A stretch of DNA of 62,908 nucleotides from a virus, in IMG/VR virus record IMGVR_UViG_3300010885_040694, positions 1 through 62,908 of that record. One strand, written 5' to 3'. Below are positions 1 to 62,908 of this stretch, piece after piece. Below the pieces are notes generated by a model, which saw nothing but the letters and a program-made list of their open reading frames with translations, did no database searches and was not told where the DNA came from. The stretch's first letter is position 1, and each line of letters starts with the position of its first letter. Made by a program: the position numbers and the translations under genes.

Positions 1-327
1 ATCTTGTTTGCTGTAATGAGTGGTTATGGTTATTTTACCAAACGTAGTTTAGATAGTTTGGGCAAGTTTATGATTGTAGGCTTGATTGCTATTGTCATTG
101 CCAGTATTGTCAATATCTTTATTGGCTCAACTGTTATGCAAATGGTTATTTCAGCATTGGCAATTATCATCTTCCTTGGCTTAACTGCCTATGACACACA
201 ACAGATTCGTGAAGAACTTAGTGTAGAAACTAGTGATGCCGCCGAAGTTAGAGGTGCATTGACCTTGTACATGGATTTTATCAACTTGTTTATCAATTTG
301 TTACAGCTATTTGGAGATAGAAAATAA
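1..327 (+). CDS. Bax inhibitor-1 / YccA-type membrane protein, 3' part
   Basis: The reading frame is open from base 1, so the gene begins before the window and only about the last 108 residues are seen. The visible part has two strongly hydrophobic segments (about residues 20-40 and 45-60), then the motif GLTAYDTQQIREE, and a C-terminal hydrophobic stretch ending LINLLQLFGDRK. GLTAYDTQ followed by a YxxFxNLFxxLL tail is typical of the BI-1/YccA (UPF0005) family, seven-helix inner-membrane proteins linked to calcium leak and stress protection. What a phage copy does is not established; stabilising the infected cell membrane is inference. The TAA stop overlaps the next start (TAATG). I am confident of the family and not of the role. 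Confidence 0.8.
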   Translation: MLFAVMSGYGYFTKRSLDSLGKFMIVGLIAIVIASIVNIFIGSTVMQMVISALAIIIFLGLTAYDTQQIREELSVETSDAAEVRGALTLYMDFINLFINLLQLFGDRK

Positions 328-542
328 TGAACTCAGTAGACATGGCAAATAATTTAATCTTTCGTGCAAAGAACTTAACCGAGTATGTTGTTACCACAGA
401 TGTACCGGAAAACTTTAGGTTTAATGGCGTTGTACCATTTGATATAAGCATTAATGAAGGTCAGATTGAAGCTAAAGTATACGGCATTGATTTCGATGAA
501 GCGGTACATACATTTGACGTATGGTTGGAAACTTGCAAATGA
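327..542 (+). CDS. Hypothetical protein, 71 aa
   Basis: A small acidic protein that I do not recognise. It starts on an ATG sharing its A with the upstream TAA stop and ends on a TGA overlapping the next ATG (ATGA at 539-542), so it looks translationally coupled on both sides. It has no signal peptide and no membrane segment. The sequence alternates short hydrophobic strands (ENFRFNGVVPFDISINE, EAKVYGIDFDEAVHTFDVW), which suggests a compact beta-rich fold. Its place in the coupled chain from base 1 to 1857 is the main evidence that it is real. Confidence 0.65.
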   Translation: MNSVDMANNLIFRAKNLTEYVVTTDVPENFRFNGVVPFDISINEGQIEAKVYGIDFDEAVHTFDVWLETCK

Positions 543-1003
543 AATGGTTCTTAAATCTTTTAGAGCGAATGGGTCGTAAACGTATAGTGATGGATCGTGT
601 GAATAACGAACCATATTTAGAACGTTACTATTTGTTTCTTAAAGATAGAGAACGATTTCCGTTTAATGTGTTTCTACACAAGTTCCTAAAGGGTGATCCA
701 GACGATTTACACGATCACCCATGGCCCTATGCTACATTAATATTAAAAGGCGGCTATTACGAATGGACACCCATGTTCGATGGCGATAAAAAGATTGGAG
801 AAATGATCACATGGAGAGGACCCGGACATTTTCGTATATGCAAGCCCAACAGTTATCATCGCATTGAATTAGATCCCAATATAACAGCGTGGACATTATT
901 CATGCCCGGTCCAAAGAAACGTGACTGGGGTTTTTTAGTCAACAACAAATGGGTACCACACGAACAGTACCTTAAGGAAAGATATGAACAAGCTCATAAT
1001 TAA
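539..1003 (+). CDS. Cupin-like protein, 154 aa
   Basis: The start at 539 is chosen because its ATG overlaps the previous TGA (ATGA); an in-frame start at 521 would only add residues inside the upstream gene. The protein shows both halves of a cupin metal site. LHDHPW is followed by a GGYYEW strand, which resembles cupin motif 1 (HxH then G), and CKPNSYHRIEL resembles motif 2 (PxxxxH). The rest is rich in beta-strand-type sequence with many aromatic residues. Small cupins of this kind include dioxygenases, isomerases and non-catalytic binding proteins, and the substrate cannot be told from sequence. The 3' end overlaps the phosphoribosyltransferase by 20 bases, suggesting one transcript. Confidence 0.65.
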   Translation: MKWFLNLLERMGRKRIVMDRVNNEPYLERYYLFLKDRERFPFNVFLHKFLKGDPDDLHDHPWPYATLILKGGYYEWTPMFDGDKKIGEMITWRGPGHFRICKPNSYHRIELDPNITAWTLFMPGPKKRDWGFLVNNKWVPHEQYLKERYEQAHN

Positions 1004-1481
1004 TAACAAACAATTTAACGGCCTAGTTGCTAATATTTGTAGACAACTTTCTATAGACGACTGGCGTCCGGATTATGTTGTGGGATTAACTAGAGGCGGA
1101 TTACTGCCTGCTGTTATGATCAGTCATTACTTAGATGTTCCAATGCAATCGTTAGATGTAAGTCTGCGTGACGGTGGCGAATGTACCAGTAATTTAGGCA
1201 TGGCCGAAGATGCGTACAATGGTAAGAACATTTTGATTGTGGATGACATCAACGATCAAGGTAGCACATTAAATTGGATTATGAAAGATTGGCCCAGTGG
1301 ATGCTTTCCAAGTGACGAACGCTGGGAACAAGTATGGAACAACAATGTTCGATTTGCAGTAGTTGTTGATAATCTGTCCAGTCAATGTGCAGTGGGTATG
1401 GACTATTGCGGTATGGAAGTGAATAAGGCAGAGAACAATGTTTGGATTGAATTCCCGTATGAGGAGTGGTGGTCCAAATGA
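984..1481 (+). CDS. Type I phosphoribosyltransferase
   Basis: The PRPP-binding signature is clear: four hydrophobic residues, then two acidic residues and a small-residue loop, NILIVDDINDQGSTL at residues 82-96. An upstream loop VVGLTRGGLLPA at 32-43 fits the pyrophosphate-binding loop of the xanthine/hypoxanthine group. Such enzymes join a base to PRPP to make a nucleotide. At 165 residues the size fits a single-domain salvage enzyme of the gpt/hpt type. A strong Shine-Dalgarno AAGGAAA lies at about 974-980, inside the upstream gene. Its neighbour QueE (2480) works on a deazaguanine precursor, so a role in purine or modified-base supply is possible; that is inference. Base specificity is unknown. 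Confidence 0.85.
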   Translation: MNKLIINNKQFNGLVANICRQLSIDDWRPDYVVGLTRGGLLPAVMISHYLDVPMQSLDVSLRDGGECTSNLGMAEDAYNGKNILIVDDINDQGSTLNWIMKDWPSGCFPSDERWEQVWNNNVRFAVVVDNLSSQCAVGMDYCGMEVNKAENNVWIEFPYEEWWSK

Positions 1482-1717
1482 GCGTTATTTTAAGGCATGC
1501 TGATACTTGCCAGATTAAAATGGCAAAGAATTCTAAAACTGTTGAAGCAGTGGTTGATCAATTTATCTTCGAACAGGTACTAGACGTTGTACTGAATAAA
1601 AGTGTCAAGTTAAAATTAAGATGGAACGGTCAATGTTATGAAGGACATAGCGCCGGAATGGACATTGAAAGTGCTGGTCCGACTATAACTAAAACACAAA
1701 CAGGCGTAAGAGGATGA
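1478..1717 (+). CDS. Hypothetical protein, 79 aa
   Basis: The start at 1478 is preferred over 1466 because it gives an ATGA overlap with the upstream stop, the pattern used throughout this gene chain. The protein is small and mixed alpha/beta, with KTVEAVVDQFIFEQVLDVVLNKSVKLKLRW in its centre. It has no membrane segment and no motif I recognise. It ends in a TGA that overlaps the next ATG (ATGA at 1714-1717). Function unknown. Confidence 0.6.
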   Translation: MSVILRHADTCQIKMAKNSKTVEAVVDQFIFEQVLDVVLNKSVKLKLRWNGQCYEGHSAGMDIESAGPTITKTQTGVRG

Positions 1718-1857
1718 AGAGAAACATCGTACTAACAGTTGCAGGATTACTGATATTTTATATTGGTGCAGAAGTTGGATATCAGCTGGCATACGACAAT
1801 GTTACATGTATTCGATTTACGCCATCTAGTGGACAAAAATCTTTTACATATCTTTGA
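1714..1857 (+). CDS. Small single-pass membrane protein, 47 aa
   Basis: A 47-codon frame begins at ATG 1714, overlapping the previous TGA, and ends at TGA 1855-1857. The N-terminus is a positive MKRN followed by one hydrophobic helix (VLTVAGLLIFYIGAEVGY), then a short polar tail with one cysteine. It therefore looks like a membrane-anchored or exported small protein with its C-terminus outside. The coupling to the upstream gene and the good start context support it. The stop codon lies inside the -35 element of the next promoter, so this gene ends the first transcription unit. Function unknown. Confidence 0.6.
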   Translation: MKRNIVLTVAGLLIFYIGAEVGYQLAYDNVTCIRFTPSSGQKSFTYL

Positions 1858-1882
1858 CATCCAATAAACTTTATGTTATACT
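1854..1882 (+). promoter_or_regulatory. Sigma-70 promoter for the ClpP-like gene
   Basis: A perfect TTGACA at 1854-1859 and TATACT at 1877-1882 are separated by 17 bases, the ideal spacing for a host sigma-70 promoter. Transcription should start near 1889, and an AAAGGAG ribosome site follows at 1894-1900. This suggests early expression by unmodified host polymerase of the ClpP-like, QueE and downstream genes. Confidence 0.8.
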
Positions 1883-1906
1883 AATAAGAGAATAAAGGAG
1901 TGACAA

Positions 1907-2470
1907 GTGGTTAAGAAAGCTGATGAATTTAACGCAACTGACCGGATTGATATTAAGCTATTAGAAAATTCAATCCATTTCCTCACAGGCGAAATTACTG
2001 AAGAAAATATCAACGGATGCATTAAATGGATAGTGTTTGAGAATCTAGATAAAGCTAAACAAAAGACACTTACCTTGTATGTGAACTCTACAGGTGGTGA
2101 CTTGTATCAAGCATTTGCATTAATTGATGTAATGAATTCTAGCAATCATCCTATTCGTACTATAGGTGTTGGCTCAATTATGAGTGCGGCATTTTTGATC
2201 TTTGCATCGGGCACACAGGGCGAACGATACATTGCTGGCAACACAGGTATCATGTGCCATCAATTTAGTGACAGTCAGGAAGGCAAGTATCACGATATTA
2301 AAGCGCAGGCAAAAGAAAACGAACTGTGTAATGGACGTATGGTAGAAATTCTTAAGGCAGCAACAGGATTGCCTACAACAAAAATCAAGGCAAAGTTATT
2401 GCCTGCTAGTGATGTCTACATGACAGCAGATGAATTAATTCAATACAAAGTTGCAGATCAAGTATTATAA
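1907..2470 (+). CDS. ClpP-like serine protease
   Basis: Start codon GTG at 1907, placed six bases after a strong AAAGGAG. The 187-residue protein follows the ClpP fold. STGGDLYQAFALIDVM at 61-76 is the oxyanion-strand region, GSIMSAAFLIFASG at 89-102 holds the nucleophile Ser93, and MCHQFS at 116-121 holds His118. The likely acid lies in the SDVYMTADE segment near residue 168. Host ClpP forms a double heptamer fed by Clp ATPases. Phage copies are known, but their substrates are not. No ClpX/ClpA-type ATPase is visible here, so it would have to borrow a host one or act alone. The own promoter just upstream suggests it is needed early, which argues against a pure head-maturation role. Confidence 0.85.
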   Translation: MVKKADEFNATDRIDIKLLENSIHFLTGEITEENINGCIKWIVFENLDKAKQKTLTLYVNSTGGDLYQAFALIDVMNSSNHPIRTIGVGSIMSAAFLIFASGTQGERYIAGNTGIMCHQFSDSQEGKYHDIKAQAKENELCNGRMVEILKAATGLPTTKIKAKLLPASDVYMTADELIQYKVADQVL

Positions 2471-2479
2471 GGAAATGAA

Positions 2480-3334
2480 ATGAGTAAAATTAAAATTGCA
2501 GAACTATTTTACAGTATACAAGGTGAAGGACGATATATGGGAGTGCCCAGTGTGTTCCTACGCACATTTGGTTGTAACTTTAAATGCGCAGGCTTTGGTA
2601 TGCCACGTGGCGAACTAAGCAAAGAAGCAGAAGAGATTGCACATACACATACGATGATTGAATCGTTTCAAAAATATGAAGAACTTCCTTTGGTTTCTAC
2701 GGGTTGTGATAGTTATGCTAGTTGGCATCCTGATTTTAAAGATCTTAGTCCGATGCTCACTTCAGAAGCAATCGCCGATCGAATTGCGGAAATTATTCCA
2801 TTCGGTGAATGGCGAGACGAACATTTAGTTATTACAGGCGGTGAGCCATTGTTAGGATGGCAACGTGCTTATCCAGACTTGTTGAACAATTCTAAGATGC
2901 GTGATTTGAAAGAGATCACATTCGAAACAAACGGTACCCAGAAACTCACGCCCGAGTTTAAAGAATACTTGAGAAAGTGGAATAGTGTAGTAGGCAAAGA
3001 ACTTACGTTTAGTGTAAGTGCTAAACTGCCATGCAGTGGCGAGAAGTGGGAAGATGCTATTTGTCCAGAGATTGTTTGCGAATACGAACAAGTAGGTACT
3101 GCATATTTGAAGTTTGTTATTGCTACAGAACAAGACTTTGCCGATGCAGAGTGTGCTATTGCTGCATTCCGTACAGCAGGGTTTAAAGGTCATGTGTATC
3201 TAATGCCAGTGGGCGGTGTAGAAAGTGTCTACGCAATGAATAATAAAAACGTAGCGTTACTGGCAATGAAACATGGATTGCGATACAGTGACAGATTGCA
3301 AGTGCCGTTATTTAAAAACGAGTGGGGTACATGA
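2480..3334 (+). CDS. queE: 7-carboxy-7-deazaguanine synthase (QueE-type radical SAM)
   Basis: The N-terminus KIAELFYSIQGEGRYMGVPS is the QueE signature, followed by VFLRTFGC and the SAM-binding ITGGEPLLG. QueE converts 6-carboxytetrahydropterin to 7-carboxy-7-deazaguanine, the precursor of queuosine and of 7-deazaguanine DNA modifications made by some phages. The cluster cysteines are unusual. C32 and C36 give CxxxC, but the third cysteine of the normal CxxxCxxC is absent there and appears as GCDSYASW with C76, after a roughly 36-residue insertion. The following D-S matches the CD(T/S) of standard QueE. At 284 residues it is longer than typical QueE for that reason. No queC, queD, folE or transglycosylase gene is in the window. 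Confidence 0.85.
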   Translation: MSKIKIAELFYSIQGEGRYMGVPSVFLRTFGCNFKCAGFGMPRGELSKEAEEIAHTHTMIESFQKYEELPLVSTGCDSYASWHPDFKDLSPMLTSEAIADRIAEIIPFGEWRDEHLVITGGEPLLGWQRAYPDLLNNSKMRDLKEITFETNGTQKLTPEFKEYLRKWNSVVGKELTFSVSAKLPCSGEKWEDAICPEIVCEYEQVGTAYLKFVIATEQDFADAECAIAAFRTAGFKGHVYLMPVGGVESVYAMNNKNVALLAMKHGLRYSDRLQVPLFKNEWGT

Positions 3335-3762
3335 TGAAAGATTGGTTTAAACGTGTTACAGGTATTGCAAAACTTGAAAAAGAAAAACAAGAATTGCAAG
3401 AAGCCAGAGATAAAGCAGTTGCCGAGGCTAGTCAAGCACAGGCAGCAGAAGAACTTGCTAAGATGACTCCGAAAGAACGTGCTACTGCCAAGGGCGAACC
3501 TTGGGTGGCTGTTTTGGATACACATGTGAACAAAGATAATCTGCGTAATGGCTTTTTTGAGCTTGACTGGAATGATCTTTTTGTGTTACAATTAAAGCAA
3601 GGCGGATACGGTTTTGACGGTGACCCGGACGAAGAGATAGTTGATCGTTGGTTTAGAGATATTATAAGTCAGATGCTTGAAGAAGAAGGTCAAGATCCTA
3701 ATCGTGGTGCTGGTTTTATTAATGTTGTTCCAATTGCCACAGGCAAGTCAGAGGTTTCATGA
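3331..3762 (+). CDS. Hypothetical protein with N-terminal coiled coil, 143 aa
   Basis: ATG at 3331 overlaps the QueE stop (ATGATG); starting three bases later is equally possible. Residues about 10-45 are highly charged with heptad spacing (KLEKEKQELQEARDKAVAEAS), a likely coiled coil, followed by an acidic globular part with GYGFDGDPDEEIVDRWFRDII. No membrane segment or enzyme motif is visible. The end overlaps the exonuclease start by four bases (ATGA), so the two are probably co-expressed. I do not recognise the family. Confidence 0.65.
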   Translation: MMKDWFKRVTGIAKLEKEKQELQEARDKAVAEASQAQAAEELAKMTPKERATAKGEPWVAVLDTHVNKDNLRNGFFELDWNDLFVLQLKQGGYGFDGDPDEEIVDRWFRDIISQMLEEEGQDPNRGAGFINVVPIATGKSEVS

Positions 3763-4742
3763 GTTATATTTTAGTTGATACTGCAAATACATTTTTCCGT
3801 GCTCGTCATGTGATTACAGGCGATGCTGACATGAAATTGGGCATGGCCTTTCATATTACACTTAACGGTGTTAAGAAGGCGTGGAAAGACTTTGAGGGCA
3901 AGCACGTTATCTTCTTCTTAGAAGGTCGTAGCTGGCGTAAAGATTATTATCCTCCATATAAACGTAATCGCACCGAAGCCCGTGCCGCACACACAACTAA
4001 AGAAGCAGAAGAAGAAAAACTGTTCTGGGAAGCCTTTGATACGTTTAAAGAGTTTATCTCCGAAAAGACTAACTGTACTGTGTTACAACATGCACAGTTA
4101 GAAGCAGATGATCTTATTGCTGGTTGGATTCAAAGTCATCCAAACGACGATCATGTGATTATTTCGACAGACACAGATTTTGTGCAATTGATCGCACCTA
4201 ACGTAAAACAGTACAACGGTATCACTGATGTTACTATTACGGACAAGGGCTACTTTGATCATAAAGGTCGTCCTGTTAAAGATAAAAAAACAGGTGAAGC
4301 TAAGGCAGTACCTGTGCCCGAATGGTTGCTGTTTGAAAAATGTATGCGTGGTGATCCTACAGACAATGTCTTTAGTGCCTATCCCGGTGTACGTACTAAA
4401 GGCTCCAGTAAGAAAGTTGGCCTAACTGAGGCATTTGAAGATCGTGGAGACAAAGGCTTCGCGTGGAACAATCTCATGTTACAACGTTGGACCGACCACG
4501 AAGGCGTCGAACATCGTGTTATGGACGACTATCAACGTAATCGTGTACTGGTTGATCTTACTGCTCAGCCCGCCGATATTCGTGAAATAATTAATACTGC
4601 AATTGCACAAGGTGCAAAGCCCAAGGAAGTCACACAAGTTGGCATTCGACTGCTAAAGTTTTGCCAACTATATGACTTGCAAAAGATTGCCGATCAAGCA
4701 CAATCTTATGCTGAACCGCTCAATGCTAAATACCCTTCATAA
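3759..4742 (+). CDS. 5'-3' exonuclease / flap nuclease (T4 RNase H-like)
   Basis: The 327-residue protein carries the acidic centres of the FEN/PIN-type 5' nuclease family: LVDTAN with Asp7, LEADDLI with Glu115, Asp117 and Asp118, STDTDF with Asp138 and Asp140, and MRGDPTDN with Asp199 and Asp202. The last motif precedes the helix-hairpin-helix-like segment YPGVRTKGSSKKV. T4 RNase H, of similar length (305 residues), removes RNA primers from lagging-strand fragments. That role, with a sliding clamp and helicase encoded elsewhere, is the likely one here. DNA-binding positive residues after the first motif (RSWRKDYYPPYKRNR) fit the family's bridge region. Good start: ATG 3759 in an ATGA overlap. 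Confidence 0.85.
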   Translation: MSYILVDTANTFFRARHVITGDADMKLGMAFHITLNGVKKAWKDFEGKHVIFFLEGRSWRKDYYPPYKRNRTEARAAHTTKEAEEEKLFWEAFDTFKEFISEKTNCTVLQHAQLEADDLIAGWIQSHPNDDHVIISTDTDFVQLIAPNVKQYNGITDVTITDKGYFDHKGRPVKDKKTGEAKAVPVPEWLLFEKCMRGDPTDNVFSAYPGVRTKGSSKKVGLTEAFEDRGDKGFAWNNLMLQRWTDHEGVEHRVMDDYQRNRVLVDLTAQPADIREIINTAIAQGAKPKEVTQVGIRLLKFCQLYDLQKIADQAQSYAEPLNAKYPS

Positions 4743-4758
4743 TACAGAGGAAACACAC

Positions 4759-5238
4759 ATGACAGATGATATTCACGCTACACCCATTATTCCAGAAAAG
4801 TTTTGGATTGTAGAACAAGCAGGAGTTAAGCTGGCCACACTACGAAAGAATGAAGAAAATAGATTTGTCATGTCTAACGTAGAAGGTGTTAAGATTTATG
4901 ACACTGCGCAGAGCCTTATTAAAGAGTTTGGCAAAGACTTCTTTGTTGCAAAGATTGTTAAAGAAGCTGACAGTGCCAAAGACAATGAAGTTCAAGGTTA
5001 CGCAACATCATGCAAGCCACATAACGGAATGTATGACATTCGACGCAAGTTGCCCTTGTTCACTAAAAGTGATGACAGCAAAAGTTTGTACTGCGCAGGT
5101 TACTATGTTATTAAGTTTGAAAAAGGATGGGTTAAATCATTCTGTCCCAAATTGATCACACTGCAACGCTACGAGTACAAGGGCCCGTTTAAAACAGACA
5201 TCGAAATGAAACAGATTCTAAGCAATGTCAGCAAATAA
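4759..5238 (+). CDS. Conserved phage hypothetical protein, 159 aa
   Basis: The start at ATG 4759 is chosen because an AGAGGA ribosome site sits just upstream and the frame before it lies inside the exonuclease gene. The protein is mixed charged and aromatic. The C-terminal half (YDIRRKLPLFTKSDDSKS, then CAGYYVIKF and CPKLITLQRYEYKGPF) resembles, from memory, a conserved protein of unknown role found in marine T4-like phages. There is no signal peptide or membrane segment. Its last 14 bases overlap the next gene. Function unknown. Confidence 0.7.
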   Translation: MTDDIHATPIIPEKFWIVEQAGVKLATLRKNEENRFVMSNVEGVKIYDTAQSLIKEFGKDFFVAKIVKEADSAKDNEVQGYATSCKPHNGMYDIRRKLPLFTKSDDSKSLYCAGYYVIKFEKGWVKSFCPKLITLQRYEYKGPFKTDIEMKQILSNVSK

Positions 5239-5473
5239 TATACCCAGTAAACTGCCCAGTGTAGAACGACTGATACAACGAGTAACTGTGGCTGAACGCG
5301 GCAATCAACGAGAAATACGTATGACTGTAGCAGAAGCTCGTGAACTTGTTACTGATCTAACCCTAATGACCACAAAGATGAGCGAAATCATCATTGGCAT
5401 ACACAATAGGCTAGATAAACTCAGTACAACTACTAACGAGATTACAATCGAAACCGACGGCGGTGCGTTTTAA
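5225..5473 (+). CDS. Hypothetical protein, 82 aa
   Basis: A small, mainly helical protein starting at ATG 5225 inside the end of the upstream gene. The centre (ERLIQRVTVAERGNQREIRMTVAE, then LVTDLTLMTTKMSEIIIGIHNRLDKL) has heptad-like hydrophobic spacing, so a helical hairpin or coiled coil is likely. The C-terminal tail is threonine- and glycine-rich. It ends just before a late-promoter motif. No known family recognised. Confidence 0.6.
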   Translation: MSANNIPSKLPSVERLIQRVTVAERGNQREIRMTVAEARELVTDLTLMTTKMSEIIIGIHNRLDKLSTTTNEITIETDGGAF

Positions 5474-5476
5474 GAG

Positions 5477-5483
5477 ATAAATA
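5477..5483 (+). promoter_or_regulatory. Candidate phage late promoter ATAAATA
   Basis: ATAAATA matches the core of the T4 late promoter (TATAAATA, at -13 to -6) read by gp55, which is encoded at 57025. By the T4 rule transcription would start near 5489, about 22 bases before ATG 5511. The 7-mer is common by chance in this AT-rich DNA (I estimate some tens of hits over both strands). Its position in a 37-base gap is the main support. Confidence 0.5.
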
Positions 5484-5484
5484 T

Positions 5485-5509
5485 ATGCGTATATAACTTG
5501 GATACGCAT
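5485..5509 (+). promoter_or_regulatory. Hairpin overlapping the late start and translation start region
   Basis: ATGCGTAT (5485-5492) and ATACGCAT (5502-5509) are perfect 8-bp inverted repeats around a 9-base loop, ending one base before ATG 5511. The only weak ribosome site, GGAT at 5500-5503, lies in the loop and 3' arm. A late transcript starting near 5489 would lose half of the 5' arm, while a longer read-through RNA would keep it. Confidence 0.6.
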
Positions 5510-5510
5510 C

Positions 5511-5795
5511 ATGTCAAGACCTAAACCCACAATACTGTTAGAGTATGCTAATAAAGAAAATTACAAAGTTGAACAAATTTTGGAGTCAGAAGCCATCTGG
5601 GCGGTGTTTTATAAAACTGATCCGTTTAATCTAAAGAGTGGAAGTTTAGTTTCCAATTATCCCGGACCAAAGTATAAGAAAGTTTCCTTTAGCAATCCCG
5701 GTCATGCACGTAACTTGGCAAAAAAATTAAACAAGTTGTTCAAGACCTCTGATTTTAAAGTGTACAAGCTAACAACCGGTGAACAAGTTGAGTAA
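5511..5795 (+). CDS. Hypothetical protein, 94 aa
   Basis: A basic 94-residue protein rich in lysine and tyrosine (KKVSFSNPGHARNLAKKLNKLF, KVYKLTTGEQVE), with no membrane segment and no motif I can name. The basic character is compatible with nucleic-acid binding but does not prove it. It is separated from the upstream gene by a candidate late promoter and a hairpin that ends directly before its ATG, so it may be translated mainly late in infection. The next gene starts two bases after its stop. Confidence 0.6.
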   Translation: MSRPKPTILLEYANKENYKVEQILESEAIWAVFYKTDPFNLKSGSLVSNYPGPKYKKVSFSNPGHARNLAKKLNKLFKTSDFKVYKLTTGEQVE

Positions 5796-5797
5796 AC

Positions 5798-6193
5798 ATG
5801 GATCAAAAAGATCAATACAGTCAGGCATTCTTACGAGCTGCTGAACAAGACTGTAATGAACAAACGGCAACAAAGTATAGAACACTATGGTGGTTTAATG
5901 TTCGCACGAAGTCATCAGGTGGCCTGCGTCTAACTGATGACGGTATTGATTTTGTTAGACAACACGCAAAGCTCAAGACCTACAATATAAAATTTCCCAA
6001 GACTGTTAGAATAACTCCACAGATACTAATTTGGTTAGATCAGTTTATTTGCAGTCCATATCACATAACCAGCAAAGACATCACTGTACTAACTGAAACA
6101 GCAGCATTTGAACTGTACTTGTTTTCAGGAGATGTGCAGAAAATGGGTTATACCAAGGCCCTGGCCAAACGTTTTAGCCAAGAACAGTCATAA
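5798..6193 (+). CDS. Hypothetical protein, 131 aa
   Basis: A soluble 131-residue protein with no recognised domain. It contains TLWWFNVRTKSSGGLRLTDDGIDFV and then KFPKTVRITPQILIWLDQF, an arrangement suggestive of a small alpha/beta fold with a winged-helix-like strand-helix pattern; this is only an impression. It starts two bases after the previous stop, consistent with translational coupling. It is followed by a 32-base gap that is very AT-rich. Function unknown. Confidence 0.6.
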   Translation: MDQKDQYSQAFLRAAEQDCNEQTATKYRTLWWFNVRTKSSGGLRLTDDGIDFVRQHAKLKTYNIKFPKTVRITPQILIWLDQFICSPYHITSKDITVLTETAAFELYLFSGDVQKMGYTKALAKRFSQEQS

Positions 6194-6225
6194 ATTTTTC
6201 CTTACATTGTAAATATACACATATT

Positions 6226-6501
6226 ATGTTTAATCTAAATCCTTTAACAGTTTTAGGCGCACGTACACTATCATGGATTCCTCCACATTTTGTGAAGATT
6301 CCGGTGACTATGGCAGTATGGGATGCAAATGAAAATATGAAGAATTGGATTGAACAGAAATTAGTAGGACGTTTTAGTATTGTTAGTTCTCCGCATGTTG
6401 ATAGTGCTACAGGAAAATTAAAAATTTCCACATTTGTAGGATTTGAAGATGAAAAAGAACTAACATACTTTATGTTAGCATGCCCACATATAAGGAGTTA
6501 A
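6226..6501 (+). CDS. Conserved phage hypothetical protein, 91 aa
   Basis: A small protein that resembles, from memory, a conserved short protein of marine T4-like phages ending in ELTYFMLACPH. The start at ATG 6226 has no clear Shine-Dalgarno. It lies just after an AT-rich segment with TAAATATA (6210-6217) that could be a degenerate late promoter. The N-terminus is mildly hydrophobic (NPLTVLGARTLSWIPPHFVKI) but not a convincing signal peptide. Next in line is a strong ribosome site for the following gene inside its 3' end. Function unknown. Confidence 0.6.
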   Translation: MFNLNPLTVLGARTLSWIPPHFVKIPVTMAVWDANENMKNWIEQKLVGRFSIVSSPHVDSATGKLKISTFVGFEDEKELTYFMLACPHIRS

Positions 6502-6505
6502 ACCC

Positions 6506-6736
6506 ATGGCAAATGAAGAACTGAATCAAGAAACAACCGCAGTACCAGAAGCGGCCCCACAAACAGCACCTGCTGAAGAAAGTACAGATCTTACCATTAA
6601 TGATCTAAATGGTTTGAAATCAGTCATTGACGTTGCAACACAACGCGGTGCATTTAAAGCAGGCGAATTAGAAGCAGTCGGTAAGATTTATAACCGTCTG
6701 GACAAATTCTTAGCAGCAGCAACCAAAGGACAATAA
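6506..6736 (+). CDS. Conserved phage hypothetical protein, 76 aa
   Basis: ATG 6506 follows a strong AAGGAG at 6492-6497. The first 30 residues are a low-complexity acidic, alanine/proline-rich stretch (TTAVPEAAPQTAPAEES). The remainder (LNGLKSVIDVATQRGAFKAGELEAVGKIY) is a helical unit that I recall as conserved in marine T4-like phages. It sits two bases before the next gene, which also has alanine/lysine-rich low complexity, so the pair may work together. Function unknown. Confidence 0.65.
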   Translation: MANEELNQETTAVPEAAPQTAPAEESTDLTINDLNGLKSVIDVATQRGAFKAGELEAVGKIYNRLDKFLAAATKGQ

Positions 6737-6738
6737 TC

Positions 6739-7365
6739 ATGGCAGCACTAAAACACGTTGGTAAAATTCGTAAGACTGGAGCGAAAGTGGTAGTAGTATT
6801 TAGAACACTTCCCGGAGATCCGTACAACGCATTGGTCCTGGGTGTTACTAGTCTAAGTGATATGTACCATAACTCAATGATGCAATTGCTTGAAGACGGT
6901 CAAGGTCAACAGGCAAATGAGTTTGGAGAAGCAATGGCAACTCGCTTCTTTCCAGATGGCAGACAGATGCTGACTGCCATGCATGGCGAAGGACGACTAC
7001 AAAAAGTTGCCACTGCTGACATTGACATGACTCCGACCACATCCGATATTATTTCGTTGGATAAGTTGAACGAGTTGATTGCTGAACAGAAAGGTGTTAA
7101 GTTGGCAGATTTGGCCACTGACAAACCAAAGACGCCTGAGCCAAAAGAAACTTCTAAAGCAGAAAAAGTTGCTGCGAAAGAAAAAGCAGTAGCGGCTCCT
7201 GTGGTGGCAAGTGACGGTCCGTTAACCGACGAAGATCTGGCTCGTCAACTGCGCAGTCAAGCAGATGCTATGTTTAAAGAAGCACAGAATCTTCGTAAGC
7301 AAGCAGACGAACTTGCACCCGTTGTTAAAAAAGCAGTGAAGAAAAAAGAAGTAGCTAGTGCCTAA
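6739..7365 (+). CDS. Conserved phage hypothetical protein, 208 aa
   Basis: The N-terminal part (about 1-115) is globular, with VVVVFRTLPGDPYNALVLGV near the start and FPDGRQMLTAMHGEGRL later. The C-terminal part is a lysine/alanine/proline-rich linker (about 128-160) followed by a helical segment with alanine heptads (LRSQADAMFKEAQNLRKQADEL), probably a coiled coil. From memory, a protein with the same FRTLPGDP segment is conserved beside the previous gene in marine T4-like phages, usually without an assigned role. Its stop lies five bases inside the next reading frame. Confidence 0.65.
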   Translation: MAALKHVGKIRKTGAKVVVVFRTLPGDPYNALVLGVTSLSDMYHNSMMQLLEDGQGQQANEFGEAMATRFFPDGRQMLTAMHGEGRLQKVATADIDMTPTTSDIISLDKLNELIAEQKGVKLADLATDKPKTPEPKETSKAEKVAAKEKAVAAPVVASDGPLTDEDLARQLRSQADAMFKEAQNLRKQADELAPVVKKAVKKKEVASA

Positions 7366-7666
7366 AAAAATATTCAAGCCCGCAAAGGACGTGATCAGCC
7401 AATGGCCCGAAGTATTCGAAGATTTATATATGAATACTATGCCGGTAGATTATCTCCAATGCGTGGTTATTGAATTTAATGATGGTAGAATATGGGAGAT
7501 TGACATCACTGATCACTTAAACGATCATGATAACAAACCATTAGCAGAACGTCTAACCAAGACAATTAAAGAATATCAAAACGAAATCAAGAAGATTGAT
7601 TTTAAAATCGACATTGAACGATTAAAGAACGATGTCGAAGGTACCACTCGACGGTATTTTAAATAA
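7358..7666 (+). CDS. Conserved phage hypothetical protein, 102 aa
   Basis: It begins with GTG at 7358, overlapping the end of the upstream gene by eight bases. The protein has SQWPEVFEDLYMNTMPVDYL followed by IEFNDGRIWEIDIT, a short beta-hairpin-like unit, and an acidic-basic helical C-terminus. I do not know its function. It is the last plus-strand gene of this module. The giant minus-strand gene ends only three bases beyond its stop, so the two converge with no room for a classical terminator. Confidence 0.65.
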   Translation: MPKKIFKPAKDVISQWPEVFEDLYMNTMPVDYLQCVVIEFNDGRIWEIDITDHLNDHDNKPLAERLTKTIKEYQNEIKKIDFKIDIERLKNDVEGTTRRYFK

Positions 7667-7669
7667 CTG

Positions 7670-10600
7670 TTACCACTTAGATGCAGCAAGTCCATTGTTA
7701 GATGTTGCAAAGTAAAGATTTGTTCCACCTTGATACGCTGCTGCTCCAAAATATCCCGGATTTCCGGGACCAGTAGAGCCAGCATTAGTAAACTCAAAAC
7801 GCCAGTGTGTATATCCATTGGATACCGTGATAAGTGCATCAGCAGAATACGAGTTGAACCAGTCAGGGGCAGAGACAATAAAGTTTCCCTGACAATACAC
7901 TGAAACTGAATTATCTGCTGAACAAAATACTTTGAAATAATAAGGTCCACCATTGGTGTAAGGATAGCGTCTATAGATCATGAATGTTCCTGCAGGTGTA
8001 GCTGCGGCTGATCCGTACGCGGCTAAAGTTACTGGACTACCAATTGCAAATTCCGGAGGAAAAGATGCATCTGGGCACACAACTAATGCTGGAGACTGTA
8101 CGTCAAACGTAACAAAATTACCAAGTACTCCGTACAGATACCCATCACCTGCACTTGGGGACAAAATGGCGAGACTATTGTATGTGCCAACTGGCCCATT
8201 TGCCAAAACAGTACATGTAAGTTCCCCTTGACCATCTGAAATATATGTTTGGGGCGCAATACCAGCATAAGGCTGACCGATGCCCGGCGTTGACGAACTG
8301 TATGTGCCTGTATCGTTTGTAACACTTATAAAATAAGTAGATAACTGCATGCTACTCGGTGCGCCAGTTATTGTTATAGTAATAGTCGCTCCTTGTATTG
8401 GGGCAAGATCACTCCACGTAGCAGTTATATCTGGAACAACTGTAAAACCTATCCATATTTGATTTGATCCGCATGCAGATTCAGGAGCAGTTGTGCCGCT
8501 GGCCCATCTTCCAGATCCACCGGCAGTTGTACCACTTGTAGTGTTGGTGTACCATGCCTGTAGACCACCATCATACTTGCCAACAGGGAGTTGACCATAA
8601 AATCTGTTGCGGCCAGCTCGCCAATACTTTGTTTCGTATGAACCGTAAGTTGGGTCAGTGCCGGCCCAGGGAGCAGCAAATCCGGTTGCATCAGATGTGA
8701 AACTACTGACAGGACACAGTTTTGGATCAGTCTTCCTTGGGTTGTATTCGGCTCTTGTTTCAGCCCAAATACCACGGCCGCCGAGTCCGTAAATATCCTG
8801 ATCTTCTGTCTGAAATAACCAAAATCCACCCACAGTGTTTGGTTCCATATTATAAATCTCTGTTCTAACACGTGAATTTTTCTTAAGTGTTCCACGACTT
8901 GTATTGACTATACTAAAAGGATCTGATCCGTCAGTCCAGCCAGTGCCGGTGCTTGTGACAACACCGTTGTTTAATAATCGAAATGTGGGAACTCGAGGAA
9001 CACCAGTTACCGAAATCAGTGCAGTCTTTACACCGGCTGGGTCATTTGACGCAATTGATAAAGTAGTTAGACTGGTGCCGATATTTGAACGAGTAAAAGT
9101 ATAGGTTGTGCTTGCAGAACTGTTTGCTGCCACTGACGTTATGCTTGGTCCTGTTCTTGCAATGTTGGTTATAAAAACACCACCGTTACCAGTTACTGAA
9201 CTAATTGTCAGTGGTGCATTACCATAATTATAAAATGTTATAGTAACCTCTGAACTGGCTTTACCAACTTCGGCAGAGATACTCGACTGACTCGGTGTTG
9301 CAATTAAATTAGGAACTGCTTTGGTTGCTGTCACTGCTAGGCCAAACGAAGAAGAATTTACTGTACCAATTTTAGGATGAGTTCCTATAATACTAATAGC
9401 ACTTGTTCCCGATGCAGTATCGGTACCATAATATGAATAAGTAGCACTGGCAGTTTTTGTATAGCCGATTCCGACACCATTAGCACTGATGGTACCGGTT
9501 ATTGATCCGGCACTAGACTGAATAGAGCCTGCATAGCCCACAAAGAAACCACTCAATGTTGCAGGGGAGTTACCTGTATTGGTCAATGTAAGTGTTGTAC
9601 TTCCACTACCTGATACTCCTGATCCCCCGATAAACGAAAAACTCACACTGGGCGGGCTGGCGGTAAATGTTAGAACAACTGTAGGAGTTTGAATTTGTAC
9701 CGTAATAGTTGTTGAGGTGATCCTATATGTTGGGCCTGTCGCTGCTCCGCTACCATCAATGGTTCCCGCATTAGATACTACTTTTAACACAACCGTTGAT
9801 GATCTAGGATATTGTCCGTTACTACTACCAACAGATATTTTTAGATCAAAATTAGTACCGTTGGTAACAGTACGAGGAGTTGGTAGAGTATAGTTACCAG
9901 AAGCTTGTGTAATTATGGGATTAGGGAATCCCGTTGGAGGTAATATGGTCCATGTATCAAAAGATTGATCAGACGCTGATGTGTCAATATAAAATCCATA
10001 AATGATCAAATCAACTCCGCCGGTCAATGCTGCTGATGTGACCCTCCATGTGCCCTCAGAACCATTACCATTACCTGCAACACAGGTAAGTTCTGTACTT
10101 GGTCCAACAACAGTACCCGCAGTGTTGGTCACTGTTATGCCCGGAGTATCTGTTTTAGAACTATCAGTCACAGTGAGCGGTGTTGGTGCAGTTACTTTAT
10201 TGCCGCCGCCGCTACCGTCTGGTGATCCCACTGCCGATATGGTAAATGTTTCAGTACCTTCTGTGGCTCGATCCGGATTTGTTACAATGCTGATACTAGA
10301 TGTTGAATTGGCATAAGAACCACTGTTGTTAGAAGTTCTGGTCAATGTTTTATAACCCTGAACATTGGTTCCAGCTGTCCAACCTGTTTCAACAAAGTCA
10401 TTGAGACCTGTTGTAGTTGTAGCGGTGATTGTCCAAGTTATGGTATTGCCTGTATAATAGTTTGTTGCGGTAAAATCAAAGTAGGCAGTTACACTTTGTT
10501 CTGTAATTGTGCTGGGAGCTCGCACTGCAATAGAATAGGCAGCAGTAATATAAATTGGAGTTCCGCTTTCTGTAAATCCGTTTGATGGAGTTGACACAGG

Positions 10601-13600
10601 ATCCGTTGGGGCTGCTACATATACTGCGCCGCCTGCACCTGGACCTTTGGGCATTTTACGAGATATTGTACTGGTAAATGTACCATCAACTCCGTCATAG
10701 TTTGTTGAATTACCATCATTAAATGCATCAACAAACTCAATTTTAAATGTAATTGAAGTTGCTCCGCCTTGAGAATTATCCGCCACATCGCTTTTAGCTG
10801 TAATTCTATAATAATTTGCAGAATAGATAGGATCTGTACTGTTACGAATGTAAACTGGGCTAGTTGTATTATAGGCATTGGTTAATGCATAAAAATTAGA
10901 TTTTCCAAAAGACGGATTAGCTGCCGTAACTGCTGTTAGTAAATCATTCCATGATTGATTTTGATTTTTACCTAGATCTGGATTTTGTGTACCGCCAGAG
11001 TGAGCTGCGGTAAAATTATAAGTACTGCCAGCATTAAAGAAATACCTAGCGTCGTTGGCTGAAGTAAATGTTATAGTTGACTCGTAGTAGGCATAATTTT
11101 TCCAACCTGCGCCTGTACCCGCTGTGCCAGTATAAGATGCATATGTTTCTGTTTGCGGAGTATAGGCAACTGTGGCCAACTGGTTGGCTGCAACTGTATT
11201 TCTATTTGTATAGATGCCAGTGGCTAGAGTCTCATACGCTGAAAAAAGCACAGCAAGTTCTTTATCACTAGTAGCAACATCTGTGATGGTAGGAGCAGCA
11301 CCATTTTGATGTGTATAGGCCTTGGTAATATCTTGCCTTAACAAATCTAACTGCACCTCGGTAACTTTATTGTACTGACTTACTGGACTTGATACCGGAG
11401 TTTGTCCGTAGCCGTTGACTGCTTGCGCAGTTCCGGTAGTGCTGGTTCCCAATGCTGCCACTGTTTGTGATCGAGCACTGTTGTAGGATGTTGGAGTTAT
11501 TTTTGTTCCATATAAAGGGCTTAGATTTACAGGAGTTAGACTGGTATCATTTATGGTAACTGAACCACTGGTAGCCACTGGTGTGCCACCGCTGGTAAGA
11601 CTAATCGATGCAGTAAATGTCTCAGCTCCCTCGGTAGTAAGGTCAGCTGTCGGCGTTACTGAGAATGATCCGGAATTACCAGAAATAAAGATGTAACCAC
11701 TATTGATGCCAAAATCGCCTGCATTGGTTATTGACCAAAATATTATTGTATTATCTGTTAGACCAGTAGTGGTCACTGTAAATATCAGTGGCGTTCCTTC
11801 ATTAACCGAAGCGGCTGCTGCCGCTACTGCATAAGTGGCAGATGGTAAACTAGTGTCATTAATAGTTACACTAGAACTATAGGCTTCTTCTTTTCCTGTT
11901 ACACTTCCTGTTAGTATGCTTATTCTAAATGTTTCTGAACCTTCAGTAGTTGCATCAGCAACAGGAGTAACAAAAAATGAACCGTTACCGAGACTGTTGA
12001 TAGTAAAAAATCCGTTGGCTGCTGTTAAATCCAATGCGGTTGCTGTTCCGTCTTTGTATGCCCAATACAATGTTGTTCCGTTTGCAACATTAGTAGTAGT
12101 CACATTAAAAGTTAATGCTACTCCCTCGTTAACGGAAGTGGTAGTAGGCGCTACTGAATATGTAGGCGGAACAATTGGTGTTAGACTGGTATCATTGATA
12201 GTAACCGGGTTACTGGTCGCCACATCAGATACGCTTATGGCACTGGTTCGTATACCAACTGTAAATGTCTCTGCACCTTCAGTGGTAAAATCAGCGGTAG
12301 GGGTAACTGAGAATGTGCCTGTGTTGCTGTTAATGATAACAGTGCCCGTACTGTTAACAAAATCACCCGAATTGGTTAATACCCAGTATAACGTTGTAGG
12401 AGATGGTAGATTAGTAGTGGTCACAGTAAAGGTCAGTGCGGTACCTTCATTGACCGAAGTAACGCCCGCAGGTGGTGCAACTGCATATGTTGGGGGCGGT
12501 GTTAGACTGGTATCATTGATAGTAACTAGACTACTAGTAGCCACAGGAATGCCAGTGATTGTGCCGGTATAAATTGATGCTGTAAATGTTTCTGCGCCTT
12601 CAGTGACAATATCAGCAGTAGGGGTAACTGAGAATGTGCCTGTGTTGCTGTTAATGATAACAATGCCCGTACTGGTGGCAAAATCGCCGGTATTGGTCAC
12701 AGCCCAATTTAATTGTGTGGCGTTTGCAACATTAGTAGTGGTCACGGTGAATACCAGTGATACACCTTCATTGACTGATGTGACACCCGCTGGCGGTGCA
12801 ATTGCATATGTTGGAGAAGGAGCCATACTAGTATCATTGATAGTAATCGTGCTACTGTTAGCTACAGGAGTACCGGTGATACTACCCGTATAAATTGATA
12901 CTATAAATGTCTCCGCACCTTCGGTGACAAGATCAGCTGTTGGTATTACTGAAAATATGCCACTGCCGCTATTGATAGTAACAGTACCGGTACTAGTGGT
13001 AAAGTCGCCTGAATTGGTCAGGGCCCAATTTAATATTGTTCCATTTGTAACAAGAGTAGTGGTCACTGTGAATACCAGTGATGCACCTTCGTTAACTGAT
13101 GTAATGCCCGCTGGTGGAGCAACTGTATATGTTGGACTTCCCGGGGGTGTTAAACTAGTATCATTGATAATAGTAGCCGGTGAACTGGTGACCACCGGAG
13201 TACCAATAATACTACCCGGGCGTACCGACACAGTAAATGTTTCTGCACCTTCGGTGGTAAAATCAGCTGTTGGTGTAACAAAAAATGACCCTGCACTATT
13301 GGTAATAGGAAAACTCCCATTACTGCTACCAAAATCACCCGAATTAGTAACTGTCCAGTAGTATGTACCGGGTGGTATGTTAGATCCAGATACAGTAAAT
13401 GTCAGTGATGATCCTTCGTTAACCGAGGCAGCAGCAGGTGTAAGTATATATATTGGAGTTAGTACTGAAGCTACCGGATAACTAACTGTCCAAAATAGCT
13501 CTGTGCCAACTGGAACATTAGTAGTGGTCCAATTAAATGTTAGTGATGATCCTTCGTTAACCGAGGAAGTAGCGGAGGTAAGTGCGTATGTGGGTTGTGC

Positions 13601-16600
13601 AAGAATATCATTGATAGTAACTGCGCCACTAGTAGCCACTGGTGTGCCACCGCTGGTAAGACTAATCGATGCAGTAAATGTCTCAGTTCCTTCGGTAATA
13701 AAATCTAGCGTTGGAGTAACTAAAAAATTGCCTGCATTACTGTAAATAACAACCGTACCTGCACTAGTACTAAAATCACCGGAATTAGATACTGACCAAA
13801 ATAATTGAGTGCCGTTCGGTACATTGACTGTGGCTATGTTGAATCGTATTGCAGTACCTTCGTTAACTGTGTTACCAACAGGTGTTATTGAGTATGTGCG
13901 AGGTAAACTAGTGTCATTAATTGTAATTGGATCACTAGTGACAAATACTGTGGGTGTAACAGGCCCATTAACTGGGCTAGAAAGAATTGATACTGTAAAT
14001 GTTTCTGCGCCTTCGGTGACAAGATCAGCTGTTGGTGTGACAGAAAATACTCCGGTGTTATCAGTAACAGTAAAACTACCGTTACTAACAGCAAAGTCAC
14101 CTGGTCTAGATAATGACCAATAAAGAATTGGTGTATTTGTATATGCTTCGGCTACCTGTACAATAGTTACAGAAAACCACACCGTTGCACCTTCGTCAAC
14201 TGACATTGCAGAAGGCACAACAGACACGCTGGTAATGGCAGTACTATTATCAATAATAGCAACATAGTTACTGATAATTTTAACTTCACTAGTATAACTG
14301 GTTTCACGAATTTCTATTTTGTAGAATTCAAAACTTTCAGTTGTAAAATCTGCTCTAACAGTTCGAGTAATAGTGGCCCTATTACCTGTTATTGTGGCAG
14401 TTCCTTGATTTTGAAGATCTGTAAAATCATCAGCTGTTACTCCGGTACCTAAATAAGAATTTGTAGTCCAATACACCACAGTACCGTCTGGTGCATTAGT
14501 AGTAGTCAACACAAACGTTGATGTTGGGCTTGAATAATTGGATGATTCGTAAGTAAGCCCAGAAGTAATTGCAGGATCGCCGGTTGAAGAAAATGACACG
14601 TATGTTATCAATGATCCAATGGGTGTTAGGCTGGTATCATTGATAGTAACTGCACTACTGGTAGCTACAGGAGTACCAGCAATACTACCCGTGTAAATCG
14701 ATGCTGTAAATGTCTCCGCACCTTCAGTTTTAAGATCAGCGGTAGGGGTAACTGAGAATGTACCACTGCCGTTTATACCTGTAGTAGTAATAGTAACAGT
14801 ACTAGTACTGGTAACAAAATCACCTGCATTGGACAGAGCCCAATTTAATTGAGTTCCATTTGCAACATTGGTAGTAGTCACCGTGAATGTTAACGCGGTT
14901 CCTTCATTAACTGAAGTAGCGCCCCCTAATGGTGCAACTGCATATGTTGGACTGCCTGGAGGTGTTAAGCTAGTATCATTGATAGTAACTGCAACATATC
15001 CCACTTGATTCGAGAGTCCACTATCTGTATAGACTCTAACTGAAGTATATTCTGTGCCTTCTGTTAAAGCGTCGACTCCAATAGAGACTCCAAACGATCC
15101 AGCGCCACTGTTAATCACAAACTGTCCAGAATATGGAGAATAATCCATTGATCCTGCAACAGGTGTCTGGCCTGATGTTGGGGCGGCCATTTGCCAATAC
15201 ATTGGAGTTCCATCAGACACATTGGTTGTGGTGACTGATACGGTTACTGCACCGCCTTCGTTAACTGTAACTGACCCCGGAGACACTACATATGTTGGGA
15301 TTATTGGGGTTGTACTAGTATCTGCAATACCAATATTTCCACTCACAATCTTGACTGCACTAGTATAACTAGTTTCACGAATCTCTAATTGAAACAGTTC
15401 AGAGCCTTCGGTAAATAAATCCGCTCTAGCAGATCGAGTAATAGTAGCGGTCCCACCTCTTATTGTAGCAGCGCCTTGTAAGGTATTGTCAGTGAAGTCA
15501 TTAGCGGTTAACGTACCGCTAACACCCAATGTAGTCCAATACACCACAGTACCATCAATAGCATCGGTGGTGGTCAATGTAAATGTTGCTGTATATTGTC
15601 CTTCAAACAATACAGTATTAGCAGGACCGTAATCGGTTACACCAACCAATGAAACATATGTTATCGGAACCGGTGTTGTACTAGTATCTCCAATAGCAAT
15701 AAAGGTTGAACTACTAGTGCTAGTGATCATAACTGAGCTAGTGTAACTGGTTTCACGAATTTCTAAGCGAAATAGTTCAATTCCCTCAGTTGTTAGATCT
15801 GCTCTAGCACTTCGAGTAATAACAGCTTGGTTATTTTGTACAGTGACTGTGCCTTGGATTAGACCGTCTGTAAAGTCATCAGCAGTTATTGTACCGTAAC
15901 CAGGCTGACCCAATGTAGTCCAGTATAATATTGTACCGTTGGCAATATTGGCGGTAGTTAGTGTAAATGTTGCTGTATACTGACCTTCGTTTATATAGTA
16001 GTCAAGTGACGAATTGGTTACTCCAACAAACGATACATATGATGCCAGTGCAGATGCTGCTCTAGTCACTGTGATGGTATATGTCTTGGTAGTAGTACCA
16101 TCTTGGGCTGTGACAATTACTGTGATTGTATTTGAACCAACACTTAAAGTAATAGCACTGGAAGCAGAACCAGAAGTCACTGCAATGCCGTTGACAGTTA
16201 TGGTGGCATTTGATTCAGTGCGTGTTGGTGTAACGGTAACTGAGCTGATTGCATTTACTACAGAATCTGTATAAGTTATTGTACTCGAACTAAATGATGG
16301 GGTCAATGTTCCATTTGAGATTGTCAGTGAAGATAATGTTGCATCACTGCTCAGTGTCGGTGATGCTCTAGTCACTGTGATGGTATATGTCTTGGTAGTG
16401 CTATCTTGCGCAGTGACAATTACTGTGATTGTATTTGACCCAACATTTAAATTAATAGCACCAGAAGCAGAACCAGAAGTCACTGCAATGCCGTTGACAG
16501 TTATGGTGGCATTTGATTCAGTGCGTGTTGGTGTAACAGTGATTGAACCAACGCTGTTTGCTACAGAATTTATATACGTTATTGTACTCGAACTAAATGA

Positions 16601-19600
16601 TGGGGTCAATGTTCCATTTGAGATTGTCAGTGAAGATAATGTTGCATCACTGCTCAGTGTCGGCGAACCTCGAGTTACCGTAATAGTATATGTCTTAATA
16701 GTGCTATCTTGGGCTGTGACAATTACTGTGATTGTATTTGACCCAACATTTAAATTAATAGCACTGGAAGCAGAACCAGAAGTCACTGCAATGCCGTTGA
16801 CAGTTATGGTGGCATTTGATTCAGTGCGTGTCGGTGTAACGGTAACTGAGCTAACACTATTTGCTACCAAATTTGTATAAGTTATTGTACTTGAACTAAA
16901 TGATGGTGTCAATGTTCCATTTGAGATTGTCAGTGAAGACAGGGTAGCATCACTACTTAACGTTGGTGTTTTACTAGAATCTCCAATACCAACATAGCCA
17001 TATGTGCTAGTAGTGCTGGTAATTACAGGAGTACTGGTGTAACTGGTTTCACGAATTTCTAATTGAAATAGTTCAGATCCCTCTGTTGTTAGATCTGCTC
17101 TAGCACTTCGAGTAATAACCGCTCTGTTATTCTGTACAGTGACCGTGCCTTGGATTAGACCGTCTGTAAAGTCACTAGCGTTTACGTTATAGTCGACAGG
17201 GGCAACAGTGGTCCAATATAATGTTGTGCCATTTGGTATCCCAATAGTAATCAGTGTAAATGTTGCTGTATACTGACCCTCGGCAATATACCAATCTAAG
17301 CCAGGGGCGTCGGTTACTGCTATGAATGATACGTATGTTGCTATAACAGGAGTGATGCTGTTATCAATAATGCCAATAGATCCATCAGCACTGCTGCTGG
17401 TACTAATAGCTATTACTGGATCATTAACAGTAGGATAGCGAATCTGTAATTTAAATAATTCAGATCCCTCTGTTGTTAGGTCTGCGCTGGCAGTTCGAGT
17501 AATTATAGCAGTATTGCCCGTTATTCTAGCTGTGCCCGTTAGTGTATTATCAGTGAAATCACTTGCAGTAAGTGTACCCAGTATAGGAAGAGTTGTCCAA
17601 TAGATATCTACACCGTCCGAGACCCCTGTAGTAGTCAATGTAAATGTTGCTGTATACTGACCTTCATATATTCCGTAATTCGATGCCGGCTGATTAGTTA
17701 CACCCACAAATGATATAATATATGACGAAAAATCACTTGCTGCTGGCAGTTCAGCAGCAGCAACATTTATAGCAAATGTACTGGCAGCTGTGGTAAAATT
17801 ATGGTCCAATACTCCGGGTGTTACTGTTCCTTCTGTGACTGTGGTCGAACTCACTCTGCTTGGAGGCAAACTGTTGATAAACGGCGTTACCATGTTACTG
17901 GTCACTAGGGTGTCATTTGTGTTTTGCACAAAATAAAATTTACAACTTGACGAATTTAGTGACGTATACCATGGCCCTTGAGTTCCGTTGTAAAGATATT
18001 GATATCTAGGGCTAGCGGCAATTAGATTGGTAGTGTTTTTAGTAGAACCTGTTTGATCGCTAGGATCAGAAAATAGATTTACAGCCGTTTGCAAAGCTGA
18101 GGGTATTACAAGATCAGTATTATTATATACTAAATCCATGGGGCCGCACATGTTAAGTACTGCTTTTGGCCACTTACCAGAACTAGTTCCATACTTGCCA
18201 ACAGCCTGCACCGCAAGGTGACCACCTGCGCTTGCGCCAGCTACTATCAGTCCGTAATTAGCCACATAACTGAAAATTGTTTGCCATGATGCACTTACAG
18301 TTGCACCTGCTCCGTTTACCATACAATATCTTAAAATAGTTTCAATATCGGTGATAGCGTTAGGGTAGCCTCCTGTTCCATCTCCACCGTAGCCGTATGA
18401 CGAGGGCAATGTTAATCGATACGCACAATTCACTACTACATACCCAGCTTCGGCTATTTTGCGGATGCTAGCAGCAGGGCTGTCAGTGTCATTGTTAGTA
18501 AATGCTGCTTGGTTGGAAGTAAAACCCGTGGCACTTTTTGCACCGCCTGACCAACCACCACCGTGTATCCAAACAACTACGCCCTTGATAACTCCGCTGG
18601 GCACTAGAAGGTCCACTCGTTGTAGGAAATTATTGCCGTATGGCACTTCAGTTGTTGTGATAGTCACCGAAGTTGGGCTGGGACTAATAGTTATACTTAC
18701 AGTACTGGAAGTAGTTTGAATATTTCCGTTGTAACCACCTGTTCTCAATTGTAATGTGCTGGCACGTGTGCCGGCTGTGCCGTGACCCACTGTTCTAGTC
18801 CAGGTGGCGGTGTTGTTGTTAACTGTTAATACTTTTTGTGTGACACTGTCAACAAAGTCAGCGCTGACACTGGTTCCTGATTCTGTTAGATACACAACTG
18901 AGCCGTTGGGCACATTGGTGGTGGTTATTGTATAAGTTACAGTACCGCTAGAATTTAATGAAGCAGAACTGGCACTAATGTTAAAGGTCGGATTTGGAGC
19001 ATATAATGATAAATTTGCACTACCTTGCAAGGACCGAAAATCGTCATACGAATTTGTCGTTGCGGTGCTTTCATCTATCAATCCGGTCTTTGCTATAGAT
19101 TTAACATAACTATACATAGCTGCTGGAGTCATAGTTGGGTTAAGTTCTAATAGCGTAGCTACTACACTCACTATCTGTGGTGAGGCCATGGATGTACCAA
19201 CATAAGCGGAAACTGTATTGTCGGTACCACCTCTTGGGTCGGCTACGTCACCAAAATTATTTGTCGAAGAAACTATTCCGCTACCGGGTGCCCATATGTT
19301 AACACCAGGTCCTTTCTGCGAGCCTTGATCAGGGGGTTCATTACCCTGTTGTGATATATTTCCAACATTAAAAATATATGGTAAATTACCGGTTAGTGGT
19401 CCGAACCAAACTGATCGATTTATGTAGTAGTCACTCCCGGCATGGGTAACCTTATTGTTAAAATCTAACCCACCCGGAACATCTGTTCTTCTACCGTCAT
19501 TGGCTGCTGCAAAACTTATGTGTATTCCGTCGGCAATCGCATCTGATAAATCTGCCTGAAATGGTGCGTATGATGTGAAAACTTTTATGCCAATATCGTT

Positions 19601-20608
19601 AGGACCGTATGGTGGTATAATTGACATTGCGGGGTAATTAAACCCAAGTTCTACCCAAGTTTTTGTGCCGTTTCCTGTGGCTGTCCAAGGACCGGTATAA
19701 ACTGTGCCTCGATGAGTAACAGTTCCATTGCCAGTATTGAAATCTGCTACAGATATAACATAAGACGACCCATATGAATTATTAACTACTGTTGGGTTTT
19801 TTACTCCGGTGTTGGGATTAACACTTTTAGAATTGTGCCACGCTCTTATATAATCATAGAAGTATTCTGTGCCTACACCGCCGTTGCCGCCATCGCCAAA
19901 TGCACCAAGACTGTAAATATTTGCATCAATGGCCAAACTGTGAGTGTTCCCGCCGGCAATACCAGCAACGTGTGTACCGTGCTTGCCTTCGCCTGATGTG
20001 TCTGTATAATTGTATACGCCGGCGGCGGTGCCGCGAACTGTGGGGTCAAGGGAATACCAATTGTATTGATTTACTCTAGAAGTTCCGGTTCCGTCTGGAT
20101 TAGTTTTAAATTCGGGATGATCTGCTTTGACTATTCCGTCAACGATGACAATGTCAACATTTTTACCAGACAAATTATAGTTTATTGTAGCAGTTTGTTT
20201 TCGAGCGGCGCTGTCGGTGTAGGGATAAGTGCCTGACGGTACCCAGCCCGCGATTTTGCTACCTAATAATGTTCTGTACACACCCCAATTTTTATCAGTG
20301 GCAAAAGCACTTCCATAACCGTCCGCTTTTGAAAAATTTGCTGTCCGAGACCAAGTAGGTACTGGTACTATTCCTAATTCTTTAGCTGTTAGCGATACAT
20401 CCCATACTCGGGGATCTAGTCGAATCTGGGCCGCTTCTTGATCAGTTAACAAGTAATGAGTATTCCTACTAATAGGTCTACGATTAACAACGTCAACTAC
20501 ACGATTAGGAATATATAGATCCCCTCCCTCAGTTTCCATATCCTGATAGAAGACATCTAGATCCTCGTGCCTATGCAGTGTTACAATATATTCTTTTAGT
20601 TCGCTCAT
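7670..20608 (-). CDS. Giant virion protein: subtilisin-like protease + esterase + cadherin-like and Calx-beta arrays (4312 aa)
   Basis: Residues 1-140 are a propeptide-like region (EYIVTLHRHEDL). A subtilase domain follows with Asp157 (VDIVIVDG), His210 (KHGTHVAG) and Ser473 (GTSMASP), all intact. Around 645-945 is an alpha/beta-hydrolase esterase with oxyanion HGGGW at 682-686, Ser793 (GASAG), Asp899 and His936. Calx-beta-like modules (VNEG...TEGAETF...INDTS) fill about 960-1210 and 1515-3030, broken at 1212-1515 by three cadherin-like repeats starting LSSDATLSSLTISNGTL. Residues about 3040-3350 match the N-terminus of the 1193-aa neighbour. Sandwich domains of abnormal-spindle type (about 3650-3870) and a PA14-like tail follow. 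No signal peptide is present, so it should reach the surface on the virion. It ends the tail module and is best read as an adhesin or depolymerase; the exact place on the tail is inference. Confidence 0.85.
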   Translation of the reverse strand: MSELKEYIVTLHRHEDLDVFYQDMETEGGDLYIPNRVVDVVNRRPISRNTHYLLTDQEAAQIRLDPRVWDVSLTAKELGIVPVPTWSRTANFSKADGYGSAFATDKNWGVYRTLLGSKIAGWVPSGTYPYTDSAARKQTATINYNLSGKNVDIVIVDGIVKADHPEFKTNPDGTGTSRVNQYNWYSLDPTVRGTAAGVYNYTDTSGEGKHGTHVAGIAGGNTHSLAIDANIYSLGAFGDGGNGGVGTEYFYDYIRAWHNSKSVNPNTGVKNPTVVNNSYGSSYVISVADFNTGNGTVTHRGTVYTGPWTATGNGTKTWVELGFNYPAMSIIPPYGPNDIGIKVFTSYAPFQADLSDAIADGIHISFAAANDGRRTDVPGGLDFNNKVTHAGSDYYINRSVWFGPLTGNLPYIFNVGNISQQGNEPPDQGSQKGPGVNIWAPGSGIVSSTNNFGDVADPRGGTDNTVSAYVGTSMASPQIVSVVATLLELNPTMTPAAMYSYVKSIAKTGLIDESTATTNSYDDFRSLQGSANLSLYAPNPTFNISASSASLNSSGTVTYTITTTNVPNGSVVYLTESGTSVSADFVDSVTQKVLTVNNNTATWTRTVGHGTAGTRASTLQLRTGGYNGNIQTTSSTVSITISPSPTSVTITTTEVPYGNNFLQRVDLLVPSGVIKGVVVWIHGGGWSGGAKSATGFTSNQAAFTNNDTDSPAASIRKIAEAGYVVVNCAYRLTLPSSYGYGGDGTGGYPNAITDIETILRYCMVNGAGATVSASWQTIFSYVANYGLIVAGASAGGHLAVQAVGKYGTSSGKWPKAVLNMCGPMDLVYNNTDLVIPSALQTAVNLFSDPSDQTGSTKNTTNLIAASPRYQYLYNGTQGPWYTSLNSSSCKFYFVQNTNDTLVTSNMVTPFINSLPPSRVSSTTVTEGTVTPGVLDHNFTTAASTFAINVAAAELPAASDFSSYIISFVGVTNQPASNYGIYEGQYTATFTLTTTGVSDGVDIYWTTLPILGTLTASDFTDNTLTGTARITGNTAIITRTASADLTTEGSELFKLQIRYPTVNDPVIAISTSSSADGSIGIIDNSITPVIATYVSFIAVTDAPGLDWYIAEGQYTATFTLITIGIPNGTTLYWTTVAPVDYNVNASDFTDGLIQGTVTVQNNRAVITRSARADLTTEGSELFQLEIRETSYTSTPVITSTTSTYGYVGIGDSSKTPTLSSDATLSSLTISNGTLTPSFSSSTITYTNLVANSVSSVTVTPTRTESNATITVNGIAVTSGSASSAINLNVGSNTITVIVTAQDSTIKTYTITVTRGSPTLSSDATLSSLTISNGTLTPSFSSSTITYINSVANSVGSITVTPTRTESNATITVNGIAVTSGSASGAINLNVGSNTITVIVTAQDSTTKTYTITVTRASPTLSSDATLSSLTISNGTLTPSFSSSTITYTDSVVNAISSVTVTPTRTESNATITVNGIAVTSGSASSAITLSVGSNTITVIVTAQDGTTTKTYTITVTRAASALASYVSFVGVTNSSLDYYINEGQYTATFTLTTANIANGTILYWTTLGQPGYGTITADDFTDGLIQGTVTVQNNQAVITRSARADLTTEGIELFRLEIRETSYTSSVMITSTSSSTFIAIGDTSTTPVPITYVSLVGVTDYGPANTVLFEGQYTATFTLTTTDAIDGTVVYWTTLGVSGTLTANDFTDNTLQGAATIRGGTATITRSARADLFTEGSELFQLEIRETSYTSAVKIVSGNIGIADTSTTPIIPTYVVSPGSVTVNEGGAVTVSVTTTNVSDGTPMYWQMAAPTSGQTPVAGSMDYSPYSGQFVINSGAGSFGVSIGVDALTEGTEYTSVRVYTDSGLSNQVGYVAVTINDTSLTPPGSPTYAVAPLGGATSVNEGTALTFTVTTTNVANGTQLNWALSNAGDFVTSTSTVTITTTGINGSGTFSVTPTADLKTEGAETFTASIYTGSIAGTPVATSSAVTINDTSLTPIGSLITYVSFSSTGDPAITSGLTYESSNYSSPTSTFVLTTTNAPDGTVVYWTTNSYLGTGVTADDFTDLQNQGTATITGNRATITRTVRADFTTESFEFYKIEIRETSYTSEVKIISNYVAIIDNSTAITSVSVVPSAMSVDEGATVWFSVTIVQVAEAYTNTPILYWSLSRPGDFAVSNGSFTVTDNTGVFSVTPTADLVTEGAETFTVSILSSPVNGPVTPTVFVTSDPITINDTSLPRTYSITPVGNTVNEGTAIRFNIATVNVPNGTQLFWSVSNSGDFSTSAGTVVIYSNAGNFLVTPTLDFITEGTETFTASISLTSGGTPVATSGAVTINDILAQPTYALTSATSSVNEGSSLTFNWTTTNVPVGTELFWTVSYPVASVLTPIYILTPAAASVNEGSSLTFTVSGSNIPPGTYYWTVTNSGDFGSSNGSFPITNSAGSFFVTPTADFTTEGAETFTVSVRPGSIIGTPVVTSSPATIINDTSLTPPGSPTYTVAPPAGITSVNEGASLVFTVTTTLVTNGTILNWALTNSGDFTTSTGTVTINSGSGIFSVIPTADLVTEGAETFIVSIYTGSITGTPVANSSTITINDTSMAPSPTYAIAPPAGVTSVNEGVSLVFTVTTTNVANATQLNWAVTNTGDFATSTGIVIINSNTGTFSVTPTADIVTEGAETFTASIYTGTITGIPVATSSLVTINDTSLTPPPTYAVAPPAGVTSVNEGTALTFTVTTTNLPSPTTLYWVLTNSGDFVNSTGTVIINSNTGTFSVTPTADFTTEGAETFTVGIRTSAISVSDVATSNPVTINDTSLTPIVPPTYSVAPTTTSVNEGVALTFNVTTTNVANGTTLYWAYKDGTATALDLTAANGFFTINSLGNGSFFVTPVADATTEGSETFRISILTGSVTGKEEAYSSSVTINDTSLPSATYAVAAAAASVNEGTPLIFTVTTTGLTDNTIIFWSITNAGDFGINSGYIFISGNSGSFSVTPTADLTTEGAETFTASISLTSGGTPVATSGSVTINDTSLTPVNLSPLYGTKITPTSYNSARSQTVAALGTSTTGTAQAVNGYGQTPVSSPVSQYNKVTEVQLDLLRQDITKAYTHQNGAAPTITDVATSDKELAVLFSAYETLATGIYTNRNTVAANQLATVAYTPQTETYASYTGTAGTGAGWKNYAYYESTITFTSANDARYFFNAGSTYNFTAAHSGGTQNPDLGKNQNQSWNDLLTAVTAANPSFGKSNFYALTNAYNTTSPVYIRNSTDPIYSANYYRITAKSDVADNSQGGATSITFKIEFVDAFNDGNSTNYDGVDGTFTSTISRKMPKGPGAGGAVYVAAPTDPVSTPSNGFTESGTPIYITAAYSIAVRAPSTITEQSVTAYFDFTATNYYTGNTITWTITATTTTGLNDFVETGWTAGTNVQGYKTLTRTSNNSGSYANSTSSISIVTNPDRATEGTETFTISAVGSPDGSGGGNKVTAPTPLTVTDSSKTDTPGITVTNTAGTVVGPSTELTCVAGNGNGSEGTWRVTSAALTGGVDLIIYGFYIDTSASDQSFDTWTILPPTGFPNPIITQASGNYTLPTPRTVTNGTNFDLKISVGSSNGQYPRSSTVVLKVVSNAGTIDGSGAATGPTYRITSTTITVQIQTPTVVLTFTASPPSVSFSFIGGSGVSGSGSTTLTLTNTGNSPATLSGFFVGYAGSIQSSAGSITGTISANGVGIGYTKTASATYSYYGTDTASGTSAISIIGTHPKIGTVNSSSFGLAVTATKAVPNLIATPSQSSISAEVGKASSEVTITFYNYGNAPLTISSVTGNGGVFITNIARTGPSITSVAANSSASTTYTFTRSNIGTSLTTLSIASNDPAGVKTALISVTGVPRVPTFRLLNNGVVTSTGTGWTDGSDPFSIVNTSRGTLKKNSRVRTEIYNMEPNTVGGFWLFQTEDQDIYGLGGRGIWAETRAEYNPRKTDPKLCPVSSFTSDATGFAAPWAGTDPTYGSYETKYWRAGRNRFYGQLPVGKYDGGLQAWYTNTTSGTTAGGSGRWASGTTAPESACGSNQIWIGFTVVPDITATWSDLAPIQGATITITITGAPSSMQLSTYFISVTNDTGTYSSSTPGIGQPYAGIAPQTYISDGQGELTCTVLANGPVGTYNSLAILSPSAGDGYLYGVLGNFVTFDVQSPALVVCPDASFPPEFAIGSPVTLAAYGSAAATPAGTFMIYRRYPYTNGGPYYFKVFCSADNSVSVYCQGNFIVSAPDWFNSYSADALITVSNGYTHWRFEFTNAGSTGPGNPGYFGAAAYQGGTNLYFATSNNGLAASKW
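11571..13686 (-). repeat. Dispersed exact repeats within the Calx-beta array
   Basis: A 55-base stretch is identical at 11571-11625 and 13632-13686, and a 45-base stretch is identical at 12297-12341 and 12618-12662. Many shorter near-identical blocks occur at each INDTSLTP module boundary. The array is therefore homogenised at DNA level and prone to unequal recombination. Confidence 0.8.
16065..16970 (-). repeat. Three tandem ~300-bp repeats coding for cadherin-like domains
   Basis: Units begin at about 16065, 16371 and 16674 (periods 306 and 303 bases). A 65-base stretch is identical in all three (16161-16225, 16464-16528, 16767-16831). At protein level each unit reads LSSDATLSSLTISNGTL through TYTITVTR, the cadherin-like beta-sandwich (PF12733) pattern. 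Identity at the DNA level suggests recent duplication or gene conversion. Confidence 0.85.
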
Positions 20609-20613
20609 GATAG

Positions 20614-20620
20614 TATTTAT
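20614..20620 (-). promoter_or_regulatory. ATAAATA motif directly before the giant gene
   Basis: Read on the minus strand, CATAAATACTATC lies directly before the ATG at 20608 and closely resembles T4 late promoters. It also includes the TAA stop of the upstream gene. By T4 spacing the transcript would begin at or near the A of the ATG, leaving no leader, so this may be coincidence. No Shine-Dalgarno is visible. Confidence 0.3.
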
Positions 20621-22665
20621 GGGGTTACACTTGTGTCGTTAATAGTTATTAGACCAGAAGTAAAAACGGCCGGACCATCAATACTACCAGTTCGAATTGA
20701 TACTGTAAATGTTTCTGCACCTTCGGTTGTGAGATCAGCAGTGGGACTAATTGAAAAACTGCCGCTGTTGCTGTTTACAATAAAAGAACCAGAGCTGCTG
20801 GCAAAGTCGCCAGCACTGACAATAACAGTGTTGGCAGTGGCTTGAATATTTCCGTTATAACCGCCTGTTCTCAATTGTAATGCACTAGTTCGTAAACCGG
20901 TGATTCCTGCACGTACAGTTCTAATTAGACTTGCAGCACCACTGTAAATTGTTAATGCAATCTGCGTAACTCCGTCAACAAAATCAGTACCTATACTAGT
21001 TCCGGATTCAGTTAGATACACTAACGATCCGTCGGCGGCCCCAGTCATAGTAATTGTATAGGTAATATTTTGTAATGGCGTTGCAGTAGTGGTGTTAGGT
21101 GTAATGGACATGCTGGTCGGATATGCTGCAAAGAGATATCGATTAGGAGCACCCTGTAGTGCAAAATAATAATTTATAGCATTTGAATCATACATTTGTC
21201 CCGTTTTGGCATTGCTGGTAATATAACTCAATGCGGCTGAGGGTGTTAGCAACGGAGTTACTTCTAACATTGTTGCAAGTACACCAGTCACTTGTGGACT
21301 TGCAAAACTAGTGCCATTAGCTTGGTATATTTTATAACTTGAGCTACGTGTGTCAGCAACAGTATTTGCAATAGATTTCCAATTGTTATTAACAGCACTT
21401 CTTATACGAGATCCGGGAGCAAATATATCAATCCTAGGACCACAATTACTGTAATCTGCTTTTTCTTCCCCAATAAAGTTGCCGGCTGCTCCAATTGCTC
21501 CCACACTGATCACGTTAGGAACAGCAGCAGGAACAGATCCTCGTTGATAAAAATTTGTTTGAGTTCCAAGTGCCGAGTCGTATGTAATTGTATTATTATA
21601 ATCAGCACTGCCCGGTAGAACTACTTTAAAACTATCATTTCCGGCTGCTGCTACAATTATAATACCAGCAGCTATGCAATCTGCAACATCGGCTTCGAAT
21701 GATGCAGACCTACTAGGGAGGTATACAGTTCCATTATACACTTCAACCCCATATGATCGTAATTGTGCATCAGTAAATGGACCATTATAAGTAGTACCTT
21801 GATATACCAACGATGTTATTGTGGTACTTACGGTGGTAGCAGTGGCGAGCGTAAAACTACAGTTCATTACTGTGGGATTTTTTTGCCCTGTGGCAGCATT
21901 GATTGATTTAGACTGGTGCCATACTTTAGCATAATCAAATTGAAAACTGCTAGTTACTATAGGAGCGACACCGTATACGTAGATACTATATATGTCGGCA
22001 TCCCTTGCCCACCCCTGAGTGTTGCCTGCTACAATTGCTGCACAAAAAGTTCCGTGATAGTCACTGTCAATATCTGCTGGGGTATATGAATATGTTCCGG
22101 CAGCGCCACCTGTTACTCTTGGATTAAGCGCATACCAATTGTATTGTTTTATTCTTGAGCCGCCGGTGCCGTCTGAATTTTTTGCAAATTCTGGATGATC
22201 TATTTCTAGTCGGCCGTCCATGATAAGTACATCAACATTTTTTCCGCTAAATGGGGCCGTTGCTGTGCCAGTAACTTCGGCTGTGGCAGCAGATCCCCAA
22301 TTTGGTCTTTGTTGACCCTCAGTGACTCTCAATAATCCCCAATTTAATTGTCCTGTAGCTAGTGTATCAGATTTACTCCATAAAGAAGATGTTTGTGTCC
22401 ACGCGGGTCGTATTTCAATGCCACGTGCTTCCAATGTCAACTCAACTGCCAAGACTCTGGAATCTTGATAAAGCTGTTCAGCTTCTTGATCAGACAGCAT
22501 GTAGTGAGTATTTCTACTAACTGGCCGTCTAAGACAACATTCAACAGGTCGGTTAGGAATATATAAACTACCACTGTGGGTTTCCATATCAGCGTAAAAT
22601 GATTCTAGATCATCAAACTGATGCAGTGTGACTATGTATTCTCTTAGAGTTGTTTCGCTAGTCAT
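20617..22665 (-). CDS. Subtilisin-like serine protease (S8), 682 aa
   Basis: A paralogue of the N-terminal part of the 4312-residue neighbour. Both begin with EYIVTLH, a propeptide-I9-like start, and share IPNRPVE/IPNRVVD and SRNTHY blocks. The triad is Asp150 (LIMDGRLEIDH), His204 (DYHGTFCAA) and Ser453 (NGTSFASPQ), so it should be active. After the protease comes one beta-sandwich ending TGGYNGNIQ near residue 602. The protein then finishes with only the second half of a Calx-beta module (SGSFSISPTADLTTEGAETF to INDTSVTP). No signal peptide is seen. It lies 8 bases upstream of the giant gene, and its ATG directly follows the stop of the 1193-aa gene, so all three are co-transcribed. A virion-borne protease acting on host surface protein, or maturing neighbouring fibres, is inference. 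Confidence 0.85.
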   Translation of the reverse strand: MTSETTLREYIVTLHQFDDLESFYADMETHSGSLYIPNRPVECCLRRPVSRNTHYMLSDQEAEQLYQDSRVLAVELTLEARGIEIRPAWTQTSSLWSKSDTLATGQLNWGLLRVTEGQQRPNWGSAATAEVTGTATAPFSGKNVDVLIMDGRLEIDHPEFAKNSDGTGGSRIKQYNWYALNPRVTGGAAGTYSYTPADIDSDYHGTFCAAIVAGNTQGWARDADIYSIYVYGVAPIVTSSFQFDYAKVWHQSKSINAATGQKNPTVMNCSFTLATATTVSTTITSLVYQGTTYNGPFTDAQLRSYGVEVYNGTVYLPSRSASFEADVADCIAAGIIIVAAAGNDSFKVVLPGSADYNNTITYDSALGTQTNFYQRGSVPAAVPNVISVGAIGAAGNFIGEEKADYSNCGPRIDIFAPGSRIRSAVNNNWKSIANTVADTRSSSYKIYQANGTSFASPQVTGVLATMLEVTPLLTPSAALSYITSNAKTGQMYDSNAINYYFALQGAPNRYLFAAYPTSMSITPNTTTATPLQNITYTITMTGAADGSLVYLTESGTSIGTDFVDGVTQIALTIYSGAASLIRTVRAGITGLRTSALQLRTGGYNGNIQATANTVIVSAGDFASSSGSFIVNSNSGSFSISPTADLTTEGAETFTVSIRTGSIDGPAVFTSGLITINDTSVTP

Positions 22666-25600
22666 TTAATATCCCGCAGCACTTCCGTTGTTTTTAAAGT
22701 CCCATACCACTGTGTTTCCTGACAGTATCTGCACCGAAACCCAAGCGGGATTGTTTAAAAATGTTGGTTGCTGATTATCACCGTTCTTAAAAAGAATAAT
22801 AAGTTTAAGTTTACCTTCTGCTGTGGCTATTACGTTACCAGCAGTTACTACTGCATTGAGATTGGCATATGCTGAATTGCGAGCAGTTTGTGTCTCATAG
22901 TTGAATCCCGAATATATCCAGACCTCGTCATCTGCCCAAATTCTAAAACTATAAGTACCATTGGGCTGAAGGCCGGACACTGTCCTAAAATATTTGTGGA
23001 CACTGTTTGGGTCCGACGGCAAAGTAGTACTGTACTGAGCCCATGTTACTCGTTGATTGTAAACTGACTGGCTTGGCTCGGGCATTCCAACTACTGCGTT
23101 AGGCTGCGTTGAATGGTCGCCAAATACTGGCCCAGAGGTTGGAGTAATTGTGACTGCATTTGATTTATATACTACACCCTTGTATGTTTGGTTCACAACA
23201 AATGTCCAAACACCCGGCTCAGGGGAATAGACAGTCCACGTGTTTGTGCCGTCAGCACCAAGAGTAACATTGGTGCCTTGGTTTGAGTACAGTGTTGAAC
23301 CCTGGGGTTGATCATCATACCTGACTGAGCTAGGATCTATATTAACTAAAGCATTTTGAACGCCTCCCGTCACCGACGATGTAATTTTAGGCCAGTCTCT
23401 GACATAGTATCGAGTGTCACCTACTGTATGCGGGAAATGCGGGGACAGAGGAGTAATAGTTAATGTTAAATTGGGGAATGTTTCCATTAGCACATAGCCA
23501 TGATCGTCGCTGCTTTTAAATGTATAGTCGTACCATATTTGAGTACCGTCGTCATTCTTACCAACGGGTACCCAAGCATACAATCGACTGATACCAACAT
23601 CCCATGCTGCGGTACTTGATCCCGCTGTCCAGAATTCAAGTTTTCCACTACCGTCGGCATTCCTTGGCAATAGTTTTGATGCAAATGCCGCTGCAGGTGT
23701 AGTGCCAGCTGGCACACCCGAAACAACCCCGCTGGCCTGCTTATGGTACACATAGGCAATTGCACCGGGTTCTGCACCGGTCACAAAAGATTCTATAGTA
23801 CCGTTGCGTTTAATTGGTGTGGGGATATTTGCGTCAGTGGGATGTCCGTTAAACAAATCAGTATTGATTACATAATAAGGGATCAACGACTGCGATGTCA
23901 TGCTAAATGACACAGTTTTAGAGTTATTTGGTGCTGCTGCATTACTGGTAATAGTAATGGTGGCAGGATCAGTACCAACTCTGCTACGTTTAGAAGTTAT
24001 GGTAACTGTTTGTGTTGCGCCAACAGGAATGCTTGCAAAGCTAGTAGGTGACACAGTGTATGTACTGTAAGAATTTTGACCTGTAATTGTGATACTGGAA
24101 ACTGTCAAAGCAGCACTGCCGCTGTTGTTGATGGTAAACGTTGTGGTTGACTCCACATTAATCAATCTAGGTATAGCCACAACCGAAGTAGTTGCAACTG
24201 TTACATTTGCCAGTGATTGAGTGCCGGTAACTGTGGCTGTGATATTTTTAGTTCCCGCTGTACCACAGTCAATAGCTATAACCGGACTGGTAGTTGACGG
24301 CACTATTAAGCCTGAAAATTTAATTTGAAATTCTCTAAAGGCAGAGGGTGCAATAGTCAATCCGCTGGGATTATTTGTAATTGTGGGTGTAAGATTGCCA
24401 ACTGCCGAAATGCTTACAGCAGGATTACCTAACGTGATGGTAGCATTACCTGTGCTATTAGTTATTCTAATAGTTTGATCCACAGTGCTACCTGCCGTGA
24501 CTCCATCCGAAGCAAAGGTTGTTGTATAGGCCAATAGCGGACTAGTTGTTATTCCAAATGTTGCTGTTATCACAGTCACTGCAATGTTGGCTGTTTTATT
24601 TGTCCCAGCTACTGGTCCGCCACCCAGAGTATCATTGCCATCAGAAGTGATGGTGACCACTGCTGTTTGCGCTCCAACAGTTGGGCCAGCAAATTTAACA
24701 GTGAATGTTTTAGATTGACTTGTGGCAATAGACGTGGCACTAAATGCGGGCGCTCCGGACATGGCAGTAAAATCTGCAGAGTAGTCAGTTAATGATGCTC
24801 CCTTGTTAATTGAAATATTTGAAATATTCAATACTTTTGAACCAGTGTTGGTCACTGTGACAGTTGATGCGCTAGAAGTGGCAATTGCTTCATTTTGAAT
24901 TGCTTGAGCAGTTGTTGAACTGATACTCATCGATGGCGTTGGCGTAACCGACGTATCGTTAATTGTCACTTGTGCTGTTTTTACTTCTCCTGCTTGGTAT
25001 CCATCAGATTGAATTGTAACTCTAGCAGTGAGTGTTAAACCCGGATTAGTCAATAAATCAGCTGCTATAGTAACCGGATATTGGTAACTAGCATACGTGT
25101 CGTTACCGGTAGTTGTAAATGTTTTTATACCGGTAGTTGATCCTGTTAAATGTGAATCAGACACCCCAGATATTTCTAACTGAAACGATTTACTAGAAGG
25201 ATAATTTCTAGAAACAAATGTAAATGTAACTGTTCCACCTTCGTCAATACTATTAACATTAGGAGTTAGTGTAAATGATGGTGATAAATTGACTGCGGTA
25301 CCGGAAGGCGACAGAACGCCAGTATTATAGGATGCCGGCGACGGTATAGTTAATACCCCATTTGATTTTGTTTCGCTAATAATGCTAGTTAATGTGCCAT
25401 CGATATAATCTGTGGCAATTCCGGGAATAGTAGTAGAGTCAATCCATTCAATTTTAAAACTTATAAAAGTTGCTGTTCCGGGCGTATTAGAGTTAGAATT
25501 TGCTCTAATTCGATAGTAGTTGTTAGAATATGGTGAAGGTGCAGTAAACAAAAATATAGGAGTTGCATTATCAGCAAGACCACCAGTGGTCAGTGCATAA

Positions 25601-26247
25601 AATTGTGCTTTACCAAATGATATTGTGCCGATGTTATTTAAGAATGCAGTCCAAGAATTATTCTGTGCTGCTGCATTTTGCGGGCTAGATGTGCCGCCGT
25701 CTCTTGAACTTCTAAAATTAATAGTGCCACCGCTATTAAAGAAAGCTCGGGCATTTACAGCACTGGAAAATGTAACATCTACCAATTGCTGTACTGCAAT
25801 TGACCACGGAGTTGTTGTGGTCTGTGTTCCGCTTGCAACAACCACAGGAGTACCAGGTTTCTGACTCCCTGCAAATAAATTTCTATTTGCAACAATATCG
25901 TTTGCGGCAGCAAGATACGTTTGATAAACCTGCGCAAAGGTAACTCGAGTTGCAGTGCTTGCTCCCACGTTGCCTGTTCCCGAAACATCAGGAATAGTTG
26001 ATGCACTGCCGACCTGATGAGTGAACGCTTTATTAATGTCAACTCTTAATTGATCCCACTGTGATTCTGTAATTGTTTGGTCGCCGGGACCAATTTCACT
26101 GGATAAAATTGATTGACCGTACCCGAAAGTTGGATCGGAAACATTGGTAATAGGATTAGTACCACCTGCTCCTAAAATGTTATAAACAATTTTTCTTAAA
26201 TTATTGTAATCTTCTCTAGAGATTGGAGAACCAATAGCAGCGGTCAT
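22666..26247 (-). CDS. Adhesin / tail-fibre-like structural protein, 1193 aa
   Basis: The N-terminal about 290 residues contain FGYGQSIL, then TESQWDQLRVDINKAFTHQ and VNARAFFNSGGTINFRSS. From memory this block recurs in structural proteins of marine T4-like phages, and it is duplicated in the 4312-aa neighbour. A Calx-beta-like module follows (about 325-432), then two or three abnormal-spindle-type immunoglobulin-like domains (about 432-790, with repeats such as SITIT and TSDGNDTLGG). The C-terminus is aromatic-rich, with LYAWVPVGKNDDG, and ends in a PA14-like segment (YSFRIWADDEVWIYSG) that could bind carbohydrate. The ribosome site AAAGGAT precedes ATG 26247. No enzyme motif is seen. A role as a host-recognition or decoration protein is inferred from its position after the fibres. 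Confidence 0.75.
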   Translation of the reverse strand: MTAAIGSPISREDYNNLRKIVYNILGAGGTNPITNVSDPTFGYGQSILSSEIGPGDQTITESQWDQLRVDINKAFTHQVGSASTIPDVSGTGNVGASTATRVTFAQVYQTYLAAANDIVANRNLFAGSQKPGTPVVVASGTQTTTTPWSIAVQQLVDVTFSSAVNARAFFNSGGTINFRSSRDGGTSSPQNAAAQNNSWTAFLNNIGTISFGKAQFYALTTGGLADNATPIFLFTAPSPYSNNYYRIRANSNSNTPGTATFISFKIEWIDSTTIPGIATDYIDGTLTSIISETKSNGVLTIPSPASYNTGVLSPSGTAVNLSPSFTLTPNVNSIDEGGTVTFTFVSRNYPSSKSFQLEISGVSDSHLTGSTTGIKTFTTTGNDTYASYQYPVTIAADLLTNPGLTLTARVTIQSDGYQAGEVKTAQVTINDTSVTPTPSMSISSTTAQAIQNEAIATSSASTVTVTNTGSKVLNISNISINKGASLTDYSADFTAMSGAPAFSATSIATSQSKTFTVKFAGPTVGAQTAVVTITSDGNDTLGGGPVAGTNKTANIAVTVITATFGITTSPLLAYTTTFASDGVTAGSTVDQTIRITNSTGNATITLGNPAVSISAVGNLTPTITNNPSGLTIAPSAFREFQIKFSGLIVPSTTSPVIAIDCGTAGTKNITATVTGTQSLANVTVATTSVVAIPRLINVESTTTFTINNSGSAALTVSSITITGQNSYSTYTVSPTSFASIPVGATQTVTITSKRSRVGTDPATITITSNAAAPNNSKTVSFSMTSQSLIPYYVINTDLFNGHPTDANIPTPIKRNGTIESFVTGAEPGAIAYVYHKQASGVVSGVPAGTTPAAAFASKLLPRNADGSGKLEFWTAGSSTAAWDVGISRLYAWVPVGKNDDGTQIWYDYTFKSSDDHGYVLMETFPNLTLTITPLSPHFPHTVGDTRYYVRDWPKITSSVTGGVQNALVNIDPSSVRYDDQPQGSTLYSNQGTNVTLGADGTNTWTVYSPEPGVWTFVVNQTYKGVVYKSNAVTITPTSGPVFGDHSTQPNAVVGMPEPSQSVYNQRVTWAQYSTTLPSDPNSVHKYFRTVSGLQPNGTYSFRIWADDEVWIYSGFNYETQTARNSAYANLNAVVTAGNVIATAEGKLKLIILFKNGDNQQPTFLNNPAWVSVQILSGNTVVWDFKNNGSAAGY

Positions 26248-26268
26248 AGTGTATTATCCTTTAATGCG

Positions 26269-28008
26269 TTACAGAACAACGGCTTCGATAGTTTTGACTC
26301 CGGGATCTAAATTAGTTTCTAATGCAATGGCAAATACTCTACGTGTGTTATCCATTGTGATAACTCCACAGCCGTCATTGCCGGCAATAAGTGAATTACC
26401 CTTATGCACTGGTCCGTTGACCTTAACTGGAACACGCCCTTTGAGAGCAATGTATGTTCCGCCTACAAGTTCACTGTTCATCATATATGCAGGATTGGTA
26501 GATACTACACCCAGCACAATGTCTCCAAATTTAGATTCTGTTACTTCTTTTTCGCCGCCTATGCTTACAACAGTACCGGGTGTATATTCTGCATCAGCTA
26601 GATATTTTTCAGCCAAGTCAGCATAGTTTGCACTGGTTGCGGTTCCTTGGAAAAATCTTGCATAGATATCGCCGGATGAATCTCTGGCTGCAATTGTGTC
26701 ACCTGTGTTGGTAGTTGCTGCTGCACGGTATGCTGCACCAACTTTTAATGTTTCAGCCGATGCAGCAGGACCGTTGAATGCAGTAGCATTGATTGCACCA
26801 GTGTTTGTTCTTAAAACAACGGTATCAATGATTGCTGCACTTGCAGGATCTTTACCAGTCAATTTTAATGAGTTGGCCACAGTACCGTCTAGCGTACCAG
26901 AAATACTTGCACTGGACCCAATTAGTGTACCGTTAAATGTGCCATAAAATGTTTTTGTAACAGCATTGTAGGCAATACTATCATCTGCTGCGGTGATGCC
27001 ACCCTTGTGGCTACCGGTCGTATTGCCAATTACGTTGCCAGTAAGAGCTCCAACAAATGCGTTTGCATAAACGTTGTCCCACTTTAGGGCACTCTTGCCT
27101 AGATCATATTGACCGTTTGAGCCAGGGAACATGGCATCGGAATCAAGTTTGGCAATATTGTATGCAATAGCATCTTTGGTGATACGCAGTGTTAATGTTG
27201 TACCAACAATATTCTCAATGACTGGGCCATTTACACCATCTTTGTATAACTTTAATGCGGGAACAGTGCCAATTTGTAAACCGTCATCGCTGAAAGATAC
27301 CAATGATCCAAATGTGGAACCAATGGATGTGATATATGAGCTAGCTGGTAATCCGCCCAGTCTCAACGAGTCAGCGGCAGTCCCCCAAAGGTAATTGCTA
27401 GATCCTGAACTAACTCCAGATGTAAGTGTTGCCCCTTTAAGAGTAATGCCTTGCTTAACTTCTGCAAAGCCCGTTAAGTATCCAGTATCAGGAACAAAGG
27501 CCTGTTTGCTGAATACTGCTACAATTGTTTCGCCAACAAAGGCTTTGATTACAGGGTATGTATTGGTTGTGCCAAATTCTTTAACAGTTTCTGACGACAT
27601 TTGAGTCTTGCCGCCTGATGTGGTACCTTGTGGACCAATTAAAGAAAAATCAGTACCGTTCCATGCTTTTAATTGTGCTGTATTTGTATCAAACCAGAAA
27701 TCACCAACTGTTAGTCCAGTAGGAGCAGTACTGCTAACTTCGGCACCACCGGTAGTACGGAATTTGGAACCGTCATAAAATTTAAGTTTTTTGGTTCCAC
27801 TATCGTACCAAACTTGTCCGCTAATTGCTTTGGCAGGAGGTGTGCCGCTGGCAAAACTTTCCAGCAGATAGATGAAGTTTTCATTTTGAATTTCACCGTA
27901 GCCGGGCCAATTTTTACCCACAAGTTTGATGTTTAGGGTACTATCCACGGTCCCGTCTTGTACAGTTACAAACGGTGATCCATCGAATCTATTAAGTTGA
28001 TATGACAT
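26269..28008 (-). CDS. Tail fibre protein with C-terminal self-cleaving chaperone-like domain, 579 aa
   Basis: The first about 90 residues (KLVGKNWPGYGEIQNENF, LLESFASG, GQVWYDSGTKKLKFYDG) are shared with the 612- and 656-aa proteins upstream and look like a common attachment domain. The middle is repetitive beta-rich fibre sequence (GVNGPVIENIVGTTLTLRI, AYNAVTKTFYGTFNGTLIG). From about residue 455 (YADLAEKYLADAEYTPGTVV) to the end, the sequence resembles the peptidase G2/intramolecular chaperone domain found at fibre ends in T4-like marine phages, where it assists trimerisation. A GGAG ribosome site lies about 11 bases before the ATG. I am confident of a fibre role. Whether self-cleavage occurs is not shown. 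Confidence 0.8.
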   Translation of the reverse strand: MSYQLNRFDGSPFVTVQDGTVDSTLNIKLVGKNWPGYGEIQNENFIYLLESFASGTPPAKAISGQVWYDSGTKKLKFYDGSKFRTTGGAEVSSTAPTGLTVGDFWFDTNTAQLKAWNGTDFSLIGPQGTTSGGKTQMSSETVKEFGTTNTYPVIKAFVGETIVAVFSKQAFVPDTGYLTGFAEVKQGITLKGATLTSGVSSGSSNYLWGTAADSLRLGGLPASSYITSIGSTFGSLVSFSDDGLQIGTVPALKLYKDGVNGPVIENIVGTTLTLRITKDAIAYNIAKLDSDAMFPGSNGQYDLGKSALKWDNVYANAFVGALTGNVIGNTTGSHKGGITAADDSIAYNAVTKTFYGTFNGTLIGSSASISGTLDGTVANSLKLTGKDPASAAIIDTVVLRTNTGAINATAFNGPAASAETLKVGAAYRAAATTNTGDTIAARDSSGDIYARFFQGTATSANYADLAEKYLADAEYTPGTVVSIGGEKEVTESKFGDIVLGVVSTNPAYMMNSELVGGTYIALKGRVPVKVNGPVHKGNSLIAGNDGCGVITMDNTRRVFAIALETNLDPGVKTIEAVVL

Positions 28009-28059
28009 TTCTGTTCAGCTCCATTATATTATATTTAACCAAAATCCAGTGCTAAAGGA

Positions 28060-29898
28060 TTAGGGTGTTACATTTATCCATGTTAAGGTACTAGATACAT
28101 TTTGTACTTGATACCACAGGTATCCTCTTGTTACGCTAACAGTTGGTGCTGCAATAGTAGCAGACGGGATATTGATGTCTCGTAAAACTGAATACGTTAC
28201 AGTATCATTTGCTGTGACTTGTATTGTGGTTTTGTTAATAGTTGGGGTATACGATGTAGTACTGATAACCTGTTGGCTTGTTGCAATTTTAACTGTTGTG
28301 CCAACAACATATCCGTTGGTAATGATTGGTAAAATATTGTTAAGAATGTCAACTATTCCATTGCTGTTTAGACCGGTAATATCCATGCATAAACCCATGG
28401 GTCTTAATGCATTTAAACTGTCTACATAGCTCTTACGGGCTGCATCGGTTGCGCTAACTGGTGCACCTAATCCGGTAATGCGAGGATTATTGATCAACTC
28501 AATGCTACCGGTACCGTTTGGTGATAATCTAATATTAGTATTGGTGGTCAGTGTCGAAATAGTATTGCCGGTAATTCTTAACACTTGGTTCAATTCGTTG
28601 GCGCCAATATTAAGAGTCGATTGTGTACCAAATGATGTTAGACCCGGTGCGCTGGTAATTGCTGCCGACAGTGTATTTCCGTTTAGTACCTCTACACCAT
28701 TGATGTATAACTTACCGCTAGGACGATTAATATTTAAATGCTCAGATAATACCCATGCATCACTGGCATCATTCCAAGTGATAGTGTGATCAGTTGTGCC
28801 TTTAAGGGCAAAGCCGCCGCCATCGGCAGAAGCATCAGTCACCGTGCCAGTTTCTGGTTTGTTTAATTCAATTAACTTGTCTTTGATTGTTAAATTAGTT
28901 GTGGTAATCGTAGTAGTTGTTCCGCGTACCGTTAAATTACCGTTGACAATTGCTGATCCGCCAACTTCCAACGTGCTGGCTGAACGCCCAGGATACACTG
29001 TTAGAGTTGTTGTTACCGGATCAATAGAAATTGCAGTTTGTACATCGCCTGTTGATTTTACTGTAACAGTTAATGGTAAATTTTCAGCAGTGTTGCCAAT
29101 AGTGGCATTACCGTTAGACGAGCTTAAATTTAAAAAAGCATTAATGGGACCAACATGTATGCCGTTAACCACTGATAATTGTGCAGAAACAATAGAATCT
29201 TGATCTTTTCTTACAAACGAAGCGGCCGCAGTGTTGCCAAGTGCATCTGCATTGATAGCCGTTGCTCTAAATTTAAAATCTGCAGAGTTAGTAAAACCTG
29301 CTAGATTAAATCCAGTCTCAATAGTTGGATTTGTATAACCATTTAATACCTGCTGGCCTAACTGCGGAGAGAAAGTTGTTTTACTAAAAATTCCAACCAG
29401 TATACCCTCAATGTATAAATGTAACACGCTTGTGTCATTACCTGCAATTGTCTTTACAGTTTTAACTTCTAATCCAGTTTTTTTCTGCGCACTAGTGTAT
29501 GCGGGAGCAACAAGTTCAACAGCGTTACCTGTAAAGAAAAATAATTGTTTGGCCAGCGTATCATACCATAGATCACCCGATCGTAATGTAGCGGGCTGGG
29601 TATCAGAAAGTGCTGCAGATCCTACAGTTTTCCACTCAGACCCTGTATAAATTTTTAAACTGTTAATGCTGGTATCAAACCAAAGTTGCCCAGTTAATGC
29701 ATTAGAATCATTATTGATGTTCGGCGATTGCACATTGGCAAAGTTTTCTAATAGTTTAACAAGATTCTCGTTTAGTATTTCGCCAAACCCGCTATAATTT
29801 TTGCCAATTAAAGTAAGACTAGTTGCTTTACTGTTGGCAGATCCGTCTGCCAATTCAACAAGCAGCGATCCATCTGTTTTATTAATGTTATATGACAT
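28060..29898 (-). CDS. Tail fibre protein, 612 aa
   Basis: It has the same N-terminal domain as its two neighbours (LTLIGKNYSGFGEILNENLV, LLENFANV, GQLWFDTSINSLKIYTGSEW). The central part has beta-repeat sequence (LNLSSSNGNATIGNTAENLPL, RLSPNGTGSIELINNPRITG), and the segment DAARKSYVD near residue 490 is commonly found in phage fibre shafts. The C-terminus (SVTRGYLWYQVQNVSSTLTWINVTP) is a small beta unit without an obvious chaperone. The gene begins one base before the end of the 656-aa gene region and is followed by a 51-base AT-rich gap. It is probably a trimeric long-fibre component; partner assignment is not possible from sequence. Confidence 0.75.
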   Translation of the reverse strand: MSYNINKTDGSLLVELADGSANSKATSLTLIGKNYSGFGEILNENLVKLLENFANVQSPNINNDSNALTGQLWFDTSINSLKIYTGSEWKTVGSAALSDTQPATLRSGDLWYDTLAKQLFFFTGNAVELVAPAYTSAQKKTGLEVKTVKTIAGNDTSVLHLYIEGILVGIFSKTTFSPQLGQQVLNGYTNPTIETGFNLAGFTNSADFKFRATAINADALGNTAAASFVRKDQDSIVSAQLSVVNGIHVGPINAFLNLSSSNGNATIGNTAENLPLTVTVKSTGDVQTAISIDPVTTTLTVYPGRSASTLEVGGSAIVNGNLTVRGTTTTITTTNLTIKDKLIELNKPETGTVTDASADGGGFALKGTTDHTITWNDASDAWVLSEHLNINRPSGKLYINGVEVLNGNTLSAAITSAPGLTSFGTQSTLNIGANELNQVLRITGNTISTLTTNTNIRLSPNGTGSIELINNPRITGLGAPVSATDAARKSYVDSLNALRPMGLCMDITGLNSNGIVDILNNILPIITNGYVVGTTVKIATSQQVISTTSYTPTINKTTIQVTANDTVTYSVLRDINIPSATIAAPTVSVTRGYLWYQVQNVSSTLTWINVTP

Positions 29899-29899
29899 G

Positions 29900-31870
29900 T
29901 TAGTATAGCGCCTTTCCGCTTCTGATAATATAATTCAATGTCAAGAAAGGATTCATTACCGAAAATGAACTGCCTAATTGACCCGCTGTTGATCCAGATG
30001 CGTATGGAAGTAATACAGCAGTGCCTCCGCCGTTTGGTCTTGGTAAATTATCAACAGTAATACTGCTTTGCTCAGTGCCGCCACTACCGCCGATGGTTCG
30101 AGCATTGTCGTTGTTGATGCGATTAACTTGGCCGCCGCCGGCGTCCACTGATCCGCCACCGGCTGCTGCAACTGTTCTTTGATTATCCATATTATCTTTG
30201 CCCAGGGCAAATCTACCACGTAGATCGGGCAATTTAAAATTAGAACCGAATAACGGAGTTCCGTACACACTACTAATTACAACAAACAATTCAGGGAAAC
30301 GATCTTTTTCAACTTCGCTACCATCACACAAAAGGTATCCAACAGGAGCTGTGGTACCAGCATAGGGCATTAATGCCCCCACAGGTACTGCAAGATCACC
30401 AACCATGTTATCTCTAGTGGCTTTTCTAAGACCTGTACCCGGACGATAGAATAAAAATTCGTCTGCTTTATCTGTTGAAGATATTGAGTCTTTTGTTGCA
30501 ATAATGGAAGAAGTTAATTCTGTATTAAATGTTCTAGAAAATCCACCAGTTACTCCGTCGAAACTTAAACTGGCAGTTGTTCTAACATCGCCTGCAAATT
30601 CAAAAACAGTTGGGGTTTTTAATGATGTTGCTGTTGTGGCGTTGCCTGTAAAGTTACCAACAAATTGACCGTTGACTGTAGTGGCATTTATAGTTTCAGC
30701 AAATACTGCATTCCATTTTGCAGTAGACGATCCAATATTTTTTCCTGTTGCGGATGGTAAAATATTTGCAGTAGTGGTAACACCTAGTACTTGTAAGTTG
30801 GTTCCAACTAAAACACCCTTGCTTACTGCAATACCACCTGTAACTTTCACAGCAGCCGAGTTTAATGCTGTTGCATCTGTATCATTTGTTACAGAAAAAA
30901 CGCCAGTTACTCGCTGTGTACCAGCAACATCAAGTTCGTAATCAGGCGCAGCATTGTTTATTCCCACACGTTGATTAACTGCTTTCAATACTGATACTTG
31001 TCGACCAGTGACATCATTATTTCGAATATCTACAGATCCATTTGTTGAATTGTTATAGATAATTGCAGTATTACCAGTGACTGATAATGCAAGATTTCCG
31101 TCGCTACCTACTTTTAATCCGTCATTGGATAAAATACTTAATTGATAATTTGTTGAACTTTTAGTATCAGCACGGAGAAAGTTGGATGATTTAACTGTTG
31201 CTCCTGAAACGACCAATGCATCGGCACTGGTTGCTATTCCGTTAAACTTTGGTAATAAAAATTGATTATTGCCAAATGCAATTTGTGCAGATACAGTAAC
31301 ACCAACACCTATACCATTTGGAAATCCTGTAATAGACGGCTTTGGAATAAATGTAGCATTGCTGATAATAGTAACAGCAATACCTTCGGTATACATGGTC
31401 ACTACCGAATGTTTGACGTTGTCCACGTCGATCAGTGTTTCGACTATGGGACCTGATTTAGAACCCGAACTGTATAACGGACCAACTAGGATCCATGTTG
31501 ATCCCGAATAGATAAAAATCTGTTGATTGTTTGTGTCTACCCAAATATCTCCAGCTTTACCTGTAGTCGGTTGTGCAGTTCCTGAGCGTACTCCGCTGGC
31601 TGTTTGCCAACCGTTTTCTCCACTGCCGTCGTTGACATACAGAGTATTATCCGCATTGTTGTACCAAAGCTGTCCTTCAATAGGACTGGTTGGTTTGATT
31701 GCACCTGCAAAATTTTCTAATAAGTGTAAAAAATTCTCAGCAATAGCAGTACCATAGTTGGTGGTGTTTCTTCCGGAGAATTTTAAACTAGTATCAGTTG
31801 AATTAGTTGTATTATCAAAAACTTCAACAGCTGGTTTAGTTGGATCTGTATATTTAATGGTATATGGCAT
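29900..31870 (-). CDS. Tail fibre protein with phage collar domain, 656 aa
   Basis: Its N-terminal domain is paralogous to the two following genes (LKFSGRNTTNYGTAIAENFL, LLENFAGA, GQLWYNNADNTLYV). At about residues 500-600 a phage tail collar domain is clear: LMPYAGTTAPVGYLLCDGSEV, then VYGTPLFGSNFKLPDLRGRFALG. This domain occurs in T4 gp12 short tail fibres and related receptor-binding proteins. After it come glycine-rich loops (AAAGGGSVDAGGGQVN, GSGGTEQ) and a terminal hydrophobic segment NPFLTLNYIIRSGKALY, as in gp12-like C-termini. The ribosome site GAGG lies before ATG 31870, which follows the previous stop by two bases. It is the best candidate for the short fibre or receptor-binding tip. 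Confidence 0.85.
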   Translation of the reverse strand: MPYTIKYTDPTKPAVEVFDNTTNSTDTSLKFSGRNTTNYGTAIAENFLHLLENFAGAIKPTSPIEGQLWYNNADNTLYVNDGSGENGWQTASGVRSGTAQPTTGKAGDIWVDTNNQQIFIYSGSTWILVGPLYSSGSKSGPIVETLIDVDNVKHSVVTMYTEGIAVTIISNATFIPKPSITGFPNGIGVGVTVSAQIAFGNNQFLLPKFNGIATSADALVVSGATVKSSNFLRADTKSSTNYQLSILSNDGLKVGSDGNLALSVTGNTAIIYNNSTNGSVDIRNNDVTGRQVSVLKAVNQRVGINNAAPDYELDVAGTQRVTGVFSVTNDTDATALNSAAVKVTGGIAVSKGVLVGTNLQVLGVTTTANILPSATGKNIGSSTAKWNAVFAETINATTVNGQFVGNFTGNATTATSLKTPTVFEFAGDVRTTASLSFDGVTGGFSRTFNTELTSSIIATKDSISSTDKADEFLFYRPGTGLRKATRDNMVGDLAVPVGALMPYAGTTAPVGYLLCDGSEVEKDRFPELFVVISSVYGTPLFGSNFKLPDLRGRFALGKDNMDNQRTVAAAGGGSVDAGGGQVNRINNDNARTIGGSGGTEQSSITVDNLPRPNGGGTAVLLPYASGSTAGQLGSSFSVMNPFLTLNYIIRSGKALY

Positions 31871-31872
31871 TA

Positions 31873-32532
31873 TTAGACCTCAGTGAAACCAGTTAAGCTC
31901 TGTACTCGAATTGTGTAATCAATCTGAATCAATCGGTTCAAGCTCTTTTGCACTGGGTGAAAAACAACGTGTGTTAATAATTTGCCGACGCCACTAGAAT
32001 CATAACCCCGTAGACCTAACTCGTCAAATACAAAACTACTGTCTAAATTAGTAGAATTATCAAATGCATCTTGAGCAGCTGGTTCGCCGTAGTCTAACAA
32101 ACAACTGATAACAATATCAGTGTAGGTTGCCCCGGAAATATGACGAATTTCCATCTTGTTTCTTGTGGGATCTGTGTTGAGTGCTGAGTTAGCATCAACA
32201 ATTTTAATGTATGTCTGATTGTACAGGCTGGAATTAACACCGTTTGTGTTGGGAGTTAGATAGGTAATTAATCCAGTTGGGTCAATAATAGTACCACCGT
32301 TGCCAAAGGCCATTTGATAAATGAAGCCAGCACCTTGATTGGAAAGACTATTGGCCATTGCTGTACTCATGTTTTCATAGTGAATAGCATTTGGCTTGTC
32401 GATCAGGACTTCTTTTGTTTCAGGATCGAAAATTTTAATGTGGCCCCTGATGTTAAAACCACCTGTTTCGTTGGGCTTTTCGATAGGCTGTTGCGTATTT
32501 TCCTGCATTTCATTGACCTTATTGTTTTCCAT
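31873..32532 (-). CDS. Virion structural protein, 219 aa (start uncertain)
   Basis: A soluble protein with a polar, glutamine/asparagine-rich N-terminus (about 1-25), then GFNIRGHIKIFDPETKEVLIDK and MANSLSNQGAGFIYQMAFGNGG. From memory, proteins of this pattern sit among the fibre genes of marine T4-like phages. The annotated start is 32532. A second ATG at 32508 has AAGG eight bases upstream and would leave room for a leader after the ATAAATA at 32537-32543, so initiation at residue 9 is plausible. The tail VQSLTGFTEV is followed closely by the next gene. Precise role unknown. Confidence 0.7.
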   Translation of the reverse strand: MENNKVNEMQENTQQPIEKPNETGGFNIRGHIKIFDPETKEVLIDKPNAIHYENMSTAMANSLSNQGAGFIYQMAFGNGGTIIDPTGLITYLTPNTNGVNSSLYNQTYIKIVDANSALNTDPTRNKMEIRHISGATYTDIVISCLLDYGEPAAQDAFDNSTNLDSSFVFDELGLRGYDSSGVGKLLTHVVFHPVQKSLNRLIQIDYTIRVQSLTGFTEV

Positions 32533-32536
32533 AGTG

Positions 32537-32543
32537 TATTTAT
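32537..32543 (-). promoter_or_regulatory. ATAAATA motif, possible late promoter
   Basis: On the minus strand GGATAAATACACT lies just before ATG 32532. The transcript predicted by T4 spacing would begin inside that ATG, which only makes sense if translation starts at 32508. Alternatively GGAT is simply the ribosome site. Weak support. Confidence 0.3.
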
Positions 32544-32568
32544 CCAGTGTGTTTTATAGGGTTTTAAT

Positions 32569-33393
32569 TTACCAGGTAGAACCAACTGATGCAGTTTTGG
32601 CCCAAATATTAGACACACCATCGTAAGTTCCATAACAGACATACAAAAATAATGATGTTGCAAAGATCCTCCCAGGCACATCTCCAGCCCTTCCTATAGA
32701 ACTAGTTGGTTGGCTTGTTACATAAAAAGTAGTTACTGTAGGAATATTAGGAGTATTCAATAAGTCAGTATAACTGCCACTTGATGCCACTGTGGATAAA
32801 ATTGGTTTGTTGGTTAAGTCTGCATAGTTTCCGGAGAATAATGTTGGTTTGTTAAGAATCCTAGTGATCCCAGATACTGCATTCCAGTCGCTGCTAACTT
32901 GAGCAGCAGGAATTGTTGGTTTATTTTTAATAAAATCAACAGCACCAGATGTACTTTGTGCCCAGTCTACTTGAATTTGTGCAAGTGGAATAACTGGTTT
33001 ATTTTTAATATAATCACGCTGTTGATTATCTGTTTGTGACCAGTCTGTTTGAATTTGTGCAGGAGGAATAGTGGGTCGGCCAGTCAAATCATTGTATGCA
33101 TTACTGATAGCAACTGCTGACAAAGTGGGCTTATTTAAAATAACGCCAGGTCCGGTAGCAGCAGTCCAGTCTGCACTTACAACAGGATTTGCTGCACTCA
33201 ATACTCCATTAGCATCAATTGACAAATTGCTGCCAACTTTAACAACACCAAAGTCAGAGACAGTAGCAGGAACAAATAATGCTTTGCGCAAATTTGCTAC
33301 TGAAACTTTTCTAGTTTCTGTATTGTCAACAATGGGCAATACTGCCGACTCGCTTGGTGCTGATAAATTATTAAATTCTGATATTTTAGACAT
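32569..33393 (-). CDS. Repeat-containing tail fibre protein, 274 aa
   Basis: After an N-terminal segment (KISEFNNLSAPSESAVLPIV) typical of phage fibre base regions, the protein carries repeats built on the pattern IP-A-QIQ-DW-Q, then IKNKP or ILNKP: for example QVDWAQSTSGAVDFIKNKP, SDWNAVSGITRILNKP and GNYADLTNKP. The NKP spacing recurs roughly every 15-35 residues, as in triple-beta-spiral or similar fibre shafts. The C-terminal part is a small beta domain with SSIGRAGDVPGRIF. The ribosome site AAGGAA precedes ATG 33393. It lies between the giant structural protein and the fibre genes, so it may link or decorate fibres. The exact role is unknown. Confidence 0.75.
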   Translation of the reverse strand: MSKISEFNNLSAPSESAVLPIVDNTETRKVSVANLRKALFVPATVSDFGVVKVGSNLSIDANGVLSAANPVVSADWTAATGPGVILNKPTLSAVAISNAYNDLTGRPTIPPAQIQTDWSQTDNQQRDYIKNKPVIPLAQIQVDWAQSTSGAVDFIKNKPTIPAAQVSSDWNAVSGITRILNKPTLFSGNYADLTNKPILSTVASSGSYTDLLNTPNIPTVTTFYVTSQPTSSIGRAGDVPGRIFATSLFLYVCYGTYDGVSNIWAKTASVGSTW

Positions 33394-33402
33394 TTCTATT
33401 CC

Positions 33403-36400
33403 TTAAAATTCGATTGGATCATTCTTTTCGTCGTCAATTGTATTACCTGATTCTGTATTTAAAACATTTCCAAGCGGAGTGATAAAGCTAGGCAATAGTG
33501 ACGAACGTTCTTGGATGAACTTGGCTACTGCTGTGCTGTCGTGAGTAAGACTAGTCGGAATATTGTTTCCAATTGTATACCATACATTACCCCTACGCTG
33601 AATAACTGTTATCCTTGCGCCAGGAGCAGGTGCTGTGGTTAAACGAACATACGGCGTTAGTCCAGTTACTGAAAACTCAGCTTCGACAGTTGTATCAATT
33701 AAAGGTGTAGTTTCATTAAACACTGTGCCCGGAGATTTAATTAATCTGCGACCTGCTACAAAAACTTCAATATCATCTGACTGATAATAATTTGTTGGAA
33801 TTGTGTTCCGAGTCCAATTGGCCATAACTGTTTTACTAGGCGTAAATGGCAATGGTCCAAATAATTTAGTTGATCCGTTTCCATAGAAATCATCTTTAGT
33901 TTGCGTTTCAGCGTAGGGCAGCGTTTCGCTATCGCTGACATTAACCACATTGCTCTTACGAACATGCAATTCAGAAATAGCAGTACCAAACACCCCACGA
34001 CGCAATTGCCCTAATATGTTACCATTCTTTGTTTGATATTCAATACGTTCACTGTTGATTACAACTATGCCGCGAGCAGGCAAGTCAGTAGCATTGTTAA
34101 CTTGTATTGTAGAATCGTAATAGGTTAGATCTCTTTCTAATTTTAGCTGAGTAATTACACCACGTTTGAACTGATGGCGATTTAACATGTCTTTAAAAAT
34201 TTCAAATGTCAACGGTTTGCTGCGAGTAGTAACTCCATATGTAATGATCTGCACAACATCGGCTGTGGTAGTTTCATTTTTTAAGTGTACTACACTACGT
34301 AGGTTATCTAATTCAAATTCAAGATCTTGTATCAATGCAACACCGTTAACATATACCCAAATATATGAAACGCCTTTTGGCACAGTCTGTAGCTGATATG
34401 AATATTTTCCTCCTGTAAACATATCACGTATTAATTGTAAATGTTTATAATTTTTAAACCAAGTGACTGTTAGTTTTTGTCCAGTGGTAAATGACAACTT
34501 GTTTGATAAAACAACAGTATTGTTGATCAATGAGTACATACTGGTATTGGCAATTTCAACCAACATTTTATCACCCAATGACAGATTGTCAGACAATATT
34601 GTAACTGTACGTGCTGTTGGGTCATATGTCCATTGTGTTATATAATCCAAAGGCATGTTGTTTACATATACTGCAATATTTGTTAACGGAATGCCAGCAG
34701 TTGGAATATCTGGATCAATACCAATACTCAAGACTGCATTACTGCCATTATAAATTGCAAATGTACCATCCGGTGGAGTTAATGAAATCCCATCTATATC
34801 AACAATAACATTAGATCTAACGGGTCCGGTGTCTGTGACAAAATTTGTTATTGTATATGTACGTTGATTAGAATTTAATGTAATCTCTTGAGAATATATT
34901 TGTGTTAGTGATGTTGGAGAATTAACTGCAACAATTTTAACCACAGCACCTTGTGCCGGTGCTGTTCCTAACTCAACAAAGGTATTGTCTACTTTATTAA
35001 CACGGCCGTTACTGTTAGAAAACTGTGTAGGTATCTCAACACCGTTAACTGTTGCAACAACAGCGTTGGTCAATGCAAACGGTGCTTTGGTTAAGAAATA
35101 GCGTGTTACACCGTCACCAATGAATTCTTGATAGTCTAATACGCCCGCACCGCTTATGCCAATTGACTTAATTTCTAAGATTTGGTCAGCTGTTGGGGCT
35201 GTTTTAAATACCACAGTGTTATCCATAAAATTAATAACATAATCAGTGGTAAAATGTTGTTTAGATTTATCTAATAGAACAAACACATTGCCGATCTCAA
35301 GTACACTTTGTCCAATTGCAAATGCGGTAGTTAATCCGTCAGTGGTGTAGACCTTGGTAATCATTTCTGGAGAACCGTTTGAATCAGTGTGGAATACCTT
35401 GATACTAACACTTTCTAGAACTTGTCCCGGAATATTTTCTTCAGGTGCAGGCACTTGATCAGGACTGATGAAACTGTCACCTTCAATAATAATCTCGTCC
35501 GGTGTATTTCCGTTCGCAGTTGTGTAAGATCCAAATATACCGCCACTGACTGTGGCATCGAGTAAGTTCTTATCAACAATTGCAAGTGATCCGTCACTTT
35601 CTGCAGGACGGAAAATAAAAATATCATTTGCAGCATAAGTTACACTGTCCGGAATATAGATCATTGAGGTTGATCCGTCGCCAACAAATGTTGGCATTGA
35701 TCTCGTATTACCGTCAAGTCTTTCAGGAGCATTGTATGTTTCAATGGTAACAGTACTACCGTTAACTGGTGCTGTGAAGAATACAATATTATTGTCTGCA
35801 ATAAAATAGTCAATACTTAAATATTTCTGATTTGCATTTACAAAAACCAAAGGAGTATCAACAGTTGCAACCAGTACAAATGTAGTTGTTATTCCGTCGG
35901 CAGTGTATGTATTAGTAACTTTAGATTTTTTATAAACGGTTATTAATTGACCATCTGCGGGTGCCGGAGATTGTAATACACCAGTGAGACTTACAACTGT
36001 ACCCCCCGTGGAATCGCCCACTGTTGTGTTAAAATATGTTACAGAGGTAAGTGTACATGCGGTAACAACATAAGTACCATTATAACCTGCTTGATTCATA
36101 TTGGCAACAGTAATGTATGATCCCACTGCAAATTGCAATTTAGGTTGTACAGCAAATGTTAATGTTGCTCTTGTGGTATTTCCGGATGCCAAAATAACAG
36201 AAATCTTAGTCGGTTTGACTGGCATCACATAATAAAAATCTGATAACAACGGTATTGTAGTATCCCATCCTTCAGTAAACCACGGCAATGCATCCCAACC
36301 ACCGCTCACATCAAATGTTGTCCCTTGTACAACAACGCCGCCAAAGTCAATGCCGGTCATCAGCTGCGATGCATCATTGCCCAGCATACCAAACGTTGGT

Positions 36401-39400
36401 TTGTAGTATTCTAATCTGTTAATTGCATCAAGCGTGTCGATATTTTTATTATAATTAACAGTAATTGCTGCACCAACATCGGGGGCAGTTGTAAAGATTA
36501 TTTTACCTTTAAGTGTGGTTTCTCCATTGATCACAGTTGAATATGAAATTGGAGAATAATCACTTCTCATTGATCGGTTACCGTTAACGTATACTGTAAT
36601 AGTATCTCTATCAGACGATGGCGGATATTTTAATTCAAATACTTTCTGTGACCCAGTACCTATTAGATTTGTTTCAGTAACATGTGTGTTGACGAATCGC
36701 CCAGTTTTAGAATATCTATCAAATTTAACCTGCACAGTCATTGAACGAATAACACCTTGGCCAATCACGGCCACTGCCTTGGCCGTGCCTGCTGACCCGT
36801 CTCCGTTTCCACCTACTAGTGTAACTGTAGGGGCACTGGTATAGCCGGATCCAGCAGTTATCAATTCAATGACTGCAACTTTGCCGGCACGAATGTATGT
36901 TCTTGCTGTTGCGCCTTTGCCGCCGCCGCCGGTTATGGTAACTATTGGTGCAGTGACATATCCAGCGCCACCGTTGGTAATTTTGAGATCAGTGACTTTG
37001 TAGGTATTATTATCTGCCCAGGCTTTCCATGGGTACTGTGTTAACAATGACGAATATTGATCAACTGTTTCTATTTTGTTTGTGGTTGCATTGTAAGTTG
37101 AAGGTAGATCAAAATCACCTGTGAATGTCTGCGTCTTATCTAATGAAAAATATCTGCTGGTAAATTCTCTAACTTTGCTTCTATAAGGTTTAACTTCATT
37201 TATGTATTCTTGATAACTTGCAAGATTATCGTTTTGATAAGTTGGTTTCTCTTCAAGATTTCCCACATTGTGAGTGGCATTTAAGAAACTGGTTTTGAAT
37301 ACCCAATCAACATATAGTTGTTCGGACAGCAAATAGTGTACACTGGTAAAGAATAATTTATTCCATTCAACACGTAGATCGTTTACAAAAATATCTTTTT
37401 TAATTGCTGTAAAAATATTACGCAATTCAACAATAGGTTGATCATCGTAGGTCTTATTATCATAATACGGACCTGCATCATATCCACTGAGACTTGTTGA
37501 TGCATTACCAATTGTTGGATCAATTTTAATTGTACCGTTTTGTTTTCCAACTAATCGATACTTGCCAAGAATTTCAGCACCTGTGCTCACACGCTCTAGC
37601 ACTGCCCAACCACCGTGGCCGTATTCCACAACTTTAACTAATTGACCTGCTGTTAGAGATAATTCACTTTCTGCATAAAGAGCAGGTATAGTTGCATGAT
37701 TTCTAATGTTTACAGAATAGCCATCCATCCACCAGTCGATGTAGTTCCAGTAGTTGGTGGTATTATATGCCTGTGCTTTTGATTTATAAAACTGTCCCAA
37801 TGATGTATCGTAAGTAAAAATAGACCAAGTGCTGTTGGCAATAGATGGGGTTGCAACTAGTGCTGCATAGCTTCTTGGAACTACTGAGACAAATGTGTAT
37901 TTCTTACCACGATTGGTAACAATTACAGAAGTAATTTCTCCTCTTGGATTCAATAGCTTGCCAGTTGTTGAGTCAATCAAGGACGGATTGACCTCAACAG
38001 CAGCATTGGTTCCATTACCACGAATTTCTATTTTTGGAGGATACTTATAACCAAATCCAGTATCAACCACTGTTATAGAAGTAATTGATCCATTTAAAAT
38101 ATTGGCTTTGAGAACCGCCGGGCGTAGCTTTGCTGTTCCGATTGTTGTCAAGTCAATTTCTGTCTCAACTATAACATCATACAGTCGTGTTTTGATATTA
38201 GGAATAGCATCAAGTAATTCAAGATTGTTAAAATTAATTAAATCAGTAAACGGTTGTGTTAATAAAATAGTGTTAACACTGGCTATAACGACCGATAACG
38301 CTGTTTGACGATCCACAAACATGCTCTGTCTTGGTCTAAATGCAATTCCATATTTTTTATTTTTAGCCAGATTAGAATCAGGCACAGCATTTCCTTGGGT
38401 ATCAAATCCAATTAAACTGTCAATCCATTTTCTTTCTAACTGTGCTGACGGCAAACTGTCAGCAACGCCTTCAGTTAACAATTGATATTCTTTGTGCTCA
38501 AGATTTTTACCTCTTGATTGTTTATCAAATTGTATGTTTACTATGCAGGTATTTGCACTAATAATAGGTTGAACATTATAACAAATTAAAGAACTGCTGC
38601 TGGTTAATCCGATTAGTGGAGTTCCTGAAAGTTCGGGTGACATAATTAAATTTGCTATTTCATAAGCAGACAACTGTCTACGTGCAACACTGGATGGTGC
38701 CGATGTTTTATTTTTAACCCAATAATAGTAGGTAGTTGTAGAAGCTAGTCCTGTTATTGAATCCACGACCTGTTTATAACTAAATGTTGTGTCATCAGAA
38801 ATATGCGGTGTTCCGGAAATGCCTTCTGCTAATCCGTCTGCTGTTCCGGATAATTGTGCCCATGTACTCGGTGGATAAATTGATTCCACCCATTCATACA
38901 CATCAACGCTGGAACCGTAGGCCAGCTTGCCCCAATTGCCAATTCTAAATGCATCGTTACCTTGCTCATACCATGGCCATTTTGCTGTGCTAACATCCCA
39001 CCATACTTCACCAACGTGCTGATCAAGCCAAGCAATACCGCTGTCAACTTGACTTGCGTCTGTGCCTAGACTATAGATAGCAGGGTCATACGGAGTTTTA
39101 AATTTAATTTCTTGATCTGCAATACCAACGATCTTTAGCTTGAATGGATCAATAATATCAATGTCGGAAATTTTCCGATTTGTTATAGGATTATATAAAA
39201 ACAAAGAAGATAACAAATCAATATTAACCAATGGTTTTTGTACTTCGTACGGGAACCACGATGGAGAATTTTTATTTCTAACAAATTTAAACAATCTGCC
39301 AGTAACAATATTTTGTACATTTTTATAAAATGGCGATCCTACTGCAACTGTGGTATCAGACGCTGCCAATGCAGTTCCAAACCCCTCATTTTGAGAAACA

Positions 39401-42400
39401 TCACTTACTGTAATTTCTTCACCAAGTACGTATTGGGTATCAATAAAGTCATAGGACCAAACTGTTCCCGTGGTACCCACTGTGGTAAAGAAAGTAGTTG
39501 TACCTAGATCGTATGTTGTAGATGAAACAGTGCGTGTCGAATGCGGATCATTTACAACTTTTTTTTCGTCTGCTAGCGTAGGATATAATTTCTTAGTGAA
39601 AGTGTCAAACGTAGTTGCAGTTTTAGTACTGCCATTAATTGCGCCCACTACTACTGTATTACCTGTTTTGCTAACAGAAAGAGTAGATCCAAATTTTTCG
39701 TTATAAACATCAGAGGGGCTAAAAATAGTCTGTACCAATTTGAATGTACCTGAAATATTTTCAAATACATAAACACGACCCTTGTCTTGTCCGTTGACAT
39801 CTGCATTTGGAGACGATATGAATAATTTTGAACCAGTGGCCGTGAATTTAACCTGTGATCCAAAATTATCATTATTTTTAATTAAATCAGCAGCAGTTAT
39901 GCTATCAGTATTTTCATTAGAAACAACGATGCTGGAAAGTGTTTGTCCTGTGATAATTTGACTGCATTCAAATACATTATTAGAATTACGTGTATAAATG
40001 AATACTTTTCCTGATGAAGTATTGCTGATATCTTCTATGTATGACCATCCCGAATTGGGGAATGCTTTTGCCGGGTCATCCCATGGGCCTGACGTTCCTG
40101 ATGTTAGTCTGTAATAAGAATTACCGTAGATAACAACATCATTGGCCACATAGCCTTGATAAAAATTCCAAACTCCCATGAATGAATCAAAATATTGACT
40201 GTTACTACGGGGAGCGCCAACTGCAAGTAAATTACCCGTAGATGTAACATCTGTGGAATTTCCAAATCCGTCACCAAATTTAACATTTTCAACAAGCCCG
40301 TTGCCTGCACCGGCACGCACAGTTGAATCTGCAAATTCTGAGTCTGCAACGGCTGCATTAGTGGGTAAAGATCCTTGTTCCGAGTACGATGGGTCAATGG
40401 CCCAATAATTAGAATCTGTGGGCAAGTGACCGATTGGAACAAATTGCGTTGCAACGTAGAAATTATTATTGTAAAATACCACATCATCTTTTTCAAATGT
40501 TGAAAATTGCTGTGTAATATACAATCCCTTGTAATAGTTGTCTTCTAACTGTTTCCATTCTTTGTTTACATATCTATATAGATATACTGTACCGGTCCCC
40601 GGAGCAGTTACAGTCATCCAATAGTTGTCACCGCTGCCGTTGATTGAAATATTAGATCCAAATAATTCATCGGTTTCTGGTTTAGGACTAATAACAACAC
40701 GATTAAAAAACCATTGATTTGCTGCACCTACAACTTTCCATAATTTAGGATTTAGATCCGGTGGTGTAGAAACAGTTGAGTACGGATCAGTTGGATCTTG
40801 ATTGATACTGGTAACAACACGAGCCGTTGAGATTGATTCAATTAATTTATAATAGTAACCATTACGACTGACAACATCGTTTTCAGAATATAGTGTAGAT
40901 GCATTCCACACACCTTGATAATTGCCAAAGTTTTCTGTGTTTTCGTAAATTGCAATAGCACCTTGGTTTAGATATGAAAAAGATGTATCTGGTGCAAATG
41001 CCGAGGCAGATCCGATATTCAATGATACTGGCTCAACTTTAGAATTTTCAATTGCCAGTGAGCTGGCATCACCATTTAAACTAACCAATGCCTTCCACAA
41101 CTTTCCGTTGCTACGTATTACCGAACCTGCAGGATAGTCAATAGACGGATTGTACACGCCTCTGTAAAAAGACGGTACTGCCGATGCTGCGGGGATCCCA
41201 ACTACAATCCATCTGCCGTCGGGCGATATTGCCAGTGTCTTTCCAAACTTCTTGTTGAATGCTGTTTCAAATCCCTCGGGAGTTGTCAATAACTGCGACG
41301 GAGTTAATTCTCCAACACCTTCCACAAACACGCCCACTGTATTGGAAGCTGGCATAGATGCAACCACTTTATCCAACGACTCGGTATAGGCAATTGCTGT
41401 TCCCAAGTAACTGGCCGCTGTTAGATCATATCCGTCAATTCGTGATGTGGCATATTGCTTAGATCGATTTAGTACTTCCCAGCCGCCTGCACCGCCTTGA
41501 TCAATCCATACCTTGGAATCAGTTGGTAATTTGGCAAATTTTGTTTGATCCAGATCGGCTGTGGTTGCAAATCGTGCTTCTTCAAATTTGCCAATCGGTA
41601 CAAATGCACTGTCTTCAATGGTAACTGGCCCTTTGCCTGCAAACTTAACAACAATGGTAGTCAGTGTGGTCGAATCAATTGTAAAGAATCCAGTTAAATT
41701 CTGTATATTGTTTATACCAATAGTATCGCCTGCTTTAAATGTATGATACTGTTGGGTAGTAATTGTGACCAGTGTGCTTGTTTTGTTCAATTCAACTGAA
41801 TCAATAATGATGTTAGATAGTTTGTATCTAAGTACGGTCCAAAATTTTGGAGCATTGTCAAATGTAACCCATACTGTTGAGTTATTAACAAACTTGGCAA
41901 TATTAAGGGTCAGTATTTCACTTCTGGTCTTAACAGTGAAATCAACATCTGACGATTTTACATAGCCTGCTGAGCGGCCGGTTGCATCAAACTCTGCAAC
42001 TGGCATGATGTTGTTAGTAAAACTATCTGGATAATTTGTAAAATTAGTGTCGTTTATACGTATGTAGTTGTCCACATAGGTGTTAGGAATAACTCCGTTG
42101 ACTAAAAGTACTGGTTGTGGATTTAATTTAAAATCAGCTTTGGCCAATTTAAATTCATACTCATTAATTTGATCAGTTCCGCCAAGATTACCTACACGGA
42201 ATGCCCATTCTTCATTTAACACAATGCCCGGTAAATTATTAACTCTTGTTAGCTTGTCAAAGATTTTAGTAATCGAATTGGCAGTTCCTTTTTCTCTAAT
42301 AAATCCCTGATATAGTTTATATTGAGAAATTTCGTCTTGTGCAATATTTTCAAGATACTGACGTGGTTGATATCCAATAGCATGTCTTGCAAGATTGCGC

Positions 42401-45400
42401 TGGCTAGTTTGTACACCTGCTGCATCAAGATCATAATAATCGTCAAACTGATTAATTCTATAATCAAAATTAGTAACTAGACCCTGTTTTGGCAGCTGAT
42501 CAGTTTTGCTCCAGTTGTCATGGTCAAATTCAAGTGTGCCATGCTGGAACATCTGACTTGTATAGTAAAAATCTTTGTAGCGTACGATGTCACCTAACTG
42601 ATAATCAGTATACGGTTCCCAAGTGGCAATTTCCGCAGAATCAAATAAGAAACCCGGACTGGTATAATCACCGTCCCATTCAATTGTTCTATAGCCAACA
42701 ATTTTAATACGTTCTTGACGGTAACCCGGTTCAGGGTCATATATAATGTCATTAAACACTGTTCTATTGTCAAAAATAGCAACATGTTCTTTGACCACAA
42801 AGTTCACGCGAGCAAAATAAATCCCGTCCGGTGTGTTATACGTTCCAAGTGCAAATGTTTGGTAGTCACGATTTACATCAAGATACAGCGATGAAAGTTT
42901 TGTACCATCACTTTTTAAGATAGAATAGTCATAGAAACTATCTAGTAAATTATCAACGGTACCAAGCGGGATTTTGATTTTTAATTCTTCGGCAGCTGGG
43001 CTCAAAGTTATAATAGCTCCAACGTCCCAGTTGTGCGAAGTCCAATACAGAAATTCTTTAACTGAAGTTGGCCAATCTCTAGCCACTTGGAGATCAGAAT
43101 TATAACCATCGAATACCATACCTTGATCGATTAGATAAGCACCATACCCTAGTATAAAATCCACAACTTCTTGAATTGTGGCCTTTACAGCGCCGTACTG
43201 CAATTCAACAACAGGATCTTTATCAAAATACGTTCTGTTTAGTGCTTCAACTGCACCAACCATTGGTAATTTAGAAATAATTTGCCATTGAGCAATATCA
43301 AAGTCGGTGCCGCTGGTATGATTGGATTTGGCCCGGTAGTAGGCAGATTCATATGACACTATTGTGCCTTTGCCGTAAAACTTAGTATCAGACCATACTA
43401 CAAAGTTTTCAGATACGCCGCCTACACTGATCAAATAATCTGAATTTGTAGCCAATGCTTCATAATACTTGAACGTTGGATTTAATTTGTCGTATCCGTA
43501 AATTTTCCAACCATCGGCACGTTTCTCAATAACAACACCGCTGTAAACAACAGATTGAATTGGCGAACTAACATTAAAGATAATTTCAAAGTTTTCCGGT
43601 GGAACATAAATGCTACTGCTAACAGATTTTGGTGTTCTGCTGTCCAGTACATAACTGAACTGAGCCTTGTCAACAAATCCAGATAGTCTATTAGATAATC
43701 GTACTTTGATGTTGCTCAACTTATTGGCAATGACAGATGGTAATTTAGTCTGTGTAATTAACAATGCAATAACATAGTTGACAGTTCCAAATAAATTTGC
43801 TGTTCCTGACGTTTTGGTAAATGCAAAATCAGAATTGGTAATCAATTTGTTAGTTTTGGTGTTGACCAACTGACCAATAATGTTTCGTTTGACTGCAAGA
43901 CGATTAAAAGATTTTGTAATAAAATCACAGGGTGTTAATAACGACAGTGCTACCATTAGAGCAAACGGATATTCTGAACTCTTACGCCATGCTGTTTCTG
44001 CAGGACTTCCGTCGCCAAATACAAATGGGCGATCTGCAATTGCTAGACTAAAGTTAGCAGCAAGACTCGATGTCAATGGAGACAATAAATTGCCCTCGGC
44101 GTCGACAGGAAGGTGCGATAAAATGGTAGGTCTTGCATAACGTGCTATACCTTTGAGATTTTGTCTATCTCCTTGACGAATAATACCATCACGAATATCT
44201 TCCCATAATAACAAATTGCCAGCAGTGTAGGGTGCGGTGCCGTACTCGCTTTCCCACCATGACGGTTTGATAGAAAATCCTTGCATTTCCCAAGGACGTA
44301 TATGCGGAGCATCTGTATCATAGAACCAGGTGTATACTCCTCTCCAATAACCGGGAAGGGCAGCAGTCACTGCCCGATCAGTCATGGCAGAATAGGTATA
44401 GGTAAATGAATCGTTAGTGTCAAAGTAGATATTGTTTACAGTGTCGATATCAGTATCGGCAATCCAGTTTAAATAATCTTCTCTAATCAATGCATCAACT
44501 TCTGATTTATTATATAATCCTAAGCCGTAATATCCACCAAATGTTTGGTCAATGTGTAGAATAGATTCGTTGTATTCCAACTTTAAATTATTATAAACAC
44601 GCAATTCAAATTCTAAAAGAATGTTGTCGCGGAAATCACCATAACTCATTGTCAAGCTGCCATCGTGTCCTCGAATTACAACTTGTGGAGTTTTATATGT
44701 GGTGTCTGTGTAAATTTCAGGAATAAACTTTTTATATAAACCTAATTTTGTAGGGGTAGGTGGAATATAATTATAAGCTGTAGACAAATATTCTTTAATT
44801 TCGATAACGTTGCCTTCGGACAACGTCTTAGAAATTTTTACAAATCCAAAAGTTGAATCAAATGTGTAATCAACACCATGTAACAGTTGTACATTATCAA
44901 CGTAGACATAAACCGCAATGTCAGTTTGTGTTGACAGATCAAATTTTGTAGTTAATGCAAATACATTAATTCCAGTATCTTCAACAGTATAGGTAATTGT
45001 ATTTGCCGCGCCAGTTCCGATCATGTCTGAACTAAAGAACGCACTGTATTCATTTTTACCAACTGACAATTCTTCAATAACGCTGTCTAACATTGCAATA
45101 GGATCTTGGTCATACGGCAATTCAACAGATAGCTGCATTAAATTATTTTTAAATTTTGTATATTCTGATTTTGCATAACGAAGAGACTTAACAATGTTAA
45201 GGTCTTTGTCGCAGAGTAGGGCAGTAGCAACTGGCATTAAGCCGCTGTGCTTGACGAATCTACGACCAAACAGTTCAATGTTGGCAATATCTTTAAGATT
45301 ACTGTTGCCCGGAAACACTCCAGTTATTCGATTATCAATTTCAAATATTGTACCTAAATGGTCTGTAATTTCACCTAGAGTAAATGTTGCAAGATCCAAA

Positions 45401-47733
45401 TTTAATGGATTCTTTTCTAATCCCATTGGGATTTCATAATATCCAGTATCCGGAATGGCGTCAGTAAACACCTTCAGCGTAATAGTATCGCCTGCAGATA
45501 ACGCTGTTGTAAATGTTAGTACTCTTAAATTTGAATTAATTGGACTAGGAGCAACTGACCACCCAGTCTTTTTCAACTTACCGTTGACATAGATAATGAA
45601 TTGAGCCCTAGTGGCCTTTGGCCACATACATGTGGTTATTGGAAATTCTTTAGAGGATGCAGTAACATCAATTGAATCAATAATTGGTTGAATATAATTG
45701 TTATCAACTCTGGTCCATGCATTTTTAAAAACACTATCAATTAGATTAATTGTAAATTTATAAAATCCAGTGTTGACATCAAGTGTAACAGTATCCGTGG
45801 TTAGAGTGTGCTGATATTTAAATGCATCATTATCAAAATCAAAGTTAAACTGTATATCGCCTACATTGTCAATATTGAGATAGTTTAACTTAAAACCAAG
45901 TTCGGAATCAGTCACACTTGATGTGCCAACAAGATAGCTGAGTAGTTTAGATCCAGCAAAAGTAGATGCAGGATAGCTCAATGTATCAGCAAATGACACG
46001 CCAGCTGAATCAAAACAATCAAATAATGGTGGTTGCTGAACTTTGGTTTTACGTTGGCTGACTACCCAATTTGTTCCGTTGTAGTGGAACATATTACCTT
46101 TTTGTACAGTACCCCGTTTGACATAAACACATTCGCCAGTCTGTGGTATGGTATCTTCGGTTTCTATTAGACTAATTTGTCTATTAATACCTGTAATTTG
46201 ATCAACTTTTACTCCGTCTATAGTAACCTGCGAAGTGCTGGTAGAATAAACTGGCGATGTTTGTGTTGTAATAAATTTTACAGTGTAAATTTTTCCAGCA
46301 ACAAGCGTATCAGTATCGTTGGTAAACAATATGCGGGCGCCATTGTACAACGGAATACCGTCGATGTTGTAGTTTGCTTTTCCTTCAATTGTAGAAAATA
46401 CATCAGTAGTAAATGTGTCAACTAGGTCAACAGATTGTTTAGCAACTTTTCCGTGATTGAATAATTGTAAATCTCGTTGAAATTCAATAATAGGACGCTT
46501 GGCCCTTGAAGATTCCAAAAAGGTAGATGACTGATTGTTAATTGTATTAGAATAATCAATTACACTTCTATGGAACCAGCGATTATAACGCGACCAAGAG
46601 TTGTTATCAACACTTGAACGATTGATTGTAATATAATCTTTTTCAGCAGGATATGATGTTGCATCGTCGTATGGCACAGTATCAAATGCGTCAACATCAA
46701 ACAGTACTTCGGGGTTCTTGGTATTGATGATTGGTAATTCTAAATCTTGTATTGATAATAATCTAATAAAATCGCCAACACCCTCTACATACCAATAGCC
46801 GGTTGCATATTTTGCAGGAGTTACCGTACCCGAGAAATTAACTTTTAATCCGTTAGTAAATACAATGCCGTTGGCACTGGTAAATTGCTTTGCGCCAATG
46901 ATAGATTCAACCACATCAATAGCCGATGTTGCTGTGATATCGTATACTCTAAAAGAACCTTTTCTATTAGATTCTGATCCGCTTTGATAGTACAATACAT
47001 CCGGTGCATCTAATGGGACTTTAAAAACAATTACACCATTTTTTGTTCCGTTATTAGAAACACCAAAATTGTAATTGGTTGATTCTCCGCCAAGTACAGA
47101 CGTTCTAATATAAAATGCGTCACCGGGTGAATTAATTTCAAAATAGTATGTTTGTCCACGATATAATTTAATATCGGGATTCTTTTTTAATCCGTCGGGG
47201 GAAAATATCCATTCGTAAGCACCGTTGGATCGGACTTTATATACAGTCTGTACCGCAACAGTCTGGTCTCCGGATACGGTAACTGGCAACGGGCCATCTG
47301 GCAACCAGTAGTATTCTCTATAGTTTACAAATTTATCCCAATCAACAGGCGGCGCCCATGCATAGTGTTCGTCGGTGGTGATACGGTTGTCATGATCCAC
47401 CATGTTATCAAAAAACTTAATTTGATTTTTAAAATCAATGTAATCGTAAAAATTGGTTATCTTGTCGTTTTGTTTGATAACGACACCCGGCTCTAATTGA
47501 TACTTGCTGCGAAGTGTGTGCTGATTATCAATGTACACATCCGAAGGATTATATGTTTTGCCATACTTTCTACCAACATACCCTGATAATTTTTCTAAAC
47601 TGCCCGGCTGAATCAACGGATCAACAATTGCTTCTAAAAATTTCTTATTAGGAGTTGTTTGAAAAATGTTAGGTAGTAATTCAACACTACGTCGAATAGG
47701 TAAACCACTTGCAGTGAAAACTTTATTATCCAT
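33403..47733 (-). CDS. Giant baseplate/tail structural protein, 4776 aa
   Basis: The N-terminus (LPNIFQTTPNKKFLEAIVDPLIQPGSLEKL and GYVGRKY) matches, from memory, the large structural protein that follows gp6 in marine T4-like phages. Several segments around 1449, 1710, 2193, 2272, 2416 and 2522 have the chitin-binding CBM5/12-like pattern Y..GD.V.Y....Y followed by W (for instance DYQLGDIVRYKDFYY and GVWNASTLYSENDVV). Residues about 2150-2790 carry six FG-GAP-like units (KFGKTLAISPDGRWIVVG, GFGNSTDVT, NFGSQVKFTATGSKL), a likely beta-propeller. Later come glycine motifs such as GSGYTSAPTVTLVGG at about 3225, 3585 and 3628. The gene starts two bases after the gp6 stop. It is presumably an extended wedge or side-fibre protein that replaces several T4 wedge genes; this is inference. 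Confidence 0.75.
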   Translation of the reverse strand: MDNKVFTASGLPIRRSVELLPNIFQTTPNKKFLEAIVDPLIQPGSLEKLSGYVGRKYGKTYNPSDVYIDNQHTLRSKYQLEPGVVIKQNDKITNFYDYIDFKNQIKFFDNMVDHDNRITTDEHYAWAPPVDWDKFVNYREYYWLPDGPLPVTVSGDQTVAVQTVYKVRSNGAYEWIFSPDGLKKNPDIKLYRGQTYYFEINSPGDAFYIRTSVLGGESTNYNFGVSNNGTKNGVIVFKVPLDAPDVLYYQSGSESNRKGSFRVYDITATSAIDVVESIIGAKQFTSANGIVFTNGLKVNFSGTVTPAKYATGYWYVEGVGDFIRLLSIQDLELPIINTKNPEVLFDVDAFDTVPYDDATSYPAEKDYITINRSSVDNNSWSRYNRWFHRSVIDYSNTINNQSSTFLESSRAKRPIIEFQRDLQLFNHGKVAKQSVDLVDTFTTDVFSTIEGKANYNIDGIPLYNGARILFTNDTDTLVAGKIYTVKFITTQTSPVYSTSTSQVTIDGVKVDQITGINRQISLIETEDTIPQTGECVYVKRGTVQKGNMFHYNGTNWVVSQRKTKVQQPPLFDCFDSAGVSFADTLSYPASTFAGSKLLSYLVGTSSVTDSELGFKLNYLNIDNVGDIQFNFDFDNDAFKYQHTLTTDTVTLDVNTGFYKFTINLIDSVFKNAWTRVDNNYIQPIIDSIDVTASSKEFPITTCMWPKATRAQFIIYVNGKLKKTGWSVAPSPINSNLRVLTFTTALSAGDTITLKVFTDAIPDTGYYEIPMGLEKNPLNLDLATFTLGEITDHLGTIFEIDNRITGVFPGNSNLKDIANIELFGRRFVKHSGLMPVATALLCDKDLNIVKSLRYAKSEYTKFKNNLMQLSVELPYDQDPIAMLDSVIEELSVGKNEYSAFFSSDMIGTGAANTITYTVEDTGINVFALTTKFDLSTQTDIAVYVYVDNVQLLHGVDYTFDSTFGFVKISKTLSEGNVIEIKEYLSTAYNYIPPTPTKLGLYKKFIPEIYTDTTYKTPQVVIRGHDGSLTMSYGDFRDNILLEFELRVYNNLKLEYNESILHIDQTFGGYYGLGLYNKSEVDALIREDYLNWIADTDIDTVNNIYFDTNDSFTYTYSAMTDRAVTAALPGYWRGVYTWFYDTDAPHIRPWEMQGFSIKPSWWESEYGTAPYTAGNLLLWEDIRDGIIRQGDRQNLKGIARYARPTILSHLPVDAEGNLLSPLTSSLAANFSLAIADRPFVFGDGSPAETAWRKSSEYPFALMVALSLLTPCDFITKSFNRLAVKRNIIGQLVNTKTNKLITNSDFAFTKTSGTANLFGTVNYVIALLITQTKLPSVIANKLSNIKVRLSNRLSGFVDKAQFSYVLDSRTPKSVSSSIYVPPENFEIIFNVSSPIQSVVYSGVVIEKRADGWKIYGYDKLNPTFKYYEALATNSDYLISVGGVSENFVVWSDTKFYGKGTIVSYESAYYRAKSNHTSGTDFDIAQWQIISKLPMVGAVEALNRTYFDKDPVVELQYGAVKATIQEVVDFILGYGAYLIDQGMVFDGYNSDLQVARDWPTSVKEFLYWTSHNWDVGAIITLSPAAEELKIKIPLGTVDNLLDSFYDYSILKSDGTKLSSLYLDVNRDYQTFALGTYNTPDGIYFARVNFVVKEHVAIFDNRTVFNDIIYDPEPGYRQERIKIVGYRTIEWDGDYTSPGFLFDSAEIATWEPYTDYQLGDIVRYKDFYYTSQMFQHGTLEFDHDNWSKTDQLPKQGLVTNFDYRINQFDDYYDLDAAGVQTSQRNLARHAIGYQPRQYLENIAQDEISQYKLYQGFIREKGTANSITKIFDKLTRVNNLPGIVLNEEWAFRVGNLGGTDQINEYEFKLAKADFKLNPQPVLLVNGVIPNTYVDNYIRINDTNFTNYPDSFTNNIMPVAEFDATGRSAGYVKSSDVDFTVKTRSEILTLNIAKFVNNSTVWVTFDNAPKFWTVLRYKLSNIIIDSVELNKTSTLVTITTQQYHTFKAGDTIGINNIQNLTGFFTIDSTTLTTIVVKFAGKGPVTIEDSAFVPIGKFEEARFATTADLDQTKFAKLPTDSKVWIDQGGAGGWEVLNRSKQYATSRIDGYDLTAASYLGTAIAYTESLDKVVASMPASNTVGVFVEGVGELTPSQLLTTPEGFETAFNKKFGKTLAISPDGRWIVVGIPAASAVPSFYRGVYNPSIDYPAGSVIRSNGKLWKALVSLNGDASSLAIENSKVEPVSLNIGSASAFAPDTSFSYLNQGAIAIYENTENFGNYQGVWNASTLYSENDVVSRNGYYYKLIESISTARVVTSINQDPTDPYSTVSTPPDLNPKLWKVVGAANQWFFNRVVISPKPETDELFGSNISINGSGDNYWMTVTAPGTGTVYLYRYVNKEWKQLEDNYYKGLYITQQFSTFEKDDVVFYNNNFYVATQFVPIGHLPTDSNYWAIDPSYSEQGSLPTNAAVADSEFADSTVRAGAGNGLVENVKFGDGFGNSTDVTSTGNLLAVGAPRSNSQYFDSFMGVWNFYQGYVANDVVIYGNSYYRLTSGTSGPWDDPAKAFPNSGWSYIEDISNTSSGKVFIYTRNSNNVFECSQIITGQTLSSIVVSNENTDSITAADLIKNNDNFGSQVKFTATGSKLFISSPNADVNGQDKGRVYVFENISGTFKLVQTIFSPSDVYNEKFGSTLSVSKTGNTVVVGAINGSTKTATTFDTFTKKLYPTLADEKKVVNDPHSTRTVSSTTYDLGTTTFFTTVGTTGTVWSYDFIDTQYVLGEEITVSDVSQNEGFGTALAASDTTVAVGSPFYKNVQNIVTGRLFKFVRNKNSPSWFPYEVQKPLVNIDLLSSLFLYNPITNRKISDIDIIDPFKLKIVGIADQEIKFKTPYDPAIYSLGTDASQVDSGIAWLDQHVGEVWWDVSTAKWPWYEQGNDAFRIGNWGKLAYGSSVDVYEWVESIYPPSTWAQLSGTADGLAEGISGTPHISDDTTFSYKQVVDSITGLASTTTYYYWVKNKTSAPSSVARRQLSAYEIANLIMSPELSGTPLIGLTSSSSLICYNVQPIISANTCIVNIQFDKQSRGKNLEHKEYQLLTEGVADSLPSAQLERKWIDSLIGFDTQGNAVPDSNLAKNKKYGIAFRPRQSMFVDRQTALSVVIASVNTILLTQPFTDLINFNNLELLDAIPNIKTRLYDVIVETEIDLTTIGTAKLRPAVLKANILNGSITSITVVDTGFGYKYPPKIEIRGNGTNAAVEVNPSLIDSTTGKLLNPRGEITSVIVTNRGKKYTFVSVVPRSYAALVATPSIANSTWSIFTYDTSLGQFYKSKAQAYNTTNYWNYIDWWMDGYSVNIRNHATIPALYAESELSLTAGQLVKVVEYGHGGWAVLERVSTGAEILGKYRLVGKQNGTIKIDPTIGNASTSLSGYDAGPYYDNKTYDDQPIVELRNIFTAIKKDIFVNDLRVEWNKLFFTSVHYLLSEQLYVDWVFKTSFLNATHNVGNLEEKPTYQNDNLASYQEYINEVKPYRSKVREFTSRYFSLDKTQTFTGDFDLPSTYNATTNKIETVDQYSSLLTQYPWKAWADNNTYKVTDLKITNGGAGYVTAPIVTITGGGGKGATARTYIRAGKVAVIELITAGSGYTSAPTVTLVGGNGDGSAGTAKAVAVIGQGVIRSMTVQVKFDRYSKTGRFVNTHVTETNLIGTGSQKVFELKYPPSSDRDTITVYVNGNRSMRSDYSPISYSTVINGETTLKGKIIFTTAPDVGAAITVNYNKNIDTLDAINRLEYYKPTFGMLGNDASQLMTGIDFGGVVVQGTTFDVSGGWDALPWFTEGWDTTIPLLSDFYYVMPVKPTKISVILASGNTTRATLTFAVQPKLQFAVGSYITVANMNQAGYNGTYVVTACTLTSVTYFNTTVGDSTGGTVVSLTGVLQSPAPADGQLITVYKKSKVTNTYTADGITTTFVLVATVDTPLVFVNANQKYLSIDYFIADNNIVFFTAPVNGSTVTIETYNAPERLDGNTRSMPTFVGDGSTSMIYIPDSVTYAANDIFIFRPAESDGSLAIVDKNLLDATVSGGIFGSYTTANGNTPDEIIIEGDSFISPDQVPAPEENIPGQVLESVSIKVFHTDSNGSPEMITKVYTTDGLTTAFAIGQSVLEIGNVFVLLDKSKQHFTTDYVINFMDNTVVFKTAPTADQILEIKSIGISGAGVLDYQEFIGDGVTRYFLTKAPFALTNAVVATVNGVEIPTQFSNSNGRVNKVDNTFVELGTAPAQGAVVKIVAVNSPTSLTQIYSQEITLNSNQRTYTITNFVTDTGPVRSNVIVDIDGISLTPPDGTFAIYNGSNAVLSIGIDPDIPTAGIPLTNIAVYVNNMPLDYITQWTYDPTARTVTILSDNLSLGDKMLVEIANTSMYSLINNTVVLSNKLSFTTGQKLTVTWFKNYKHLQLIRDMFTGGKYSYQLQTVPKGVSYIWVYVNGVALIQDLEFELDNLRSVVHLKNETTTADVVQIITYGVTTRSKPLTFEIFKDMLNRHQFKRGVITQLKLERDLTYYDSTIQVNNATDLPARGIVVINSERIEYQTKNGNILGQLRRGVFGTAISELHVRKSNVVNVSDSETLPYAETQTKDDFYGNGSTKLFGPLPFTPSKTVMANWTRNTIPTNYYQSDDIEVFVAGRRLIKSPGTVFNETTPLIDTTVEAEFSVTGLTPYVRLTTAPAPGARITVIQRRGNVWYTIGNNIPTSLTHDSTAVAKFIQERSSLLPSFITPLGNVLNTESGNTIDDEKNDPIEF

Positions 47734-47735
47734 TA

Positions 47736-50700
47736 TTATATGCTCGTACTAGTAATAACTGTGCCAACTGCATTCAGCTGAGCGGCGTTGATCTCTGAAA
47801 CAATATCAATATCTGTGACAGATGCACCGCTGACAAATATTTCGTCAGGGCGTGATTGAATTTCGTAAAGGCTACCAAATACCTGCGTGGATTGTTTTGG
47901 AACAATTACAATATTACTGATGTTGGGAGAATTCTGATCAACAATGTATGTCGCCAATTCCGAAAAGAAGAATGTATCTCCAAAATCCCAATTTTCAATT
48001 GAAAAGAATTGGTTGATGTTGCTGATAATATTAACTTTTAATTCGTTGTCATTGATTGTGCGTGTAGAATTTTTAACAACTTTAAATCTAACTTGAAATT
48101 TAGTTTCAGCTGGGCCGCCAAACAATACAGTATAGCCCGCATGATGATAAACAACTTCGTCGCTGATTGTTTTAATTTTATCAAGATTATATCCGTATGC
48201 TGTTCTTAAATTATCGCTGGTTGGAACTGTAGGGACTGACAACAATCCGCCTGACAAATAGGTTCTGTATGCAGTGTCATAAGTTTTGGTCAATAGGTAT
48301 ACATCAACAATATTACTTGCACTTGGATCAATTCTACGATCAACATTGGCATTGTGGATGTATTGAAATTTTAATTTATTTCTTCCAGCATATGCAGAAT
48401 ATGCCGGCTCTAGATCAAAAGTAGCAGTGGCAAAATTAACACGCTTAATTACATCTTCATTTGCATTATAAAAATAAATTAATTGTTTATCAGTAAAGTT
48501 TAATGGATTTAATCCAGTTTCAGTTGCCACTACCAATACTATACTATCGTTGCTGTTTGCAATGTATCGAAGGACTTTTCCGCCAGACATATCAACTGTT
48601 TCTCTAAAGAATAGATATTTTCCAGTGGCAACTATATCCTCAAATGATTCAGGATTATCAATAATGCCATCATTATCAGAATCGTAAAACGCAGTACGAA
48701 CAGCAGTAGTGCTTTCGTATCCATCATCGTATTGAATAGTACCAACTAATTCAAAAGGAATATCAACGATTAATTGTTTGATAAGGTCAGGACCGGTATT
48801 CACTCCCAGCACAACAATTTGATCTTTAATAACTTTTTTAGTTTTGCTGTCAAACAGTTGTTCGGATGCATCAAAATAGAATCTGTTTTGTTCAATACTT
48901 TCAAATACATATTCGGTATTTCTATTTCTTACCAAGGCTTGATTGCCATCAAATATAAATGCCATTATCCAAGATGCATCTATATTAGTGCCGCTGATGT
49001 CTCCGGCTCGTGTTAGACTAAAGTTAGATGTAAGATCAATGTTAGATTCAGAAATAATTTTCCACGAACGTGATGTAATATCAAAACGTAGACCAAAATT
49101 CTTATTGGCAAATGCTAGATTAACAATTTCAGTTTCTAATACAGAGGATAGAATATTAACAAATTTAGGTACAATACGTTCGGCGTAGGCGCCTGTTGGA
49201 ATAACATCGTTAAATTTAATGGGGCCAAGGCCATTGGCCAGCGCTCCTTTTCGGCCATTGGATCCGTCGCCGGTAACTAACACCACTTGAGACCAAATCT
49301 TAGACGTTTGCTGCGAATCAGTTGCATCCGCTGTAACTAATTTGCCTTTTTTAAAGGCCTTGCCCGCGGGTGGGGTAAACTTTATCAATGTTCCCGGTTC
49401 AAGATATTGAAGATTATTTGTGGTATATATTCCAACACTTAATGCACGAGAAGGATCACTCAAATTATAAAAATAACCAGTGCTGAGATTGATATCATTA
49501 GTGACTTGGCTCCATGCAATTCCTCCATTAGCAGATGCTTCGGGAAATAATATTTTATTAAACTTTGTTAGATAAAAATTATAAGTTTCTTTAGAAGAAA
49601 ATATAGGATCAACTTTATTTCTAACAAAATTTAGTACATCATTTTTATTGGTAAAAGAAAAAATCATAGAATTTTCTACATCTTTTCTGTAGATCATTCC
49701 GTCATCTGCAAAAACATTTACCTTGCTGTACTTGCCAGTGGCATCAATAATATCAAAGTTACGACTAATACCACTAGACGTTCTATTAATCGCTTTGACT
49801 TTTAAAATATTTTGCGATGCACTTAGCGGTGCAAGATTGTAATCTTCGCCGGTTACCATTCTATTTTGTGTGTAATAGATTGCAGGGGCTTTGGCACGAA
49901 TACTGTTAATATCTTCAGAAGGCGTAGAATTAGAAACAGAAGTTTTTAAACTCATGCCAATGGTCAGTGTGTAGACGGAACCTAACTTGTTGATGTACGG
50001 CACACTAATGGTAATGCCTCGCATGTCAACTGGATTGATTGTATAACTTACTCCGTTGCTTGTTCTATAGTAGCAACGGAATGGACCTTGTGGCAGGGCA
50101 CCATATACACCGTCAGTAAACGACAAGTCAATGGTATCGTTATTTTTTGTAATTACTGTGTATAAATTTTTAACATTGTTGTTAATACTGTTATAGGCAA
50201 TGTTGTTGCCTAATAATGCAGGAACTTGAGTCCATAGTGTTTGTTCTTTACCGTTGGCATTTAATGCGTATAACCAAACATCGGTGTCGTTGATGTTTTC
50301 AGCATTGATACTGACCTTTTCGTTGGGTACCGGTTGTGTAATAGCAAAGTCAGCAAGTGCTAAACTGCCTTCTTTAAACATTAGATAAAAACCAGTATTG
50401 GCACTGGCATTGCCGCGGCCGTCGCTTCGATAGATAAAACCCAACTGTGTGCCCGGCATTGGTGTTTCTTCGTGAATTGCATTGGTGTCTTTAAAAGTTG
50501 TGCTGACAATTTCAAATGTACCGTTTCTAGATGCAACTAATTTGTTAAACGTAAAAATTGGCACATCGGTATTGATTGAATTAAAACGGTATTGATCTGT
50601 GGAAAAACTGTCAATTACAGCATTACTTTGACTTTTGCCAAATTCCGTACTTGGAATCATAGCAGCATTAACCACTTTGATAAACTGTTCGTACCAGTTG

Positions 50701-51149
50701 CTGTTTGTGGGGTCGTTCCAAACAATTGTTTGTCGAGATAGATTTTTACCATTACCGTCAAGGATCACTTCGTTTGTGGAAACATTGTCAAATTTCAACA
50801 GTCCACTTGCACCAATATTACGTTTGGCATTATAGGCCAACATACGTGCAATACGTAGTACACTTTCTTTACGCTCTGCAAGTTCAATGAAGTTTTCTCG
50901 GCTGGCCAAATCAATACGGAAAGCAAGACTTTGTCCAACAAATGCCACTAGATCAATTAGTGCCAAATATTCAGACGATTCTATATAGTCGTTAAAGTCT
51001 TCAGGAAAGTTTTCTTTTAGATACGCAAGCATTACCCTGCGGAGGTTTTCAAAGTCGTAACTCTTAAAATCAGCGTTTTTAAACGTCTGATAAACACGTT
51101 TCCAATCCTCAGCAAGGATTAAATTATTTTGTCTAGCCGTAGTTGTCAT
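47736..51149 (-). CDS. 6: Baseplate wedge subunit, gp6-like
   Basis: The segment FPEDFNDYIESSEYLALIDLV followed by FVGQSLAFRIDLASRENF (about 53-92) is the hallmark of T4 gp6 and of the wider gpJ-type wedge family. gp6 dimers form the inner iris of the baseplate and bind gp25 and gp53, both encoded just upstream in the same module. At 1137 residues it is much longer than T4 gp6 (660); the additional sequence is mainly beta-rich insertions in the second half (VFESIEQNRFYFDASEQLFD and onward). The ATG at 51149 has an ideal AAGGAG ribosome site, and a candidate late promoter sits about 25 bases upstream within a hairpin. High confidence in the family. Confidence 0.9.
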   Translation of the reverse strand: MTTTARQNNLILAEDWKRVYQTFKNADFKSYDFENLRRVMLAYLKENFPEDFNDYIESSEYLALIDLVAFVGQSLAFRIDLASRENFIELAERKESVLRIARMLAYNAKRNIGASGLLKFDNVSTNEVILDGNGKNLSRQTIVWNDPTNSNWYEQFIKVVNAAMIPSTEFGKSQSNAVIDSFSTDQYRFNSINTDVPIFTFNKLVASRNGTFEIVSTTFKDTNAIHEETPMPGTQLGFIYRSDGRGNASANTGFYLMFKEGSLALADFAITQPVPNEKVSINAENINDTDVWLYALNANGKEQTLWTQVPALLGNNIAYNSINNNVKNLYTVITKNNDTIDLSFTDGVYGALPQGPFRCYYRTSNGVSYTINPVDMRGITISVPYINKLGSVYTLTIGMSLKTSVSNSTPSEDINSIRAKAPAIYYTQNRMVTGEDYNLAPLSASQNILKVKAINRTSSGISRNFDIIDATGKYSKVNVFADDGMIYRKDVENSMIFSFTNKNDVLNFVRNKVDPIFSSKETYNFYLTKFNKILFPEASANGGIAWSQVTNDINLSTGYFYNLSDPSRALSVGIYTTNNLQYLEPGTLIKFTPPAGKAFKKGKLVTADATDSQQTSKIWSQVVLVTGDGSNGRKGALANGLGPIKFNDVIPTGAYAERIVPKFVNILSSVLETEIVNLAFANKNFGLRFDITSRSWKIISESNIDLTSNFSLTRAGDISGTNIDASWIMAFIFDGNQALVRNRNTEYVFESIEQNRFYFDASEQLFDSKTKKVIKDQIVVLGVNTGPDLIKQLIVDIPFELVGTIQYDDGYESTTAVRTAFYDSDNDGIIDNPESFEDIVATGKYLFFRETVDMSGGKVLRYIANSNDSIVLVVATETGLNPLNFTDKQLIYFYNANEDVIKRVNFATATFDLEPAYSAYAGRNKLKFQYIHNANVDRRIDPSASNIVDVYLLTKTYDTAYRTYLSGGLLSVPTVPTSDNLRTAYGYNLDKIKTISDEVVYHHAGYTVLFGGPAETKFQVRFKVVKNSTRTINDNELKVNIISNINQFFSIENWDFGDTFFFSELATYIVDQNSPNISNIVIVPKQSTQVFGSLYEIQSRPDEIFVSGASVTDIDIVSEINAAQLNAVGTVITSTSI

Positions 51150-51186
51150 TGATCGAAAACTCCTTATTCAAGTATTTATCGATCAA
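51149..51186 (-). promoter_or_regulatory. Late promoter inside a hairpin that covers the gp6 start codon
   Basis: On the minus strand TTGATCGA (51186-51179) pairs with TCGATCAA (51156-51149), whose last base is the A of the gp6 ATG. The late motif ATAAATA (51179-51173) and the ribosome site AAGGAG lie between the arms. A transcript from the late promoter would begin near 51167 and lack the upstream arm, leaving the start free. Confidence 0.65.
51173..51179 (-). promoter_or_regulatory. Candidate phage late promoter ATAAATA for gp6
   Basis: ATAAATAC on the minus strand, about 24 bases upstream of the gp6 ATG, with AAGGAG correctly placed in the predicted leader. It is the best-placed late promoter candidate in the window. 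Confidence 0.65.
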
Positions 51187-51204
51187 AATAATGTGGCTAG
51201 TTTA

Positions 51205-51645
51205 TTACCTAATTGAGGAATTGTTTTTATCAAACGCAAGCATCATGCGATCTGTTACGTTAAACGGCAGGTAAGTCACTTCAAGCTGTAGACTAATGCC
51301 TTGGTCCGTAGCGTCAACTGTCAGTGTGTTGACAGCAACTCTTGGGTCGGAATTGATGATATCCGATACATCTTTAGAGATCAATTGTTTAAGTTGTTCA
51401 GTCATTGGTTCAAACAATATGTCCCAAATGATAGTACCGTAGTTGGGATTTTCTAACTTTTCGCCTTTTCTAATATGGAACTGATTGATCAAATCCTGTT
51501 TTACCAGTGCAGCATCATATAATTTAAAAGTTTTCTTTTTGCCTACAGTGGAAAATCCCTTGTAGGTAAATTGATTAAATGATTGATCAATTGAAAAAGC
51601 AGAACTTTTTTGTATGGTTTTTTGATTGTATAGTTTATTTGCCAC
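51205..51645 (-). CDS. 25: Baseplate wedge subunit, gp25-like
   Basis: A 146-residue protein with the gp25/GPW family signature: KGEKLENPNYGTIIWDILFEPMT followed by a helix and DPRVAVNTLTVDATDQGISLQLEVTY. T4 gp25 is 132 residues, sits at the core of each wedge and starts sheath assembly together with gp6 and gp53. The start is GTG at 51645, preceded by AGGAG at six bases. The gene starts 12 bases after the gp5 stop, so it belongs to the same transcript. The N-terminal extension (NQKTIQKSSAFSIDQSFNQF) is longer than in T4. Confidence 0.9.
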   Translation of the reverse strand: MANKLYNQKTIQKSSAFSIDQSFNQFTYKGFSTVGKKKTFKLYDAALVKQDLINQFHIRKGEKLENPNYGTIIWDILFEPMTEQLKQLISKDVSDIINSDPRVAVNTLTVDATDQGISLQLEVTYLPFNVTDRMMLAFDKNNSSIR

Positions 51646-51657
51646 GATGCGCTCCTA

Positions 51658-53217
51658 TTAGCTTTCTCTATCTGTTTTGGCTGGTCTGAAATCAGTAGGT
51701 GAAAAATGCTCGTGAAATGCCCACGGTTCGTGCATTGGTACACGTTTCATAATACTGAACAAATCGTCTGGGGACTTATATCGATCTTTCCACTCTAGTC
51801 CACCGTCAGTTACTGGATTAAGATGTAATGAAAAAGTATCAACTCGACGAGCAAGCACTGCATCTTTTGGTGCGGGCCCGTTCATATGGATATCAGGACT
51901 TGCCTTCATAACAATGTTGCCGCCGCTTCCCACACCAATTGTGCCGCCGGCTGTGAGTGTAGTAGTCTTGGCTGATTTAATTTCAATGTTAGCGTCCTTA
52001 GATGCAATTGCCAACTGACCGTCTGCTTGAATATCCATTGTTCCATAGGCTGTGATACCCACGTCAAGTTTAGACATCATTGCTAGCTGCACTTCGGCCT
52101 GTAGGTTAATAGAACCGCCTGTAGTATTAACGTTGAAGTTTCGACCTGCTTCCATGTTGATATCTCTATCAGCGCGAAAGTTCATATCATTCTTTGTGTG
52201 TACACTAATGCTGTCTTCGGCATAGATATCAATTTTACCATCGCTGGTTAATTCAATCCATGTTGTACCGCGACTATTGCCAATGTAGATTAAATCTTCG
52301 CTGTTGTGCATTAACAACTGATGTCCTGTTCGAGTACGGATTCTAAAGTACTCGCTATACGGAATGTTGTCTTCACCTTTCTCTTTCTTTAGAGTATCAG
52401 CATATTCGGGAGGGCCTTCTGAAGGTTTTGTTTTACGTTGGTATTGTGCATCACCGTCATCCATGACAAACTGGGTGCCACCTAGCCTGCTTACCGGAAC
52501 AGGTGTATCTGTTTTAGAATTTTTAGGCCCAATCTTTTCACGCTTGGCATTGGGGCGACGATCCATTGGACCAGGAGTGCTAATGCCGTAGACTGCGCTG
52601 GGCAGGTCACGTCGGGCACTTGAGGTAGTAATACCGCGGACATCATCTTCTAACGTACCTTGTGTTAACAATACATCAGCAAATCCATGGACTGGCTTTT
52701 TAATTTTGTCAACTGCTGCGCCTTCTTTAAGGTCTGTTACTACGCGATTAATTTCACCAACTGGTAGCCTGCTAACATCGTATTTCTTTTTATCTTCTGC
52801 TGAGATGTCAAGCACATCGCTTGCAGCTATCGCCGGAATCATATGGTTGGCAAATTTGTCAGGGACACATCCAATCCAGTATCCATCGGCAATATTACCA
52901 TCAATAAAAATACACAGAACATTTACACCAACATCAGGCGGAACCATCCACATGCCGTATGACTTTTGTGTATCATTAATGTCGTCTTTGTTAGAACCTT
53001 GAAAAGAAAAGTTAGTAACACCGTAGAATGCAGGAGCATATTTGACAAATGCTGTTTGGCCGTCTTCAGTTAGATCATTACCGTTTTTCTTTAACAAAGA
53101 TACTTCAAGGGTTCCTAAATAATTAGGTTCAATATGCCCAATAACTTTGGCCAACGTAGGACCTAGCTTTAATTTGCTATCATTATCCTGCGGTGGGGTT
53201 CTTTGTTCTATTGACAT
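51658..53217 (-). CDS. 5: Baseplate central spike, gp5-like, without a lysozyme domain
   Basis: An N-terminal OB-fold segment is visible (AKVIGHIEPNYLGTLEVSL, then YGMWMVPPDVGVNVLCIFIDG and GYWIGCVPDK). In the C-terminal half FRIRTRTGHQLLMHNSED leads into a repetitive beta-helix (IDIYAEDSISVHTKNDMNF, NMEAGRNFNVNTTGGSINLQ), the needle that pierces the outer membrane in T4. The T4 lysozyme domain between these parts is missing: no catalytic Glu/Asp lysozyme motif is seen, and the linker (about 140-290) is a polar, proline-rich segment. Such lysozyme-free gp5 proteins are usual in marine T4-like phages. It sits between the hub gene and gp25. Confidence 0.85.
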   Translation of the reverse strand: MSIEQRTPPQDNDSKLKLGPTLAKVIGHIEPNYLGTLEVSLLKKNGNDLTEDGQTAFVKYAPAFYGVTNFSFQGSNKDDINDTQKSYGMWMVPPDVGVNVLCIFIDGNIADGYWIGCVPDKFANHMIPAIAASDVLDISAEDKKKYDVSRLPVGEINRVVTDLKEGAAVDKIKKPVHGFADVLLTQGTLEDDVRGITTSSARRDLPSAVYGISTPGPMDRRPNAKREKIGPKNSKTDTPVPVSRLGGTQFVMDDGDAQYQRKTKPSEGPPEYADTLKKEKGEDNIPYSEYFRIRTRTGHQLLMHNSEDLIYIGNSRGTTWIELTSDGKIDIYAEDSISVHTKNDMNFRADRDINMEAGRNFNVNTTGGSINLQAEVQLAMMSKLDVGITAYGTMDIQADGQLAIASKDANIEIKSAKTTTLTAGGTIGVGSGGNIVMKASPDIHMNGPAPKDAVLARRVDTFSLHLNPVTDGGLEWKDRYKSPDDLFSIMKRVPMHEPWAFHEHFSPTDFRPAKTDRES

Positions 53218-53232
53218 TATTAAAACCTTTTA

Positions 53233-55530
53233 TTAAAAATCATAGTAGTCTTCGCCGTCTGATGCTGCGGTGTCTGGCACCTCTGCAACAACTTCTTTGG
53301 TTCCGGTCGGGCCGCTACGATTAGGTTCAATCTTAAAGTCTATTGACTGTCCACTCATTCTTAACAATGCAAGACGTTGTTTAAAGATTCCATCTTGAAA
53401 CGTATGCTCAACTCTGTTAATTCTATAAATTCCACCATACGGACTTATAGTTGCGCGACTACCATTAGTAGTTAGTCCGTTGCCATCGCTAGTTTGAAAT
53501 TTGTATAATCCAGATGCTTGATCAACGTCAACTACTGATTTTAAACTAAGATGAACATATACTGAGCCGCCTTCATAATTCATACTTCCGTCTACAGTCT
53601 CCGAAGAATCATATGCTTGAGCAAAATAATTACCCATTCCGCTGTCAGTTAGATAATATGGATCGCCTAGAATTTCCAAGTTAACTTGAATAAAATCAGT
53701 GTCACTGTTGATAAATGCATTATGAAAATCTTGTGCAATTACCCGACGCTCGTCATTATTATTTGAAGCATTTGGCAAACGGTTGCCAAATCCATCGAGC
53801 AGTGCAGGCTGCACTGTTTTAATTCCGCCAGCAGTATCAAAAGTCGCGGCAGCATCAGTACCAGTAGGGGTAGCAGTTACAGTTTGATTAGCAGAATCAG
53901 ATGAATTTTTTCCGGCATCCACATTGTCTTTGTTTAAAAGAGGACTAGAACCACCGATTGCTGTGTAAAATGTATTATTAAATTTAAGATCAAAACGCAG
54001 CACATCTTCGTTTTGGCCTGTAAAAATATATTCGTATTTCTTACGAATAAGTTTTTCTAATTCTTTATATCCCTGAGTAGCTGTAGATGCATTTTGAAAT
54101 ATAGAAGAATGTACATTAAATTGTACAACTCTAAAAATAATAATTTTAGCATAATCGCCTCTGCGCACATCGAATTGTCCAAATTTAACCTGTGCGTCTA
54201 ACTTAAACCAAGCAACTGTTCCGTCGGGATTTTTCTTTAATTGTTCTGCACTCTTTCTCACATATTCACTATTCATAATCACTTCAGTAATTACATCAGT
54301 AATTGCTTGACCTTGAGTAAACATTAAAGTCCGTGAGCTTGGATTAATTCTAACCTGCTCTCTGTTAACATTGCCGTTGGCATCCATTACTTCGCTAGGT
54401 TTCATAAATGTAGGATTGCCACCACCTTCTAATTTAAATCCAAGATCAGATCCAGATATTGCATTATCCCCGGGGAGCGGAGTTGAGGCTGACGTTGCAG
54501 GACTAACTGGTGCAGCGTCGTTGCCAGGCGTCATAGTTGCTCTAGAATTATCTTCAGGTTGCGGCGGGGGTGGTGTGCCACCTTCAGGAGTTGGAAATAT
54601 AATTTGTATTTCGTCCGATACAGCAACTAACTTATCTCCTACTTTTTGATTTTTAAATAGATCATTTATAACTTTAACTAGAGATTGTTCACCTGTAACT
54701 AATGCTTCTTTTACTGTGGACCCGACAATATTAATATCCTTATAAACTTTATTAATAACATCACCAAATGCTGCTGAATTAAAAGGCGTACACTCTACTT
54801 TATATTTGCTGCCTGCTTCATTACATTCAAAAGTAGTGTTAACTAATCTAATAGTAAAATATTTGGTAAGGTCAGGGACTGTAAAAGATTGCCCAAATGC
54901 ATCCCAGCCTTGAAAATCAAGACGTAAAAGATACGGACAGTTGTTTAGATAATTCAAATGGCCTGCATTACGAGCAGCAGCCTGTAAACTTTGCAAAAAC
55001 AATCCCATACTGTAGGGTTCAAGCACTTCAAATTCAAATTTATGTGCTGCGGCATTTTGTGTTTTTGGGTTTGGGCCGATTAACGAGTCAATTTGAATAT
55101 TATTGATATAATACTCTGGGGCTCCAAATTGTGTATTAATTCGCAAAGCATCAAATCTACCTGCAGAAGAAAATACCACACTAGTTGACGAAACTGGTTG
55201 GCCCCTATAAAGATCGGGATTATTAACCTGTTCTGTGGTTAGGGCTGCAAAGGTCCAGAGAGGGACATAGGACATTGCTTTAGTAAGCACATTGGGTTTT
55301 GCCTGAATTGATTCTCCATTTTTACTGTTAGCTGCTCCAGAAGACGAAGTGGTAGGCATAACAAATGGTTTTGCATAAGCATCATCGCTATCATCCATAG
55401 AGGTGACCGGCGCCGATGGTTTAGATGTTAGTAATTCTATTGTTGCAGCAGCATCTTTGATGCCTGTGGTTACTTCAGCAACACCTCTAGATATTAAAGA
55501 ATTGACTGATGATACGATTGGACCGATCAT
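53233..55530 (-). CDS. Baseplate hub-type structural protein, 765 aa
   Basis: The protein starts with small amphipathic helices (SSVNSLISRGVAEVTTGIKD). The main body has SSAGRFDALRINTQFGAPEYY, FEVLEPYSMGLFLQSLQ and YLLRLDFQGWD, then KYEYIFTGQNEDVLRFDLKFNN later. A proline/glycine-rich linker (GGTPPPPQPEDNS) splits the two halves. The position next to gp5, and the resemblance I recall to the hub protein of marine T4-like phages, suggest the gp27 role of anchoring the gp5 spike. T4 gp27 is only 391 residues and I cannot prove homology by eye. The last part (RINRVEHTFQDGIFKQRLALLRM) is typical of hub/late-control proteins. Confidence 0.6.
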   Translation of the reverse strand: MIGPIVSSVNSLISRGVAEVTTGIKDAAATIELLTSKPSAPVTSMDDSDDAYAKPFVMPTTSSSGAANSKNGESIQAKPNVLTKAMSYVPLWTFAALTTEQVNNPDLYRGQPVSSTSVVFSSAGRFDALRINTQFGAPEYYINNIQIDSLIGPNPKTQNAAAHKFEFEVLEPYSMGLFLQSLQAAARNAGHLNYLNNCPYLLRLDFQGWDAFGQSFTVPDLTKYFTIRLVNTTFECNEAGSKYKVECTPFNSAAFGDVINKVYKDINIVGSTVKEALVTGEQSLVKVINDLFKNQKVGDKLVAVSDEIQIIFPTPEGGTPPPPQPEDNSRATMTPGNDAAPVSPATSASTPLPGDNAISGSDLGFKLEGGGNPTFMKPSEVMDANGNVNREQVRINPSSRTLMFTQGQAITDVITEVIMNSEYVRKSAEQLKKNPDGTVAWFKLDAQVKFGQFDVRRGDYAKIIIFRVVQFNVHSSIFQNASTATQGYKELEKLIRKKYEYIFTGQNEDVLRFDLKFNNTFYTAIGGSSPLLNKDNVDAGKNSSDSANQTVTATPTGTDAAATFDTAGGIKTVQPALLDGFGNRLPNASNNNDERRVIAQDFHNAFINSDTDFIQVNLEILGDPYYLTDSGMGNYFAQAYDSSETVDGSMNYEGGSVYVHLSLKSVVDVDQASGLYKFQTSDGNGLTTNGSRATISPYGGIYRINRVEHTFQDGIFKQRLALLRMSGQSIDFKIEPNRSGPTGTKEVVAEVPDTAASDGEDYYDF

Positions 55531-55531
55531 T

Positions 55532-55831
55532 TTATATACTCATGTATTTTTGTAGATTACTTTTCTTAGGAATAAAAATTTTCTGCCCTGCAACAAAATC
55601 AAATATTGGATCTCTAAGAACGTTCATATTACGCTGTACAAATACCCACCATAGTTTTGGCGTTCCGTACAAATCATAAGAAAGTAAATCCGGACGATAG
55701 GTATAATGACTTTCAATTTGATAGTAAAAATCGTCTGCTTCTGCTGGCACTGGTTTAATTACCAACAGTTCAAGATACAAATTATTTTGAGGAGTGTTAG
55801 ACCACGGAGATACTGATGAATATGCTGCCAT
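55532..55831 (-). CDS. 53: Baseplate wedge subunit, gp53-like
   Basis: A 99-residue protein with the gp53 pattern: YTYRPDLLSYDLYGTPKLWWVFVQRN, then DPIFDFVAGQKIFIPKK, a LysM-like end. T4 gp53 (196 residues) is the last wedge protein and clamps neighbouring wedges together. The short form seen here is common in phages with reduced wedges. It lies directly after the gp48-like gene, starting one base beyond its stop, and is followed by the hub gene with a one-base gap, so all are translated from a single message. Confidence 0.85.
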   Translation of the reverse strand: MAAYSSVSPWSNTPQNNLYLELLVIKPVPAEADDFYYQIESHYTYRPDLLSYDLYGTPKLWWVFVQRNMNVLRDPIFDFVAGQKIFIPKKSNLQKYMSI

Positions 55832-55832
55832 A

Positions 55833-56945
55833 TTAAATCATCCCTACTTGGCCGCCTGCGGCAAACCGTTGTAAACTAAATGAACGCATCACTTGTCTAT
55901 TGTACATAGGAGCTAGTGTTACTGAAATAGTTGACATTGCCGGAACCCAAGTTGGTGACCCGTTAACATCTACTTTAATATAGTTTACGTCATCTTTTAA
56001 GTCAACACTAAAGCTCGTAATTACAACCGGAACATCGTTAAACACCTGTGTACCATATCCGGATAGTGTGCAAATGATCGGAGGGTTGCCGGCGAAGTCG
56101 CCTTGGCCGTAGAACATTTTAGTCGCTGTTCTTAAGAACATAGTGGCCGCAATCCAATATAGCCCGTCTTTCTGATTCTGAACTGAGAACTCACCATCGA
56201 TGTTGATAGCTTCAACATTACTATTTTGATAAAATTGATATGCAAAATTATTGTGTGTTGGATTTTCTTGTTTATAATTTGCCTTTGTATTAATTTTAAT
56301 AGTTGGCATATATGGCCATATTAAACCGTTTGTAGCAGTCAGTGGTTCAAATATTTTATTATTAGGAAATAGTGTATCTATTGGTGCTCTTATTCTAACT
56401 CGCCAATCTTCCGAGTTCACTGGAGTAACTGTTGCGGCTGCTCCGGTAGTTTTAAATAATTCGCCACCGCTTGGTATATTTTTGCCTCTGGTTAAACTTA
56501 ACAAATTATTAAGTTGTCCAGCGGCTGCTGATAGTTGGCCAAATGCACCGCCTAGTGTACCTGCAGTACTAATACTGGCAATGGTTGTGCCCAATGCTCC
56601 AATTGATTTACCAATGCCTGCAATGGCTGCGGCTCCGCCTAGTACGCCACCTACACCGCCTACACCGTTAATTGCTGATGTGATTCCTGATCCTAACGAT
56701 CCTGCTGCACTAGTAAGGCCTGAACCAAGACTTGCTGCTGCACCTTGAATACTTCCAGTGATACCGTTAAGTGGTGATCCAATGCCGCCACCTAGCATAC
56801 TAACTTTAGATGCTAGTGCTTTTAGGTCTGTGCCTGCCGGAAGGCTCAGTCCTCCTATTGCACCGTTAAATGCATTAGAGGCTTGTGATAATGTCTGCGA
56901 TAACGTTGCTGCCGCAGTCGAAATTGGGTTAATTGGTATGGGCAT
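55833..56945 (-). CDS. 48: Baseplate tail-tube cap, gp48-like
   Basis: The first about 160 residues are low-complexity glycine/alanine/serine-rich (GSGLTSAAGSLGSGITSAIN), probably flexible or membrane-like helical. The C-terminal 200 residues hold the folded part: EDWRVRIRAPIDTLFPNNKIF, GLIWPYMPTIKINTKANY and WVPAMSTISVTLAPMYNRQV. This matches the gp48/gp54 tube-initiator type, which caps the hub and nucleates the tail tube. It is the first gene of the 49-kb minus-strand tail module and has a candidate late promoter about 26 bases upstream. The gp54 alternative cannot be excluded. Confidence 0.7.
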   Translation of the reverse strand: MPIPINPISTAAATLSQTLSQASNAFNGAIGGLSLPAGTDLKALASKVSMLGGGIGSPLNGITGSIQGAAASLGSGLTSAAGSLGSGITSAINGVGGVGGVLGGAAAIAGIGKSIGALGTTIASISTAGTLGGAFGQLSAAAGQLNNLLSLTRGKNIPSGGELFKTTGAAATVTPVNSEDWRVRIRAPIDTLFPNNKIFEPLTATNGLIWPYMPTIKINTKANYKQENPTHNNFAYQFYQNSNVEAINIDGEFSVQNQKDGLYWIAATMFLRTATKMFYGQGDFAGNPPIICTLSGYGTQVFNDVPVVITSFSVDLKDDVNYIKVDVNGSPTWVPAMSTISVTLAPMYNRQVMRSFSLQRFAAGGQVGMI

Positions 56946-56970
56946 AAGTGTAAATACCTGTTGTATAGTC

Positions 56971-56977
56971 TATTTAT
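56971..56977 (-). promoter_or_regulatory. Candidate phage late promoter ATAAATA for the tail module
   Basis: ATAAATAGACTATAC on the minus strand, 25 bases before the first tail gene at 56945, in the divergent gap facing gp55. TAAATA here can also pair with TATTTA at 56956-56951, a weak AT-only hairpin. The location at the head of the late operon is good support. Confidence 0.6.
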
Positions 56978-56996
56978 TCTTAAAAAAATGTGCTAT

Positions 56997-57002
56997 TATA
57001 TT
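56997..57002 (+). promoter_or_regulatory. Possible -10 element for gp55
   Basis: TATATT at 56997-57002 followed by the ribosome site AGAGGA at 57009-57014 before ATG 57025. The matching -35 (TTATTC at 56974-56979, 17-base spacer) is poor, so strength is uncertain. It would overlap the opposing late promoter. Confidence 0.35.
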
Positions 57003-57024
57003 AGTAATAGAGGATCCTAAACAC

Positions 57025-57897
57025 ATGTCAATACTACAAAGTAGTCCACCAAAAATAAAATATCTAACAAACAAGGACTTGCTGAAAGAAATACATAAAA
57101 GCAAAAATACCTATTGTTCTTACACACAGCCGGAATATTGCGATTACGATCTAATTGTATCCGACGTTAGCAAAATCAACGTAAGAACCACCGCCGAAGC
57201 CAAAAGAAACAGAGCTGCAAAACTCAGCAAACAAGCACACGAAAAAGCCCTGCTTACCACTAAAAAAATACCTGCTAAAGAATTTGAGATAGATTACAAA
57301 AAAATTCCCAAGGAAGATGTTGTGTTTAGAGTAACCTGCTTTGAACATATTCCACTTGCACCTGGACGTAAAAAAACAGTTAAGAGCACAGCAGACGCAC
57401 ACGAAAAAGTAAACTTTCCTCCTTTCCAGCATTGGAAATTTGATGAGACTGACGAGCTTGTCCTAGTGGGTAAAAGTCATTGGAAAGGTGATATTCACAC
57501 TGGAACATTTAGCAAAGAACACGGGCAGATGACTAACAACCTAGCCCGTATGTTTATTAAACTGTGTGAGCGATATGCAACACGTGGTAACGTTCGTGGC
57601 TACACCTACAATGACGAAATGCGTGGACAGGCAATCCTACAACTTACACAAATTGGTCTACAGTTCGATGAAAGCAAAAGTGACAATCCCTTTGCCTATT
57701 ACACGGCCGCAGTGACCAATAGCTTTGTTAGAATTATCAACATTGAAAAACGCAATCAAAACATTCGAGATGATATTTTAGAAATGAATGGTATGAATCC
57801 AAGTTGGTCAAGACAAAACTCCGGATCAAGTGTGGGTACTGGAGTTGATGCAAGTTTTGGCACTTCTAGTGGCGAAGGTGGCGGTGATTGGGATTGA
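57025..57897 (+). CDS. 55: Late-transcription sigma factor, gp55-like
   Basis: The start is ATG 57025 with AGAGGA upstream; the same frame further upstream lies over the divergent gene. From about residue 169 (QMTNNLARMFIKLCERYATRG) through RGQAILQLTQIGLQFDESKSDNPFAYYTAAVTNSFVRIINIEKR the protein matches the T4 gp55 sigma region. gp55 binds host core polymerase and recognises TATAAATA late promoters with the sliding clamp. This version is 290 residues against 185 in T4, with a Lys-rich N-terminal extension of about 130 residues. Its C-terminus is a Gly/Ser-rich tail ending GEGGGDWD rather than the SLDFLYE-type clamp-binding end of T4. It is the first gene of the 55-47-46 group. Confidence 0.9.
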   Translation: MSILQSSPPKIKYLTNKDLLKEIHKSKNTYCSYTQPEYCDYDLIVSDVSKINVRTTAEAKRNRAAKLSKQAHEKALLTTKKIPAKEFEIDYKKIPKEDVVFRVTCFEHIPLAPGRKKTVKSTADAHEKVNFPPFQHWKFDETDELVLVGKSHWKGDIHTGTFSKEHGQMTNNLARMFIKLCERYATRGNVRGYTYNDEMRGQAILQLTQIGLQFDESKSDNPFAYYTAAVTNSFVRIINIEKRNQNIRDDILEMNGMNPSWSRQNSGSSVGTGVDASFGTSSGEGGGDWD

Positions 57898-57922
57898 TCT
57901 TCTGCTTGTAGTCTGTTATACT
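57894..57922 (+). promoter_or_regulatory. Sigma-70-like promoter before gp47
   Basis: TTGATC at 57894-57899 and TATACT at 57917-57922 with a 17-base spacer, overlapping the end of gp55. The -10 TATACT is the same as at 1877-1882. The ribosome site AGGGAG follows, just before ATG 57938, leaving only a short leader. Confidence 0.55.
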
Positions 57923-57937
57923 AGTTAGGGAGATCAT

Positions 57938-58948
57938 ATGTCACTATTTAAAAAAGTAGCTTGTTTCACCGATATTCATTTCGGTCTTAAATCAGGAAGC
58001 CGTACACACAATCAAGATTGCGAAGATTTCGTTTCTTGGTTTTGTGAAACCGCACAGGCAGAAGGTGCAGAAACTTGCATCTTTCTAGGCGACTGGCATC
58101 ACAATCGTAGTACTACGGATGTTAGTACTATGAACTACACTGTCTCAAATTTAGAGAAGCTAAGTGCTAGTTTTGAAAAAGTATATTTTATACTTGGCAA
58201 TCACGATCTGTTCTATAAAGACAAACGTGAGATTAACTCTATTGAGTTTATGCGCCTGTTTCCTAACATTGTGCCCATTAAAGAAACACTGACCCGAGGC
58301 GATGTTACTATCATGCCTTGGCTTGTAGAAGATGAATGGAAAAATGTTCCTAACATCAAGAGCAAGTACCTGTTTGGTCACTTAGAATTGCCTAGCTTTT
58401 ACATGAACGCTATGGTGCAGATGCCTGATCACGGTACTATCCAACGCTCACACTTTGTCAATCAAGAGTATGTGTTTACTGGACATTTTCACAAGCGACA
58501 GCATAACGGCAACATTGTCTACATGGGCAATGCGTTTCCGCACAACTATGCAGACGCAGGTGATGACGAACGCGGTATGATGATATTAAAATGGGGCGGT
58601 GACCCGGAGTATAAAACTTGGCCCGGACAACCTGTTTACAGGACCTACAAGCTGAGTCAAATTATCGATAACCCCACAAAACTGCTACGTGAAAAGATGC
58701 ATTGTCGTGTTACTATTGACTTGCCAATCAGCTTTGAAGAAGCTAATTTCATTAAAGAACAGTTTATTCCTGAATACAAACTTCGCGAGTTGATGTTAAT
58801 ACCCGAGAAGGTTGAAATAGAATCTAATCAAGTTCCAATTGATATTAACTTTGAAAGTGTTGATACAATTGTTATTAACCAAATCACTGCAATCGACAGT
58901 GATACCTATGACAAAAACATGTTGTTGGGCATTTATAATAACCTATGA
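57938..58948 (+). CDS. 47: Recombination endonuclease subunit, gp47 (Mre11-like)
   Basis: The metallophosphoesterase motifs stand in order: TDIHFG with Asp12 and His14, GDWHH with Asp52 and His54, GNHD at 87-90, then GHLE and a late GHFHKR. T4 gp47 pairs with gp46 to resect DNA ends for recombination-dependent replication and host DNA breakdown. The 336-residue length equals that of T4 gp47 (339). AGGGAG lies just upstream of ATG 57938, and the stop overlaps the gp46 start by four bases (ATGA), as expected for subunits made in fixed ratio. Confidence 0.92.
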   Translation: MSLFKKVACFTDIHFGLKSGSRTHNQDCEDFVSWFCETAQAEGAETCIFLGDWHHNRSTTDVSTMNYTVSNLEKLSASFEKVYFILGNHDLFYKDKREINSIEFMRLFPNIVPIKETLTRGDVTIMPWLVEDEWKNVPNIKSKYLFGHLELPSFYMNAMVQMPDHGTIQRSHFVNQEYVFTGHFHKRQHNGNIVYMGNAFPHNYADAGDDERGMMILKWGGDPEYKTWPGQPVYRTYKLSQIIDNPTKLLREKMHCRVTIDLPISFEEANFIKEQFIPEYKLRELMLIPEKVEIESNQVPIDINFESVDTIVINQITAIDSDTYDKNMLLGIYNNL

Positions 58949-60723
58949 TAAAGATTAAGAATTTAACAGTACGTAACTTTATGAGTGTGGGTAACCAGAC
59001 TCAAGCAATTAGTTTTGACAAAGGACAGTTAACATTAGTCTTGGGTGAGAATCTTGACCTAGGTGGTGATGATAGCGGGGCTCGTAACGGTACTGGTAAA
59101 ACCACTATCATTAACGGTCTTAGCTATGCTATCTACGGCAATGCTTTAACTAATATTAAAAAAGACAATCTTGTCAATAAGATCAATACCAAAGGCATGT
59201 TGGTTACAATGTCGTTTGAAAGAGACGGCACAACTTATCATATCGAACGTGGTCGTAAACCCAATGTACTCAAGTTCACTGTCAACGGGTCAGAATTGAA
59301 GCCGGCGGATCTTGATGAAAGTCAAGGCGACAGTAGAGAAACGCAAAAGGCAATCGAACAGATATTTGGCATGAGTCATGACATGTTCAAACACCTAGTT
59401 GCTTTGAATACCTACACAGAACCTTTCCTTAGTATGAAGGCAGCAGATCAACGTGCTATCATTGAGCAGTTGTTGGGTATCACACAGCTAAGTGAAAAAG
59501 CAGAAGCACTGAAAGAAGCAGTGCGTATCAGCAAAGACAGCATCAATGCTGAAAATACCAAAATTGAAACAATTAAAATTTCCAACGATCGCATTCAGCA
59601 GAGCATCGATGCGCTAGAACGTAAACTTAGAATGTGGGATGAGCAAAAAGAAACATCTCTTGCCAATTTAAGCAAGGCAATTGAACGCTTGTTGGACATT
59701 GATATCGATGTTGACATTGCAAATCAACGGGCGCTGGTCGAATGGAATAAGAATAAGAAAGATCTCGATACGTTTGTATCGTTGATTGCTAAACAGACTG
59801 CGGCGTTAGAAAGAGAGCAACGTAGTTTAGAAAAAGCACAGGCTGAACTTGTATCGCTTGCAGAACACAAGTGTCATAGTTGCGGGCAAGATCTGCACGA
59901 CGAGAAGCATGAAACTATGATGGCTGCAAAGGGCCGACAGGTAACAGAAGCTACAGAAAGTGTTGCCACACACCAAACAGAATTAACTGAACTTAAAGAA
60001 GCATTAGCAACACTGGGCGAGTTAGGTGCGTGTCCCGAAGTCACTTACGACAGTTTAGAACAGGCATTAAATCATAAAAATACGCTTGACGGGTTTGAAC
60101 GTGACCTTGTTATTAAGGATGCAGAGACAAATCCTTACCAAGAACAGATTGAAGAATTAAAGAATACAGCGGTACAAGAAATAGACTGGAACTCAGTAAA
60201 CAATCTAGTACGCATTAAAGAACATCAGGAATTCCTGTATAAATTGCTGACAAACAAGGATTCGTTTATCCGTAAACGCATCATAGATCAGAATTTAGCC
60301 TTCTTAAATCAACGCTTAACCTACTACTTAGACCGGATTGGATTACCGCATATTGTGGAATTCCAGAACGATTTAACGGTGATTATTACACAACTTGGAC
60401 AGGACTTGGACTTCGATAATCTCAGCAGAGGTGAACGAAATAGACTCATATTAAGCATGAGTTGGGCCTTCCGTGACGTGTGGGAAAACTTGTATCAAGC
60501 TATAAATCTCTTGTTTATTGACGAACTAGTAGACAGTGGTATGGATGCTAGCGGCGTTGAAAGCAGTATTGCAGTGCTAAAAAAGATGACCCGTGAACGC
60601 AATAAGAATGTATTCTTGATCAGTCACAGAGACGATTTATCCAGCCGTGTTAATCACGTGCTGAAAGTAGTTAAAGAAAATGGATTTACTAGTTACTCTA
60701 ACGATGTAGAAATAGTGAGTTAA
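58945..60723 (+). CDS. 46: Recombination endonuclease ATPase, gp46 (Rad50-like)
   Basis: The Walker A loop is GARNGTGKTT at about 45-54. A coiled-coil arm follows with the zinc-hook CHSCG (Cys310, Cys313) at its tip. The ABC signature is LSRGERNR at 493-500, and Walker B is LLFIDELVDSG with Asp526 and Glu527. The D-loop and H-loop (LISHRDD) follow. With 592 residues it is close to T4 gp46 (560). It forms the ATP-driven clamp for gp47. The arms are short compared with cellular Rad50, as in other phages. Translation is coupled to gp47 upstream, and its stop overlaps the next ATG (TAATG). Confidence 0.93.
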   Translation: MIKIKNLTVRNFMSVGNQTQAISFDKGQLTLVLGENLDLGGDDSGARNGTGKTTIINGLSYAIYGNALTNIKKDNLVNKINTKGMLVTMSFERDGTTYHIERGRKPNVLKFTVNGSELKPADLDESQGDSRETQKAIEQIFGMSHDMFKHLVALNTYTEPFLSMKAADQRAIIEQLLGITQLSEKAEALKEAVRISKDSINAENTKIETIKISNDRIQQSIDALERKLRMWDEQKETSLANLSKAIERLLDIDIDVDIANQRALVEWNKNKKDLDTFVSLIAKQTAALEREQRSLEKAQAELVSLAEHKCHSCGQDLHDEKHETMMAAKGRQVTEATESVATHQTELTELKEALATLGELGACPEVTYDSLEQALNHKNTLDGFERDLVIKDAETNPYQEQIEELKNTAVQEIDWNSVNNLVRIKEHQEFLYKLLTNKDSFIRKRIIDQNLAFLNQRLTYYLDRIGLPHIVEFQNDLTVIITQLGQDLDFDNLSRGERNRLILSMSWAFRDVWENLYQAINLLFIDELVDSGMDASGVESSIAVLKKMTRERNKNVFLISHRDDLSSRVNHVLKVVKENGFTSYSNDVEIVS

Positions 60724-60947
60724 TGGACACACATGACGAACTGATACAAGCATACCAGGAATATTTTAAGTGGGCACAAAAATTCACTTACAGTTCCAGT
60801 GATGCTGCGGGCATCAAAGCTCGGTATTGGTTGTCAGAAATTAGAAGGCTCGCGTCGGATAGACGCACAGAAATACAGTTGATGAGGCAAGATCGTAAAG
60901 AATCCAAGAAAGGCAAGCTAGGGAGACCTCCGAATATAACTAGTTGA
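60723..60947 (+). CDS. Conserved small protein downstream of gp46, 74 aa
   Basis: A 74-residue, largely helical and basic protein (AGIKARYWLSEIRRLASDRRTEIQLMRQDRKESKKGK). From memory, a similar short protein lies just after gp46 in marine T4-like phages. It starts at the A of the gp46 stop (TAATG) and ends in a TGA that overlaps the next start. The basic C-terminus suggests nucleic-acid or protein binding, but no function is known. Its genetic position suggests it works with the recombination/replication group. Confidence 0.7.
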   Translation: MDTHDELIQAYQEYFKWAQKFTYSSSDAAGIKARYWLSEIRRLASDRRTEIQLMRQDRKESKKGKLGRPPNITS

Positions 60948-61408
60948 TGCAATGGACATATAAAAAGAAACCTGTGGAAACTCTTCCCGAAGAGTGCATC
61001 GGGTTTGTGTACATCATTACTAATGTTACATCTGGAAGAAAATACATAGGCAAAAAGCTGGCAAAGTTTGCAAAGACTGCCTACAAGGTAGTACAATTAA
61101 AGAACGGGACCAAGAAGAAAAAGAAGATCAGATCCAAAGTTGACAGCGATTGGAAGGACTATTATGGTTCTAGTGATGCGTTGACCAAGGATGTAGACAC
61201 ACTAGGCACAGACAATTTCTCCAGAGAAATATTATTTTATTGCACATCAAAAGCAGAATGCTCATACATAGAGGCCAGAGAACAGTTCAAACACAAAGTT
61301 CTAGAATCAGCAGATTACTATAACGGACACATTGCTGTCCGTGTACACGGCTCACATATCCTAAAGAAACCAAAAGCAGCACCCAAGGCAAAAGCAAGCG
61401 GAAAGTAA
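60947..61408 (+). CDS. GIY-YIG-like putative endonuclease, 153 aa
   Basis: The start at ATG 60947 shares a base with the upstream TGA. The two halves of the GIY-YIG signature are GFVYIITN (19-26) and KYIGKK (32-37), followed by a Lys-rich loop (NGTKKKKKIRSK) and DWKDYYGSSDAL. The family's catalytic Arg may be among R62/R88-type positions and the Glu in the YIEAREQF helix; I cannot align these precisely by eye. The tail is an alanine/lysine-rich basic stretch. In T4, GIY-YIG proteins are homing enzymes (I-TevI, Seg). The conserved place behind gp46 in related phages argues for a resident nuclease rather than a recent mobile element. Confidence 0.65.
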   Translation: MQWTYKKKPVETLPEECIGFVYIITNVTSGRKYIGKKLAKFAKTAYKVVQLKNGTKKKKKIRSKVDSDWKDYYGSSDALTKDVDTLGTDNFSREILFYCTSKAECSYIEAREQFKHKVLESADYYNGHIAVRVHGSHILKKPKAAPKAKASGK

Positions 61409-61847
61409 GCAAGCGCAAGCGAATATCATGCGCCCGGAAACCTAGTCCACGGGATATAGGGAGGGAAGTCTCTAGCCGCCAAGAGCACTCAATCAGCATC
61501 CTTAACAGGACCACGATCGCGAAACGCCAGCGGTTTGATTGTTTGAAAAGAGTCGAAATAAGGCTAAAATGAGGGGAGAAAAACCCCTAGGTTAGTGTGT
61601 ATGTTAGCGTATATGCATTAATCCACCGTTGGAATTTAAGACAAAGCTCGTGGTATCGGCCAACCGCCACTGTAACTGCTTTAACGCTAAGTGTTCTGTG
61701 CAACTCACATAATGCGATTTTCTCTTAGCCCTTTCCAGGGTTAAGTGTGACTGAACAATCTACATAATACTTAAAATGCTTCGCATTAATTGTTCTCTAT
61801 AATTGCCTTGTCGAAGACATATATCGTTGAGCGATAGCGATAACGAT

Positions 61848-61865
61848 AATGAGCTTCAGCTCATT
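61848..61865 (+). terminator. Strong hairpin upstream of the last gene
   Basis: Perfect inverted repeat AATGAGCT-TC-AGCTCATT; as drawn, a 7-bp stem with a TTCA loop closed by C-G. It is followed by AT-rich sequence but no T run, so termination is uncertain. Its 3' arm overlaps the 5' arm of the next inverted repeat, giving two alternative folds. Confidence 0.35.
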
Positions 61866-61903
61866 AATAACAATAAATAAACAATAGATCTTAGGATTAA
61901 TGA
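61861..61903 (+). promoter_or_regulatory. Inverted repeat enclosing the late promoter of the last gene
   Basis: TCATTAAT (61861-61868) and ATTAATGA (61896-61903) are perfect 8-bp inverted repeats. Between them lie ATAAATA (61873-61879), the predicted start near 61885, and part of the TAGGA ribosome site (61892-61896). A late transcript would lack the upstream arm. Confidence 0.55.
61873..61879 (+). promoter_or_regulatory. Candidate phage late promoter ATAAATA
   Basis: CAATAAATAAAC, about 29 bases before ATG 61908, with a TAGGA ribosome site in the predicted leader. It supports late expression of the downstream, probably structural, gene. Confidence 0.55.
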
Positions 61904-61907
61904 ATAC

Positions 61908-62908
61908 ATGCGACTACAACAAATTCAAAACAACTATCTCTACGAGGGATTAGATCGATCAGCAACACAAACCATGATGCTGTGGGAGAGTGCTGGCTTT
62001 AAACTTAAAGAAGCTGCTCTAACCGCTGATCAAATCCAACAGATATTTCAAAGTGTAGAGCAAGGTGCTACGGCTGCAGGTGGTAATCGTACACTAATTG
62101 GAAAAGGCAAAGATGCTGCTGAAACAGTTAACAAAGCATGGGAAGATCTAAAGACAAAAATACAAAACTCTGCTCCTATTGCCAATGTTGATGCTGCGTA
62201 TGACGGTGTTGTAGGAAAAATTGAAGCAGGACTAGGTGGTCCTGATAACATGGTTAGTAAAATGATCATGAAGTATCGCAAGTTTGCCAAAGAGTATCCT
62301 GTTGCACAAGGATTTATCTATGCTGCACTGATTGCGGCAGCGGGCATTAGTGGTGCTGGCTTGGGCGGAGCCGCAGTGTTGGGTTTGCTAAAAATGGCAG
62401 ACAAATTGTTGCAAGGTGAAAAGTTTAGTAGTGCTGCCTATTCAGGTGCCAAGACCGGTGCAATGGCCTATGGTGCAAGCAGACTAGGTGACCTGATCAA
62501 AGGTAAACCTGATGCTATAGATGCGCAAATGGCTAAAGGGTTAACCGATAAGATTCCTGTAGATGCTACGAATGCCGCAACAGATATTGCTGGTCAGACG
62601 GTCTCTAAAACGCTGAGCGGCGCAATGAATGCAGGTAAAGATTATATTGCTCAAGGTGGTGCCACTGATTATAACAGCTTGTCAAAGGCTGCAGAGCTGT
62701 ATTATGATCAATTAGATGCCATGGGCGTTGGCGCGGACAAGGCCAACATGTTGGTTAGCGCATTTCAAACAGCCGCTGAAGCCGAAGCTGCCAAAGCTCT
62801 TGGCGGTGTTGCACAACGTACAATGGGTGGAGCCTTGCAGGCAGTAACAAATTCCGTTAATCGGACTGGTAAAAAATTAAGTGAAGGTCAAGTGTACATG
62901 ATCTTCAA
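61908..62908 (+). CDS. Alanine-rich, probably structural protein, 5' part
   Basis: The frame is open from ATG 61908 to the window end (333 codons seen). It begins MRLQQIQNNYLYEGL, a start style I recall from virion proteins of marine T4-like phages. Residues about 140-165 (QGFIYAALIAAAGISGAGLGGAAVLGLL) are strongly hydrophobic with small residues and could insert in a membrane. Around this are helical, alanine-rich stretches (AAETVNKAWEDLKTKI, MAYGASRLGDLIKG). A late promoter and ribosome site TAGGA stand upstream. The hydrophobic segment and late control would fit an internal head or ejection protein; this is inference. The C-terminus is not in the window. Confidence 0.6.
   Translation, partial: MRLQQIQNNYLYEGLDRSATQTMMLWESAGFKLKEAALTADQIQQIFQSVEQGATAAGGNRTLIGKGKDAAETVNKAWEDLKTKIQNSAPIANVDAAYDGVVGKIEAGLGGPDNMVSKMIMKYRKFAKEYPVAQGFIYAALIAAAGISGAGLGGAAVLGLLKMADKLLQGEKFSSAAYSGAKTGAMAYGASRLGDLIKGKPDAIDAQMAKGLTDKIPVDATNAATDIAGQTVSKTLSGAMNAGKDYIAQGGATDYNSLSKAAELYYDQLDAMGVGADKANMLVSAFQTAAEAEAAKALGGVAQRTMGGALQAVTNSVNRTGKKLSEGQVYMIF

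Follow-up and report, generated by a model that had tools for sequence, protein, structure and literature searches.

The window, that is, the whole 62,908-nucleotide stretch of viral DNA that was analysed (IMG/VR record IMGVR_UViG_3300010885_040694), carries a long gene, P1, whose parts are listed in Table 1 together with the neighbouring genes P2 and P3. P1 closes a run of baseplate and tail-fibre genes, all on one strand, and is the last gene of a tail cluster with gp6-, gp7-, gp25-, gp5-, and tail-collar-like genes. The enzyme pair that had been picked out in a sequence-only reading of this DNA corresponds to residues 1 to 956 of the 4312-residue chain.

Table 1. Features of P1 and its neighbours, with positions in the window
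Feature	Position	Strand	Details
P1 ORF	7670..20608	-	4312 aa: prodomain, subtilase, esterase, repeat array, C-terminal tail-protein module
I9-like prodomain	20354..20608	-	P1 aa 1-85, b-a-b-a-b; weak PF05922 matches in homologues, model
Proteinase K-like subtilase domain	19049..20353	-	P1 aa 86-520; PF00082, structural match, phrog_9158
Asp157 codon	20138..20140	-	subtilase triad, P1
His210 codon	19979..19981	-	subtilase triad, P1
Ser473 codon	19190..19192	-	subtilase triad, P1
Beta-sandwich linker	18689..18973	-	P1 aa 546-640; L101 homology stops here (aa 639)
BD-FAE/HSL-type alpha/beta-hydrolase (esterase)	17729..18688	-	P1 aa 641-960; PF20434, model
Ser793 codon (nucleophile elbow)	18230..18232	-	esterase triad, P1
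Asp899 codon	17912..17914	-	esterase triad, P1
His936 codon	17801..17803	-	esterase triad, P1
Calx-beta-type beta-sandwich array	11540..17728	-	P1 aa 961-3023; 14/15 Calx-beta-type signatures
Three tandem cadherin-like domains (PF12733)	16061..16960	-	P1 aa 1217-1516
C-terminal module	7673..11539	-	P1 aa 3024-4312; P3 paralogue; separate gene in syntenic contig L215
P2 paralogous subtilase	20617..22665	-	682 aa, Asp/His/Ser intact, 8 bp upstream of P1
P3 tail-cluster protein	22666..26247	-	1193 aa, paralogue of the P1 C-terminal module

The first enzyme of P1 belongs to family S8. PF00082 matched it with an E value of 2.5e-19 and 63.9 bits (curated cut-off, 21.8), and the Asp/His/Ser order and the oxyanion Asn (N370) of S8 subtilases are present. 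Asp157 and His210 are invariant in the 108 homologues that cover them, as are Ser473 (110 of 110) and N370 (109 of 109). The model of the domain (pLDDT 82.8) has the subtilisin fold and matches aqualysin I and keratinase across residues 86 to 540 (VIA Z, 34.4; rmsd, 2.1 to 2.5 over 268 to 275 residues), and the phrog_9158 profile covers the N-domain and the subtilase at full length (residues 4 to 631; E, 4.9e-81). We read residues 1 to 85 as an I9-like prodomain, because the model gives them a b-a-b-a-b secondary structure, because PF05922 (Inhibitor_I9) showed weak matches in 8 of 14 homologous N-domains (best E only 0.003; none in the P1 copy itself), and because the match to mature proteinases begins at residue 86. 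A search of the PDB with an N-domain profile gave no meaningful match.

The second enzyme is a BD-FAE/HSL-type esterase with an intact Ser-Asp-His triad, predicted to hydrolyse esters. PF20434 matched with an E value of 3e-9 and 37 bits (curated cut-off, 26.8). The HGGGW oxyanion motif (H682 to W686) is matched in all 80 bacterial relatives, G791, S793, and G795 of the GxSxG elbow in 79 or 80, and S793 and D899 in 79, while the family His is offset by 5 columns from H936 in the MAFFT alignment. The assignment of H936 as the catalytic His was settled by the closer phage relatives: its column holds His in 12 of 13 of them, the exception being the Phe of the subtilase-less L192, and a (S/N/D)HN(L/F) motif keeps the His in every subtilase-joined chain, L186 too carrying it. 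Throughout the phage esterase clade, S793 and D899 do not vary. The AlphaFold model (pLDDT 77) also places H936 at the normal site. Strand 153-157 (model numbering) bears S793 at its tip, D899 follows strand 255-261, and H936 starts the last long helix; these are canonical positions, judged from secondary structure and not from atomic distances. HSL-type carboxylesterases and gut carbohydrate esterases were matched by the model with a VIA Z of up to 24.9, and a sequence search of solved structures with the P1 esterase gave no match. L192 encodes, at positions 2800 to 8826, a 2009-aa protein with a phage-type esterase, no subtilase, and a replaced catalytic His.

The sequence-only reading had claimed two intact triads on one chain, and this holds for all six residues (D157, H210, S473, S793, D899, and H936), which lie in subtilase or GxSxG contexts with their triads conserved; the structure predictions for which it called show canonical folds for both enzymes. 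Both domains score over the Pfam cut-offs, and neither can be explained by a chance motif match. The long array said to follow the enzymes is genuine as well, with 15 Calx-beta-type signatures and the three cadherin-like domains, and an adhesive function may be suspected from its fold type alone. Pfam matches of the array to AGS_C and V-set were set aside as low-complexity artefacts.

The joining of these two enzymes is not restricted to P1. When viral contigs were scanned with an alignment, esterases 39 to 45% identical to that of P1 came up, and 11 IMG/VR contigs (L186 to L191, L193 to L195, L198, and L199) carry subtilase and esterase on one ORF, or 9 distinct contigs after merging two identical pairs. 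The paired chains are about 1450 aa long and are colinear with P1 residues 1 to 946 at about 34% identity. Pairwise dN/dS at moderate dS was roughly 0.03 to 0.11 for the subtilase and 0.09 to 0.15 for the esterase, with a value of 0.21 for one near-identical esterase pair; the dS of the esterase pairs ranged up to about 1.3, and dS was saturated for deeper pairs, including those with P1. Both enzyme domains of the paired chains are under purifying selection. Such a conserved pairing suggests that the two enzymes may form a two-step tool through a bacterial outer coat. The idea of an esterase unique to the P1 phage (scans with one sequence as query were empty for viral contigs, phages, and plasmids) was abandoned when the alignment-based scan found these viral-contig relatives. 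Among isolated phages the P1 esterase has no relative.

The C-terminal module has a history of its own. P3 is a paralogue of residues 3034 to 4020 (28% across 1017 columns; E, 1e-46), and the contigs with fused enzymes end in a related C-terminal domain (hhalign, 99.7%), with stand-alone copies just upstream. Contig L215 is syntenic with the P1 phage at 78 to 87% DNA identity. There, P3 is followed directly by a gene equal to P1 residues 3024 to 4312 (73.7% identity); subtilase, esterase, and array are all missing between the two, and the C-terminal 1,290 aa of P1 are thus a gene in their own right. This arrangement indicates that the enzyme block, about 11 kb long, was either inserted or deleted here, in frame with a pre-existing tail gene; L215 positions 2 to 7392 represent a natural empty allele of the block. 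Tail fibres are usually anchored by the N terminus. Because L215 carries the C-terminal module as a separate gene, anchoring of P1 by the C terminus is more likely than by the N terminus, and the module is probably the attachment point on the particle. Neither the module nor P3 had a match among isolated phages.

The gene setting and one isolate point to the virion. In isolates, the subtilase family adjoins baseplate and tail genes, and the subtilase-plus-LamG protein of S-SCSM1 (SSCSM1_228) is noted as "virion protein" in its record. The S-SCSM1 paper reports 45 virion proteins identified by mass spectrometry. We counted 48 such tags in the record. They include NMNAT, which is not a structural protein, and a translational repressor, and they leave out several predicted baseplate proteins. 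From this mismatch, the tag follows detection closely, not exactly, and can be used as a near proxy; by analogy with the tagged homologue, P1 would be located in the virion. The virion-type protein family that the sequence-only reading had proposed is supported, as is a late tail-gene setting. Two further observations of that reading were also borne out, as no hydrophobic N-terminal signal peptide was seen in P1 and Pfam gave no lysozyme match in the gp5-like spike protein.

In the reading that we prefer, with a probability of about 0.58, P1 would belong to the virion of a T4-like (Kyanoviridae-type) phage, as an appendage of its tail or baseplate with two active hydrolases that digest the host surface, and would probably be anchored by its C terminus. 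This reading draws on the domain identities, the intact triads, selection, the conservation of the pairing, the position in the gene cluster, and a relative in which the C-terminal module is a gene of its own. The I9-like prodomain would fold and silence the subtilase and would probably be cut off by the subtilase itself. The long beta-sandwich stalk would then display the mature protease and the carbohydrate-type esterase away from the particle, to which the P3-like module probably attaches the chain. Where the appendage meets the cell surface, proteins would be cut by the protease and acyl groups stripped from a surface polymer by the esterase, both substrates being presumed, so that the outer layer is opened for adsorption. 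The sequential breakdown of a protein coat and an acylated glycan that the sequence-only reading had proposed is a conjectural form of this scheme.

The main rival is that the subtilase is only a virion-maturation protease, trimming its prodomain as well as the tail proteins next to it during assembly, and that any action on the host falls to the esterase in those chains that have one. The I9-like prodomain would suit such a role, most family members are standalone subtilases of about 555 aa that lie among tail genes and have no adhesive part, and both P2 and P1 adjoin tail proteins that they might cut. However, the cyanophage subtilases bear variable C-terminal modules (LamG, YHYH, hydrolases, and Calx-beta), as would be expected of a host-facing display platform, and at the L215 locus the P3 and C-terminal genes exist without a subtilase between them, although the rest of that genome may hold one. 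We consider a maturation-only protease unlikely, but it deserves to be taken seriously. It is much less probable that P1 acts outside the virion, freed at lysis to degrade host debris or extracellular matrix. Protease and esterase are ordinary secreted-enzyme folds, but the chain has no visible signal peptide, belongs to a same-strand tail cluster, has a homologue with a virion tag, and ends in a module whose paralogue is a tail-cluster protein nearby. We give slightly less credence still to the possibility that either the protease or the esterase is a pseudo-enzyme, decayed and retained as a binding domain. The wider clade does show such decay, L192 having kept the esterase fold and lost the catalytic His, but in every subtilase-esterase chain that covers them the triads are invariant, and the purifying selection on both domains is strong. 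An assembly chimera, which a single uncultured contig and a closest subtilase orthologue (L101) without an esterase might suggest, is for practical purposes refuted by the same join in the 11 other contigs and by a reading frame that is open across both junctions with matching GC.

The origin of the pairing can be addressed from the trees. The phage esterases form one clade separate from the bacterial ones (support, 100/99), with long branches present. The fused L187-type subtilases group with P2 (support, 97/91) and not with P1, and the P1 subtilase groups with that of L101, which is 63 to 64% identical up to P1 residue 639 and then continues without an esterase. A constraint uniting the fused chains with P1 and L101 was rejected with a p-AU of 0.004, for a group that was named after a tree had been seen. 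Because the fused chains group with P2 and P1 groups with the esterase-less L101, the esterase appears to have been transferred between subtilase lineages; a single fusion origin with vertical descent was rejected by the same placement and test. A second pairing chemistry is seen independently in the isolate S-MbCM7 and in contig L184, its IMG/VR relative (51% identity across the hydrolase), where the partner of the subtilase is a different alpha/beta-hydrolase. P2, directly upstream, is 43% identical to P1 and lies closer in the tree to the L187 chains with a fused esterase than P1 does. Contig L117 has two subtilases (467 to 2416 and 6199 to 8814), one of them fused to a YHYH domain.

It is tempting, if still somewhat speculative, to see in these chains a distinct class of adsorption appendage, in which a self-activating subtilase and a carbohydrate esterase were repeatedly joined on a C-terminally anchored chain, one esterase clade with two subtilase lineages and an unrelated hydrolase with a third. 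Such appendages would open composite protein-glycan coats, and the enzyme block would be an in-frame N-terminal cassette gained or lost on a tail gene.

The closest known proteins are the cyanomyovirus subtilisin-like proteins of T4-GC_292/phrog_9158 (S-H38, S-CREM1, Sf-FR1, S-RSM4, and P-SSM2), which are 30 to 41% identical to P1 and share its N-terminal domain, subtilase, triad, and tail-gene setting; unlike P1, they are usually standalone proteins of about 555 aa and have neither the BD-FAE esterase nor the long array. S-SCSM1 ORF228 resembles P1 as a virion-tagged subtilase on a long chain, but lectin-like domains (LamG) replace the esterase and Calx-beta array. The 974-aa chain of S-MbCM7 (ACG-2014h), a phage of Synechococcus WH7803, also has two hydrolase types, with GxSxG, Asp, and His motifs visible, whereas its hydrolase belongs to another subfamily and has its nearest kin in the S-ShM2 "gp7" C-terminal domain (41%). 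Bacterial BD-FAE/HSL esterases (the gut carbohydrate esterase 6tkx and EST2, 2hm7) share the fold, HGGGW, the GxSAGGH elbow, and the Ser-Asp-His order, but they are not joined to a phage subtilase and fall outside the phage clade. The acetyl-esterase tail protein Vi01_171c of ViI-type phage is thought to deacetylate a surface glycan (Pickard 2010, cited in PMC3121705) and would be comparable to P1 as a virion tail esterase acting on a surface glycan, the role proposed here for P1; it differs in its DUF303-type sialate O-acetylesterase motif, which is not BD-FAE, and the account in PMC3121705, as far as it describes this chain, reports no protease on it.

Cyanophage tail-cluster subtilases (T4-GC_292, an uncharacterised family) and phage-tail esterases are already known, each separately. 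As far as our limited literature searches show, the recurrent two-enzyme chain, its reassortment, and the presence/absence allele have not been described. The sequence-only reading had overlooked what is new here: the I9-like prodomain, the intact tandem subtilase paralogue upstream, the repeated reassembly of the pair, and the relative with the C-terminal module alone. The usual picture of a tail enzyme is a lone polysaccharide depolymerase or esterase. A conserved protease-esterase chain predicts host barriers of mixed protein and acylated glycan, and it gives the widespread, unassigned T4-GC_292 family a candidate function that is testable now in the isolates S-MbCM7, S-H38, S-CREM1, and S-SCSM1.

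A tRNA search of the window found none. On the minus strand, positions 33403 to 47733 encode a baseplate-type protein of 4776 aa that matches FG-GAP repeat and CBM_5_12, and a QueE-like radical SAM gene (2480 to 3334, plus strand) adjoins the tail cluster, a synteny that is kept in L215. Elsewhere, the S-MbCM7 chain (L012, 9992 to 12913) is annotated as hypothetical. The S-ShM2 "gp7 baseplate wedge initiator" (L185, 7128 to 8849; 573 aa) carries a C-terminal alpha/beta-hydrolase that shares about 41% identity with the S-MbCM7 one, and relatives are found in 65 phage records.
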